Shown one piece after another: positions 1 to 64,000 of a stretch of 64,000 nucleotides of DNA. The stretch is from Hoplostethus atlanticus (taxonomy: Eukaryota > Chordata > Actinopteri > Trachichthyiformes > Trachichthyidae). Under the pieces are notes generated by a model. The model saw only the letters and a program-made list of their open reading frames with translations. It was not told the origin of the DNA and did no database searches. The DNA lies in the NCBI GenBank assembly GCA_034670405.1, contig JAXDDX010000117.1:992001-1056000 (forward strand), in the 5' to 3' direction. Position 1 is the first letter of the stretch; each line of letters begins with the position of its first letter. Made by a program: the position numbers and the translations under genes.

Positions 1-1093
1 TTCGACAGACTTATAAAACAGACACTGGTCCCAACAAATAACATTAAGATGAGTCCTGACTCCAACCAATAACTTTACTTTTACTTTACTTTACTTTTAA
101 TGACTCCAGCTTTAGTTTTCTTACTTCTTCCACACCCAACAAGCCCGTGGCTAGGCCCGCTAGCTCGTTAGCTAACCAGCAGTCGAATATACTAACCAGA
201 CTAATTTGTAAATTAAATCAAAACATGGTGACACTTACAGATTCCAATTTTGCAGATGGGTCACGTACCTTATGAATTGCTCCATCTTTAAGCTTCAATT
301 TAGATGCTAATCCTGCCGTTGCTCAAGCAGTCCGAGGAGTGATCATCACAGCTAACTGTAGCCATTGCCGTTAAAAATAAAATGAATCTGCTCTGTCCTG
401 GCATTTTCGCGTGTTGGGAGACTGTGCAGGGATCTGTGTTGCTGCCTGCATCCTACAAAATAATAACTGGAGAGTTGGTATATGGCCGTAGATATGTTGT
501 TGTTTTAGCTTCACTGGTCGCAAAGTAATGGTGCATTCCAGTGTACTCGGAAAAAACAGCGTCCGAATGGGATATGCGCCGATTCTATTCACTAATGGCG
601 CTGTAGTAGTTGATGCTGAGTTTAGATGCTTGTAACATTCTGAGACTTGCCATACAAACATGAGTATGCTGCGGGCGATTATGTTTTCCCGAGCAGATGC
701 ACTGGAACACATTTAGATTGGAAGTTAGGAATACCGACTCGGAATTATCGATTTCCGAGTACAATGGAATGCACCATAAGCAACGGCTTGCGGCGCTGCC
801 GTGAGCTGCATTTTGAGACGAGGTAAATGGGATTGGTTGTTCACCTGGGCGTGGGCATGCTCTGAGAGGGGTTGGATTATGTTAAGAAGCGCCCGTTATG
901 ACGTCTAAAGGGGCTACTTTCTGAAACGGCCTGTTTTTGGCCCGATTTGCCACCGTTTTTGGAAAAAGGAAAATACAGAAAAAGGGGTTGACTTCCAGAT
1001 TTCATATTTTCTCGGCTACTTAGGTCAACGATAACCTGTGGAACATGTATAAGGGCCAGGAATAAGCCGTTTTCCATAATATGACCCCTTTAA
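1..1093 (-). mobile_element. DNA transposon with TTAAAGG terminus, left copy of a 58-kb inverted pair (runs off window)
   Basis: This segment is the reverse complement of 59058-60139 with only scattered differences; the window edge cuts this copy. Its visible terminus at 1090-1093 reads TTAAAGGGGTCATATTATGG on the minus strand. The right copy ends TTAAAGG on both sides. A TTAA target is typical of piggyBac or Kolobok elements, but the family is unresolved. A smaller palindromic element sits inside at 527-776. No intact transposase is visible, so this is a non-autonomous copy. Confidence 0.75.
527..776. mobile_element. Nested 250-bp MITE, TGGTGCATTCCA termini
   Basis: Inverted ends TGGTGCATTCCA at 527 and TGGAATGCACCA at 776 enclose about 250 bp, with CTCGGAA / TTCCGAG motifs just inside. 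The same insertion is present at 59365-59613 inside the partner copy, so it entered the larger element before that element was duplicated. Confidence 0.6.
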
Positions 1094-1205
1094 TTATCCA
1101 AAGCGACTTACATAGGTAGGATAGTTGACACTATGCGGGGATCGCACTCACAACCCTGAGACTGAGTGTCTCATGCTCTACTGACTGAGCTGTCTGGGCC
1201 AGTAC
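1094..1205 (-). mobile_element. Short tRNA-derived SINE with L2-type tail
   Basis: On the minus strand the sequence starts with a tRNA-like head containing box A (AGCTCAGTCAGTAGAGC) and a box B-like GTGCGATCC. It ends in TAAGTCGCTTTGGATAA, the tail shared by fish L2 LINEs and the SINEs they mobilise. The anticodon loop position reads CTC, but tRNA function is unlikely because there is no proper acceptor stem. Confidence 0.55.
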
Positions 1206-1861
1206 CTATTCTAAAGTGGTCACTAATCCTGCCTTACCAATGGCCAGGGGTGATTTTAGATCCGTTTTTTTTGAAAATCTAAGATTTAAAAAAAAAAATG
1301 TTAACAAATAATACTTAACAAAACTGTAGTAAGCAATTAGTACTTGCTTTTGTGAAGCCCATATGGAAGCAGCATTGCTGGGGAATCTTGAAGTAATGCT
1401 TTACAAGGAATAGTAAGCCATTGTTCAAAATTATGCAGCATTTACAAATACATTAGTAAAGCATTAACATGCCTTAGTTAATGGTTTGTTTATGAATAAT
1501 GAATGTATTTGCTAACATTTGTTAAGGCAACCTTATTATAAAGTGTTACCTCTTAATGGGACTTAATGGGATCTTAGAGTCCTGCATTCATTCTTTCTTT
1601 GCCTCAATAAGCACTTGGCACCCTAATAATGTTGTAATCCATACTTTTTCACTTTTTATTTTTCATTCATACATTTCTTCTAGTGTCAACATTGTCAGTT
1701 GCACGTGTGTACAGTATATAACTATTTACTACATTTTTGTTTATACTCTGTTTTTTCCTGCTGTATCCTGTTACTATTTGCTGTTATAATGGCCTGATTC
1801 CCCCACAGTTATCATTAACGTTTCATCTTAATTACTAAGCCGCAGTGCTGTCTCTCCCCAG
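1206..1861. other. Intron sequence with a degenerate AAGTGTTACC-type repeat
   Basis: No coding signal was seen. From about 1370 to 1551 the text is rich in TTAATGC/GCATTAA motifs and ends TTATTATAAAGTGTTACC, a terminus I recognise from widespread fish MITEs. The other end was not found. The remainder holds only T- and A-runs. Confidence 0.35.
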
Positions 1862-1969
1862 TCGGACCCCTCCAGTGTTCCTCAGCTGGCCTGGCAGTTT
1901 GTTCCTGTCCAGAAGACAGTGAACCCCATCCTGGCCTTCTGCAGAGGAGATACCATACACTTCCTCTTG
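1862..1969 (+). CDS. vps8: VPS8 exon 1 of window (beta-propeller)
   Basis: This exon has 36 codons, phase 0 at both ends. It starts [17 protein letters not shown] and ends GDTIHFLL. The acceptor is ctctccccag and the donor gtatgc. It belongs to the N-terminal WD-like propeller. Earlier exons are left of the window. Confidence 0.9.
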
Positions 1970-4900
1970 GTATGCACTCAACTTCTTCTTTACTTTCTGC
2001 TGTTTCTTAATGCCTTTTATTAAAACTATAATCTATTTTTCATAAAAAGAAATTTAAGAGAATTGTTGCTACTCTGCATTCGGCTGCTCCCAGCAAAAGC
2101 ATTTCTGCTCTCACACTTTCTGAACCACTGCATTATTGTCAAGGAAACTTGACAGTATTGTTTGTGATGTCTTTGTTTTAAGACCAAGGCTTGCTTTTCT
2201 TTTGAAGCCAAAAAGAGACTTGTTGCTGCAACCTTTATGCCTGTCCTTGACTACAGTCTACGCTCTCAGGACTTATTGCTGCTGACTGTCCCCAATGCTC
2301 ATACTGAGATGGGTAAAAGGGCATTTATGCACTCTGCTCCCATGACATGGGGCGTGGGTGGCTGTGGCTCAGGGGGTAGAGCGGGTCGTCCGCTAATCAG
2401 AAGATCGGCAGTTCGATCCCAGGCTCCTCCAGTCCGCATGTCGAAGTGTCCTTGGGCAAGACACTGAACCCCAAATTGCTCCCGAAGCTGCGCCTTCGGT
2501 GTGTGAATGTGTATGAATGGTTAGATTCCCCTGATGTGCAGGCTGGCACCTTACATGGTAGCGCCCTGCCATCAGTGTATGAATGTGTGTGAATGGGGTG
2601 AATGTGAATGTAGTGTAAAGCGCTTTGAGTGGTCGGAAAAGACTAGAAAAGCGCTATATAAGTACAGTCCATTTACCATTTACATGAAATTCTTTACAAA
2701 ATGAGCTTAAACTTGCAGAACTTGTCTCACTTTCTGTTTTTAAATCTTTGAAGGATTTAGAAGCAAACCCATTGACCTGTCCATGTTTTGATCAGCCTAT
2801 TTCCTGTTTTGTATTTATGATCATTATTTTATTTGATGCCTTGTAAATTGTTTTATGTGGTCTGTTGGAAGCTTTTATGTATTGACTTGCACTGCTGCCT
2901 ATTTTGCAAGGTCACTCTTGCAAAAGAGATTTTTAATCTCAATGAGTCTTTCCTGGTTAAATAAAGGTTTATTATTATTATTATTATTAGTGCCGCACAA
3001 TTAATCTAATCGCAATCGCAATCGCGATGTCAACCTGTGCAATTATATAACCGCAAAAGGCTGCGATTTAATTAAATAAACGTGAACGTGACAACCTATT
3101 CGCTGTTTGTGTGCAGTCTGCTACGCCCATAATAAAGAGATGACCAATCAGTCTCTGTTCAGGCAGTGAAGCGTGTGTGCATGGTCACATGACTATCCGG
3201 TGTGGTGCAGAGTCAGATCAGGTGGAAAATGGATAACAACGAGCATGTTGACACTGAACTGGTGGGCAAAAAAAACGTGACAAATGTTATATGGAGATAT
3301 TTTGGATTGAAGCACAGTGACATTGAGCAGAAAGACGTACTGTGTAAAACATGCAAAGTGAAAGTCGCCACATCACGCAGCAATACTACAAAGTTGTATC
3401 CAGGGTCACAAACAACTCGCTTTTCGGCGAATGCCGCTTTTTCACGTCAATTTGGGTGACTTGTGTGATTCGTCCCGATCCAAAGAGTTTTTTTGGGGGG
3501 GTGTATGGGTGTCGGACGAATCTCCTTAACGATTCCTACAGTGTATTTCTGTCAGCTCATATGAGTGAACTGCATTGAGCAAAAAGATTCTACTCAACTG
3601 TCAGGACCTAGTGATGGGAAGACCGACTCTTTTAACTAACTCGATTCTTTCGAGCCGTCCGATAGAAGTGCATCAATTCTGAAACGATTCATTATGATTC
3701 ACCAACCATACCATGTGAGGTTTGAACCTACAATCCTCAGCATGAGAGTCTGATGCTCTACTAACTGAGCTAAACTGGTAATGGAATGACATGAGCGCCA
3801 CCCCTGTCAAACCAGACGTGCAAATAACCACATATACCACAACTGTAAAACACCAACTAACCTACAGGTTAATGACAATAATAATATTTATAGTATTTAC
3901 ACAGAGTATTGCTATTGATTTCATTTTATTTTGTGTGCTCTTGACTTTCTTTTTCTAATAGAGATAGTTTTGTTGACCAATGTTAAATGTTAAATGGCTT
4001 ATTGTTTACCCAATTACCAGTTAATTTATTAAACAACATCTTAAACAACAAAAACTGTTGTCAATGTGTGCAGAATAGATCGCTACATTATTACATTGGC
4101 CTTTTTCACATCCAATATGGGTCCTTGATCCGGCGGGTACGCGGAAGTAGTCTCTCTCGTACATCGGACGTGAACCGCTCGGACATCTCGGACATCTGCT
4201 CTCTCGGTTTGCGAGATGTCCGATGTCCGAGAGAGTCCGAGAAGTCCGATAGAGACTGAACGGTTTGCGAACCGCTCAGTCTCTCTCGTTCATCTGCTCT
4301 CTCTGCTCAGTCGGTCTGTCACGGTTCAGTCAGCCCTTCCGCTCACTCGGATCAGCGGTTCACGTCCGATGAACGAGAGAGACTACTTCCGCTTACCCGC
4401 CGGATCAAGGAGCCATATTGGATTATGAAAAAGGCCAATGTAATAATGTAGAGATATATTACTGTGGCAACTTGCCACCATACTGGGGTTCGTGACAGAC
4501 AGAGACAAGGCAGGAGTTAACTGGCCAGCAGGGCCGTTTTATTCTCAACACAATAAACCCGGCCCGGTGTTGACTGCCGCAGGTCGCGCCGTCTCCCTCC
4601 GCTGACGCACCTCAGTCCTCCCCGGCGGGTCAGCCGCGGAACCCCAAAGCCGGCCAGCCTGCCAGGCTTCCAGGGGCATCCCGCCCCAACCCCGACTGTC
4701 ACCAGCTCTTGCAGGCGGCTCCCAACTGCACCCCCGGGGACCTCTGTCGGTCGTCGCCGCGGAGGGAGACGCACGCTCTCCCGCTCCGTCGTCCAGCTCG
4801 CGCCCTCGCCTCCGTCCCGGCACTCCAGCCGCGGACCCCGCTCAGACGCTGCTGCTGGCCCGTTCCCCCTGCCGACCGGATCCTCCATCCCTGTCGGCTC

Positions 4901-7900
4901 CATTCTCACCGCCAGGCTCTCACACTGGCGCACTCTCGCACACATCCACACACAGGTTAAAAAGGCCCGGCTGCAATCAGCCTTAATTGGCTGCAGCCGC
5001 TGAGTCCAGCCGAGCCTACCACCCTCCCTCCCCCCAGTCCGCCACATACCCCCACCACCAAACTGAGGCCGGGGAGCCGTCCGGCCGAAGGTCCCGCCCG
5101 GAACTGCTCGGAGTCGGTGGGGCCAGGTGATGCTGGGCGGGGTGCTGAGGGAGGCTGGTTGTCATCGCCGGCCATTCTCTGGAAGCTGATGACGCTGTCC
5201 GCGGTGTCAAGGACGGCACGGCGACGACAATGTTCTCCTCCCCGGAGAACCCAGTCCCTGTCTGTCAGGTTCCCGGTCAGGGAACCACTGTGGCAACTTG
5301 CCACCGTACCAGGGTTCGTGACAGACAGAGACAAGGCAGGAGTCAAAGTTAACTGGCCAGCAGGGCCGTTTTATTCTCGTCGTCCAGCTCGCGCCCTCGC
5401 CTCCGTGACAGACCCCGCGGACCCCGCTCAGACGCTGCTGCTGGCCCGTTCTCCCAGCCGACCGGATCCTCCATCCCTGTCGGCTCCATTCTCGCCGCCA
5501 GCCTCTCACACTGGCACACTCTCGCACACATCCACACACAGGTTAAAAAGGCCCGGCTGCAATCAGCCTTAATTGGCTGCAGCCGCTGAGTCCAGCCAAG
5601 CCTACCACCCTCCCTCCCCCCAGTCCGCCACAATTACATTCTATATACATTGACAACAGTTTTTGTAATGTTTAAGATGTTGTTTGATAAATTAACTGGT
5701 GATTTTTTTTATTAATTTTTTTTTTTTCTGCCGCTGCTATAACCGCTGCTGAATCGATTCAGTCGCGTGTGCGAGTCGAATCAACTCACTCACTTCGGTT
5801 CTTTAGAACGAATCGTTCGTGAATTGGCCATCACTATCAGGACCTGCTCTTAAGCAACAGCAGAGCAGACAATCTGCTTCCTGTTTACACCGGCACGCGC
5901 ATGCCCAGTGTAGGTGAATGGTTACGTGATATGCGTTTCAGGCGTATTAGCATGGACGGAGATAATTTCTCAAACGGTGCTAAAATGCTTCTGTGGACGG
6001 AGATCCTTTTAGTTTCAAAAACTCTGTTTTAAAACGAAAACGTATTGGTGTGAATGTAGCCTGAATCCCGTTTCATTTTTAGAAGAGGTTGTACAAAGTA
6101 TGCCCCATTTTGTAACTTAATCACAAATTTTTATGTTACACCCTGCTTAAATGTCCTTGTTTGTTTGGGCATTCAAAATGTCTTATTTTAATGAAAATTA
6201 GTATTTTCTTATTTATTGTTCTATTTATTTAGTTGTACTATTGAGAAAACCTAACAAGTTTGCAGAAATGCCTTTATTTTGAAAAATATATTGTTTATGT
6301 TATTTATTTAATTTTGTAAAATATTAAGTTACTTTGAAAACAGTACTGTACACATTTGTACACATTTTTGTTTTTGTATTTTTTATGCTAGTTTAAGTTT
6401 GTATGTTTGAGTTGAGAAATACACATTTCAAAATTATCAGTAATCTGTGCATTTTCCTTGATAACCAAGCAAGTAGACTCATGATACCATTTGTTTATTA
6501 TATCGCAATCGCAATATTGTCCACAATAATCCCAATATGACTTTTTCACCAAATCGTGCAGCACTAATTATTATCTTATTTAATGTTTGAACTCACAGGA
6601 ATACTGCATGCTAACCGTGTTGCATACTACTACTCGTGTGCAGAACAAGATAATTTCAAAATAAATACCGAATTTAAACCACGCTCAACTCAGAACACTG
6701 ACACACATCAAGGATTACATTTCCTATGGCTTACTACTGTTCATGTTTTACAAGTTTTATTGTGGTCAGCCTGTTACTGAACAGAGGGCATTTCTCAGAT
6801 CTCCTTACCCACACACAGAAATGTGTGTAACAACCAGGCCTTTTAATTATACCGATATTGGAGAAAGGTACAGTATACTGAAGCCTAGTAATTAGTAAGT
6901 ACTGTGGTAAGGAGTGTCTAAATGTAGCCTGTCCATTGCTGTGTGTACAGGTGAAAAAGGAGGACACGGGGACCATCCATGTCATCAAGCAGAGACAACT
7001 CCACCTCAGTTGTGACATCATCAGCCTGAGTGTGAGTACACAACTCATGCTTTATGCATGTACTATGCAAATACAAGTTGAATAGTACTTGCTAAACAGC
7101 TTTCAGATGTCATTTGTGGTCACAGCTCTTAAATCTTCATCACTAAGTGTATGTGCGTTAAGTGAGAAAAAGCTGGTGAAGAACAACTGAAGTTTACAGA
7201 AAAGTTAAATCGCGACATCTTAACGGATTGAAACAATTTGGAACATGTGAACACTTTGAAGTCTTTTACCCATCAAGCCATACCTACAGTTATTCCCATA
7301 TGATGTTAATGCAGCATCACACCGACACAAATAGCATATGCATGTATGCACACATCAACATGCTCTCACACACTCAAGGATGTTGTGGTAAACTGGTGCA
7401 GTGGGAGCCGCTAACGATATCAAATCAAATCTGCAGTGCGAAGAAAATCAACTTTTCCCTTCTCTCTGTCTCTCTCTCTCTCTAGTGGATTAACAGTCGT
7501 ACCTTGGTCCTGGTGGATAGCCATGAGGAGCTACAGGTTGTGGACCGGCCCAGTCAGGAGGTTCTGGAGACTCTGGACCTGGACCAGGTGCAACTGGTGT
7601 ATAACAGCCGACACTTTAAATCGCTGGCCACGGGGGGGAACGTCTCCCAGGCTCTGGTGAGGGATTAGCTGTAGAGGGAGAGGCTCTGGGGTCAGAGGTC
7701 GTGGTTAGGCTTGGCTTTGCGAGGTCAGGGTCAGAGGTCAGGTTTAAGGTTGATGTCTTGGAACAGCCGGTACTTTAAAGCAATAGTGGCAGGGGTTAGG
7801 GATTATCATTAGTAGTTAGGGGTAGGGGTAGTAGTTTGGGTTAGCGCTAGGCTTATGCTGAGAGGCCAAAGAGGCCAGATCAGAGGTTAGATTTAGAAAG

Positions 7901-10900
7901 AAAAGGTTGAACTTTGACATTTGGAATTTTGACCTGTTACCTTTCTTCAACAGACCCTTGCAGAGAAAAAGATCTCTGTACTGACACGGAAATAAAATGA
8001 CAAAGCCATTGAAACCATTACGCCAGCGGTATACATCGGTTTCAGTGGCGTAGCGCCAACAATTCTGACAGGCCGTTTTTCATTTAATTTAAGTGCCAAT
8101 ACAGAGACGTCACCTAAAGGAAAAATGTGGAAAGCTTTTCTCCTATTGTGATACGATTTGTGTTTTGGACTCAAGGGTAAATACTAGGGATTGGTGTCAG
8201 AACCATGAGGGGCAAAATTTCATTGGTTTGGAAGCATAGTTAGGGTTATGTTAAGCTACAGGCCATGACATCAGATTCAGTTCTAAAACATTAGTTGATG
8301 ACGTTATTCAATGGCTTCAGGTAACATATGTAGACAGCTTCAGGGTCCATTTTAGGGTGAAGCTTTAGGGGTCACTTAGGTCAGGGCTGGTAGCTGAGAA
8401 GGTAAACTAGGGTGAGGGTAAGGGTCACCAAAAGCGGGTGATTATCACTTCTGATTTCTTCCCTTGAGGACCCAGTCTCAACCCCCCCCATATTGTCGAT
8501 CAGTCCCACCTAGCTATGTTAATAATCTGAGTGGATCGTACCAGTTTTGCAATTTTGTGAGGGCTAGAGACTGTCTCATCAAAGGGAATGTGCACTATCC
8601 AATCAGGATGCAGGGTTCCAACCACTGATTACCCAACCCCCTGCCTCCAAGAGAGAGTGTGTGATTTGTGCCTGTTTTGTGTGTGTATGGATGTTGATGT
8701 GTGGGGTGTTTGTGTGTGTGGGGGGTGTCTAATAGTGTGTGTATGTTCCAGGCTTTAGTAGGAGAAAAGGCCTGCTACCAGTCCGTCTCCAGCTACGCAG
8801 GACAGATTGTCTACCTGGGCACAAAGGTACTGGCTTATTTTTGTGTGTTTGTGTGTGTGTGTGTATTTGTTCAAGTTTTGTGTGTGTACATAGTGGATAT
8901 CAGAGGGCTACAAACCCTATCTTTTTTTTGTCATTTAAATTTTGTATTCATTTTCACATAAAAAAACAACCCAATTTGCAGCATTCTCGATTCTGTTACC
9001 TAAATTGGGCTAAACCTAAATTACTTTGATCTTATCAGATCATTGTTATATGTAATAAAAAGATGGCACATAAAAGAAAATAACATAACCAATACGCTAA
9101 ATATAAACCAACAAAAAAACAGAGGAGAAAAGAAAAGCAGCACCCACAAAACCGTCCTGTACTGTTAACACAGCACTAAACTGTTATTTTCCTGAAGACA
9201 TCACCTTTAATGATAAAATGATTCAAGACCAGATTAAATTTCCCTGGTAGAACTATCCTTTAAGTAAGGTTCCACAACATTTTCAGCCAGAGGACACCTT
9301 TCCAAAAGTTGGGCATATATACAGTGCTGTGAAAATGTATTTTCCCCCTTCTCGATTTCTTCTATTTTTGCTTATTTGTCACATTTAAATGTTTCAGATC
9401 ATCCAACTAATTTTAATATAAAACAAAGACAATGTGAGTAAACACAAAATGTTTTTTAAATGATCATATAATTTATTGAAGGTAAAGAGTTATTCAAAAC
9501 CTATATCACCCATGTGAAAAAGTAATTGCCCCCCTAAACCTAATAACTGGTTGTGCCACCCTTGGCGGCAACAACTGCAATCAAACGTTTGCGATAACTG
9601 GCAAGGAGTCTTTTACATCGTTGTGGAGGAATTTTGGCCCACTCTTCTTTGCAAAATTGTTTTAATTCAGCCACATTGGAGGGTTTTTGAGCATGAACTG
9701 CCTGTTTAAGGTCTTGCCACAGCATCTCAATCGGATTCAAGTCAGGACTTTGACTAGGCCACTCCAAAACCTTCATTTTTGTTTCTTTTGAGCCATTCAG
9801 AGGTGGACTTGCTTGTGTGCTTCGGATCATTGTCCTGCTGCATAACCCAACTGCACTTGAGCTTTAGGTCACAAACTGATGGCTGGACATTCTCCTTCAG
9901 GATTTTCTGGTAGAGAGCAGAATTCATGGTTCCATCATTTATGGCAAGTCGCCCAGGTCCTGAAGCAGCAAAGCAGCCCCAGATCATCACCAGTTTGACT
10001 GTTGGTATGATGTTCTTATTGTGGAATGCTGTGTTAGCTTTACGCCAGATGTAACGGGACCCATGTCTTCCAAAAAGTTCCATTTTTGACTCATCAGTCC
10101 ACAGAATATTATCCCAAAAGTCTTGGGGGTCATCAAGATGTTTTTTTGGCAAATGTGAGACGAGCCTTTGTGTTCTTTTTGGTCAGCAGTGGTTTTCGCC
10201 TTGCAACTCTCCCATGGATGCCATTTTTGCCCAGTCTCTTTCTTATTGTGGAATCGTGAACACTGACCTTAACTGAGGCAAGTGAGGCCTGCAGTTCTTT
10301 AGATGTTAGTCTGGGTTCTTTTGTGACCTCCCGGATGAGTCGTCGATTACATTACATTACAGGCATTTAGCAGACGCTTTTATCCAGAGCGACTTACAAT
10401 AAGTGCATTCAACATAGGTAGGCAAGAAAACTACTAGTCACCAGAAATCGTAAGTGCATTTCCTTCCTAAACAAGCAACTAAGAACATAACTAGTGCTAA
10501 GGTAAAAGTGCAATAAGTTAGCTACCTACTTTTCTTAAACAAGTGAGACAAATAAGAAAATCTAATGAGCAAGAGCTAAGACAAATAAGTGTATCAAATA
10601 AACAAGAGCCAATAAACAAGAGCTCATACAAATAATTGACAACAAATAGTCAAGGCTAAGAGGAAGGGTCAGGGTAGTGTTTCCTGAAGAGGTGGGTTTT
10701 CAGCCTGCGGCGAAAGATGGGCAGCGACTCAGCTGTCCTGACATCAGTGGGGAGTTCATTCCACCACTACGGGGCCAGAACAGAGAAAAGCCGTGACCGT
10801 GTAGATCGGCTGCAGGGGCCTCTGAGCGATGGGGCAACCAGTCGCCTCGAGGCAGCAGAGCGAAGTGGTCGGGCGGGGGTGTAAGGCTTGACCATAGCCT

Positions 10901-13900
10901 GGAGGTAAGAAGGAGCTGTTCCTTTCACTGCCCTATAGGCTAGCACCAGGGTCTTGAACTAGACGCGAGCCGCTACAGGGAGCCAGTGTAGAGAACGGAG
11001 AAGGGTAGTTGTGTGGGAGAACTTGGGGCGGTTGAACACCAGACGAGCTGCAGCTTTCTGAACAAGCTCCAGAGGTCTGATTGCAGATGCTGGGGCACCA
11101 GCAAGGAGGGAGTTGCAGTAGTCCAGGCGGGAGATGACAAGAGCCTGGATGAGCACCTGCGCTGCCTTGTCAGTGAGGAAGGGGCGAATCCTCCTGATGT
11201 TGTAGAGGAGGAATCTGCAGGCGTGTCACTGATGCGATGTTTGCCGAGAACGACAGTTGGTCGTCCAGGGTCACACCCAGATTCCTCGCAGTCCGAGTTG
11301 ACGTCACCACAGCATTATCAATGGTGATGGCCAGGTCTCGGTGCGGACAGCCCTTCCCCAGGGAGGAACACCAGCTCAGTCTTGTCCAGGTTGAGCTTCA
11401 GGTGGTGCATCGACATCCACTCCGAGATGTCAGCCAGGCATGCAGCAATGCGTGCCTCCACTTGTGTGTCAGAGGGGGGAAATGACAGGATCAATTGGGT
11501 GTCATCTGCATAGCAGTGGTAGGAAAAGTCGTGGGAGTGGATAACAGAACCAAGAGATGTTGTGTAGAGGGAAAAAAGAAGAGGACCCAGAACCGAGCCT
11601 TGCGGAACCCCAGTAGTGAGCCTGCGTGGTTCTGACACAGACCCTCTCAGCGTCACCTGGTAGGAGCGATCCGTCAGGTAGGATGCAAACATGGAGAGTG
11701 CAGAGCCTGAGACACCCATCCCCTCAAGGGTGGAGAGGAGGATCTGGTGGTTCACCGTGTCAAACGCTGCAGACAGGTCCAGGAGTATCAGGACGGAGGA
11801 GAGAGAGTTCGCTCTAGTGGCATGGAGCGACTCCGTCACTGCCAGGAGGGCAGTCTCGGTCGAGTGACCCACTTTGAACCCAGACTGGTGGGGATCCAAG
11901 AGGTTGTTCTGGTGGAGGTACAAGGACAGTTGATTGAAGACAGCACGTTCAAGAGTTTTTGATAGGAAGGGTAGAAGGGAAACCGGTCTGTAGTTCTTGA
12001 CCTCAGAGGGGTCAAGTGTTGGTTTCTTCAGAAGGGGGGTGACTCTGGCAGTCTTGAAAGCAGAGGGAAAGCATCCAGACATCAGAGACGTGTTGATGAG
12101 GTGGGTCAGGAAGGGAAGGAGTTCAGGTGCAGTAGACTGCAGCAGAGTGGATGGGACCGGATCAAGGGAGCATGTGGTGGGGCGGCTAGATGTAACAAGG
12201 TGAAGGACCTTGTTTGGGGTGAGGGGAGAAAAATGGGATAGGGAGGGAGGTGGGGAGGGAAAAGGTGGAGAGGGTGGTAGAGAGGGAAGGCAGACAGGTG
12301 TGGTTGGTGCGCAGGGCACCAGCCGGGGGGTGAGGGAAGGAGGATCGGATATCGTTAACCTTCTTGTCAAAGAAGTTGGCGAAATCGTCAGGGCGGAGGG
12401 AGGAGGTGGGAGGAGGGGGTGGGGTTTGGAGGAGAGAAGAGAAAGTTTCAAAGAGTTTTTTAGGGTTGGAAGCAGAAGTTTGAATTTTAGTGCAGAAGAA
12501 AGCAGCTTTAGCAGCAGATAGAGAGGAGAAAAAAGTGGAAAGGAGAGATTGGAAGGTAAGAAGGTCCTCCGGGAGTTTGCCATTTCTCCATTTGCGCTCA
12601 GCCACTCTCAGGCTCCGTCTCTCAGTACGCACTGAGTCCGACAACCAAGGGGCAGGTGGAGTTTGGCGTGCAGGCCTGGAGGTGAGGGGACAGAGATTGT
12701 CCAGAGAAGAGGACAGAGTAGAGAGAAGAAGATCAGTGGCAGTATCAGGGGATAGAAGAGAAAAAGATTCAGGGGCAGGGAGAGCAGAGAGAACAGAAGA
12801 GGAAAGATCAGTGGGGGAGAGCGAGCGGAGATTGCGTCGAGAAGAAACCATGTGGGTAGGGGGAGGATGTGAGGGGGGAGAGGAGAGAGAGAGAGTGTAG
12901 GACATGAAGTAGTGGTCAGAGAGATGAAGAGGAGTGACGGAGAGGTTGGCAGTAGAACAGTGTCTGCTGAAGATTAGGTCCAGTTGGTTGCCAGCCTTGT
13001 GGGTAGGAGGAGATGGGGAGAGGGCTAGGTCTAAGGAGGCGAGGAACGAAAGAAGAGGGGGTCTCGATGCACTCTTGGAGGAATTTTGGTAGGCCGGCCA
13101 CTCCTGGGAAGGTTCACCACTGTTCCAAGTTTTCTCCATTTGTAGATAATGGCTCTCACCATGGTTCGCTGGAGTCCGAGAGCCTTAGAAATGGCTTTGT
13201 AACCCTTTCCAGACTGATAGATGTCAATGACTTTGTTTCTCATCTGTTCTTGAATTTCTTTAGATCGCGGCATCATGTGCTGCTTTTTGAGACCTTTTAA
13301 CCTACTTCACATTGCCAGACAGGTTCTATTTATGTTTAGATTCAACAGGACTGGCAGTAATCATGCCTGGGTGTGTCTAGTGAAATTGAACCCAATTATC
13401 AATTAAATTTGGTAAGTGGTTGATTTAGTAACTAAGGGGGCAATTACTTTTTCACATAGGGCCAGCTAGGGTTGGATAGCTTTTTTCCTTCAATAAATTA
13501 AATCATCATTTAAAAACTGCATTTTGTGTTTACTCGGGTTATCTTTGTCTATTATTAAAATTGGTTTGATGATCTGAAACATTTAAGTGTGACAAATATG
13601 CAAAAATAGAAGAAATCGGGAAGGGGGCAAATACTTTTTCACAGCACTGTATATATACTGATCTTGTCAACAAGCATGTGAAAGCATGCAGAAAACAGAC
13701 ACATCCATGTTTCACTGTGGAGGTGAAACAACTGAAACGGCTACCAAACACTGAAAGTGTCAGTGAAAGTGTCAGTGTTTGGTAGTGAAAGGGTCAGGAA
13801 GTGACGCCACGTATCAGTCTGCTGTGTTTCCTACAGTCATTGTCAGTAATGTGGTTCCCACTGTGTGTGTGTGTGTGCACCTGTGTATGTTCTGAGTAGC

Positions 13901-14946
13901 TGCTTTTCCAGAACAAGGCCAGGCAGTCCTTACCAGGGCTAAATAATTTGAAAATCTAGCATTCCTTCTATTCCTCCTCCTTTACACCATGTATTAAAAT
14001 GCATCTGCATCTGGATATGCTATCCAAATAATGAACAATGATGATTTGTACTCGCGGTGATGACGTTTCTACTATTGGTGATGACGTTTCTACCTGTGGT
14101 GGTGATGTTTCTACCTGTGGTGATGACGTTTCTACCTGTGTGATGACGTTTCTACCATTGGTGATGATGTTTCTACCTGTGTGATGAGGTTTCTACTATT
14201 GGTGATGACGTTTCTACCTGTGTAATGAGGTTTCTACTATTGGTGATGACGTTTCTACTATTGGTGATGACATTTCTACCTGTGGTGATGACGTTTCTAC
14301 CTAAAGCGCTGACATTTCTGTCTGTGGTGAAGGTGTTTCTACCAGCACAGACAACATTATAACACTAACATTACATTACATATCTAACACTACATACATA
14401 CTACATAACACTACATATCTAACACTCTACATTCCCCTGTGGGCGGATACTTTCTCACTAATGCAAACACACTGTATGGCTTGCATTTCCATTTGGCTGA
14501 CACTGACAGGTCCCATCAGATTCCCATCACAACATGTGCATTTACACCTTGCATTTTTCATATACAGATAAGATATCCAAATACAGATCACATTTTAATA
14601 CCAGGTGGAAATCGGATCCATGTAATGTCTGTTAGCCATACGATGCAGAAAGGCTCACATTAATGTCAGTTGATGAAAATTTGTGAAAAAAGAGTGTATA
14701 ATGATACCAAAGCAGGCTAGCCCTGTTTGACTGTTCAGTTTGAAACCAGGCTAGTCCTAACTGAAACCAGACCATCCATGTTGAGCTCTGGGTGGAAACC
14801 AGACCTGTGGTTTTGACAGGAAACACAGCTGTGTGAATCACAAAGATTATCAGCGTTGCTGTAATTTTTCGTTGGTGCTCAACAAAAGACGTGCTGAGAG
14901 TCTGTGTAATTGTTGAAATTGGTTATGCTTTGTGTTTGCTGTTTGC

Positions 14947-14983
<37 letters not shown>

Positions 14984-16531
14984 CAAACAGTAGGTGGTGG
15001 TGGAGATTATGTTTCTCTCTAACAGTGCTGTGATGTTCTCTTGTCTTGCAGTCGGCTCACATTATGACTCTGAGGAACTGGAGAGAGGTACGTATCTATA
15101 TTTGCCAATTTAATATGTTTTTAGAGGAAATTATGCATGTAGTGAAATTAATATTGTTTAAAGGGAATTTAGTGCAGGTGCAAAAATAGGTGAACCTCCT
15201 CTTCCATTAGAAGGTAGAATTAGGTTGGTAAATAATTGAGTATGAAGTTACCTCGTCAAAGGTCAGGACTGGTGAGAAACCAGGCCAGTTGGGTGTTACC
15301 CTTGCAAGAAAAACATTATGCCACAATCTAAGGAGACCTCAGAGGACCTCAGGAAGTGAGTGTGCATCAGTCTGGGGAAGGTCCCAATCAAAAATGCCAT
15401 GTTTCAGTGGGCTAATATGCACACCTTGTACTTGCAACATCAATGGTTCGAGTTCAGCTCGCAATTTGTTGTTTGTCACCCCCCCTCTCCATTTTCCCTG
15501 TCCCATTACACTGGACACTGTCTAATAAAGCAGAAATGGCATTAAAACTACTTTTATAGAAATGCCTTGCCTTGCATCAGAGGCAATTCAGCTAAATTTT
15601 TTGTGATCAAAATGAATAAGGTCTCCATCCTCCACCCTTGTCCCTTTTCAATAAAATCTAAATACAGGCACAGTTCTCTCTCGATTCACCAGAGAGATGA
15701 GCAAATCTCAAAATTGCAGCAACATCTAAACCATTTTAATTTCTCGCTGTGATTGAAAAGCTGAACAAAGTGTTAAAGGGATGTCTCTGCTATGAGCACC
15801 TCCTTGGTTTATTCTGTTTCATAAACAACACACACATTACAGTAGATATTCCAGCAAACAGCTACTTGTGGTTATAATGATGAGGCATTTAGCATAAGAG
15901 GCTAATTTACATCACTAGACCACCTACTATTTGCTCTCTCTCTGTCTCTCTCGCTCACTCTCTCTGTCTCTCTCTCCCCAGCGCGTCGACTGTCTGTTGA
16001 AGCAGGAGCGTTTTATTGAGGCTCTCTCTTTAGCCTGGTCCTTCCACGAGGGAACTGCAAAGGCTGTGCTTGGTGGGTACAACACACAACCAGCAACCAG
16101 CCAATCAATCCACCCAACACATTTGTAGCAGGGATGCACCGATCAGGTTTTTTGGGGCCCATTCCGATTACAGATTCTCTGGTCGTCGATTGCATTTTAG
16201 CCGGACTTTCTACTAACGACAGCACATCATGCAAAAGTGCACAGAATTATGAGATGAATTATGAGAAGTCACCAGCCCAGTTCACCTCATTAATCCAAGT
16301 GGGAGATGTTGAAATCACTGTGACTGTTGTGTGTTTCTACCAGGTCTGTTTGGAGACCCAGCCAAGAGGAAAGGAGTGGTAGCTGACAAGGTTGGAAGAG
16401 CAAACTCCTGCCTTATATTTTCTATATTTCTTTCCCCTCATTGTACTCCTCTGATGTGAATTCTACTCTAACTTTTTTCCTGCTCCTTGATGAACTGGTT
16501 TTCTCTCACCCTTATCTGTGTGTGTCTGTGT

Positions 16532-16562
<31 letters not shown>

Positions 16563-19500
16563 GGGTGGCAGATGGTAGAGATCCTGTTCCAGTTTGCAGA
16601 GCGTTCATTGAGGAAGTGTCCAGAACAAGGCAAGATCCAAGTGATGGAGCAACACTTCCAGGTAAGCTAACTCACAACCTCGATGATTCATTTCAAGATA
16701 TAATTTGAAGCGTGGATAATACAGTACACTTGATAAATAAGTGTACTGTATATCACAGCATATTTGTTTTTCTTGAAATTTCAATAAAAATGCTTCTGAA
16801 GACGTAAAAGGCTCTGGAATAGGGGAGACCGGGGTACTTTTCTTCACCAATAAAAACGTTTTATTTTTAGTCTGTCCCACAGTGCCCCGGTCTCCCCTAC
16901 ATGCATACATGCCTTCATTATTCCGTTAAAGCAGTCTCTCTCAACTGTTTGAAAGGGAAACATGGTCTTGCATAGGTAAAGTCATAGCATGTGTAATGTC
17001 TAGTTTGTTGAATCAGGCTCTCGCTAAGGATAATGGATAGAGATTCATTAATCAAGTTTCACTTCAGGTAAAAACGATGAGTTGTCAAAGCATCACCTGC
17101 TGTTATTGTTAGCAAGAAATGATTAATGAGGATATTGAGAGCTGATGGTCTCTACCTTTGTCAATATGTAGACTGGAGGGATGTTAGACTTTTTTAAGGA
17201 TTTGTATCACTCAACCCTTAGATCTCGCCAACACCACAAATCAGAGACGGGCTCTATATATTAAATTATGTACACACATTTTAATTTTATTAACATTTTT
17301 ATGCAACTCAAAGTATGTTTTATATACTGAGCACACACAACAGCATATGTCATGCACATTAGTGAATATTTCTTTACCACAAAAACCACTGTGACTTCAT
17401 TGCTCCCTGTAGGGAAAGTCTTTTCTGTTGCCCCTTCATAGGGAGGTTAGAGGTCAGGGGTCAGCTACAGAACAGCACCCCTGGAGCTGGTAGGGATTCG
17501 GTGTCTTGGTCAAAGACAAATGGCCCTCAACAAACCGACACAATCAAAACAATTAGCTAGCAATTAACCAGCACCACTTTTTAATCAGTTTTTGTGTTTT
17601 GAAATATATAGGGGAGTGAATTAGTGGCCTGCTTAACTTGTCTTCATTTGTAACTCAGTCATGTATTTCCTGCCTCGTTTTCTATCTGCCTCTTTCTTTT
17701 CTTTTTCTCACCTTTCTCACTTTCTTTCTCTCACTCTCTCTGGCTGTCTTTTTCTCCCCCTTTTTTGCTCATTACTTTCTTCTTCTTCTTTCTCTCTTAA
17801 AATCTCACTTCCTCTCTCCCTAGGACGTGGTGCCTGTCCTGGTGGATTACTGTCTATTGCTACAGAGGATGTAAGTCAAATAGACTAGCACATAGATAGT
17901 CACATAGATCTGGTCAGTTGACCCAGCTAACTGGCTACTCAAAGTAGTGAGTAGTGAGATCCAAATTGTCCTTGGATCTGGCAGAGAGATGAACAGAGCT
18001 GAAGAGGTTCCAAATCAAAGACTACGACAACTGGATTGATGTTAATCCATAACATTAGCTAATGTTAGCAGTCAACTACTTCATGCTGTTAGTTATATTT
18101 ATCTCCAAACCAAGGTTGAATTGTGTAAGGCTATGCTCACACTACAGGCCTTCATGTTCAAGTCTGAATTGCAAATATCTGTGTTGGATATCTATTTTAG
18201 GATTTAACTCACATCTGTTACCAATATGAGCTGACATCGATGTTGAAATGACACGTGGCAGAGTAAAAATAACACAAGATGTCATAGAAGTTTTTGACTA
18301 GCTATTTGGCTTTCTTTCCATTGTTCAGGGTACCCCCAGGATTCTCCAAGTTAAATCTAAGACTTTTTAAGACCTTTTTAATACCACTTAGAATTAAATT
18401 TAATGCCAACTTCACGGCCATACTGATAAAAAAGTATGAAGGATATAATGGAAAATCAGTATGGATTTTAAGCCCTAGAAAATAATTATTTACCAAGTAC
18501 TTGAATTTAATAAAACATGTTATTATAATACTTACATTAATATTTAATACACAATACCTTTGTGAGTGCCCTTCACATGATCAGCGACAAAAACGCTCAG
18601 CGCTGGCATTCATTTCCTATTTGGCAAGCATTGCCGCTGAACCTAGTGCCGCCGCCTTTTACTTTAATACTTTTAAGACCCCGCGGGTACCCTGATTGTT
18701 GTCTTATTGTCCTCCATGCTAAGACTGGCTCAGCCAAGCTGACAAAATCATGACTATTGTCTCAGGTGAATGATGTAAGATTTACTCGTTGACCTGGCAA
18801 CGCTGACAAATTCTAACTTGAGCTTTCAAACACAAGTTGCATGTAGGTTGCATGCCTTGGGATCCAATTTTGCAGCACATATCCATGTGGTCCAAATGGG
18901 AATTGAAAAAAAAAAAAAGCTACTTCATGCAGCCTTTTGTTCTTCACACTGGTTGCAAAACATCAGCGCTGTGTCACCTGAGAGAAAACATTAGAATTGG
19001 GACACTTTAATCTGGAGTGTGAACTAGTGCTGCACAATTAATCTAATCGCAATCGCAATCGCGATGTCAACCTGTGCGATTATATAACTGCAAAAGGCTG
19101 CGATTTAATTAAATAAAAAATGTGCGTGCGTGAACGTGACAACCTATTCTCTGTTTGTGTGCAGTCTGCTACGCCCATAATAAAGAGATGACCAATCAGT
19201 CTCTGTTCAGGCAGTGAAGCGTGTGTGCAGGGTCACATGACTATCCGATGTGGTGCAGAGTCAGACCAGGTTGAATGGATAATAACGAGTAGGTTGACGC
19301 TGAACTGGTGGGCAAAAAAAACGCGACAAATGTTATATGGCGATATTTTGGATTCAAGCTCAGCGACATTGAGCAGAAAGACGTACTGTGTAAAACATGC
19401 AAAGTGAAAGTCGCTACATCACGCGGCAATACTACATAGTTGTATCCACGGTCGCAAACAACTCGCTTTTCGGCGAATGTCGCTTTCTTCATGTCAATTT

Positions 19501-22500
19501 GGGTGACTTGTGTGATTCGTCCCGATCCAAAGAGTTTTTTTGGGGGGGTGTATGGGTGATGGACGAATCTCCTTAACGATTCCTACAGTGTATTTCTGTC
19601 AGCTCACATGAGTGAACTGCATTGAGCAAAAAATTCTACTCAACTGTCAGGACCTGCTCTTAAGCAACAGCAGAGCAGACAATCTGCTTCCTGTTTACAC
19701 CGGCACGCGCATGCCCAGTGTAGGTGAATGGTTACGTGATATGCGTTTTTAGGCGTATTAGCATTGACGGAGATAATTGCTGAAACGGTGCTAAAACGCT
19801 TCTGTGAACGGAGATCCTACGTATTAGTGTGGATGTAGCCTGAATCCAGTTTCATTTTTAGAAGAGGTTGTACAAAGTATGCCCCATTTTGTAACTTAAT
19901 CACAAATTTTTATGTTACACCCTGCTTAAATGTCCTTGTTTGTTTGGGCATTCAAAATGTCTTATTTGAATGAAAATTTGTATTTTCTTATTTATTGTTC
20001 TATTTATTTAGTTGTACTATTGAGAAAACCTAACAAGTTTGCAGAAATGCCTTTATTTAGAAAAATATTTTTGGTTATTTATTTAATTTTGTAAAATGTT
20101 AAGTTATTTTGAAAACAGTACTGTACAAATTTTTGTTTTTGTATTTTTTATGCTAGTTTAAGTTTGTATGTTTGAGTTGAGAAATACACATTTCAAAATT
20201 ATCAGTAATCTGTGCATTTTCCTTGATTACCAAGCAAGTAGACTCATGATACCATTTGTTTATTATATCGCAATCGCAAATCGCAATATTGTCCACAATA
20301 ATCGCAATATGACTTTTTCACCAAATCGTGCAGCACTAGTGTGAATGGAGGCTTAGAGAGAAACCTATTTATTGTTAGACTGCTGGAAAAGTTCTGACAG
20401 CTTCAGTAAGAAGAGACAAACTTGGAGAATTTGTGGTATATGTGTGTGTGTGCGCAGTGATCTGCTGTTTAACCAACTGTATGGTCGGCTGGTGGAGAAC
20501 GTGGTTGCTAAGGGCGTCTTCCTGGAGTCGCTGGAGTCATACATTGTTGCGGAGCGCCTGGGTCACCTGACCACGCCTGTCATGAGAGACCTGCTGGCTC
20601 ATTACCATGGCAACGGCATGATGGACAGCCTGGAGAACTGCATAGTCCACCTGGATATCACCAGCCTAGACATACAACAGGTGTGGGTGCTGCTAGGAGA
20701 GTACGGTATACAGGATTTACAGGAATATATCAGAATGTATTTTAAAGCTTGTATCACAGATTCGTTGCAGACTAATGTTTACCCCTGTACAACTTTTTTG
20801 AGCTGAAAAACAACAACAAACCAGGAAGAAATGTTTAAGTCATGGAAGTGCTCCAACTGAGTTATGGAAAGTTATGGAATAGTCACACCATATCGTTGAG
20901 AAGCAATAATAGAATAGCTATAACAACTATAATTATAACAACTATAACAAAATAACAATAACGTTTAACAAGTGTCAGACCAAAACTTCTAAGATGTAAC
21001 AAAATGAGTTGCTATACTTTACCATTGGTGTCATTTTTACTAAAGTGTGTCTGTCTGTGTCTGTTTGTGTGTATGTGTGTAGGTGGTTCAGGTGTGTTGG
21101 GAGAACCAGCTCTACGATGCTATGATCTACGTTTTCAACAGTGGCATGAATGACTATATTACACCTATGGAGGTAACACACACACACCGACTTTAACACA
21201 CATGTAAATGCAATCCGCCCCCAGTCTCTCTACATGTATAGATGTTTATCAGTCTGACAGTCAATTAGACAAATCTCTCTTTCTCTCCCTTTCTCTCTTT
21301 CACTCAGTCTATTTCAGTTCAAAGACACTTTGTGGTCATTTCCATAATGATTGGAAATGGATGATGAGTCCACCCTGCAACCTACACTCAAAAAAATAAA
21401 TCATTGGATGAACGTAATTTTATCATGCCACCTATATTCCACTCAATCAAATCAAGTAAAACTAGTGTGTTTTGATTGTGTTATCTGAACACCAAACACA
21501 TTTGTGGAGGAAACTTAATGTTAATATGTAAAGGCAATTTATTTGGCTTTTGTTAAACTAAAATGTTTTGCTTTAGTTAGTCTAATGAAATTCATTTTAA
21601 TCTAATGAACATCAGTCAAACGTTTAAGTACAACAAAACCCTGCCTTGTTGAATGAACTAGTACAGGTTTTATCTGTTTTACTCATGTCAGTCTTGTTGA
21701 ATGAACTAATATGGTTTTTGTTTGCTTTACTAATATCAATCTTGTTGCTTCAATTAATGCCATTTTCATTGCTAGTACTAAGCATTTGTTTCCATTAAAT
21801 GACCTAAGGTCCACAAACTTACATAAAAAAGTACAACAAAAATGCAAAACAATTTCACATTTTATTTAACATTTGGCTTTGACATACAGCTGCCAAGATT
21901 CCGGTTCTTCCTTTAACCCTCTCATGCTATACTTCCCTTAACTTATCATATTAGCACCGACCCACAGGCCACAATTTACCTTAATGCCACCAGAGAATGC
22001 AAACCAACTGTCCTAATTGTAACCACACTGTTCTGAAGGATGGTTGACCCAAACTTCAACATTAAGAGACCAGCTGAGAATTAAATGAGTTGAATAAATA
22101 ACAGGCAAAAAAAAGAGCAATGTATGGAGACCACCATAGAACTTACAAAACTCAGTCAAAGTCACAGCAAGAAGGATTATGAAAATGGAGACACCCTTTG
22201 ACTCTACCTCCCGTGGACATAACATTACACCAGTTCTTTACCATCATTACCTCTACATTGTTTTTCCATATGTCCACAATATGCTAGTTAACTTCCTTAC
22301 TGACATAAAACAGTAAGTGGTTTAATTCCTAATTCCTTCAACTTCTTAAAACACATTTATAAAAATGCAAGAAAATAGACTTTGGAAGCCACAAAATATT
22401 CTTGGCCCATTATAAAAACAAAGTTTACAAAAATCCAAGATGTGTGCATAAATGCAACAATATGCATGAGTGGAAAAAAGTGCAATTTTTCCTTTTAACA

Positions 22501-25500
22501 CTGAATTATTACAATCTAAATCAAAGCTTGCACAATCTTTTTGCTATGTTGATAAAATGTCAAAATAATAACAATAATTGCAAAATACAATTACTCTATT
22601 TAAGGAGGCTATAACTAAATCATGAATTGTGTTTTTTTCTATTTAACATTTAGAGTGAACATATTCATTGTGTGTTCATATTCAGTCATAGCAGTCATAT
22701 TCAAGTATGACTGCTCCACTCACTAAAACAATTTTTGAAACCAAGTGTGTGCGACTGCTCCAGCATCAATAATCGTCCATCAAGTAAAATCAGTGTGCAT
22801 GTATGTGTTCAAAAACACTGCTGTGTGACTGTTCCACCCACACAAAAACGTAGGAGACTTTGCAACCTATGAGACAACAATCTTAGTCTCAGTCCATTGA
22901 GCAAACTAAATTAAATAGTCCTTTTAGACTAAATTTTAAACTTTCAAAGTTAAACAACAACAAAAAAACATCTGCATTGCAGGGATATGGTCAAATAGTT
23001 CAGTCTTCTATCAGTTCTCCATCATGTCTTCTTCAAGCTTACTCACTCCAGAAGCTTGTTTTTTAGGAATTGTGCCTTTGTCGACAACCTCTGGCCATCC
23101 AGATTTTAAAAAATCTTCTGCATGACTTCGAAAGTGCATCTGAGCTCTGGTGGGTAGCTTAGGTTCAAACAGTATATCAGTTCAAATAACAGAGCACAAG
23201 CAATCGCGATGCTCCCCAATTCACGGATGACCTCCACACCTTCAATCAGGACACTGATGTCCTCTGGGTCATCTCCGGGCTCCATACCCTCCTTCTGTAT
23301 GACATACACTCCCATCAAAGTTTGCTCCATGAAACTGTTGGCCTCCATGTCTGTGTCCTGTGGAGTAAAGTATAACAATAAAGCACAATGTGTTTTAGCT
23401 GTACAGGGTTTCAAAATGTATGTTTTGCTGTTTAATATATCATATTTATTACTCTTAATTTCTGCTTTGAATTTAAGATATCAAGCAAGAAAAATGTGCT
23501 TTCTCCAACTGGTCTACAACTACTTTGTCACACCTAGTGAATTTCACAAGTAACTCACCATGTATTCCTTTACCAGTTTCTCATGGTCTTCATTTAAGTA
23601 GGTGCACAAGGACTTGAGGATGCATGCTCATCTTGTATGTATTGTGTCATCCTGTGGAGAAAAAAAAGCAATATTCAGCATTTTAGGAAGCAGTTTGAAA
23701 AAACAAACAAAGCAGTCTTGATAGCAAACTGCAAGTTTGATGATTATTATGCGACGAACAGTACCTTGGTCTCAGGAGCCCAAAAGGCAAGTACTCAACA
23801 TATATATGAGATCTCAACCAAATCAGACACACACCACACACAGGATGATCATTTCATTCATTCTCACTATGTGATTTGACCAATTACTCATCTCTGACTG
23901 AAGCTGAGCTAATCAGTATAATCACCTGATGAAGTTTTTTGATCAAGTCAAAACCTGCATACTCTTGGCACTTTTGCCTACAATATGTATAGATATGTAT
24001 ATATTATGCTCATGCAATTGTCATGACAGGGGCATAAAGTATTTTATAAGCATAGATCTACCCATTTAATACAAACCTTGGAGATGGCCACCATGAGCTG
24101 TCTTATTTTTCTTCCAGCCGCCCCACCTTTGCGTCGAAAGATCTCCATCATGCGTGGCGAGTGTCAGTCAAGCTCAGTAAAGAATGTAGATAGCGGTAAC
24201 GTCGATATGCGCATGAACTCCTTATCGATCTGAAAAACATTAACAATGCACTTGTCACTCACCTCACATTAGAACATCACAACAATATACAACACAGGAA
24301 GGATGGATATTAAATTACTAGCAGTTTGATCACTATATTCGCAATATCAATGAGGAGAGAACTACTCATCTACTAAATATCACATTACCCATATCCTTGT
24401 TTTTGGTCAACACTTATATTTGATTTGTCATTATCTCCCTGTTCTTATGTGTGCGCGCACTCTTGAGGGCAAACATAAAACCTGAGCACATATAGGACAT
24501 GTACCTCTTTCACAGTGAACAGAGCTGGCCATCTGCTTTTAAAGTCTGCAACCAAGGGCTGTCCTTGAAGAACTTCTTGCCTTCGGTATGAAAAAGTCTT
24601 CTCCATTTTCTCAGTCACTATATGGTCATTGTTTCTCTTGGTAATCTCTGAAAGCAGTGCAATTCTCTCCTTTTCCAGACTATCAGTGGTTTCTCCTTTT
24701 GGATGCTGCGGACAGTAATTGACTTCTGAGCTTTTTCACATTCAAGGCTGCCAGACGTTTGTCTTGGGGCTTCAGTGAATTTATCATCACTTCAGTACAT
24801 CCCAGGCCTCATAGTTTGGTCCGGAAGTTGGCCATTTTATATTTAAGGCTTATCTTCCACCCATAACAGCCATTGAAGGATCCCTTTTCACCAAGACAAG
24901 GATGCTTTTTCACAAGTGCTTCTGCAACATCATTCAGATCATTGTCGGTTGGGTATGCTTTGAATTTCATTATTTCTTCTGCCAGTCTTTCCAAAATTTG
25001 GGATTTCAGTTTCGGTGAGGGGCTCAAATGAATTCCACTAGCACTGAACTCAGCATTGGCCTTTTCAAGTTGCAGTTTAGCATCATAGCTGAAACAAGGG
25101 ACTGTGAAAACACTTGGCCAAACCCAAAGTCTTGTAGATGGCGATGAACCTGGAGAAGAAACTGGCTCAGTATTATCTGTGTCAACCGAGGAGATAGATG
25201 AGGAATCTGTTGGGCCCCTGTCTGCTCGAGGTTGACGTGTCCTTGCATCATCTTCTTCAGTTTGCAAGTAGATCAACTTAATGGTTGCTTTGTCATCAAT
25301 TTCAGAGATCACAGACAGGTTGATTAACTCATTTCCGAAATCAGCATCTTGATACTGAAGCCGAAAATCTTGTTGCAATCCAAAACTGGTCTTTATTGTC
25401 TGGCACAATTCCTCTATGGAGTCTGGTATCCCTGCTGGCAGAATTAGCTTCCTGGCATCATCTTCACCAAGGAGGATTCTGAGTCTTATGGGCTGGGTCA

Positions 25501-28500
25501 TTGTGTAGACCTAAAAAAAGAAACACCAATTGAATATTTCAGAAAAAAAACAAATCAAATCAAAACAGGTATTCTGATTTAACCTTTATTTCCACTAAAT
25601 TCTAGCTTTCCTGCCACTAACAAGTGAAAAAATTACCTTCACTGCAAGGCAATCTTAAAAAGCATTCTTTCAAGTACCATTTAATTTGTAAGATGGACTG
25701 AGCATTGAGGAACAGGTAAATCAGGAGGATGAGGACAAATGTCAGGCTGTTTATAGTTGTGCAGATATTTGATTCAGGCAATAAGCCAAGCTGTAAACAA
25801 GGTCAAAACATCACTAGTCAAACAGCGCCTAATTGCTTTCTTGTGTGACTGAGGGTTTAAAACATTAACATTGACCTTCAGAAGGGGTCAAGAAGACCAG
25901 CGGGGATGACAAAAGCCATATTATGTGTTTATAGACAAATTAATGTAATGTAAAGGATACAGAATGAAAATCCAGGTATCAAGGTAGTGTATGTGCTTTG
26001 ATTGTATATACATATTGTGCTAAGCAGAGCTGTACTGATTTGACAAATAATTGATTGAAAAAAAAAAATTTATGGAAAAAAAACTTGTTGTTGAATTGTT
26101 TAGTCATTTAATTAAATTATCAAGCAAAAATTCCATTCTCTGGTCCTAGCTTCTCAAATGTGATAATTTGCTCTGTTTTATATTGTAAGTGAATATCTTT
26201 TGGTTTTGGACTGTTGGACAAAATAATTTGAACACGTCGCCATGGGCTCTAGGAAATTGTGATTGAACAGAAAGTTTTGGGTGAGGCCGATTGGTTTTAT
26301 CTCCCCATTTGTACTCAAAATCTTTGATCAAATTGTTAAGTTAAGGTGAAATACTTTTTAGAGATCAAAACAGACAAACAATGAGCAAGCTCCACGGGTA
26401 TTACGCCCTCAAATAGATCATGAACTACATCTGGAGGGTAGCCTGCAGTGACATGAAAATGGGTGAGATTCTTATTCAAAACACAATCCCGTTTAACTCC
26501 ACAGCACAAACGTGATGTTTCTAGTGCACACTTCAAATGGGCTTCATGAAGTTCCCGCGTTCTATGCTCAAAAACACCAGCAGTCAATGACTGAATTTCT
26601 GATTTCTTAGCTGTGCAGAATCTACAGATGTATTCACCAGAAAAACTTTCTACAAAACCTGCCAGCCCATGGGCTCCTAGGTTGTCAGCTATTACGCAAT
26701 TCACTGTGCCCTTGATACACTCGTTCAATTGACTGACGAACACACCATGTTGCTCCAAGATTACCAGATCTTTCAAAAGTGGATCCAACACTTTTTCAAA
26801 CCCAAATGTCTTCAAATCTTCACTTTTACAAAGAACAGCCAAATAAATGGATGAGAGAGCAGAATGAGAGCCAGGCGGCAAATTGCACAAGACCCAATAT
26901 ACACCACAAAGCTTATGCTTTTTGCGTGAGGTCCCAAGAGGATTACAAACCTCAAAATCGTCGATATAAAGTTGTATGGAAATTCTCAACTTCTCGACAG
27001 CTAGAAAGCTATTTGTTTTATAATGCTCACCATCTCGAAAAGACTTGTAAACCCTCTGATCACCATGCAAAACTTCTCTATTTTCTTGAGCTATTTGTTC
27101 TTCAATCACTTTATCCAGTAATTGATTGTGACTCAGTATTTCCTGCAATAACTGTAATAAAGGGATGAAATTACCTCCTTTGGTCTACAGATAGAAAATA
27201 CTCAGTAGGCTCTACAACCCTAAAATGTAGCTTGTAGTATTGCTTTCTTTTAAAAGAAGTGGCAAGAGGGCCACACTTTCCCAAAATATTAGGCACAGGG
27301 TTAGAAACACACACAGAATTGGCAAGTTCTTCAACGACAGCCTGACCAACATTAAGGTTATGGCTTTTGAAAATTTCTGTAACTGCACGCTTTGTGACTG
27401 GCACACAAGCTGAACTTAACAAAAAATGCAACTCTTCCAACAACTCATCTACTGCTGTTGCTGGAATATGAAATATATGTTCCAATTTCAACAATATTAC
27501 TGCTATTTTCTGCTCAATTAGTTCTGGCAGATTTTCATCACCGTCAGCACCTTCTGTCTCTGACTCGGTTTCAACATCAACATATGATACATCAGCAGAA
27601 CAGCCAGCCCTCACATTATCAGAGGTATCTGACACTTGCACCGGGTCCACAAATACAACTACACCTGCTTTAAAATCTTTCAGTGTGTGTGGATGATGCT
27701 TCCTGTTTTTGTGTGTATAAAATGTACTGTAAATATTTGTCTTGAAAGGGCAACCAAGAAACACACAACTAACTGTCTCGTTACTTCGCAGATGTGTTCC
27801 AACATGAACAAAAAAATCTTTCTCTGTGGAGAGGTCACTGCATTCACATAACCCACATTTAAAAGTTACTGAACTGGTAGCTGTCTGTGTAAACTGAGAT
27901 GAATGAGCTTTATAGACATGGGTGTTGAGTGCACTCCACGTCTTGAATGTGCATGGACAATTTACATATATGCACAGATAATGCAGGCCTCTTCCAAAAT
28001 GATGATGTAGTTTATAATGTTTAAGCAATTTGTACCTACTACTCTCTCTGGCGACACAATGTTTGCACTGCCACATACACGTCACTGAAAAAAAAAAAGA
28101 AATGCATCAGCCAATGATAAAAGCTATTAGCCAAATATAGTTAAAAAACACAAAATATTTAACACTACATTTCAGCTAAATCATGAAACCTCAAAGTGTA
28201 ATATACATATGATAACAGATAAGGAATAAAATGATTTAAAAAAAAAAGATATATATATATATATATAAACTTACCAAGTATTATACAGGATGGGCACAGA
28301 ATTCTGAGTGCTTGGGGACACTGCTTTATTTTGTGATGTATTTCTGGTGAAAAGAGAAATTGTTTTAAAAAGGTTATTACAACGGAAGTAATATTTCTAT
28401 AGTGAATAAGTATTTCAATATCTATATTATAGACACAATGTGAGGACTGTTGCTATTTATTCAACCTTAATGTAGAGGACCACGGAGCAGAAAAAACAAT

Positions 28501-31500
28501 ATGCAATATTCCACCCGATTAAAAAGGTTCTGATTACAACAATTGCAAAAGGGCCAAATATGATTTCCATGACTGACCGATGAAGGCCAAATACCTAGGA
28601 AAAGATCCTACTACTGTGCTAATGTGATGTTATAGAAGCAGAAAAAGCACTTGCTATTACTTTAGACACTCCGATTTTATCTTGCTTCTTGTTATTATTT
28701 CCCCGCCGTCATACATGAACAGGAGATTTATTTCTTAAACAGTAACCGCAACACATGGGTCCGCCGATAAGTGTTGCGCTAACCTGGGCTCTATGTGTAC
28801 AAATTCGTCATTTATACCGCAAAATAGGTACACACCGCGTCTCTCTCATAGCGAAGCCGCTAGCCTGGCTACAACACAGGCACACGTTCCACACCAAGCG
28901 AATCTCTCAAAGGGATATTACCTTCACTGAAATGAGAGTGTTAATTTTAAACTGCTGGTTGCAGGATTCTTTTTCTGCACCGCGGTTCACCGGCGAGAGT
29001 TTCTACATAGAGCACAAAAAAGCCATTTTGACAGATAATGTACTTGGAGTGTAAATAAAGACAACCTAGCCATAGCAAAGTTGAGCTAGCCTTAACTGTG
29101 AGAAACATGCGCGACAAAACTCACGTTTTAGAGAAAGCTTGCCAACTGAGAAATGTCTCACAAGTGTCTTAAGAACTACTACTCATCCTATTGAACTAAA
29201 TAAATTCATGTAGATATAAAATAATTACTTACTCTTAATATCAAGGATGCCAAACGATTAGGTGATTAGGTGAAAGTCCTCTCGCATGTGCTCGTTAACC
29301 TTCTAAATCAACGTTATCGCGGGCGATACTTTCTGCATCCGGTGGGCGTGGAGCACGCGCAAAAGTCAGAATGTCAGAATCATTGTTTCGAAATATCTTG
29401 TTCTCGTTGGACCAACATATTTTGATTGCATTCATCAGAATTTTCTTTGAGTCATGTCCAACAGACACGAACCAATCATTTAATGAACATAAACACAATA
29501 AATGTATTTAATACTAACATATTTCTAGTTTGTTAATCAAACACATGCCCTAGTTCATTTTTTTGAGTGTAAGATCTCATTAAGATCTAGTGAAGGGAGC
29601 TTTGTTAGCAAGAAAGACAAGTTTAAAAAAGGTTTGAAAGGAAACCAATGTTCAGAATTGCTATATACAATCTAAATATCACATCTGAGTAATGGTAATC
29701 CAAAATGTTGAATTTTGGCAACTTACCACGAACGAAACAAAGGGGTTAAATACTTATGCAAACATGATTTCTCTGTTATTTTTATGTTATCCTTTCAAAT
29801 AAATTTCAACAATTTTGTTTTCACTTTGATAGAATAGAGTGCTTTGAATAGAACTCAGACGAATTATCCCAAATAAATCTGTTTTGAAATAACTTAATAG
29901 CACAACAAAATGTGCAAAAAGTCAAGGGGGTTGAGTACTTTTGCAAGGCACTGTGTTTATATACTGTACATATACTACTTATTTGGAGCATCTACTCATT
30001 ATCATTAAGAACTGCTCAAGAAACCAGGAGACAGAGACCTGAGATATTCCCCTAACATCTCCAGATGGTAATGATGCACCTCGGTAGCATGGAGGGATGT
30101 TACCTGCAGTAACATGAAAGGATGTCACCCAGAGTAACATGTTACCTGAAATAACATGGAGAGATGTTGGCTGGAGTAACATGTTACCTGGAATCTGGCT
30201 CTGCAAATCATCGTTCAAAAGACGGCACAGCTCAGTGAACAAGGCCAACACACATAAACCAACCACCCTCCGCAGGATACAATGAAAGGCTTCCTAAATT
30301 CATTCGATTTACCAAAATGGGAATTAGAGGGTGCAATTAATAGATTAAAATCCAATAAATAATGATGTTTTTCCGTCCGATTGGTATAAGACCTTTAGAG
30401 AGTTGAGCCCCCATTCTCATAGCCTCATTCAATTTCAACCTCAGAGAAGGCAGAATCCCCCCTTTGTGGAAAGAGGCCATTATCTCAGTCATTCCCAAGG
30501 AAGGCAGGGTGCTAATTTTAGACCAATCCCAATTTTGAATGTAGATTAGAAGATATGTACCTCGATTAGCTCCAAATGAGTTGAGACCTTTATGCCAGAC
30601 ATAATTAATGAAGAACAGACAGGTTTCATTAGAGGACACCAAACAGGATAATATTAGAAAGACTGGTGCAAAAGAGGGGGTCTACTGCTATACTGCTGAG
30701 CCTTGAAGGTAGAGGCGGGAGGCAGGAAACATAAAATTTGACTTTTTGCAGATGACATCATCGTCTACTATAAAGACACCTGAAGTCTGTTTTTCTAAGT
30801 TAGTCAGCCTATTAGAAGTTTACCGTCATTATTCATGATATGAACTCAATGTCAAGAAGACACAGATCCTGTCCCTTAACTATTCCCCAGCAAAAGAAAT
30901 TTGAGAAGAATACAACCTCAAATGGGAAGCAAATTCAATTAAATACCTGGGGGTGAACATTACTAAGGGGATGACGAAATTATATAAAACAAACTACACA
31001 GATAGTTAAAGTAGATATACTACCAAAGTTACCGCATTTCTTGTTTCAATCCTTACCAGTGATGGTGCCACAAAAACAATTCTCAGTCTGGGATAAATGG
31101 ATATTGTAGGTTTATTTGGGGCGGAAAGAAGCCCAGAATTAAGGATGTGACAAAGATAAAGGAGGAATGGCACCATATAGCTAGGAAGGAACACCCCAGG
31201 GTTCAGTGAATCATGGCTGGCCTAGCTAACCTGATGTTTTGGGTGATGGAGTCTGTAACTAGGGTAACGTTACACAGTTCACCACATGCCTGGGGAGGGG
31301 AGGGAGTTCGTCGGCCATCGGGGCTAGCAAGAGGTGCAAAGTGATTTGCACTCAGGACTAAGTTAAGTTGCCTACTTCCTTGTTGTATTTCAGAAACTGT
31401 TTGCAGTGATTGGCCCACCACTTCGAGAGGGGAGGACCCTGACAGGTAAGCCTTGAGAGTACACCTCCAAGAGTTCATAGTATCAGCAATTCATTGTAAA

Positions 31501-33738
31501 TATGGATAGTGCAAAGAGGACAACGAGAAGCTTTTAACTTTCTCTCTTTCTCTTTGGACAGATGAGCAAGTGGTGATGGGAAACAAGCTGTTGGTGTATA
31601 TAAGGTAGCACACACAGAGACATCAATTCACTAAGTTTTTGCAGCTGATATCATTTGCCACCAAAATTTCCAAATCTGCTTATAACCACTACATTTCTGT
31701 GGACAAAAAGTGAAGCAATGACTGATGGGATACTATTATTTGCTCAATGAATTATTAGATGTAGGTCACCAAACTAGAGGGAACATTACAACATGGCAAG
31801 CGTCACACCGTGCCATACCCAATGGACGCCAGTGTGTTCACACATCATACACACATGCCTGTTAAATAGTTCATAAAGAAATCACACACATACGCAAAAC
31901 CTGCTGTGAACTATCTATCATCTCTCTCTCTCTGCTTCTCTACCTTTGTTTGTCTATGTGTGTGTATGTGTGTGTATGTGTGTGTGTGTGTGTGTGTGTC
32001 TGCCTGCCTGCCTGCCTGCCTGCCTGCGCATGTATAGTTGCTGTCTGGCTGGCAGAGCCTATCCACTAGGAGACATTCCTGAAGACCTGGTGGCTCAAGT
32101 CAAGAACCAGGTATGTAGATGTCTTTGTGCAAGTCTGACTTGGCCAGTGTGTGGATTTCTGGGTATGGGTATTAAAAGTTACGTCTCGCTGCCAATTGGG
32201 GGCCTCCAACGGGTGAAATTGCCCAGAGCAGCTTTAAGATTAGGTTTAGGGTAAGGGTTAAGATTAAGGTTGGTTTAGGGTTTAGGAATTAATTTATTCA
32301 AATGAAGAATTCATTCTCATTGTCGTTTTTTTGGAATTCTTAATTGTTTGGAAATCTCAAATTAACTTTTCTACACATGCAGAAAACAAAAAAATAAATA
32401 TCTAAGGCCTAACTTTATTTAAAAAAATCTAAAATCTAAATCTAAAAAAGTGAAGTGACATAATGCATATTTGAGAAGCTAAAAATTCAATTTCATATCA
32501 TCGATTGTGTATGTCCGATTTGGCGATGGGTGTCTGGATTTGCCCATTTTTACCTTACTGCTCATTTATAGTTTCACAACTTTCATTAGCTACATTCGTA
32601 TAGAAACAGGCTGGTTTTGACAGCTCTCTTACTTTCTTTCGGTGTTAAATTTGACTTAAATTGACCATGAAATTCACCATTAAATTGACCATGTATGTGG
32701 TCACCATGGCAACAAGCAAGTTTGTGGGCTTTATATTTTTGGCTGGAGAGAAGGAAGAGATGGAAAAATGGAGTGATAGAGTAGGAGGTGCAGACTATTT
32801 ATATTTTTTCATCAAGAAAAAAAACTTTTGTAAACCTGATTGTTAAGACTTGAAGACCAATATGACCAAAAGTTTGTTTCTGCTCTACTGGAATTTAGCT
32901 AAGACGGTGTGCCGGAGTTTTCAAACTCAGCAGTGACATGGAGCAGATGTCTGAACTCCAAATGTCTAATGAAACTAATTATGGTCACATCTTTCAAGCA
33001 ATCAAAGAGGCGTCCACATACCTTGTTGCACAGTTAGGGTAGGGCAGTGTCTGAAAGATGGTGTGAGAGGGCAAACTGCTTCAAATGCTCCATTAAGGGG
33101 GGCTGTCATCCAGTGCAATAAACTCAATATTTCTCCTTTTTTAAAATTATTTTTCACTGTCATAGGGTAATTTATAATAATTCAATGCATCCTCTAATGC
33201 TGCTTGGGTGCAGACTTCTTCTGATTTACTATCTGTGAGAACTCATTGTGCTCCTTTGCTTGTTGATGGCAAATACGTTTTTTACATCAATTTGCCAAAA
33301 TGAATCAGAGTGTGGGAAATTAAATATAAAAAGAAATGCATCGGGGGTTATCGATACAATAAATTCACCGAGATTGAGAGTAGCAAAACAGACATTTTTT
33401 GATATGAAATGTCACAGAGTAGTATTTTCAAGATCTCTCATTAAGGGTCGTTTTAAGGGTGTGGGAGTATTGCAGGACACTACAGTGACTGTTTTCCCAA
33501 GGCGCACTGTGCACACTAAAAAAATTGAAGAGCACAGGTAAGAAAGCTAGGACTATGATCTGACACTCATTGCAAATGCCCATCCATATTTTGAATCTCA
33601 AATTGCAGCTCATGCTTTTCCAAGTAGCATGAATTCATAGTTAGGAGTATGCTGCTAACCGTGCTGGGAAAAAACATTGTCTCACAGATTCCGACAACTT
33701 CCTTAAAGAAGAAATATAATATTATGTGTTTTGTGTTA

Positions 33739-33779
<41 letters not shown>

Positions 33780-36700
33780 TTTGTGTGTGTGTTTGTGTGT
33801 GTGTGTGTTTGTTTGTGTGTGTTTGTGTGTGTCTGTCAGGTGTTTGAGTTCCTGATCCGTCTCCATTCAGCTGAGTCATCGGACGAAGAGGAGGTTTTTC
33901 CATATGTCCGCACGCTCCTCCACTTTGACACCCGGGAGTTCCTCAATGTCCTCGCCCTGGTGAGCTACAACAACAACACACAGGTACAACTTCGCCTCCC
34001 ATATGCCCGCCGGACCGCCAGTCAAACCAAACAGCCGATCAAAAGACCCTTGATCAGTTAACCTGCCTATCCTCTGGCCCGTGAGAGATTTGATGTGATT
34101 TGATCAAATATCAAGGAGGCTGATGCGTTCAGGGTGTTGACAAACTGGATGATTGGCACTTAAATGACAGCAGTCGTGGGAGATTTACCTGAACCAATGG
34201 AATATAAACACTATTCATTTCCTTTCCATTCAATCAATTCTGAATTGGGACAATTGAATTTGAAATTCTAATTAAAATTTAAATTAAATAATAATTACAT
34301 TCAATTGCAAGCCATTACATCCGATTTCCAATTGTGCCTTACAAATTTTACACTTTAAACTTCACTCAACAAATGCGTTTTTTCACTTAAACGGAAATAT
34401 TTTTTCAATATGAGCATAGCAAATTCAAACTCATCCAAACTAATCTGTTTACATACACAAGGGAACGTGCATTCCTGCCTAGAGTATTCTTAGTCATGTG
34501 ATTTGGTAAAAAATGTCATCCAGTTTGTCACTGGCTTCATATTGCCATAATCAACCTGCTGTACAGCTTTATGTATACAGCCTTTGATAAATGATCTGCT
34601 TTCAGGCATTTCTCATTTTCCATCTTTAAACAAGTGAAGACACTTTCACGTCTTTGACCAAGCAGCTTGCAGAACTAAGATTCTTTATTTTTTTTTTTGG
34701 AATATTTTCTTTTTGTCATTCTGTATTCTGTCTCTCTCACCCTTTGCTGTAGACGTTTGAAGACTTCAAGAATGACAAGCAGGCACTGGAATACCAGCAG
34801 AGGATAGTGGACATTTTATTGAAGGTAAAATCCCCCAAAAGATCCTCAGCATGCAAGGTCTTTTTCAGCAACACCATATTTGCGTCGTATTCATGCATAC
34901 ATTTTGAATTTAGCAATTCATGGGCCTGGTCCCCCTGTCTTGGGGCTGCTTTTCTGATTTTGTCAGCAATTGGATCATACCCTGGTTCAGTCATCAGCCT
35001 CAATTGTTTGTGGACAATCACATTAGCCAAGAGTTGCTTTACTTACATGGGTTAAATGTAAACACAGGTCGATGGCATCCAATCCACAAACTGCCAGTAA
35101 GTCCAGTCTAGTCAGAGTGCTTGATAGCTGTATTTGGACTGCCTCCTTGGAGGACTCTTCACTTCCTGTGTGTGGAGATTTCCTACCAGTGACCATCCCC
35201 GACACCAAAATTACACTGAAAGACGGCTAGATTCTTAGGGATTTTTAGCCCTAACCTGCATTGCCTCCTATTATTTTACTTTACGTGACGTTTACCAAAC
35301 ACAGGATCAATAGTACTAGTACTAGTACTTCTTTACTCCTCTGTTACATTCAGTTTCACTCTCTATAGACACTCTATTTCTCTTTTACATTGTTTCTCTC
35401 TTTTCATCTCTTTGGAGTATTTTGCGTTGCTCAGGTTATTAATGTCTCTTTCTGGGTCCAAGGTGATGGTGGACAACCCTGACTTTACCCCCTCCCAGGT
35501 GGGTGGGCTCTTCACCTTCCTGGCTCGCCAGTTGGCCAAGCCAGACAACACGCTGTTCGTTAACAGGAAACTCTTCGACCAGGTAAACAATCAAATCCCA
35601 GCATGTCACAAACATTTCAACACCCTACTTCTTACCCAACTTGTATCCAGGACCTTCATCGTGGTGAAGTAGCTTTCAAATGAGCTTGATCAAACAAAAA
35701 CATTTTATTAAAAAGGTAATTTAATTCTTCCAGACCATCCGAAGCAGTGGTTACTACTGGACATTATCCGTCTCGCACATGTGTAAGTTGAGCATTTGTA
35801 CCAACAAAGTCCTGTGTGACCAAGGATGATGTAAGGCAGTAACACCCTCAATGTATGAAATAATAATATAATGATAATAAAGCCCCAGTTATCCCGAAGT
35901 CGGCTCCTTCTACTTTCTTGCAGATAATTTGCATCTACGGACCAAGTTAAAGGACCGTTAGTGCCTTGTATATCTATTGAATTAGCTGCAACATTTTCAC
36001 TGTTGTACCCTTATTAACCAGCTATGAAGCTATGTTTTGGCCAGCATGAGCTATCTGTCCTTTCTCCCTGTTGTCCGAGCCTGTGTTTTCTCCCATGCTC
36101 TGTCAGTGCCCACACTAATGATTGCACTCCTGCCACCACTGCTATTAACAGGCTAGCCCTGGCTCAGGTCATTTCTTGCACTGTTAGCTTGATACGAGTC
36201 AGGGAACTGTTTTCTTACTAAAGGACCTATTGTCTGGCATAAAGTGTTTGTACTCACAACTACAGAATAGGCCACTGTGCATGGAACTGCTGTTCTTGAA
36301 AAAGTTACTAGTCTAGCTTCTTGTTGTAAGGTAGTAGTTAACAAGTGATTGATCGGTCATGTTACATCAGAGTTGCGCTTGCCTTCAGTGTTGAGTGACT
36401 GTTTGTCTACCTACTTTTGAGCCCTTTGTGCAGTCTGAGCTGAAATTAATGTCTAACAAGATAGCCCTGCTTCTGGCTGTAGCTTTTCCAATGCAAGGAT
36501 CATCTCTGCCATTGAATGTGAAGGGCCATTCCACTAGTGTCTCCATATCCTGGGCTGTACTGAAGGTTGTGCTGCAGGTATCTAGCCTTCACCATGCACC
36601 TTTGCTCGGTTCTAGCTATTCCCCATGCTGTGACAGTAGCTGTTGAAACGATGCCTTCAGTCTTTTCTCAATAGAACAAGATTTATGAATGTAGCTACAG

Positions 36701-39700
36701 TTCTATGAATTCTGGATGATCAGAATTTTAGTGAGAAGATTCTCTGGGGAGAAACCACAGGATGACAAGGGCTTATATACAGAGGGCATTTGGAAAGTGC
36801 ATTGATCCTTGGTCACACATGGCTTGGTCGGTATAAACACTGTCTGTGTGCAAGATGGATAATGATGTGTTAAGCACCAGTGACCATGTGCCAGTGTTAA
36901 CCACTGCCTCTTATGCCCATAAGAGGTGGTACATATATATATGTATACAGTGGTATAAGCCTCAAAGCCTCAAAATTAGCTAGTGCTTCTTCTCTTTTGA
37001 GATCCTGGAAATAAGGTCCTTTCTACAAGACAGCAGGCAATCTGCCAGATAACTTCCAGTCTCTTTTTCCATAATTATTCTCAACAACACTACATGGCCC
37101 ATGCACCCATGCATGTAGTTTCTTCAAGAATGCTCATTTTTTGATTTTTATATTATATACTGATGATTGTCTCCAGAAGCCATTGGTGTCTTTTACTGAT
37201 TGTAGTTTTCACACATTTCTTGCAGTCAACATCACACCCTAGATTTAGGTTTCTAAGTGGGTTGATATTAACAACTCAATCTCCAGTGAATGGAAATTCT
37301 CATCACTCTTTATCACAATGTGACACATTTTGTCAGTTCCATTATAAAACACACTCAATCAACTCCAGCTCTGCTCAAAAATAATTAAATGCTCTTTCTG
37401 CTGCCTGAGAATTCCTTATGATAACAGGGGCTGTATTCACAAAACATCTTAAGGCTAAAAGTAGCTCCCAACTTGCTGATTTAGGAGAAACTCTTAAAAA
37501 TAATGGTCCTAATTATCAGTCCTAATTTTAGGACTCTAAAAAGCTAAAACGCTAAGGGCGCTAAAACCAGCTCCTAAATGTGTGAAAAGTTAGGGGTAGT
37601 CAAGAGGACTCCTAAGTCACTAAGACCAAATCACAAACAATCCTATGCTGGTGTCTGAGTGCCCAAGGACTACTGTACACCACTGACGCAATAGGCGATA
37701 GAGCCTTGGGTGCTGAGCCTCCTCCTAATAAATGCAATAAATATTTCGAATTATAGATTACATGTTAATATAATCTGCCATGACATGTATAGCGAGGTTC
37801 ATTTATATATAGGCTAAATACATTGAATGATAGAGAATAAAACATTGTGGTCTAGTGTAGTTGAAAATAATTGGCCTAACGTCCTATTACCTGTGGCAGT
37901 TGTTTGTCGATTGAATTCTGCAACCTCTGCCCTTCCTGAGACTGCAAAGAATACCAGCGCTTTTCACAGTCATCGATGGTTCTGGACAGAAGTGGGAAAG
38001 CATTTCCCACATTGCATTTATTTGCAAGTATATATTTTCCCACGCTTCGTTTTTGGTTTTTGAAGTTATCCCAACTCAACTTATCCCAAGCTGTTCTTGC
38101 GTCCAGTTTGGTTTTGGTTTTGGTTTGCACAATGTAGCATCATACGTCTTCCTATCAGCCATGGTTATTCTAGTCTTATAATTAAAAGGCTGCTTATATG
38201 TATATCCGCTAATTGTTTACAAGATGCCAGACATGTAAGAGGCTGACAATTAGCTGAACATATACTTGACTAGTCAGTAGCCTGTATTATTCTTGGTTTC
38301 ATGTTTAATCAGTGACACTTAGCCTACATTATTATTTTGAAATCTTTATTTGAATATGGCAACATGATACCTCCTTCTACAGTATTTCTATGATGAAATC
38401 ACTGACAGAGACCCATCCCCTATCAGCCAATCACTGTGGTCATAGGAAGTAAGCTTGTGACATCATCCATAGCAATGGGGTCAACCCGCAAAAATAATAA
38501 TAACCGTAGATTTCTTTTCAGTACCGTTGCAAATCACATTCTGCCACTTCCTTTAGTGGATATCACCTTTTATGACAATTTAATATGAAAAATGGAAAAC
38601 ATCCATTCACAAAATATTTTATCTTAGCACTAAGAGGTCTCCCAAATAGCAGTAAAAGTTTTTAGCTAAGAGTTTTCTCTTAAAACCTATTCACAAAGCT
38701 GCTGAGACCAACTTTTACTAAGGAATGGGGAAAAATCTTAAGCTAAGAAAAAGGGCGGGGTTGACCTCGTTGCTATGGATGATGTTGTGTTTCATGAACA
38801 AGCTTACTTCCTAAGCCCACAGTGATTGGCTGATAGGGGATGGGTCTCTGTCAGTGATTTCATCATAGAAATACTGTAGAAGGAGGTATCATGTTGCCAT
38901 ATTCAAATAAAGATTTCAAAATAAAAATGTAGGCTAAGTGTCACTGATTAAACATGAAACCAAGAATAATATAGGCTACTGACACACAAAACCAGCTCCA
39001 GCTCCTAAATGTTCAACTAATTGTCAGCCTCTGACATGTCTCGTACACAATTAGCGGATATGCATATAAGCAGCCTTTTACTTGAATCTAGACTAGAATA
39101 ACCATAGCTGATAGGAAGACGTATGACGCTACATTGTGCAAGTGAAAACCAAAACCAAACTGGACGCAAGAACAGCTTTTACTTCTTGTCCAACTTGTGC
39201 ATGAAAGGAAGGACATTATTAAAGGAAAATTTGGAGTTGGGATAACTTCATAGGTTTGTTTGTGATTTGGTCTTAGGGACTTAGTCCTCTTGACTACCCC
39301 TAACTTTTCACAGATTTAGGAGCTGGTTTTAGTGCTAAAACGCTTTGTGAAATACTCTTAGACCAAACATTTAGGAGTCCTAAAATTAGGACTGACACGC
39401 CCATTATTTTTAAGAGTTTCTCCTAAATCAGCAAGTTGGGAGCTACTTTTAGCCTTAAGATGTTTTGTGAATACAGTACCAGATCTCAGATTTCCAGTGG
39501 TCCACCCTCTGCACCCTTGGCTAGATCTGATAGTTGGAGAATTGGCCACAATTTAAGCGACTGTTAAAGAAGTCCAGCCTCAACCCTGAAGATTTGAAAA
39601 TAATACAGACCAATTTCTTATCTCTCATTCCTCAATACTCACACAATGTATCCCAACAGCTTGTTCACTTTCTCAATTTACAACATGGCTTCAGACCTCA

Positions 39701-42700
39701 GCACAGTACTGAGACAGCTTTAATCAAAGAAACAAATGACCTGATATTAGCCACAAATGAGGGCTCTGTCTCAATCCTCTCAATTCTCTTTGCTTTAAGT
39801 GCAGCTTTTGATACTGTTTATCACGGCAGTGTCCTGGACCTTAGAATATCTTGTTGGCATCCACAACACTGCTGCTAACTGGTTTTGCTCACACCTAATC
39901 AATGGATCCCAGTTTGATATCCTATCCAAATTGACATGCTGAGCCCACAGGCTGTTGAACCTCTCAGGAGGTGTGGCATTCACCTGGCCACCTACATTAA
40001 TGATTGGCTTTTAGAGTCAAAGAGGGGGAGCATCTGACCATGAACTTGGAAAAGAGCATGCTGACTCTCAATTAGAGTGCCTCCCATTAAGGCTCTCCCT
40101 AAACTCTTTCATTCAGGGCCCACCTGTAATCACTAAATAACTTTTCAAAGCTCATAAGCCCCTATCTCGTTAGTTATTCACCGTCTCTCACTGTTCTTTC
40201 ATTTCATGTTTCACAGCCATCCAGTCATCCAGTCCTGAAACATTATTGGTTGGTAAAACAACATATTAACAGACTGGATCGTATTTTAGGAATTTGGATG
40301 ATGAACTTTAGGTTCTCATTTTCTTTAGGTTCTCAAGGCTATACAAATTTGGACCCTTGGTCAGCCAGGGACCAAGAGTTGATATTTATAAAAGGTTAGT
40401 TTGAACAATGTACTCAAAACTCCCTGGTCACCAGCAGCCTTAATTCACTTCAAGACAACTGACTTGATCTAATAAAAACTGATAGTAGTTAATGGCTTTT
40501 CTGACACTAACATCAGACTGAAACCCCTGACCATCAAGACACCCAGTTTACAGTCACCCTGATATACTGCTACTACTACTGCTACTACAACTTATTATTC
40601 AAGGAACACAACTTTAAGTATGTACCACCCTAATGTTCATCCATGGAAACTTTATCCTTAGAGTTGTGTATATACATTTGATGCAAAAAAAGCAGAATTA
40701 CAGGTAATTAGGCATGCTGCCACAGAGAAGCTGACAGCTTCAATTGGATGGGAAATACTTAGTTCAGAGAGCTCTGACAAGATAGTTGTTTTTGTTTTGT
40801 TAGGTCCCTGTAGTGATGGTGTTAATGAGGTCTCCAGAGCCTCCTAGTATATAGAATACCTAGAATACTGTACCTCACACCTCCTGCCACTGATACTAAA
40901 ACACACTGAAGAAATGGAAGTCTACCAGGAAATAATCAATCAAAAACATGTCACCTTGTGGTGTCTTTGTTAGCTAGGACTAGCAGTTAATTTGAAGATG
41001 TTCAACACCATAAAGTTTTTTTTTTAAAAAGGACGAAGAACAAGTTAACATGTTAAAAAATCGAATTAAACACAGCACACACTTCAAAATCATTGGGGAA
41101 ATTTAAACTAGATGTAGACCGAAGTAAATGAGCTAGTGATCGCCATGTAAGCATTGCAAGCTTAATTCTGTGTAGGCTAAATCCATCTATTGCATTATAC
41201 CTTCAGATATCTCACTTTCTACTTGACATACTACAAATACTGTACCTGCAGTATCTGGCGAGGCACGAAACTGTAGTTTTCAGGATGATTTGCAATGATA
41301 CTTTGCCTACTTGTTTTACAGTTTTGCATATTGGTCTAACTAATCTTTTATTATTTTCTCAAACCATATTACAATTAATCTTAATTAAAAATAACAATTA
41401 ACCCTATACACACTCACACACAAATTAGAAAATTACTATTAGTGCTTCTCTCACCATATAAATAGACCAGTAGAATCAATAAATTTAAACTGTTAAAAAT
41501 TGCACACTTTCCATGAGTTGTAGGTTGCTAGTATTGAAGGTTGCTAGTATTTACTAATACTAGCAAAATGATTAGCATGCCCTGCCCTTTATTGGCCTAA
41601 GAGGTGAAAAGCACTTAATAACAGTTGATGCCTAAGGAACACAGGACGTTGCACAGAAGTTATGAAGACAAAATAGCTCAGTCTAAGAAAAAAATCGAAA
41701 ACCCCAAGAAATCAAAATTTACATTTTGAGGTACTGCTACGAAATGATCACATCACTAAAAAGACTGCCCAGCAATAGATATGACTCGGGTATTCTCATT
41801 TCCAGATGTGTAAAATCTTGCAATATGCTCCAACTTTAACTACTAAAATATCTTTCAGTGTATATATTTGAAATGTTGTTGGTACAAAATTGTTGATATA
41901 TTGCTTGATTAATTTTTACCCCATCTCTCAGGAATTGTTGCTGTTGTTTTGCTTTAATGTGTACGATAGAAAAAAGATTAATAGAATGGAATAGAAAAGC
42001 AGATGTCCATACGTGGAAATTTGATTCATGCACTTCAGCTTAAGCCCACATTACATTAAATAGAAACTCAAGAGTTGACATTGTGGAAAGGTTTAAAGGA
42101 TATCTGCATAGATACAGACATGGCTGCAGCTTCTGCTAGTGCTGAAACCATTCTTTTATCATTGCTTATTTTAACATTCCTCCCATAAGAAATATATTTA
42201 TATTAATATTGATGAATGTAACAATCATTTGTATGCAGAGCATGTCTACTTTATAAGAATACCCAACCTCTAGTCCCATTGCTCTTGTCCTTTATTCTGA
42301 TTGGTTCTTTAGGTTTTGGAGTTCCTGTGCAGCCCTGATGACGATTCTCGGCACACTGAGAGACAGCAGGTTGGTAAAACACACACACACCAGTTCCGAA
42401 CATACAGCGTTGGAAGCGAGTGAACAGCACAATGGCACATACAAATAAATATCAGCCAGTAGTATAGTGGAAATTCTGTCAACTTATTTTAACGCAAAGA
42501 AATTAAGGAAATCAAACCAAACACTCAAACCTAAAAAACTAAACTATGAACATTACAAAACATGATGCACTTGAAAGCACTTTTATTGTAAGTCGCTTTG
42601 GATAAAAGTGTCTGTTAAATGCCTGTAATGTAATGTAATGTAATGTAATGACGGACAGCTAAAATGTGCAAGGGAAAATTTTATTTTAACCTGTGCAATT

Positions 42701-45423
42701 CTAGATTTTCTTGGCTTGAATTTCCACAGAAGGATGATTGGCCAAGAGCAAATGGCCCCGCCCCCCAGGCCGCACAAGTTTACAGAACATCAACAATTTC
42801 ACACTGACAAAACCTGAAGTTTCAAACTGTTGCCCTGAGAAAACACTGACAGAAATCCCAGGATTCATAGCTATGAAAAACTGCTGCTGCTAAAACTTGC
42901 AGCAGCTTTACTTGTAAAAGTTTTGCGATTTCAAATTTGTTTGTTTGTTCGATTTGTTACAAACATTGCATTTTTTCAAGTAGGATTCAAAACTCAGCTT
43001 CAAACTTTCAAAACTAATTTAAACTTTTCAAAACTTTCAAAATGTGGCTGCGGTTTCTCTCCATTAAATAGCAGGTAGAACTATTGTACTCTGCAGGAAA
43101 TGAAGTTAGAATTGGCACAGTAGTCATAACTGATTTTTAGAGCATTAGAATGCATTGTGAGAGTAAAGTTTAACAAACTGTCAAACGTTTTTCTAATTAT
43201 GGTCTACATATAAATATATTTTCATGACAAAAGAAGGAAATAGACATGGCAAAAGAGTGCAAAATAAAGTAAACGCCAATACTGAACTTCTACATACATG
43301 CCTGTATTCTGTGATTGGCTAGATTACGTCAGGTGTCTGCCCTTGATTGTGGTTATGTAGGTGCTGCTGGAGCTGCTCCAGGTTGGGGGCGTGGTCCAGT
43401 TTGATGAAGGAAGGCTTTTGGCTCTGGCAGAGAAGGCTGAGTTGTGAGTAACTGATCAAAGACCAGAAGAGGTTTATAGGACTGAAAACAAAATCTTTAC
43501 TATTCCTTTTTTTTAATATTTGTATGAAAAATTTTACTGCAGATTTTCTATACTTGTTAGGATTTTTTTTTGTATAGTATGAAAAACAAGATAATCTAGA
43601 TAATCTAGATTAGCTAGATAATCCATCAGTAAACAGTAAACATGAAGAGTTTATAATTTTAAAACAAGTAAATGTCGAAAAAAAAATGCATAAAGCGTGC
43701 ATTGGAAAATGATCAGCGGAAATGTAGACTAGGCATAGACAGAAGTAAATGGGTTTTAACTCTAAATGACACTGGTATTCTCCTTTAACGACATGATAAC
43801 AACATGATCAAATTGTTGTGTAACTTACTGTTGTAATGCTACAACATGCTTCAAGTTCAGTCAGTAGCTAAAAATCACTATTTTCTCTCAATTCATGGAT
43901 ATTATGAGACCATGTGCAAGTCTGATTATGAAATATACAGTGCCAAAAACTCCCAAGAATGGATCGCAATCATAATGCATGATGCTTTATTAAAAATTGT
44001 GTTTTTCAATATTGATTGTCAAAAACAGGTACGTTTTTTTTTTAAATAAAGTGAGCATGGTGCATTAAAAGGATTGTGATTGCTATTCATTCTTGGTAGC
44101 TGCTGTCTCCCTACAAAGTGGGAATCTTTATGCAGATCTGACTGTTCTGACAGCATTTTCCTTTCATATGCCTCATCTACTGTAAGCTCAATAAAATACA
44201 CTACCTGCTATGTTTCACAACATCATGTCCGGCCTTAAGTTAGGGCTCATTTCCTGTGGGATTATCAACTTTTTCCCCAAATCTACTGCAATTTCTGGCT
44301 CTTGGCTGGCTTACAATATGCCTGCCCAGAGATTCCTCCTCTTTACACCCTCACGTACAAAACCAATTGTACTATCTTACTTCCTGTCAGCTGATCAAAC
44401 ATCAATTCTCAATTGCTGCTGCTAGACACCTCAGCACTTGGTTATGTCTCCGGGTGTATCATACTTGGGACACACTCATTTTGTATCCTGACAAAATATG
44501 TTTCACAGTAGTAGCTATGCCTGAACATAAGGTACTGAAGGGTCCTCACCTACCCTTTGGTTGAGGTTTTGGGGTGATGGTAGTACACCTATAAAGAATC
44601 TAAGTCGGTTTGCCTCCACACCACACAACTCCCTCCAGCCAAGTTTCTTCATCTCTACACTTTCCCCATTCATCCACTGACCTTGCTTTGCCTGAGAAAC
44701 AACCTTAGCTCACCTTGCTGCTTCCTCCTGCTGCTCAGTTGAATTGAAGTTATTCAGCTCTCTAACTTAGTTCAACTTAGTTCACCAAAAATTATTTCAT
44801 CACGCCGTCAGATAGTTTTTCTGGTTTCTAGGAATTTCAGTTGATACAGGTTATGAATACATTTCTGTAAATCAGAATATTATATGCCTGGGTAATTTAA
44901 AATTATCTTACCGTAATTTCTCGAAAGAAGTTTAATCAATCTGAATATGAGTCTGAATAAAAATGCTTCCTAAGCTTGCTACAAAAATTGTAGATGTGAT
45001 TTGATGTGGTGGTTTCATAGATCCCTGTTCAGATTTTCTTTTCTTTCATGAGTCAAAAATGTAACAGTGCAGAAAGATTTGTATTATAATCAGTATAATA
45101 ATATAATGTCCTTTTCACTTAACCTTGTCCATTTTACTTTCCTATTTCTTGCTCGATTTGCCCTCTTTCTGCCTTTCTTCCTCCTCCTTTTTCTCTATCT
45201 TTATTTATTTCTCCCTCTCTGTCTCTCTCTCTCACTCTGTGTTTTACTGCCTCGGTCATCCGTCTTTCACCCTCCAGCTACCAGATCTGTGAGTTTCTCT
45301 ATGAGAAGAAGCATCTATATGACAGGATCATTGACTGCTACCTGCGAGACCCTCTCAGAAAGGTAATTGGTAATTGGTAATTGGTTGACGTGTGCATGTG
45401 TACATTTGCATGCACACACCTTG

Positions 45424-45471
<48 letters not shown>

Positions 45472-47790
45472 CAGGAGGAGATCTTCAGCTATATCCACAA
45501 CCTGCTGTCCATGCCTGGCTACAGTTCAGAGGAGAAAAAAACAGTCTGGGACAAAACACTGCAGCACATACAGGTCGGTGTACACACTTACAAAGATCAT
45601 GGAAATAAAACAAACTTTTATTATTGAAAGACTTCCACTTCCACAATCCATTATTATAGTTATACATTACCATCTTAAAGCAAAAATTCATATTCACAGA
45701 TATCATATATCTTTGATGTATGTATTCCTGGAGTTATTTTGTGATGAAGTGTTGTAATTTACTTTTTTGGTGTACCCACTTTCCCTCAACCCCCCCTCAT
45801 CTACTTCAGTTAGTGATTTCCTAAAATACTATTCCAAATTCCATAAATACTAACAGAAATGCAAGCTACAATAGCTAAGTGTTTTAGGCTGGATTTGACC
45901 TTTAACACACCATGAAAATTACTCCTATACAGAAAACGAGGTAGCTATTGTAGCACTATGGGGAACTATCTCACTGATAGTATAGTCAATTAACGCCATC
46001 CTCAGGCCAGTAGGGGTTACAACCGCTGGTTTACGAGGGATAAATTAAAACCAAACAGCATCATCAGCTGACCCTTAAAGCTTACTACCACAGTCACCTT
46101 TTTCATGTGCAGTTCAACGTGTACATACTCTAGCCTGCTAGCTTCTTTTTGTACATTTTGTACATGTTCAAGCGGGATGTATAATCCTTTGAGCGACTGT
46201 ACGCACAAACACAAACACTCTCAAACGTGTCCCTTATGTTTCAGGAGCTGGTGGCCCTTGACACCAGCAAGTCAGCTGATCTGGTGGCGTGTCACTTCTC
46301 TGAGGAGGTGCGACCAATCATCTCTCAGCTCCAGGTGAGGCCTCAGGAAGTACCTGACATTTCTCTAAAATTATGTTATGGCATTTCTTCTTGATATTTT
46401 AATATACAGTGCATAATGACAAGAAAGAAGCGAGATAATTCATATTGTAGTACACCTTTTACTGTTTCCGTTTGCTGTGATGCCGCCCCATCAGATCTGG
46501 ATGTCCCACCATAATAAACTTTTATGCATTGTGTATACGCTGCTTGCCCAAACTCAGCATCTATTGCACGCCCAACTGTCCTGGTAGGGGGATCCCTCTC
46601 TGAGTAGCCCCTCCCAAGGTTTCTCCCATTTTTTCCTAAAATGTTTTGTGGGAGTTTTTCCTTGTCCTCTGTCAGGGTCTAAGGCTGGGGGATGTTGTGT
46701 ACTAACCATTTATTGTTTCACATGTTGAAGCCCTTAGAGACTGTAACGGTGATCAAGGGCTATACAAATAAATGTGATTTGATTTGAAAAACTAGAACAG
46801 AACAGGAAGTGGGGTTGACATGTCAGTTATGAACCCACAACGTCAGCTGAATATACACTCTTTATTAGATACTCCTATCTAGTGGGTGAGTAGTGGGTAG
46901 GGCCCTCTTTTGCCTCCAGAGCAGCCTGAATTCTTCAAGGCCTTCAAGGTGCTGCAAAAATCCCAAAGGGTCCTTGGCCCATGCTGACTTTATACCTGAC
47001 TCACTGTCAGGTATAAAAGGGAGGTGGACCTAAAAAAGTACATACTGATTGTATTTTATGCCTTAGTCTGCACTGTCACCTGGACATCCCACAGTCATAT
47101 AACATTTGTACAGTAGATTTTTGTTCAACTCTCCAATTTCAGTTTGATTACATGTTAGGAATATGAAGTAGGGAGCAGCTAATCAGTCTGGGGCAGACAG
47201 AGCCTCATTTAAAGATATTACTATTCCTGTCATGTACAGAATGGCCAGCCAGTAGACCTGCCACACACTTTGGGTCCTGATAGAGTTCAAGAAATTCCGC
47301 AGCTGACAAATTGTTTCGAAAGTCTTCAAATGAATCCTTAGAATGAAAATAATTAGGAAGACTTTGTAGGCAAATCAAATGAGCTGTAAACCTAATAGGA
47401 AGAGAGATTGAGGGAAGAAGCGTAACTTATGCTGATGAAAAGACACTGTTCCAGGATCACAGGAAGTGGATAGAAATCATAGTGGTGAAGTCTCTTCATC
47501 ATACTGACTCTATCTGTCTGTCTATGTGTTTATCTCTGTAAGTAGCTAAGTTGTTTTCCCCTTCAAACTGAAAAGTTGTGTGTGTGTGTGTGCGCGCACA
47601 TTACTCGCTTTTTTTTTAATGCCCTTGGCTGATTACTGGTTGTTTATTTTGTAAGTGTGTTTGTGTTTGTGTGTGCGTGAGATCATGATGGTGTACCCAC
47701 TGTGTGATGGCTAGATGCCGGAAACAAAATAAAAAACACAAAATTTGTTTACTGCTTTAACACCATTGATTGTGTGGTAGCACTTAGTAA

Positions 47791-47834
<44 letters not shown>

Positions 47835-48126
47835 GTAGGATGACCAGCTACTTTTCAAGTTCCTCGGCTACCTTCTGGAACCGAGGTAATGTGTGTTTGC
47901 GCGTGCGTACTGTATAGTACCTGTGATGGGATGATATTTCTCCTCTTCATTCCTCTCACCCTCTCCCCTCCTCCAGGGAAGGCCACCATGCAGAGACTGT
48001 CCTGACTCTGGAACCAGACCTGCATGAGCTTCAGGTGGGGTTACTGTGCCGCTTCGCCCCTGAGCAGCTCCAGAGCTTCCTCCAAACCTCCCAGCAATAC
48101 AGGCTAGAGGAGGCCATACAGGTACA

Positions 48127-48158
<32 letters not shown>

Positions 48159-49854
48159 TAGTATAATTACAATAAACAATCAAGACCATTGCCATGAAAA
48201 TGGGCAGCTTCTATACTCATTTTTGCCGTTCAAGTGTGACGGCAATCAACACTCTCTGTTCAGAGTCAAATAGCAGTCTAGTTTGCTGTGAGACTTAGTT
48301 TCTTATAACACAGGATGTCATTTGGTTGTTCTCTCTCTCGCTCTATATATATATCTTATATATCTATCTTTCTGTCTCTCTCCATCTGTGTCTCTCTCTC
48401 TGTCTCACTCACTCTCTCTAGATAACTGAGCAGCACCACCACAGTGAAGCTACAGCCTATCTGCTGGAGAGGAAAGGAGATGCACATGGAGCTTTCACTG
48501 TTCTGCTAAAGGTAAAGCTAAAACACACACACACTCATATTAAACTCCATTATGTTAATAGTAAACCATAATCATCCTCCTCATTTTCTACTCTCTCTCT
48601 CTCTGAAGACACTAAAGGAGAAGCTGACTCTGCTCACGCCTGAGAGCAAGGGAGGAGGTGAAGGAGGTGGAAGAGGGGAGGATGTTAAGGAGGAGGGAGA
48701 GTTGAAATTGAGAAGAATAGAGGATTCATTGAATGAAATCATCGCCTTGTGTCACCGAAGCTCTCAGCACCTCAACCAGCAGCAGAGAGAGGTTGTGTGT
48801 GCGTGTGTGCGTGTGTGTGTGTCATCTTCCTTATCCTCATCCTCATCCTCCTTATCTCTGTCTCTGTCATAGGTTCTGTGGTTTCCTCTACTGGAGGCCA
48901 TGATGGCTCCCCAGAAACTACTGAAGGGACCCGATGCCAAACACACATCTGAGGGTAAACACACACACACATACACAAGTGGAAAAAGTGACACAACGTC
49001 ACAAAGCTAAACCAGCAATTGGTGATTAAAGAAATTAATCAATTCTGATTCCTATAGCGTTATCTAGAAGACACAGCTAACGTAAATAATTTGACTGTCA
49101 AAACAATTGTGGCTATGAACCATAATGTTTAATAATAAGGACATAATTACTAATGTTTCATAAGCTTGCGCAATAAAATTCTGGGGAAAACACCAAATAC
49201 TCAAATGATCGAATTCAAAGATATTGAATATCAGCACAAAATATTGGTTATTGACAGCTTCAATCCAAAAATACTTGTATTGCTATTGGCCTTCCAAAAG
49301 CAGTAGTCACACTTTGACCAGTTAGGTTGTTGATAGGACTAAATCTATACTATCTGTGCAGAGGTGTTGATGTCAACCTTGCGTACAGACACACGCATGC
49401 ACACACTTTTGGTTGTACCTTGCAAAAGTTGTCTACAACGCTATCACAACAACATCAAGTGACAATATGAAAATTTGACTTTAATATTTGATCTGTGTTT
49501 AACCTTTATTTGTTTACCATTCTGTGACCTGAGAAAGGAGAGCTGCTGCTGATGGCTGATGATGATAGGAATGAAGAGGGCAAGGTTTATGATGATGACT
49601 GTAGTTATGCTAGTGATGTTTATGATGCTGATAGTGCTGGTGATGGAGCTCATAGTGATAATGGTGTGTGTGTGTGTCTCAGCATTGAAGGAGCTGACGA
49701 TGAAGGTTCTCAACAGTATGAGCAGCTTCATCCCTCTGCCTGCTATCATCCAGCGAATACTGCAGGTAATAACCCTGTGGGAGCCTGTGAGTGTGCTTCA
49801 TTAATTAACCTCCCTGTGTGTCTGTATCTGCCCATCTCTATCTCCCCCCACTTG

Positions 49855-49898
<44 letters not shown>

Positions 49899-52800
49899 CA
49901 TTGTCTACTGTTATTATGTTGTTGACTGACTTCAGTACAGCAGCAACACATTACTCACATTACCCATGAGCATATTAAAACACGTTACTCATGACCACAT
50001 TAAAACATGTTACTCATGACCACATTAAAACACATTACTAATGTGACATTAAAACATATTACCCATGAGCACATTAAAACACGTTACCCATGTGACATTA
50101 AACACATTGCTCATGACCACATTAAAACACATAACCAATGTGACATTAAAACACGTTACTCATGTGACATTAAAACACATTACCCATGACCACATTAAAA
50201 CGCATTACTCATGAGTACATTAAAACACATAACTCATGTGACATTAAAAAGCTTTGATGAACTTGTTATAGGTTGAATCACTATTGTATTGTATCAATTG
50301 GTGATAGAGAGTAGATAGAGAGATGAAGAAAATCATTTGAGGAAAAAATTGTGGCAGTTCCTCACTGTAAAGCCAACATTAAGGTTAGAATGAAGGCTTG
50401 AATTCAGCATTTAGTCAATGGAGTCAAAGTGGTGGTAGTTAGATTCATATAATATGTAAGTTATCTATTGTAATGACACTGTGTGTGTGCGTGTGTGTGT
50501 GCGTGCGTGCGTGCGTGTCAGGACCCAGTTTATGGGAAAGGAAAGCTGGCAGAGATCCAAGGCCTCATTCTGGGCATGCTGGAGACTTTCAACTATGAAC
50601 AGGTAATGTGCGTGCGTGTGTGCGTGCTATACTAAAGGCTAACATGCATTATTTCGCTTGTCCATAATGTAGTGCTCCCTAAGCACATCTTGGCTGCTAA
50701 TTGCTTCATACAGGCACCCTAGGTTTTTTTACACCCACCCGAACTAATTATTTTCTCCGATTTAGAGACCCGCACCCGATCACACATTACCATTATTTCT
50801 CAGTGGGATATATGTAAGCGTGATGATATGGTAACATATTACACTGAAGTAGGCTGGTTTTAAAGTAAAAGTTCTATGATGGCATCAGTGTCAACAGCAC
50901 ATTATTTAGCTCCAATGTTAATTAGTGTCTGGGCCACCTGGACGAATCCTTTGCCGGTGACAATATCGAATGGGCGCATATCCAGGCAACACAGGTCCAC
51001 GCAGTCATCCACGAACTTGGATTTAACTTCCAGTGGTACTCTTTTGCTGTCTCGAGAGATGTAGGAGGTTAAGGTGTGTCTGACTTGGCTGGCTTCTGGC
51101 TTTAGCACACACACATGATGTACCATATTTGAGGTACCAGTTTTGTGGCTATCATATACATACAGCGCTTCGCAGCTGTTTCATATGACATACCCAGCAC
51201 TTGACTTGTCATGGTTAAGTATTTCACTAAATCGCTCCCACACTGAACTTTGCTGCCCTTCCTGTTTTTTTGTTTTTAATTCTCCTTTTTTCATTTTCTC
51301 TCGGATCTTTTTTTGCCTCCATTGCTGCTTAAGACAAATGGACGCCGCAATTGGCGCAATGAGAGTCTAGTCTGCTAATTTGTGCCTGACGAAAAATGAA
51401 GCTTAAAATATGTTCAAAATATTTTCCTCATTAATGATGTATTATTTCACCCACCCGCAACCCATCCGCTATTAATCAGAATGTTAATTTTTATGATTTG
51501 GCCCGCCCGATCTGCGGATTAAGCGCGGTGCCCACGGATATAACTGCAATCCGCGCATCACTAATACACACACACCTCATGAACTTTGGATCCCTACCTC
51601 TTAAAAGTCTTTCTGAAACAGAACTGAAACACACTACAATCTTAGACATTTAAAGGTGACTATCACCAATTAACACCTTTTTTTTTTGAATGATTTTTTT
51701 TTTTTTCAGAGAAATGGCATCAAACATTTTGTAATAATTATTTAGCTTTTTTACAAGAGGCAATACTTAATAACTGGTAGAATTAATAACTACATGACAC
51801 AGACTAAAAAAGGAGGTAAAATCTAATCTCCATTCCGTTTTGGGGGATGGTCTTTAGCTTTGCAAAATCTGATCGTAAAGGATCCCATACTTTATGAATT
51901 TGTACTGGAATATTTTACCTTTTCAAGGTCTAGAAATAGTGTGAGGTGTTTGAGCCAAACTAAGGCTTTTGGTAAATATATCCATTCTAATAAATCCTTC
52001 TATGCGCAAGAAGAGTGCCAAATGTATGATCATCTTTCCTTTTATTTGTCATTGTTATACCTGGAATCTCAACTCTCAAAAGTCATCAGAAAGGGTCTTC
52101 AATACAGTAATCTAGGACAAGATCAAAACATATGAGCTGCCTTGGCAAAGTGACAGCAATCACATGTTTCGTCTGAAGTAGAGTATATCCTAGATAGCTT
52201 GGCCTTACTATACGGTGAAGAACCTTGAACTGAATTGGGCCAAGGCAAGTGCATGAAGGTTCACCGTACCCAAAGCACTATGCCAGATTTACTCAGGCAT
52301 TTGTATTCCCAGTTCTTCCTCCCAGTCAACACATATCTTATTAAGTGCTAATTTTCTGTTTGTTTTGGGGAGGAATTGGAGACTTGCATAGGCAAGTGAT
52401 CAACATAGGTGAAAGTAAGCCAGTACAGAGCTCTGAGTTGTCAGATAAAGGCTGTGGTGTTTAAAATCTTCTGCCATGTTTAAGAAACGAGCATGAAGTC
52501 TAGTTTTAATGCACAAAATCAAAGCTAACCGTGTACATCTATGTATGAGTCATCTGCCAACAATATTTGCCCCCCATTACACTCGTATTTGTGCTGTCCA
52601 ATGCAGACGAGAAAGTGACAAGGCAATACTTGCCCGGGCTTCTGATAGTTTCAAAAGGTGATGTTTGGCACAGTTGGACTACATCTAACAACTATTTCGG
52701 CTCTACTCTCTGCTTAAAATAGTTCAGCAAATTCCATTGTGGAACCCACAGCTGGCGAGGATAACGAGTGACAACGTGAACATCGGGCAATATAGTCTTT

Positions 52801-55800
52801 TGTGCAACCTGGCATTCAGCTTGTCCCGAATAAATGAGTCATAAAACACTTACCGTAGTCCATCTTTCAAATCCAAGCGTAATCCCCTTTTTATACTGCC
52901 ACAAAGATAGCTGAAGATTATTTTTTCAGACTTGACAAGCCACTTCATCAACTTTACGTTTGCATTGGGCATGGACGGATTCAACCTGTTGATCTTACCA
53001 TGCCCATTGGCATATGTCAAATTCTTCTGGTTGGCACATTCCAAGCATTTTTGTGATTTAAAGTGAAAGTGTCATTTATTGTGCAATTTCTGGAAGATTT
53101 GCTAAATACAAGAAGTGGAAACATGCAGAAAAAACATTCTTCAAATGTTTAAGTAGCAAAAAAGGATATGAATTCAACATCAAAGGATGAAAAAAGTGGC
53201 ACAGTGCAAATGCAGGATCAAGACACTGTCCCCAGGGGAATAGATTATGTTAGCAGAGGACAAGGAATTGACATTGACTCATGAGCATGGAGCAGAGGCA
53301 GGACCCACAGAGAAAGGGACAGGTGGTTATGCTAGACCTGCTGCTACTACTGTCAGACAAAATTACCCTGCTGTATGGACAGCAGAGCAATATGAGCAGT
53401 TTAAAAGCAAAAAATGAAAGGCTATATGTCTGTGATGGTAAATTGGGATGTAATGCATGCCGTGATTTGAGGGATTTGGGAATGTTCTCTTCCTGTGGTG
53501 TTTACATTCAACACAGTGGGCTGAGGGAAAGATTACAATTCAAGGGATGCCCAGTTTGTATCATTACACAAAAAATATATATAAACATAGAAAATCAACC
53601 ACACATAATGAGGCAATCAAGCTTCTACAGACAGCAAAGAAGGACACACTCCTGAACATGAATGCCAACAGTGAATAGGCTGCCTTTGAGTCCACAGCCA
53701 ATGTATTCAGGACTGCATACTATGGCCAAGAACAACAAATCTCGACAGACAGACTTTCAGGGTCTAATTGATTTTCAGCATGCCAATTCGGTGGATTTGG
53801 GGCATGTTTTGCACTGCAAAACTCTCAGGATTGATACAATTCAAGATTCAAGATTCAAGAAGTTTAATTGTCACATACACACACGAGGTGTGCAGTGAAA
53901 TGCAAAGTGGCAATGCTCAGCAGAAATGTGCAAAATAACAGGTTCACACTATTTACAATAACCAACACAATATTTACAATGTCACAGTTTTTAAGAGCTC
54001 TATATAAAAAACAACACAATATTTACAATAAGAGCACTTTATAAAAAAAATATAGTAAAAAAAAAATTGTACTGGGCAATTGTAACAAGGACAAGAAGGA
54101 GCAAGGAGCAAGATCACTATTATGGCTGTTGGGCACAGACCCACCTTAATAGTGTTTCTAAAGGCCAGAATTGATGGAGACATGGAACTCATTGCCTTTC
54201 CATTGGACTTAGTTGAGCTGGAGAACCTGTCTGCTGCCCACATCAAGGAGCAACTTGGGAGTTGCTTGCTACGCCGTATAAAGGCTTCTAATTTATAAAC
54301 TCATTTCCATCCATGTGTTAAAGGTGTGGATGCAAAAATATGCTCGCCTCGCAATTCAATTATTTAAATGTGATTTTAAAGAATCTAATGTAACATTACT
54401 CCATGAGTCCAATAATCCCTGGTTTCGGCTGGCAGTGAGGTGGACTTTTTTTTTTCTTTGACCTACTCTGCACTATTTTATTTCTGTCCTTCTATGTGGG
54501 GGCCGCCTGCATTTCATTGTGCTGTTTACTGGGTATTCTGTGCATATGGCAAATAAAGGAAATATGAATTTGATCTGATAATAAGGCTCTACTACAACTA
54601 ATACTTTTTGTTTGATATCAGTGGCACAATGTGCAATTAACGTGTTGCAGAATTGCAATCAACAGGACACTCAAGAACTGTGAGAGAGCCTTGCTACTGT
54701 GACTAACATTTTCCACTCACATTAACGTATTACGTAACGTAACATTAATGTACACATTTACAAGATTTATCTTGAGAAATGTATACATTTACCAACTCTG
54801 TGGGAAATGTACACATTTACCAGATTTACCTTGAAAAATGTATACATTTACAAATTCTGTGGGAAATGTGCACATTTACCAGTAAATGTATACGTTTTAC
54901 CACAGAGTTGGGAAATGTACACAATTACCAGGACATTTATGAATTTACCATACATTTGACTGATCTGACTGATCAGTGACTGATCTGAATGGTTTGCTAC
55001 AATCAAGTTTGTATGCTCTTTTAATTGCACTGTTAATGACACCTAAATAGATTTGATAGGTGAAAAGATTGTTGTTATTAGATAAGATTTCTTACATAAA
55101 TGCTTAACTATCTATGTGTATGTGTCATACTTGCATGCATGCATGAGCTCTCACACAAACGGCACACAACTGATCTAGAAAATATGTTTTATTTTTTTTT
55201 TTAAAGCTGCACTTCACCAACATGGCAGGTTTTTTGTCAATGAAACTAAAAACGAACAAAACGGTATGACATAGAGGGGCCGTCATGAAAATAAATTATT
55301 ATTATATGCAGACTGCAAACAATGTGTGAAAACTGAAACTGCATTCTATTCACATTAACAAGTCTACAGAAAGTGCCATTCAGTGTTCACCAAGTCAGCC
55401 TTTTATTCATTGCCAATAGAGCTGAGCCAGAAAGTGCCTCTTGATGACATCACAGATTAGAGCCGAGGAGAGTCATTAATCTTCCCACATTTTAACTGAA
55501 GTATCGAAATCAAAGGAAACATAGGACAGAATTCAGGTTTTCTTTTAAGTGGCGCAGTCACCACCAGCTACTTCTCTCTCACTCACACACATTGGCAGTG
55601 TCTAAAGCCCACACACTCATAAAGCTGATGAAATAGTTTGAAATAACATATTTAATCTGACAGTCGCAGGGAGGCACAGACATACCTTCAGGTCTCTCTT
55701 TTTTTTTTCCTCTCTTTTCATTTTCCCTATCCTCCCTCACACCTCACAAACCAGTTCATGGTTCAAAGATTGGCAATATTGACAAGGTGGTTTACAATAC

Positions 55801-58625
55801 AATACATTACATTACATAACGACCATATCAGAACAATACAGTAATGATAGAAAAATGTTGGAAAATGTGTTTAATATTCCCTCACAAAGTTATTTTTGGA
55901 TTTTTCGCTCTTTTGCCCTTTCTGATTTTTTTCTGTGGGACAAGTTGCTCCTGTGTCGCATTTATGCTTTTCCAAAATTTGGTGGTGAAAGCACTTTTTG
56001 GAATTCTGTTGGAACAGCGCCTGTTGTGGTTCTTCGTGCGTAACAAAGGATTATACCACTGTTTATGCGATGAGATTCTTAATACCTAATTGATGCTTTT
56101 TTTTACTTCATTTCTCTGTTTTATAGAAACAGACTTTTGCTGAGACTCCTTTATTAAGTTAGTCCAAGTAACCAAGTTAGCGGGTTGATTTTTCAATTTT
56201 CTTATTAAACATGTTTCTGTGATATTAAGGGGGAAATTAAATGCAAAACCACCAGGATTATAAAAAAAACTGATCTAAATGAACTAGGTGTGGAAACTCC
56301 TGTGTAGCAAATAGTGCCTCTCCTCCCTTTCTGTGTAACAAATGTAATTTCTCTTCATCTCTCATCCTTCTTTCCTCCTGCCTTCCTTTCTCTCCTGCTT
56401 GGCCTCCTCCCACTTCCTAAGATTTATATTCATAACAAAGTGTTTAATACTCAAATGTATTTCCTCTTCCTCCCTGGTCCCCCCCCCCCCCTTCTTCTCT
56501 CTCAGGACTCTCCTCCTCGTCCTCTCTCCCCTCTCATCTCTAATCCCCTCTTTCATATTGTTTATATTTCCTGTATAAGGGGCTGTGTGTGTTTGCCATA
56601 TTAAAGACTGATTTGCATGTCTTGATTAATAAAGTCGGTTTCTCTGTGTAGACTTTACTGGAAACCACCACCAGCCTGTTGAACCACGACCTCCACTGGT
56701 CCCTGGCTCACCTACGAGCTGCCGTCACTAGGGGGCTCCACCCGCGACAAGACCACTGTAACATCTGTCTGCAGCAGTACAAGAGGAGGCAGGACTCAGC
56801 TGAGGAGATCATCATATTCAGGTAACACACACACACACACACTGATCGAAACCCACTTAACTGTATTAGTTAGATAAAAACATACATGTTCAAGATAAGA
56901 TCAGTGACAAACTGCAAATAACTGCATTATTGTCATTTTACACCAGCCTACGTTGCCAGTCACCAAGCAGCAATATTTAAAATCCAGAAATATAAATAAA
57001 ATCTAAATTTTCAAGATTGAGTAACGGGCAACTAATCCCCGGGAACAAATATCCACTGTTGGAACAATCCATAAATGAAGCATGGTGATTTTCGGCCAGC
57101 TATTAGGCTGCTGCAGACCATGGGGCACCTCATTAACTATGCATACAGTCAACCAATCAGAGCATTCAGGTATAGGTGACAATAGCTTAACCAGGAAGCA
57201 GACTGGACTTCTACAATGGTTTGATGGCTGACTATTAAGGGGGAGTTTCTCAAAGGATTAGCATTAGTCATATTTCCACAACACAACACTAGATAGCACA
57301 AGAAAAGATTTAAAAAATCAACTTGTGAAAATTTGGTAGAATGAACCACAGTTGTAATACTTTGAGTAACTTTACATTAAGAGGCCTTCTGTTAAACAAT
57401 ACCATGAGATTGGGAAATGCAATTTTCACTGCTAATTAGCACAGTAGCTAACATCGAGTAATAACTAGTGTTAGTATTAGCTTGTAGTTGCTTATTAACA
57501 TGCTTGCTTAGCTACATTAGCCTGCTGGCTAGTTAGCTAGCTAACAGTGTGTTCAGGTTAACTGAGCTGACTCTTCTCAAGCTACAACTCAGTGTTTTGG
57601 AGTAGAGACTAGGGCTAAAGACAAGACAGTTTACTGAGTCACAGAGTCACTTTTACTTAGAACGTTACTGAATGGATCTATAACCACACCACAACAATCC
57701 TGTTCAGGTATCTCTTGTTTTCTAGCGTGGTTGTTTTATATCTAGACATCATTAACGAACAGCCAATTGTGTGTGTGTGTGTCGTCAGCTGTGGCCACCT
57801 CTACCACTGCCAGTGTCTGCAGCAGAAGGACTGTGGGCGGGGGATGACTTCAGACCACCAGCAGGGGTGGAGCTGCTACAAGTGTTCTTCCAACCAGGGA
57901 GGGAGGGGTGGGGCCTCTGAACCAGGAAGAGGCCGCAGCACCTCCCTAGCACAGGTGTGTGTGTGTTTGTGTTTGAGTATGATGGATATAGCAAGGTATC
58001 AGGGTTAGGGGCAGCGGGGGGCACTGGGAATGTCTGTGAGCATGGGAGTGATGGGAATGTGATGGTGATGAGTCAGCCACATGGAAATGCAATCCGTACA
58101 GTGTTCTCAATATGGTTTGAATATATAAACTGTTGTTTGATGGGCTTTTCTAATGATTTTTTATACTACTTTGGTAATGTTGTTTCTGATTAACATTCAT
58201 GCCAATAAATAAATGTTTTGTGTTAACCATGAATTCCTCCTGACTGCAAGTAGACATCACAGAGAGTGAATGAGATATAAAGTAGGTCTGATGAATGAAA
58301 CATTTATGAATACAAAAAAAAAATCAAACGGCAGTCTGAGCCAGTCACAGCGCAATGGTAGTACTTTAACAAAACATACATAATTACATATATACAGCTA
58401 ATTACAGAGAGAATTACAGAATATAAAGATGCCAGATGCCAGACCGACAATGTCTAACTCTAGCTAGCAAACCTAATATTCTCCTCCTTTCCCCTCCTCC
58501 TCCTCTCACTCCTTTTTCATCTCTCATTGTCTTCATCATCACCCTCCAACCCTTCAATTTTCTTGTTTCAGACTCGGGTTACATCAGTGCATCATGAGAC
58601 AGGATCAGAGGCTCATGGGAAAAAG
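1862..58625 (+). CDS. vps8: VPS8, CORVET tethering-complex subunit: central and C-terminal part, 32 exons
   Basis: VPS8 is one of two subunits specific to CORVET (with VPS3/TGFBRAP1). CORVET is the class C Vps complex that binds Rab5 and tethers early endosomes before fusion; in HOPS, VPS41 holds the equivalent place. Seen here: 32 exons with GT-AG borders join into 3054 bases, 1018 codons, with no stop and consistent phase throughout. Diagnostic segments match my knowledge of vertebrate VPS8: [106 protein letters not shown]. Order: end of the beta-propeller (exons 1-5), alpha-solenoid with the VPS8 family and clathrin-repeat region (exons 6-29), RING-H2 finger (exons 30-31), tail (exon 32). 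Roughly the N-terminal quarter and under 100 C-terminal residues are missing from the window. The gene looks functional despite a large mobile-element load in its introns. Coordinates are exon ends inferred by eye. Confidence 0.95.
2348..2690 (+). mobile_element. tRNA-derived SINE, full-length fish type
   Basis: The head carries box A GTGGCTCAGGGGGTAGAG and box B GTTCGATCC. The body includes GTCCTTGGGCAAGACACTG and repeated GTGTGAATG. The tail is AAAGCGCTATATAAGTACAG. This layout is a very common teleost SINE. It is transcribed by RNA polymerase III and mobilised by a partner LINE. It lies in VPS8 intron 1, same strand as the gene. Confidence 0.8.
2835..2987 (+). mobile_element. LINE 3' end with (ATT)n tail
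   Basis: The segment TCTTGCAAAAGAGATTTTTA, then CCTGGTTAAATAAAGG, then an ATT repeat is the typical 3' terminus of a 5'-truncated fish non-LTR element. The ATT tail is interrupted by the hAT copy at 2988-6566 and resumes at 6567 (ATTATTATCTTATT). Confidence 0.55.
3711..3779 (-). repeat. tRNA-like sequence, probably a SINE head or tRNA pseudogene
   Basis: The minus strand contains box A (TAGCTCAGTTAGTAGAGC), an anticodon arm with TCAGA stem and CTC in the anticodon position, and box B-like GGTTCAAACC. The acceptor ends pair only partly (ACCA with TGGT). It lies inside a transposon, so a working tRNA gene is unlikely. Confidence 0.5.
4083..4451. mobile_element. Foldback element with long arms
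   Basis: CTACATTATTACATTGGCC at 4083 and its inverse at 4433-4451 start two arms of at least 90 bp that pair almost perfectly (ATCCGGCGGGTA with TACCCGCCGGAT; GACGTGAACCGCT with AGCGGTTCACGTC). The centre repeats TCCGA, CTCTCTCG and GGTTTGCGA motifs that form further small palindromes. No protein is encoded. Confidence 0.75.
4463..5046 (-). repeat. LTR (3' LTR of the miniature element), 584 bp
   Basis: GC-rich LTR with TG..CA ends and an AATAAAA polyadenylation signal on the minus strand. It is the longer of the two. Both strands show long open frames only because of the GC content. Confidence 0.75.
5289..5632 (-). repeat. LTR (5' LTR of the miniature element), 344 bp
   Basis: Same ends and flanking motifs as the 584-bp LTR but with an internal deletion of about 240 bp. 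It adjoins the tRNA-Glu primer-binding site. The length difference arose after insertion or by recombination with a variant. Confidence 0.75.
6567..6950. other. Intron remainder
   Basis: The first bases are the rest of the ATT tail of the split LINE. Nothing further was recognised up to exon 2. Confidence 0.4.
6951..7031 (+). CDS. vps8: VPS8 exon 2 (beta-propeller)
   Basis: This exon has 27 codons in phase 0, [16 protein letters not shown] to CDIISLS. The acceptor is tgtgtacag and the donor gtgagt. It follows a 4981-bp intron filled with nested mobile elements. Confidence 0.9.
7032..7485. other. Intron 2
   Basis: Intron 2 of VPS8 (454 bp) shows only a CT microsatellite at the acceptor end. 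Confidence 0.5.
7486..7656 (+). CDS. vps8: VPS8 exon 3 (beta-propeller)
   Basis: This exon has 57 codons in phase 0, [16 protein letters not shown] to [12 protein letters not shown]. The polypyrimidine tract is a (CT)n microsatellite ending in ctctctag. The donor is gtgagg. Confidence 0.92.
7657..8751. other. Intron 3 with GGTTAGGG-like and AGAGGTCAGG motifs
   Basis: From 7700 to 7870 the sequence is rich in degenerate GGTTAGG and GGTCAGAGGTCA words. This resembles decayed telomere-like or simple repeat rather than a gene. The rest, to exon 4, shows only GT-rich text before the acceptor. Confidence 0.4.
8752..8826 (+). CDS. vps8: VPS8 exon 4 (beta-propeller)
   Basis: This exon has 25 codons in phase 0, [18 protein letters not shown] to YLGTK. 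The acceptor ttccag comes after a GT/G-rich stretch. The donor gtactg is followed by a (GT)n tract. Confidence 0.92.
9540..10152 (-). pseudogene. Tc1-like transposase, C-terminal catalytic part, frameshifted
   Basis: DD34E transposase core: Asp in ILWTDESKM, Asp in QQDNDPKHT, Glu in DLNPIEMLW, then a normal C-terminus ending [10 protein letters not shown] single-base shift at the A-run near 9778 splits the frame between KRNK and MKVLEWPSQ. It cannot make an active enzyme as it stands. Confidence 0.85.
10348..13063 (-). mobile_element. L2-type LINE, 5'-truncated, inserted in the Tc1 element
   Basis: Target duplication TCGAT (10343-10347 and 13064-13068) flanks the insert. On the minus strand it starts within the C-terminal part of the endonuclease ([17 protein letters not shown]) and continues into reverse transcriptase: [52 protein letters not shown], the catalytic CYADDTQL, then [12 protein letters not shown] and [14 protein letters not shown]. 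It ends in the L2 tail CGCTCTGGATAAAAGCG and TGTAATGTAATG. Frame breaks lie near 12300 and 11340. The long open frames suggest a fairly young copy. Confidence 0.9.
11318..12583 (-). pseudogene. L2 reverse transcriptase, broken ORF
   Basis: The open stretch covers the RT palm and fingers, including [27 protein letters not shown] and the YADD active site. It loses frame after FLPGEG, and the continuing thumb/C-terminal part is readable at 11327-10959 in another frame. The real upstream part lies in a third frame (12300-13060). The Met start is not biological. Confidence 0.85.
13654..15051. other. Intron 4 remainder: hairpin, minisatellite, GA repeat
   Basis: A 45-bp hairpin-forming sequence lies at 13741-13785, a GT run at 13861-13878, a minisatellite at 14055-14345 and a (GA)n run at 14952-14980. 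No gene was seen. Confidence 0.5.
14055..14345. repeat. Minisatellite, about 14 units of 20-21 bp
   Basis: The unit is GGTGATGACGTTTCTACCTGT with two alternating variants ending CTGT or TATT. Most units keep TGACGTTT, which contains a CREB/ATF-like half site TGACGT. Units degrade at both ends. Confidence 0.85.
15052..15087 (+). CDS. vps8: VPS8 exon 5, 36-bp microexon
   Basis: This exon has only 12 codons in phase 0, [12 protein letters not shown]. The acceptor is gtcttgcag and the donor gtacgt. It joins the propeller to the solenoid. The preceding 6.2-kb intron holds the Tc1/L2 nest and a minisatellite. Confidence 0.85.
15982..16072 (+). CDS. vps8: VPS8 exon 6 (start of alpha-solenoid)
   Basis: This exon has 91 bp, phase 0 to 1, [15 protein letters not shown] to AKAVL plus one base of Gly. 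The acceptor is a long CT tract ending in ccccag. I chose the donor gtgggt because only it keeps frame with exon 7. Confidence 0.9.
16134..16220. mobile_element. Degenerate hAT-like terminal fragment
   Basis: GGGATGCACCGATCAGGTTT with TTTTTTGGGGCCCATTCCGA resembles the start of a common fish hAT family. No second end was found in this 271-bp intron. Confidence 0.35.
16344..16390 (+). CDS. vps8: VPS8 exon 7
   Basis: This exon has 47 bp, phase 1 to 0, and completes [16 protein letters not shown]. The acceptor is tctaccag. The donor gttgga is weaker than consensus. The upstream intron (271 bp) has a 10-base complementary pair at its two ends. Confidence 0.85.
16517..16571 (+). promoter_or_regulatory. 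Atypical 3' splice site: (GT)n then G20 then tggcag
   Basis: The 50 bases before VPS8 exon 8 are GT repeat followed by 20 uninterrupted G residues (16546-16565) and TGGCAG. No polypyrimidine tract exists. The G-run could form quadruplex RNA. Confidence 0.7.
16572..16661 (+). CDS. vps8: VPS8 exon 8
   Basis: This exon has 30 codons in phase 0, [17 protein letters not shown] to VMEQHFQ. The donor is gtaagc. The acceptor tggcag is preceded by 20 G residues and a (GT)n run instead of pyrimidines (see findings). Confidence 0.9.
16820..16899. repeat. Small 80-bp palindromic MITE
   Basis: TAGGGGAGACCGGGGTAC and, inverted, GTGCCCCGGTCTCCCCTA are 17-18 base arms around an AT-rich centre containing AATAAAAACG. 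Confidence 0.6.
16900..17823. other. Intron 8 remainder
   Basis: No gene or recognisable element was seen. The last 180 bases are the CT-rich acceptor tract of exon 9. Confidence 0.4.
17824..17870 (+). CDS. vps8: VPS8 exon 9
   Basis: This exon has 47 bp, phase 0 to 2, [15 protein letters not shown] plus two bases. It has a strong CT-rich acceptor (ccctag) and the consensus donor gtaagt. Confidence 0.9.
18326..18694. mobile_element. 369-bp MITE, CAGGGTACCC termini, 6-bp target duplication
   Basis: It starts CAGGGTACCCCCAGG and ends GCGGGTACCCTG. Direct repeats ATTGTT flank it (18320-18325 and 18695-18700). Inside are AAGACTTTTTAAGACC-like words typical of a fish repeat family. A 6-bp duplication is unusual; ordinary hAT elements make 8. 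Confidence 0.7.
19025..20338 (+). mobile_element. hAT element (BED-finger remnant), uninterrupted copy
   Basis: The termini are TAGTGCTGCACAATT and AAATCGTGCAGCACTA, with 8-bp flanks GTGTGAAC and GTGTGAAT (7 of 8 identical). It is a sister to the copy at 2988-6566 and shows that copy's state before insertion. The BED remnant here has stops, for example after WIITSRL, so both copies are non-autonomous. An AT-rich second half is shared with the sister. Confidence 0.85.
20458..20680 (+). CDS. vps8: VPS8 exon 10 (solenoid)
   Basis: This exon has 223 bp, phase 2 to 0, [28 protein letters not shown], ending [10 protein letters not shown]. The acceptor gcgcag follows (GT)n. The donor is gtgtgg. It is the largest exon in the window. 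Confidence 0.93.
21083..21172 (+). CDS. vps8: VPS8 exon 11 (solenoid)
   Basis: This exon has 30 codons in phase 0, [18 protein letters not shown] to DYITPME. The acceptor is tgtgtgtag. The donor gtaacacacacacac carries an AC repeat. The next intron is 10,221 bp and contains the 8.2-kb transposon. Confidence 0.92.
21645..21785. repeat. Subterminal direct repeats, three units of about 48 bp
   Basis: Each unit starts CTTGTTGAATGAACTA or, in the third, CTTGTTGCTTCAATTA. They continue with a T-rich stretch and TTTACT.AT.TCA. They lie 260 bp inside the left terminus, where CACTA-type transposases bind. Confidence 0.6.
23106..25501 (-). pseudogene. PB1-domain, SAMD3-like gene carried by the transposon, disabled
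   Basis: On the minus strand an N-terminal PB1-like fold is open from the Met at 25501: [45 protein letters not shown]. An acidic/serine linker follows, then [18 protein letters not shown]. After a TGA at 24809 the frame continues ([15 protein letters not shown]), shifts once near 24690, and reads [18 protein letters not shown] to the donor at 24505. Further exons: 24229-24077 ([17 protein letters not shown], with TGA at 24164-24166), about 23650-23559 ([18 protein letters not shown], with TGA at 23628-23630) and 23357-23106 ([18 protein letters not shown]). Fish genomes hold many SAMD3-like genes of this type. Its role in the element is unknown. Confidence 0.7.
26265..28085 (-). pseudogene. 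Transposase with four C2H2 fingers and Tnp2-like core, frameshifted and truncated
   Basis: From the Met at 28085 four C2H2 fingers can be read: [43 protein letters not shown] and [18 protein letters not shown]. The core follows: [52 protein letters not shown] and [17 protein letters not shown]. This resembles Tnp2-type CACTA transposases (DDE with a small Cys pair). Frame breaks occur near 27171 (the lost frame continues [12 protein letters not shown]) and near 26340 (continues [12 protein letters not shown]). The C-terminal part is missing before the next gene. Assignment to Tnp2 is by pattern only. Confidence 0.65.
29590..29956 (+). mobile_element. Tc1-like transposon, one terminal fragment
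   Basis: The text ends GGGTTGAGTACTTTTGCAAG then GCACTGT, the inside-out end of a common fish Tc1 family. Upstream, AAAGGGGTTAAATACTTATG and AATTTCAACAATTTTGTTTT belong to the same family. The other terminus and the transposase are absent. Confidence 0.6.
30098..30192. repeat. Short imperfect repeat, AGTAACATGTTACCTG units
   Basis: Three to four copies of GTAACATG and two of AGTAACATGTTACCTG, a small palindrome, with GGAGAGATGTT spacers. Confidence 0.5.
30285..31200 (+). mobile_element. L1-type LINE ORF2 relic
   Basis: Broken but readable pieces of L1 reverse transcriptase occur in order: [40 protein letters not shown], the active site [29 protein letters not shown], and [11 protein letters not shown]. 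Stops and shifts are frequent, so it is old. Same strand as VPS8. Confidence 0.75.
31394..31445 (+). CDS. vps8: VPS8 exon 12
   Basis: This exon has 52 bp, phase 0 to 1, [17 protein letters not shown]. The acceptor is tgtatttcag and the donor gtaagc. The following intron is only 116 bp. Confidence 0.9.
31562..31604 (+). CDS. vps8: VPS8 exon 13
   Basis: This exon has 43 bp, phase 1 to 2, completing [14 protein letters not shown]. The acceptor is tttggacag. The donor gtagcacacacag has a short AC run. Confidence 0.9.
32038..32110 (+). CDS. vps8: VPS8 exon 14
   Basis: This exon has 73 bp, phase 2 to 0, [18 protein letters not shown] to VKNQ. The acceptor tgtatag is preceded by (TGCC)n and (GT)n microsatellites. 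The donor is gtatgt. Confidence 0.93.
32111..33839. other. Intron 14: degenerate TTAGGG-like stretch, no gene
   Basis: At 32235-32290 there are words such as GGTTTAGGGTAAGGGTTAAG. The rest shows nothing recognisable until the (GT)n tract at 33741-33836 that forms the acceptor of exon 15. Confidence 0.4.
33840..33959 (+). CDS. vps8: VPS8 exon 15 (solenoid)
   Basis: This exon has 40 codons in phase 0, [18 protein letters not shown] to FLNVLAL. The acceptor gtctgtcag ends about 95 bp of GT-rich repeat. The donor is gtgagc. Confidence 0.94.
33960..34752. other. Intron 15
   Basis: AT-rich; no gene or clear element was seen. Confidence 0.4.
34753..34824 (+). CDS. vps8: VPS8 exon 16
   Basis: This exon has 24 codons in phase 0, [16 protein letters not shown] to VDILLK. 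The acceptor is gctgtag and the donor gtaaaa. Confidence 0.92.
34825..35462. other. Intron 16 with an unexplained minus-strand open stretch
   Basis: On the minus strand, 35208-35023 and the overlapping 35030-34830 are open and hydrophilic (for example [16 protein letters not shown] and [17 protein letters not shown]). They could be one protein-coding piece with a shift near 35025. I do not recognise it; a decayed element or processed pseudogene is possible. Confidence 0.3.
35463..35582 (+). CDS. vps8: VPS8 exon 17 (solenoid)
   Basis: This exon has 40 codons in phase 0, [16 protein letters not shown] to NRKLFDQ. The acceptor is gggtccaag and the donor gtaaac. It precedes a 6.7-kb intron with the giant foldback. 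Confidence 0.94.
35583..37430. other. Intron 17, left part
   Basis: No gene was seen. Around 36660-36780 the words GAATGTAGCTACAGTTCTAT and AGTGAGAAGATTCTCTGG look like a repeat family, possibly an LTR, but no ends could be set. Confidence 0.3.
37431..39476. mobile_element. Giant foldback transposon (Harbinger-like), 2.05 kb
   Basis: The outer inverted repeats begin CTGTATTCACAAAACATC and stay nearly identical for about 200 bp (37431-37640 against 39476-39240). A second paired segment (38130-38500 against 39130-38750) makes most of the element one large palindrome. The arms are unequal because the left arm has extra sequence (37640-38030). Myb/SANT-like coding remnants lie in both arms: minus strand 38130-37876 ([27 protein letters not shown]) and plus strand near 39190-39245 ([14 protein letters not shown]). 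Fish Harbinger elements carry a Myb-like protein, hence the tentative label. Target duplication is unclear. Confidence 0.65.
37876..38130 (-). pseudogene. Myb/SANT-like DNA-binding protein fragment
   Basis: An 84-codon open stretch with [16 protein letters not shown] and [17 protein letters not shown] matches the general shape of a trihelix/SANT domain (tryptophan-spaced helices ending in a CEKRW segment). It lies within the foldback element and has no Myb partner exon. Identity is tentative. Confidence 0.4.
39545..40190 (+). mobile_element. L2-type LINE relic
   Basis: Reverse-transcriptase fragments [16 protein letters not shown] and [14 protein letters not shown] are readable. Downstream text (CTGTTGAACCTCTCAGG) is too decayed to follow. 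It lies next to the foldback, same strand as VPS8. Confidence 0.65.
40191..42312. other. Intron 17, right part
   Basis: No gene or clear element was seen in this AT-rich stretch. Confidence 0.4.
42313..42369 (+). CDS. vps8: VPS8 exon 18
   Basis: This exon has 19 codons in phase 0, [18 protein letters not shown]. The acceptor is ggttctttag. The donor gttggtaaaacacacac is weak and AC-rich. Confidence 0.9.
42583..42655 (+). mobile_element. L2/SINE 3' tail
   Basis: GTAAGTCGCTTTGGATAAAA, GTCTGTTAAATGCCTGTAAT and a TGTAA repeat form the conserved tail of fish L2 LINEs and L2-mobilised SINEs. No body is recognisable upstream. Confidence 0.7.
42656..43360. other. Intron 18 remainder
   Basis: Nothing recognised. 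Confidence 0.4.
43361..43443 (+). CDS. vps8: VPS8 exon 19
   Basis: This exon has 83 bp, phase 0 to 2, [17 protein letters not shown] to AEKAE plus two bases of Phe. I chose donor gtgagt so that TT joins C of exon 20 to give the family-typical AEFYQICEF. Confidence 0.9.
43444..45277. other. Intron 19
   Basis: No supported gene. Open stretches at 44210-44564 have no known motif and lack splice support. The last 150 bases are pyrimidine-rich. Confidence 0.4.
45278..45362 (+). CDS. vps8: VPS8 exon 20
   Basis: This exon has 85 bp, phase 2 to 0, [16 protein letters not shown] to RDPLRK. The acceptor is ccctccag. The donor gtaattg is followed by two further tandem gtaattg copies. The next intron is only 112 bp and mostly (GT)n. 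Confidence 0.93.
45475..45573 (+). CDS. vps8: VPS8 exon 21
   Basis: This exon has 33 codons in phase 0, [17 protein letters not shown] to KTLQHIQ. The acceptor tatcag directly follows a 45-bp pure (GT)n tract at 45425-45469. The donor is gtcggt. Confidence 0.93.
46245..46334 (+). CDS. vps8: VPS8 exon 22
   Basis: This exon has 30 codons in phase 0, [18 protein letters not shown] to IISQLQ. The acceptor is tatgtttcag and the donor gtgagg. Confidence 0.92.
46480..46795 (+). mobile_element. Non-LTR retrotransposon 3' end
   Basis: The series GGTTTCTCCCATTTTTTCC, GGGAGTTTTTCCTTGTCC, GTGATCAAGGGCTATACAAA and the (TGATT)n-like tail is the familiar 3' end of 5'-truncated fish LINEs (Rex/RTE/L2 type). 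No coding part is left. Confidence 0.65.
46796..47838. other. Intron 22 remainder
   Basis: No gene was seen. GT runs lie near 47575 and 47655, and a pure (CT)n at 47793-47828 forms the acceptor tract of exon 23. Confidence 0.4.
47839..47885 (+). CDS. vps8: VPS8 exon 23
   Basis: This exon has 47 bp, phase 0 to 2, [15 protein letters not shown] plus AG. The acceptor follows a (CT)n tract at 47793-47828. The donor is gtaatg. Confidence 0.9.
47977..48121 (+). CDS. vps8: VPS8 exon 24 (solenoid)
   Basis: This exon has 145 bp, phase 2 to 0, [38 protein letters not shown]. The acceptor is cctccag. The donor gtacag is followed by (GT)n. The upstream intron is 91 bp. Confidence 0.92.
48422..48511 (+). 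CDS. vps8: VPS8 exon 25 (solenoid)
   Basis: This exon has 30 codons in phase 0, [18 protein letters not shown] to FTVLLK. The acceptor is CT-rich (ctctctag). The donor gtaaagctaaaacacac carries AC repeats. The next intron is 97 bp. Confidence 0.93.
48609..48791 (+). CDS. vps8: VPS8 exon 26, with Gly/Glu-rich insert
   Basis: This exon has 61 codons in phase 0. It starts [15 protein letters not shown], passes a low-complexity [11 protein letters not shown] stretch that looks lineage-specific, and ends [18 protein letters not shown] then QRE. The acceptor is ctctgaag. The donor gttgtg is weak. The next intron is only 81 bp. Confidence 0.9.
48873..48954 (+). CDS. vps8: VPS8 exon 27
   Basis: This exon has 82 bp, phase 0 to 1, [17 protein letters not shown] to KHTSE plus G. 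The acceptor is ctgtcatag. The donor gtaaacacacacacacac is an (AC)n tract complementary to the (GT)n at the far end of the same intron. Confidence 0.93.
48955..49682 (+). promoter_or_regulatory. Intron 27 with complementary AC and GT ends
   Basis: (AC)n starts 3 bases after the donor (48957-48971) and (GT)n ends 5 bases before the acceptor (49662-49677). In RNA these would pair and bring the splice sites together. Such AC/GU intron ends have been reported in fish as a substitute for the U2AF2-bound pyrimidine tract. Confidence 0.6.
49683..49765 (+). CDS. vps8: VPS8 exon 28
   Basis: This exon has 83 bp, phase 1 to 0, [16 protein letters not shown] to IIQRILQ. The acceptor gtgtgtgtgtctcag is GT-rich. 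The donor is gtaata. Confidence 0.93.
49855..49894. repeat. (GT)n microsatellite
   Basis: 40 bp of uninterrupted GT inside intron 28. Confidence 0.9.
49948..50249. repeat. Minisatellite, about 11 units of 24-25 bp
   Basis: The unit is CATTAAAACACATTACTCATGACCA. Two versions alternate irregularly, ending ATGACCA or ATGTGA. There are no unique spacers. Confidence 0.85.
50522..50602 (+). CDS. vps8: VPS8 exon 29
   Basis: This exon has 27 codons in phase 0, [17 protein letters not shown] to TFNYEQ, one of the best conserved VPS8 segments. The acceptor gtgtcag follows (GTGC)n. The donor is gtaatg. Confidence 0.95.
50695..51565 (-). mobile_element. hAT relic with BED finger and DNA-binding domain remnants
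   Basis: On the minus strand it starts TTAGTGATGCGCGGATTG (near 51565). It encodes a BED-finger remnant ([26 protein letters not shown]) and a Hermes-type DNA-binding piece ([32 protein letters not shown]). The catalytic part is absent. Internally deleted, non-autonomous. Confidence 0.7.
51566..53280. other. Intron 29, middle part
   Basis: No gene. Around 51840-52500 long AT-rich open stretches on both strands might be a decayed LINE, but no motif could be confirmed. Confidence 0.35.
53281..54297 (+). pseudogene. hAT-like (KIAA1586-type) element protein, broken and split
   Basis: Readable pieces in order: [18 protein letters not shown] across two frames, [17 protein letters not shown] (Cys motif), [35 protein letters not shown], then after an inserted LINE tail [18 protein letters not shown] with [13 protein letters not shown]. 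This order matches fish proteins annotated as KIAA1586-like, which derive from hAT transposons. Several frame changes and an insertion at about 53836-54104 disable it. Confidence 0.55.
53836..54104 (-). mobile_element. LINE 3' tail, minus strand, inside the hAT relic
   Basis: On the minus strand the 3' end reads CATTTCACTGCACACCTCG, then TGTGACAATTAAAC and three TTGAATC units. It separates two readable parts of the hAT-like protein, so it inserted there. Confidence 0.55.
54450..54590 (+). mobile_element. LINE 3' tail, plus strand
   Basis: GCCGCCTGCATTTCATTGTG followed by CAAATAAAGGAAATATGAA resembles the terminal segment of another 5'-truncated LINE. Confidence 0.4.
54753..54950. repeat. Minisatellite with inverted units, AATGTACACATTTACCA
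   Basis: Seven or so variants of AATGTAYACATTTACCA alternate with ACTCTGTGGGA. One unit is inverted (TACCACAGAGTTGGGAAATG). Each core TGTACACA or GTATACA is palindromic. Confidence 0.75.
54951..56651. other. Intron 29, right part
   Basis: No gene or clear element; pyrimidine-rich before exon 30. Confidence 0.4.
56652..56821 (+). CDS. vps8: VPS8 exon 30 (RING-H2, first half)
   Basis: This exon has 170 bp, phase 0 to 2, [18 protein letters not shown], then the first RING pair [11 protein letters not shown] (C-x2-C). The acceptor is ctgtgtag. The donor gtaacacacacacacac is (AC)n, matched by (GT)n at the other end of the intron. Confidence 0.95.
56822..57788 (+). promoter_or_regulatory. Intron 30 with complementary AC and GT ends
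   Basis: (AC)n begins 3 bases after the donor (56825-56842) and (GT)n lies just before the acceptor (57768-57782). The arms can pair over 14 or more bases. The intron splits the RING finger codons, so its accurate removal matters for the domain. Confidence 0.6.
57789..57954 (+). CDS. vps8: VPS8 exon 31 (RING-H2, second half)
   Basis: This exon has 166 bp, phase 2 to 0. It carries [11 protein letters not shown] and GWSCYKC, which complete a C-x2-C, C-x-H-x2-H-x2-C, C-x2-C RING-H2 finger. A Gly/Arg/Ser-rich linker follows. The acceptor tcgtcag comes after (GT)n, and the donor gtgtgtgtgtg is itself GT repeat. Confidence 0.94.
57955..58571. other. Intron 31
   Basis: No gene. GT repeat at the donor, pyrimidine-rich acceptor. 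Confidence 0.4.
58572..58625 (+). CDS. vps8: VPS8 exon 32 (C-terminal tail, last exon seen)
   Basis: This exon has 18 codons in phase 0, [18 protein letters not shown]. The acceptor is cttgtttcag and the donor gtaaca. It is less conserved, so support is mainly splice sites, phase and position. No later VPS8 exon was recognised to the window end. Confidence 0.75.
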
Positions 58626-58734
58626 GTAACATTGAGCCTGGAGAATCCCACCTTGTATGTTGTCTCCTAAGTGCCCTTTGTAGGTTTTTAACCATCAATA
58701 TATCATTGTGAAGTTAAGTGTGATACCTCGGTGT

Positions 58735-59010
58735 AGCAGTCTTGCTTTTACCGGAGTCGTGGCAGACAGAGAAAAGGAACGGTGAGGAGAGCAGGCTGGC
58801 AGGCACGCCATTTTATTTGTTCACACAACATGCCACAACTTAAAACTCATGAGCCCGTCTGCAGTCTTTCAGCTCAGACTCTTCCATTGCCGCACCTCCT
58901 GCCAGTTCTTTAGGTTAAAAAAAACTGTCCCGGCTGCAGGTATTGGTTGCAGGGAGAACCAGCCCACCAGCTTGATTCTCTCCTGCATCCAGCCCACGCC
59001 TAAGCTTTAG
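58735..59010 (-). mobile_element. LTR-like fragment related in layout to the 4463-5632 element
   Basis: The order GGCAGACAGAG, GCCATTTTATTTG, TTAAAAAAAACTGTCCCGG and GCTGCAGG repeats the layout of the LTRs at 4463-5632 with strong divergence. Ends are not certain. Possibly a solo LTR of a sister family. Confidence 0.4.
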
Positions 59011-59364
59011 CTCTGTTTGTGCTGGAAGAACAGCGCCTCTCTTCTTGTTTTGTACCGTTAAAGGTCCCATATTATGGAAAACGGTTTATTCCTGGCGCTT
59101 ATACATGTTCCACAGGAAATTACTTCCCTAAGCAGCTGAGAAAATTTGAAATCTGGAAGTCAACCTGTTTTTCTGTATTTTCCTTTTTCCAAAAACGGTG
59201 CCAAAGATAGGAGAAAAACAGCCCGTTTCAGAAAATGGTTCCTTTGGATGTCATAAGGGGCAAATCCAGCCCCTCTCAGAGCATGCCCACGCCCAGGTGA
59301 ACAACCAATCCCATTTACGTTGTCGCAAAATGCAGCTCACGGCAGTGCCGCAAGCCATTGCTTA

Positions 59365-59613
59365 TGGTGCATTCCATTATACTCGGAAATCGATAATTCC
59401 GAGTCGGTATTCCTAACTTCCAATCTAAATGTGTTCCAGTGCATCTGCTCGGGAAAACATAATCGCCCACAGCAAACTCATGTTTGTATGGTAAGTCTCA
59501 GAATGTTACAAGCATCTAAACTCAACATCAACTACTACAGCGCCATTAGTGAATAGAATCGGCGCATATCACATTCGGACGCCGTTTTTTCCGAGTACAC
59601 TGGAATGCACCAT
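59365..59613. mobile_element. Nested MITE, second copy
   Basis: Same insert as at 527-776, in opposite orientation, with TGGTGCATTCCA-type ends and CTCGGAA motifs inside. Confidence 0.6.
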
Positions 59614-60415
59614 TACTTTGCGACAAGTGAAGCTAAAACAACAACATATCTACGGAGATATATCAACTCTCCAGTTATTATTTTGTAGGATGCAGGCAGC
59701 AACATAGATCCCTGCACAGTCTCCCAACACGCGAAAATGCCAGGACAGAGCGGATTAATTTTATTTTTAACGGCTACAGTTTTTTCTGTGTGTGATGATC
59801 AGTCCTCAGACTGCTTGAGCAACGGCAGGCTTAGCATCTAAATTGAAGCTTAAAGATGGAGCAATTCATAAGGTACGTGACCATCTGCAAAATTGGAATC
59901 TGTATGTGTCACCATGTTTTAATTTAATTTTTACCAAATTAGTCTGGTTTGTATATTCGACTGCTGGTTAGCTAGCGGGCTAGAGGGGCTAGCCACGGGC
60001 TTGTTGGGCGTGGAAGAAGTAAGAAAACTAAAGCCGGAGTCATTAAAAGTAAAGTAAAGTAAAAGTAAAGTTATTGGTTGGAGTCAGGACTCATCTTAAA
60101 GTCATTTGTTGGGACCAGTGTCTGTTTTATAAGTCTGTCGAACGTGTCAGGCTTGGTAAACTTTAGCCACCATTAGTACAATCGCGTTTGGTTGTGTGTG
60201 CTGCGCTGTTTGGATGCAGATAGATTGCATCCAATAATATATTGGCTAACTAGCTCAACAAAATTGTCAATCCTAGCTTGTCTGCAAGTTGTATTCAATA
60301 AGCTTATGGACATGAGCCATAAACAGACTGGCTACAGCAGAGAGTGTCGCTCACACACCCACATACACAAACACAAACACAAGGCACGAAAGTACAATAT
60401 TACACAGAATTGTTA

Positions 60416-60520
60416 TCATTGAGAAACTAAGTGGAACCGCTCAGCTGCCTCTTCCCATTCTGGGTCAGACTCCGGCTCAAACATGTACGGTCTCAGTGTT
60501 GGTTCTGGAGCGGCCGCCAT
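60416..60520 (-). pseudogene. N-terminal remnant of a P2RX7-like element protein
   Basis: From a well-placed ATG (ACCATGGCGGCC) the minus strand reads MAAAPEPTLRPYMFEPESD and then PEWEEAAERFH before a stop. Fish genomes hold many copies of small P2X7-intracellular-domain-like proteins that start with a similar RPYMFEPESD motif and continue into a Cys-rich domain. That domain is missing here. Confidence 0.45.
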
Positions 60521-61183
60521 GGTTATGGTAGATTTCTGCATCAAGCTTATTTGTTTACCTTGAGCAGCATGGGCGCTCTGCTCTCCGCCTCCGCCAGGCG
60601 ATTGCGTGTAGGTTGTATGTAATGAGCAGTGCTCATTACATACAACCTCCACGCCCTCAAAACAGCCTGTTCTTTACAATGGAGAAAATGAGAGACTGAA
60701 ACACACACCACAGAAGCTGGTTTTAGGATTTTTTTTCATATAGACTTCACAAACGTCTTGTAAAGACCCCCAGGAACAGTTTAAATAGCCCAAAATGAGT
60801 ACAATACCCCCCCTTTAAGCAATCCAGCAGATTTCCCACCAAAGCCGACCCGGGGGCACACAATTTGAAATGCAATGCAGAGGCCGGTATAGAGGCTGTC
60901 AATCTGTCAGTAATTATAGTCATGTCTGAAAATTAATGTAGGAATGATTTATTGATGGTAAAATTACTATTTAGCACCAACCGTAGATAACCATGGAGGT
61001 CCTTACTATTTATGTGTTATTTTCCCCTCCTTGTTGTTTTCGAGGTGTAACGAACACTGTGTGTCATTTACTGGGAAGATCACAGTCACTTGTCTAGCAC
61101 AGTGATATTTTAATCAGAAAATCCTACATGTAGCATCTCAAACCTGACTTGTGGGGAAGCAGTGTGTATACAGTACATACATA

Positions 61184-61960
61184 CAGTCATGCTTAAAAGT
61201 TTGTGAACCCTACAGGGGGTGGTCGTTGTTTCATATTTTATAGAGGAATAACCTTATAAAATCCTTAATGAAGATATCCCTTCATTGCATCTGTTTTAGC
61301 AGCGATGACTTGCAGTAAAGGTCTCCTAGAACCACTGATCAGTCTCTGGCATCATCCTTTCATCCACTCCTCCTTACAGAACAGTTATGTTTGAGAGCTG
61401 TCTCGCATGAACAGCCCGCTTCAGGTCCTGTCACAGCATCTCAACTGGATTTAGGTCAAGGACATTATCTTGGCCAATCCAAAACACTACTTCCTGAGCC
61501 ATTCTTTGGTAGATTTGCTTGAATGCTTAGGATCGTCTTGTTGGAACAGCCAATTTCGGCCTAGCTTTAGCTCTCGGACTGATGGCCTGATGTACTGGGA
61601 TAAGGTTAATTTGATGTTTGTTCCCAAACATGACATTTTTGATTGAAACAGTTCAATTTTGGACTTATCTTTCCAGAGAACAAAAATCCAAAGGTTTGTC
61701 CAGGTGTTCAGTTTTGTTGTTTTTAGGTTCTTCTACCCCCATTTCAGTGTTCTTCTTATTGTTGATGGATGCACAATGCAGGAATGGAGGCTTGTAGATC
61801 TCTGGTTGTTATTCTTGGGCTGTTTTTACTAGTTTTAATATTTTTCTTGTGGCTCTTGGTGATATTTTAGAAGCACATCCACTTCTAGGCAGTGCTGCTG
61901 TCATTTTTAAATGCTCTGCATTTTCTTTCACCTGCATGGGTAACACCAAACTAAAAAACA
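61184..61960 (-). mobile_element. Tc1-like transposon relic
   Basis: It starts TACAGTCATGCTTAAAAG and GTTTGTGAACCCT, a Tc1-family end. On the minus strand the transposase remnant reads IGQDNVLDLNPVEMLW in one frame, matching the DLNPIE catalytic block. Heavily decayed; the far end was not found. Confidence 0.6.
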
Positions 61961-62349
61961 TACAAAATTGGTAACTATAGATATTTCATTTCAGTTACGA
62001 AAAGGCAAATTTTGATTAAATAAGGACTGCATGGTAAACGTATGACTGCAGGGTTTCCCACAGCGCCTTATAGGCAAGGCGGGCTGCCTTAGCACGGATT
62101 GTCAGCTGCCTTGGCTGAGAAATTCCCGCAAATCAGTATTTCAATGTATTCATTAATTTCACTGGGACCAAACTGTCAACTGATTTCCAGAGTGAATAAA
62201 GCATTTATCAGTGACATCTCCAGGCTTAACTTTAACGTCACTATATTTGACTACGTGAGCAATAATCTTAGTCTTTTGGCCACCACCACCTTGCCTAACG
62301 ATTTCCCTGCAGGAAACACTGGACTGTGCATACATACATACATGTATTG

Positions 62350-63214
62350 GGCCCTGTTTAGACTATACATTAAGATCCGAATTGGGATATCAGATATCAA
62401 GTTAACACCTCTAAGTACTAGTGTAAACGCACCCAAATCGCATTTAAGATCACATCGCTCAGACCACATTTGGAGGTGGTCTAGAACCGATATGACCACA
62501 TCCTCTTAGCAGTGTGCACGCGATGCGTGCTGGGTCACATTGAAGGACCGCCTACTCAACTGACGTCCTCTGTTTAAGCTGCAGCGCTGTCAAAATTGGC
62601 CAAAATTACGATTATCGATTATTCCTTTTTAAAAAAACACAACGCATTACGTCCATAAGAGGGCAAACCAATACAACGAGAGACATGACTACTGGTATAG
62701 GTATATTTATTTCAACATGTCTTTTAAAAGATCGACATACATACACATTACAAAATAAACTAATAAAATAATGACAGTCTGGGTTGGCGTTAATAAAACG
62801 GCCCTGCTCGCCACTTGACTCTCTTCATGCCTACGAGTCTCTGTCTGTCACGAACCCCGGTACAGTGGCAACTTGCCACAGTCCTATACCGTAAAACGTC
62901 ATTTAAAGACCGTAGACCTCGCTCGCTCGCTCGCGCTCTCTCTCTCTCTCTGCGCCGTGGTTGGTGCTAGAGTGAGAGAACGCGCTGTCTCTCATAGCGA
63001 GATCAAATGAATGATTGGTAATTGATATGTTATCAGGCTAACTGGTATGATGATGTACGTGTTTATTTGCATATAGAGCAGGGAAGTGAGATCCGAATCA
63101 CTCGAGACGATCACAGACGCATTCTAATGCCAGGTGTAAACGGACGTACCTAGAGGTGTGAACTTGATATGGGATATCCCAATTCGGATCTTAATGCATA
63201 GTCTAAACAGGGCC
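62350..63214. mobile_element. Harbinger-like MITE, GGCCCTGTTTAGAC termini, TTG target duplication
   Basis: The termini GGCCCTGTTTAGACTAT and its inverse extend about 45 bp with high identity (through AAGATCCGAATTGGGATATC). TTG flanks both ends (62347-62349 and 63215-63217), and a 3-bp duplication fits PIF/Harbinger. The interior holds an LTR fragment (ending 62880) and a CT-rich stretch, but no transposase. Confidence 0.7.
62765..62880 (+). mobile_element. LTR end fragment of the tRNA-Glu-primed family
   Basis: AATAAAACGGCCCTG, GTCTGTCACGAACCCCGGTA and GTGGCAACTTGCCACA reproduce the end of the LTRs at 4463-5632 in the opposite orientation. The other end is missing. Confidence 0.7.
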
Positions 63215-63652
63215 TTGGTCGTAACAACTCTGGAGCAGATTGGGGGTTTAAGTGCCTTGCTCAAGGGTAAATTATGCAATGTTCAAGTCAGATATCTCAC
63301 TCTGTACCCATATTTCCTTACCAGGGTGTAGTTTTGAACTGCAGTTTTGAATCACTGTCTCAATGTCTTACAACAGGAGTGTGAAACCATGCTCCTGGAG
63401 GGCCAACCAGCTATTAATTTTGTGTGTAGCCTCTAGGCCTATCAGTTACCACAAATGATCAGGTCAAAATGAAAATCTATGGACTGTGTGTGGCCCTCTA
63501 TGACTAGAGCTGACACCTGTCTTAGAACAATGATCCTTGGAGATTAGTTTGGAGGGCACACACAGTCCACAGTTGATTCACTGAGCCTGCAAGTGTCATG
63601 TCCTATCAAAAAGTCCTATTGTAAAGTCCTATTGTAAAGTCCTATCAAATAT

Positions 63653-64000
63653 ATGATACTCTTCTTCTTATTGCCCATTCAAAAGCAATTTCCTGGGTCT
63701 GCCTCACCTCCTTACGGGTTAACTGCTTGTTGTCCTAAGAAGGGTGGAATTACCAGAGAGACATTAATATTGGACAGAAGGTCCATAATGAGGAAGCCTT
63801 TATCGGCCATTACCTCATCTCTCTCTCTTCTAGCAGTGAGAGAATTCCAGACTGTCTTGTGATTTCTTTGTCTGATATTGAACCTGTATACAGGTTGCTG
63901 ACAAAGGTCACAACATGTATTGCAGTAGTCTAGAATTACTTCGGTATGTGGGATCGTGTTTCTAAAACACAAGGGCATGAGCTCATCAACAGACGGCTAA
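63653..64000 (-). pseudogene. DDE transposase fragment (DDE_Tnp_4 / ISL2EU-like), runs off window
   Basis: On the minus strand from the window edge: VVTFVSNLYTGSISDKEI, then SGILSLL, then VMADKGFLIMDLLSNINV and LVIPPFLG. The SNLYTGSISD and MADKGF blocks, the latter with a catalytic-type Asp, are hallmarks of fish IS4EU/ISL2EU-type transposases. At least one frame change lies between the blocks. The rest is outside the window. Confidence 0.65.

Follow-up and report, generated by a model that had tools for sequence, protein, structure and literature searches.

Do two neighbouring genes in a VPS8 intron of the fish Hoplostethus atlanticus, one for a transposase and one for a protein with a PB1-like domain, form a single mobile element, and what does the second gene do there? 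The DNA analysed here (the window; 64,000 nt, with its own numbering) is positions 992,001-1,056,000 of the forward strand of contig JAXDDX010000117.1, assembly GCA_034670405.1. Our reading, which we consider probable, is that the locus holds a dead member of the CMCT clade (EnSpm/CACTA, Mirage, Chapaev, Transib, Plavaka and ESTA), a cut-and-paste transposon with two genes whose second protein would be a transposition assembly factor. The features seen are A-rich inverted ends starting with CACT(C/G), a 2-bp duplication (TA or TG), a C2H2-DDE gene and a spliced gene directly downstream of it.

The window copy, its ends and its transposase

The window copy is one bounded DNA transposon (table 1). 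In the 64 kb there are exactly two occurrences of CACTCAAAAAAAT, one at 21385 (+) and one at 29557-29569 (-), and they point towards each other; a first-order model predicts 0.013 exact occurrences. With the TA flanks included, the terminal arms are 18 nt long and 94% complementary. Elsewhere, the C5 and C32 copies start exactly at CACTC with TA before it, in flanks other than those of the window copy, and the C120 copy starts exactly at CACTC with CA before it. The facing pair and the shared boundary bear out the preliminary description of a single unit with CACTC inverted ends and TA flanks. Its two minus-strand genes, antisense to VPS8, are also present, but both are broken: the copy is dead, with a frameshift in the transposase and loss of its last catalytic residue, and with stops and a frameshift in the PB1 gene.

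Table 1. Features of the transposon copy, in window coordinates.
Feature	Position	Strand	Remarks
Whole transposon copy, 8185 bp	21385..29569	-	terminal repeats; boundaries agree with the C5, C32 and C9 copies
Left terminal inverted repeat, CACTCAAAAAAATAAA	21385..21400	+	
Right terminal inverted repeat, CACTCAAAAAAATGAA	29554..29569	-	read inwards
Left presumed 2-bp target duplication, TA	21383..21384	n/a	2 bp direct only for relative L024
Right presumed 2-bp target duplication, TA	29570..29571		
Transposase N-terminal part, 304-aa frame	27171..28085	-	four C2H2 fingers
Transposase core, 270-aa frame	26336..27148	-	C-terminal part and last Glu absent
First Asp motif of core	26951-26968	-	
Second Asp motif of core	26669-26692	-	
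CRFC of core	26615-26626	-	
PB1 gene exon 1	24502..25501	-	PB1-like domain, linker, conserved region; one stop, one frameshift
PB1 gene exon 2	24077..24229	-	limits by eye; one stop
PB1 gene exon 3	23562..23655	-	limits by eye; one stop
PB1 gene C-terminal exon	23073..23372	-	limits approximate

The window transposase is split over two frames and aligns only to residues 2-600 of the 897-aa protein of the related locus L020. The four C2H2 fingers described earlier are confirmed by four patterns in the 304-aa frame, a number found in none of 1000 shuffles. The RFEAKH motif, which holds the last catalytic Glu, was not found in any of the six frames of the window element, and the DDE arrangement, in which C(2)C and H(3-4)H lie between the second Asp and the last Glu, is recognized by motif in L020, L035 and L041. 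The Tnp2 profile (PF02992), proposed as a check, scored 17.3 bits (E 0.0028) against the window transposase, below its Pfam cut-off of 28.6; three relatives scored 12.8-15.3 bits and the others scanned gave no match. With the Plavaka profile (PF18759), the L021 transposase reached 27.7 bits, above the cut-off of 26.3, and that of L030 scored 20.4 bits, below it; the remaining transposase proteins scanned had no listed match. As judged from sequence, the transposase is of the C2H2-DDE type of EnSpm/Plavaka (CMCT).

Equal 2-bp flanks are present in all five elements compared: TA in the window copy, and TG in L021, L024, L025 and L026. For L024, an empty site (one site) shows the 2-bp target duplication directly; not all left ends of this family carry TG, and the C43 and C48 matches begin after TG. 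The preliminary description proposed to look for a TA duplication at empty sites; the one such site, of a relative, shows 2 bp. PMC12730594 defines EnSpm/CACTA by 5′-CAC...GTG-3′ termini and a 3-bp target duplication. The termini of the window copy have this form, and the 2-bp duplication of its relatives lies within the 2 to 5 bp of the CMCT clade. The earlier CACTA/CMC placement therefore stands for a CMC-type transposase, on its motifs and the PF18759 match of L021, but fails for EnSpm/CACTA in the strict sense because the duplication is 2 bp instead of 3.

The second gene and its pairing with the transposase

The PB1 gene lies downstream of the transposase at about 23.1-25.5 kb and comprises at least four exons, interrupted by three in-frame stops and one frameshift; its limits were drawn by eye, partly from tblastn, and exon 1 was judged against the C5 copy. 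The PB1 profile (PF00564), the other check proposed, gave E 0.00048 and 20.5 bits for the window protein, below its cut-off of 23.6; at E ≤0.1 it matched five of ten exon-1 members, this value being the best. A structure modelled from two sequences (mean pLDDT 64, pTM 0.40) has a ubiquitin-type beta-grasp fold at the N-terminus, for which ubiquitins and PB1 domains are about equally good matches; a single-sequence prediction (mean pLDDT 47) was not used for the fold search. The modelling thus shows a predicted N-terminal fold of the ubiquitin/PB1 type and a helical region. A forkhead-like winged helix, suggested by profile comparison with the PDB (FOX chains, E 0.33-0.94), was rejected, as the two-sequence model has four helices there.

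Among near-intact transposases with at least 48% identity in the same genome, 13 of 14 are followed within 10 kb by a second-gene match of the same orientation, where chance would give about 0.1 such pairs; the recurrence raised in the preliminary description is thus observed in this genome. Against our reading, 21 of the 51 shorter transposase places in the clade lack a second gene in the vicinity. At 30-44% identity, the queries found it beside none of 21 near-intact transposases, and six transposase places at 30-34% have a diverged relative downstream; confinement of the second gene to transposases of at least 48% identity, once considered, was withdrawn on finding this relative. Place counts are lower bounds, since genome searches score only the best candidates, and the places are not all independent (C120/C786, and perhaps C20/C306, look like one locus assembled twice). 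They draw on 144 of 145 rows of a first genome match list, to which a further list of 135 rows contributed just three places, each apart from the loci already counted; for pairing, 120 rows of a 143-row list had E ≤0.001 and were counted, with 23 weaker ones kept apart, and the 15 rows for the diverged relative became 11 after removal of three at PB1-clade places and the joining of two pieces.

The transposase and PB1 protein trees largely agree. They disagree on where L020 and the group of L023 with L027 belong, and one transposase node with 95% support is missing from the PB1 tree; two of the 16 two-protein loci (L019 and L028) were left out for short overlap, and the correlation used the 88 of 91 pairs with enough overlap. 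The pair is also carried by a contaminant contig filed as Microbacterium, the only second genome with evidence of it. Across families of the same genome, the two genes have moved as a pair and have for the most part coevolved. From the pairing, the agreeing trees and the second genome, it follows that the element has the PB1 gene as an established second gene; the earlier idea of cargo is not supported, because the gene adjoins nearly every near-intact transposase of the clade and tracks their tree. Omega within families, at 0.41-1.07, counts against our reading.

The preliminary description held that finding the genes apart in intact copies would count against it. In form, they are apart in L024, L025 and L026, which have both ends and PB1 and no full transposase, but these look like deletion derivatives because L025 retains a transposase tail. 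Bounded copies that have PB1 and lack a full transposase also tell against our reading, as they show that PB1 is not required in cis; in that family its omega is 0.73-0.89, as in near-neutral decay. No trusted end pair was found for L020, L023, L030, L031, L032 or L033 in the stretches examined, L030 having one end.

Possible roles and the relation to SAMD3

In the reading we prefer, the C2H2 fingers would bind the element ends and the DDE core would excise and insert the element with a 2-bp stagger. The second protein would act in assembly, self-associating by means of its PB1-like domain, and may help to pair the ends or to load the transposase, a part that TNPA plays for En/Spm and the Myb-like protein plays for Harbinger. 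Derivatives that have the PB1 gene and lack the transposase would have to be moved in trans.

Two unrelated insertions lying side by side, with ends from different elements, might be imagined from the nested insertions common in the window and from the split C120 copy, but such a coincidence is extremely improbable and was rejected: order, strand and spacing are the same at many places, and L021 has both genes between matching ends. The gene could instead belong to the element and serve host interaction, namely escape from silencing or degradation, like fungal TET/JBP. We regard this as unlikely, as the fungal genes reportedly pass between superfamilies (PMC12730594), whereas here the trees largely agree.

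A host origin is raised by human SAMD3: a provisional human sequence, used as the query, appears to match the middle of the second protein (over residues 138-336 of the query, 35.9 bits; no match reported for any of 1000 shuffles; best E in the genome 4.7e-7). SAMD3 may for that reason be a relative of the second protein, the likeness being in the middle region; the element protein starts with a PB1-like domain, whereas SAMD3 has an N-terminal SAM domain. No SAM domain is among the Pfam families matched by the ten exon-1 alignment members at E 0.1. Capture of host SAMD3 by an ancestral transposon, which then carried it as a passenger, would fit this match and the low-copy SAMD3-like exon of C106 and its relatives; conservation between L021 and L049 and the near-constant pairing with near-intact transposases of the clade make it quite improbable. 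The two PB1 queries found at least 99 places in the same genome, so that its SAMD3-like genes are repetitive, and because the paired genes evolved together in related copies, this suggests that they belong to mobile DNA and not to the host. The preliminary claim that such genes are element genes gains support for this genome, without the wording of cargo. A bolder reading, possible though rather doubtful, is that the PB1 gene is an ancient required subunit of a whole animal branch of CMCT transposons and SAMD3 a domesticated copy in which PB1 was exchanged for SAM, another self-association module; in that case an EnSpm-like element would be the source of a human gene, SAMD3.

Comparison with known elements

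Viral contigs yielded no confirmed relatives, whether the query was the transposase core, the PB1 protein or the PB1 alignment, and there was no match in plasmids (PB1 protein) or phages (transposase); NCBIfam and PADLOC gave no match, and Rfam none at gathering scores in window 20000-31000. Literature titles and abstract starts report no PB1 or SAMD3-like second gene for such elements, and a description in Repbase only is possible. If our reading is right, fish SAMD3-like gene models are largely transposon genes to be masked or reannotated, fish CMCT elements have a conserved second gene whose role in transposition is testable, and a tree could tell where SAMD3 came from.

With EnSpm/CACTA, as PMC12730594 describes it, the fish elements share CACT ends and a DDE transposase whose second Asp and Glu flank C(2)C and H(3-4)H; they differ in their 2-bp duplication, four N-terminal C2H2 fingers and PB1-like second gene. 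ESTA, in the same source, is alike in its EnSpm-like transposase and the TA flanks of the window copy, and unlike in that L021, L024, L025 and L026 have TG flanks and that the fungal ones carry TET/JBP. Plavaka is approached by the L021 transposase, above the PF18759 cut-off, whereas the other relatives scanned fall below it or have no match. A second protein, TNPA, is likewise encoded by plant En/Spm. PIF/Harbinger has the same two-gene layout, of a transposase and a Myb-like helper protein, and differs in transposase, ends and helper.

A bounded element in an intron of VPS8

The genome searched, read as that of a fish, comprises 632.8 Mb in 1161 contigs, with the window at C117:992001-1056000. 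The element lies inside an intron of VPS8, with its genes antisense to the host gene, because plus-strand VPS8 coding sequence is found on both sides. Its two 18-nt arms, which include the TA, show 94% complementarity, and CACTCAAAAAAAT is confined to the two element ends within the 64-kb window.

Features of the window and selected related places in the genome
Feature	Position	Strand	Details
VPS8 coding sequence	20372-20806	+	PF12816, 61.1 bits
VPS8 coding sequence	33726-34061	+	PF12816, 30.1 bits
Element arms	21383-21400, 29554-29571		
Reverse transcriptase reading frame	11318-12583	-	PF00078, E 8e-35
1.1-kb repeat near both window ends	1-1093, 59058-60142		inverted pair, 91% identical
C-terminal-exon-only places (examples)	C51:434872, C69:1527065, C17:77393, C58:2847806, C28:3549687		
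Diverged second-gene exon copies	C5:5543068, C210:280082, C210:319094, C210:622341, C238:382082, C458:49975, C67:47263		protein 99-100% identical
Low-copy SAMD3-like exon	L050 (C106:755700-756700), C352:69288, C90:1552404, C436:9554		stop-free at C106, C352 and C90

DNA searches of the genome recovered few copies of the ends: the left end in C5, C120 and C786, plus a 45-bp match in C32, and the right end twice in C9 at 73% identity, with a 45-bp inner stretch of it also matching C120 and C786. The latter two contigs hold the same copies at equal identity and probably represent a single place that was assembled twice. In three aligned pieces, the C5 copy shares 95-97% identity with the window element. 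In more distant families, an element in C15 (L021) is bounded by CACTGTAAA at 1414 and 8591, each end flanked by TG, with both genes inside, and three loci with a PB1 gene (L024, L025 and L026) have ends of the CACTGAAAA or CACTGT type, again with TG flanking each. The insertion target of L024 is a host repeat, of which an uninterrupted second copy, 91% identical and with a single TG at the joint, lies approximately 0.6 kb away; a 2-bp target duplication is demonstrated directly at this one site. For the window element, the TA flanks suggest a 2-bp duplication as well. Not every member of the L024 family has the TG, as matches in C43 and C48 start after it.

Recurrence and shared history of the two genes

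Among the matches listed, exon 1 of the PB1 gene gives 129 matches at 96 places and the transposase core gives 145, of which 144 were taken into a count of 124 places (place counts are lower bounds). Transposase and PB1 gene lie within 10 kb of each other in 46 pairs, 41 of which share a strand and have PB1 downstream. With a second PB1 query added, 42 of the 124 transposase places are paired, against a chance expectation of 0.097 pairs; addition of a C-terminal exon query raises this to 47, with three more only in another arrangement.

Transposases with the second gene downstream on the same strand within 10 kb
Transposase class	Identity	Paired
Near-intact	>=48%	13/14
Shorter	>=48%	29/51
Shorter	44-48%	1/4
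Near-intact	30-44%	0/21
Shorter	30-44%	4/34

The one unpaired near-intact transposase of the closest class (C91) has a same-strand C-terminal exon 10.7 kb downstream, just past the limit. For the distant classes, the second-gene queries may be too diverged. An exon in C106, first reached with a provisional human SAMD3 sequence as query, finds seven places, mutually 99-100% alike; six of these follow a transposase at 30-34% identity on the same strand, at a distance of 2.69-2.77 kb in four cases, 6.0 kb in one and 12.1 kb in one, and in C90 such an exon precedes the transposase instead. The sequence likeness of the seven diverged exon copies in the table suggests a family recently active or recently duplicated.

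Close inspection of 20 stretches, representing 19 PB1 places, reveals a transposase or remnant at 15 (L014, L015, L016/L017, L019, L020, L021, L023, L025 and L027-L033), at a distance of 6.9 kb in L015; none was found in the stretches examined at L018, L022, L024 and L026. L028 carries an additional PB1 copy in opposite orientation. The sole relative found among genome contigs outside this assembly is L049 (NZ_JAPEHV010000011.1, 1-5927; 5.9 kb, 38.6% GC), a contig deposited under Microbacterium sp. C7(2022) that encodes four fingers and transposase residues 1-416 with the PB1 gene directly after on the same strand, and matches L021 DNA at 86-90% identity in the two best pieces. Since this AT-rich contig carries the transposon pair, it is probably animal DNA that contaminates a bacterial assembly.

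The distance matrices of the two proteins correlate at 0.92 over 14 loci, a value reached by none of 9999 permutations, and both trees contain L021+L049, L030+L032, L023+L027, L033+L042 and L014+L017+window. Agreement is strong but not complete, because L020 and L023+L027 are placed differently: the L021 and L033 groups come together in the transposase tree (95% support), whereas in the PB1 tree L020 pairs with the L021 group (80%). An old exchange may have occurred. The comparison of L021 with L049 gives an omega of 0.27 for the PB1 gene and of 0.47 for the transposase gene; between families omega is 0.09-0.16, indicative only as synonymous sites are saturated, and within families 0.41-1.07.

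Copies without a transposase and the likeness to SAMD3

L024, L025 and L026 occupy separate genomic places, share 91-98% identity over most aligned pieces (77-87% in some) and have ends and PB1 without a full transposase; in L025, transposase residues 853-895 remain upstream of PB1. Their PB1 genes have omega values of 0.73-0.89, and the left end of the L024 family has eight matches in the genome. L018 and L022 resemble L019, which keeps a transposase remnant, and for 60 of 120 C-terminal exon matches no exon 1 is found within 8 kb and no transposase within 12 kb. These incomplete copies appear to be deletion derivatives, which would be mobilized in trans. More than 10 places match the C-terminal exon only, at 39-41% over query residues 35-106 and mostly with a 143-aa open frame; these are apparently a short derivative family.

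The provisional SAMD3 sequence matches the element profile with 35.9 bits over residues 138-336, no match being reported for any of 1000 shuffles, and gives 24 matches in the genome at E <=0.01 (best 4.7e-7), 22 of them at places found with the element PB1 query. No host gene clearly better than the element matches was seen in this search. As the query sequence is provisional, the likeness to SAMD3 is a lead only. The low-copy SAMD3-like exon may belong to a host gene or to a further old family.

Proposed mechanism and placement of the element

The window transposase gene is split over two frames, its match to the 897-aa L020 protein ending at residue 600, and a six-frame search of the element found neither RFE.KH nor MRFEA. 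The C5 copy retains a 603-aa open frame with transposase motifs. The C2H2 pattern identifies four fingers in the window copy, in L020 and in L049.

The window element is a real, recurrent two-gene transposon, a CMCT variant with a conserved second gene. The preliminary description of one bounded element with two genes is right; that the PB1 gene is cargo, as also proposed there, is doubtful. The architecture, the association of the genes, their conservation and the target duplication at one site are observed. In transposition, the fingers would recognize the element ends, the transposase core would carry out DDE chemistry and the second protein could act in assembly through PB1-type self-association. 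We regard this assembly role as evenly balanced between true and false, and a role in host interaction as unlikely. A two-gene CMCT transposon with the PB1 gene as its standing second gene is the best overall explanation and one we consider probable, with confidence slightly reduced by the conflict between the transposase and PB1 trees.

Of the earlier CACTA/CMC placement, the strict EnSpm label fails on target-site length, which is 2 bp at L024 instead of the 3 bp of EnSpm. Matches to Tnp2 fall under its Pfam cut-off, and Plavaka exceeds its own for L021 alone among the transposases scanned. PMC12730594 describes CMCT transposases as having C(2)C and H(3-4)H motifs between the second Asp and last Glu, and the motif order in L020, L035 and L041 (DDFE, ADNLGAH, CRFC, HHFLEH or HHYVEH, RFEAKH) fits that description.
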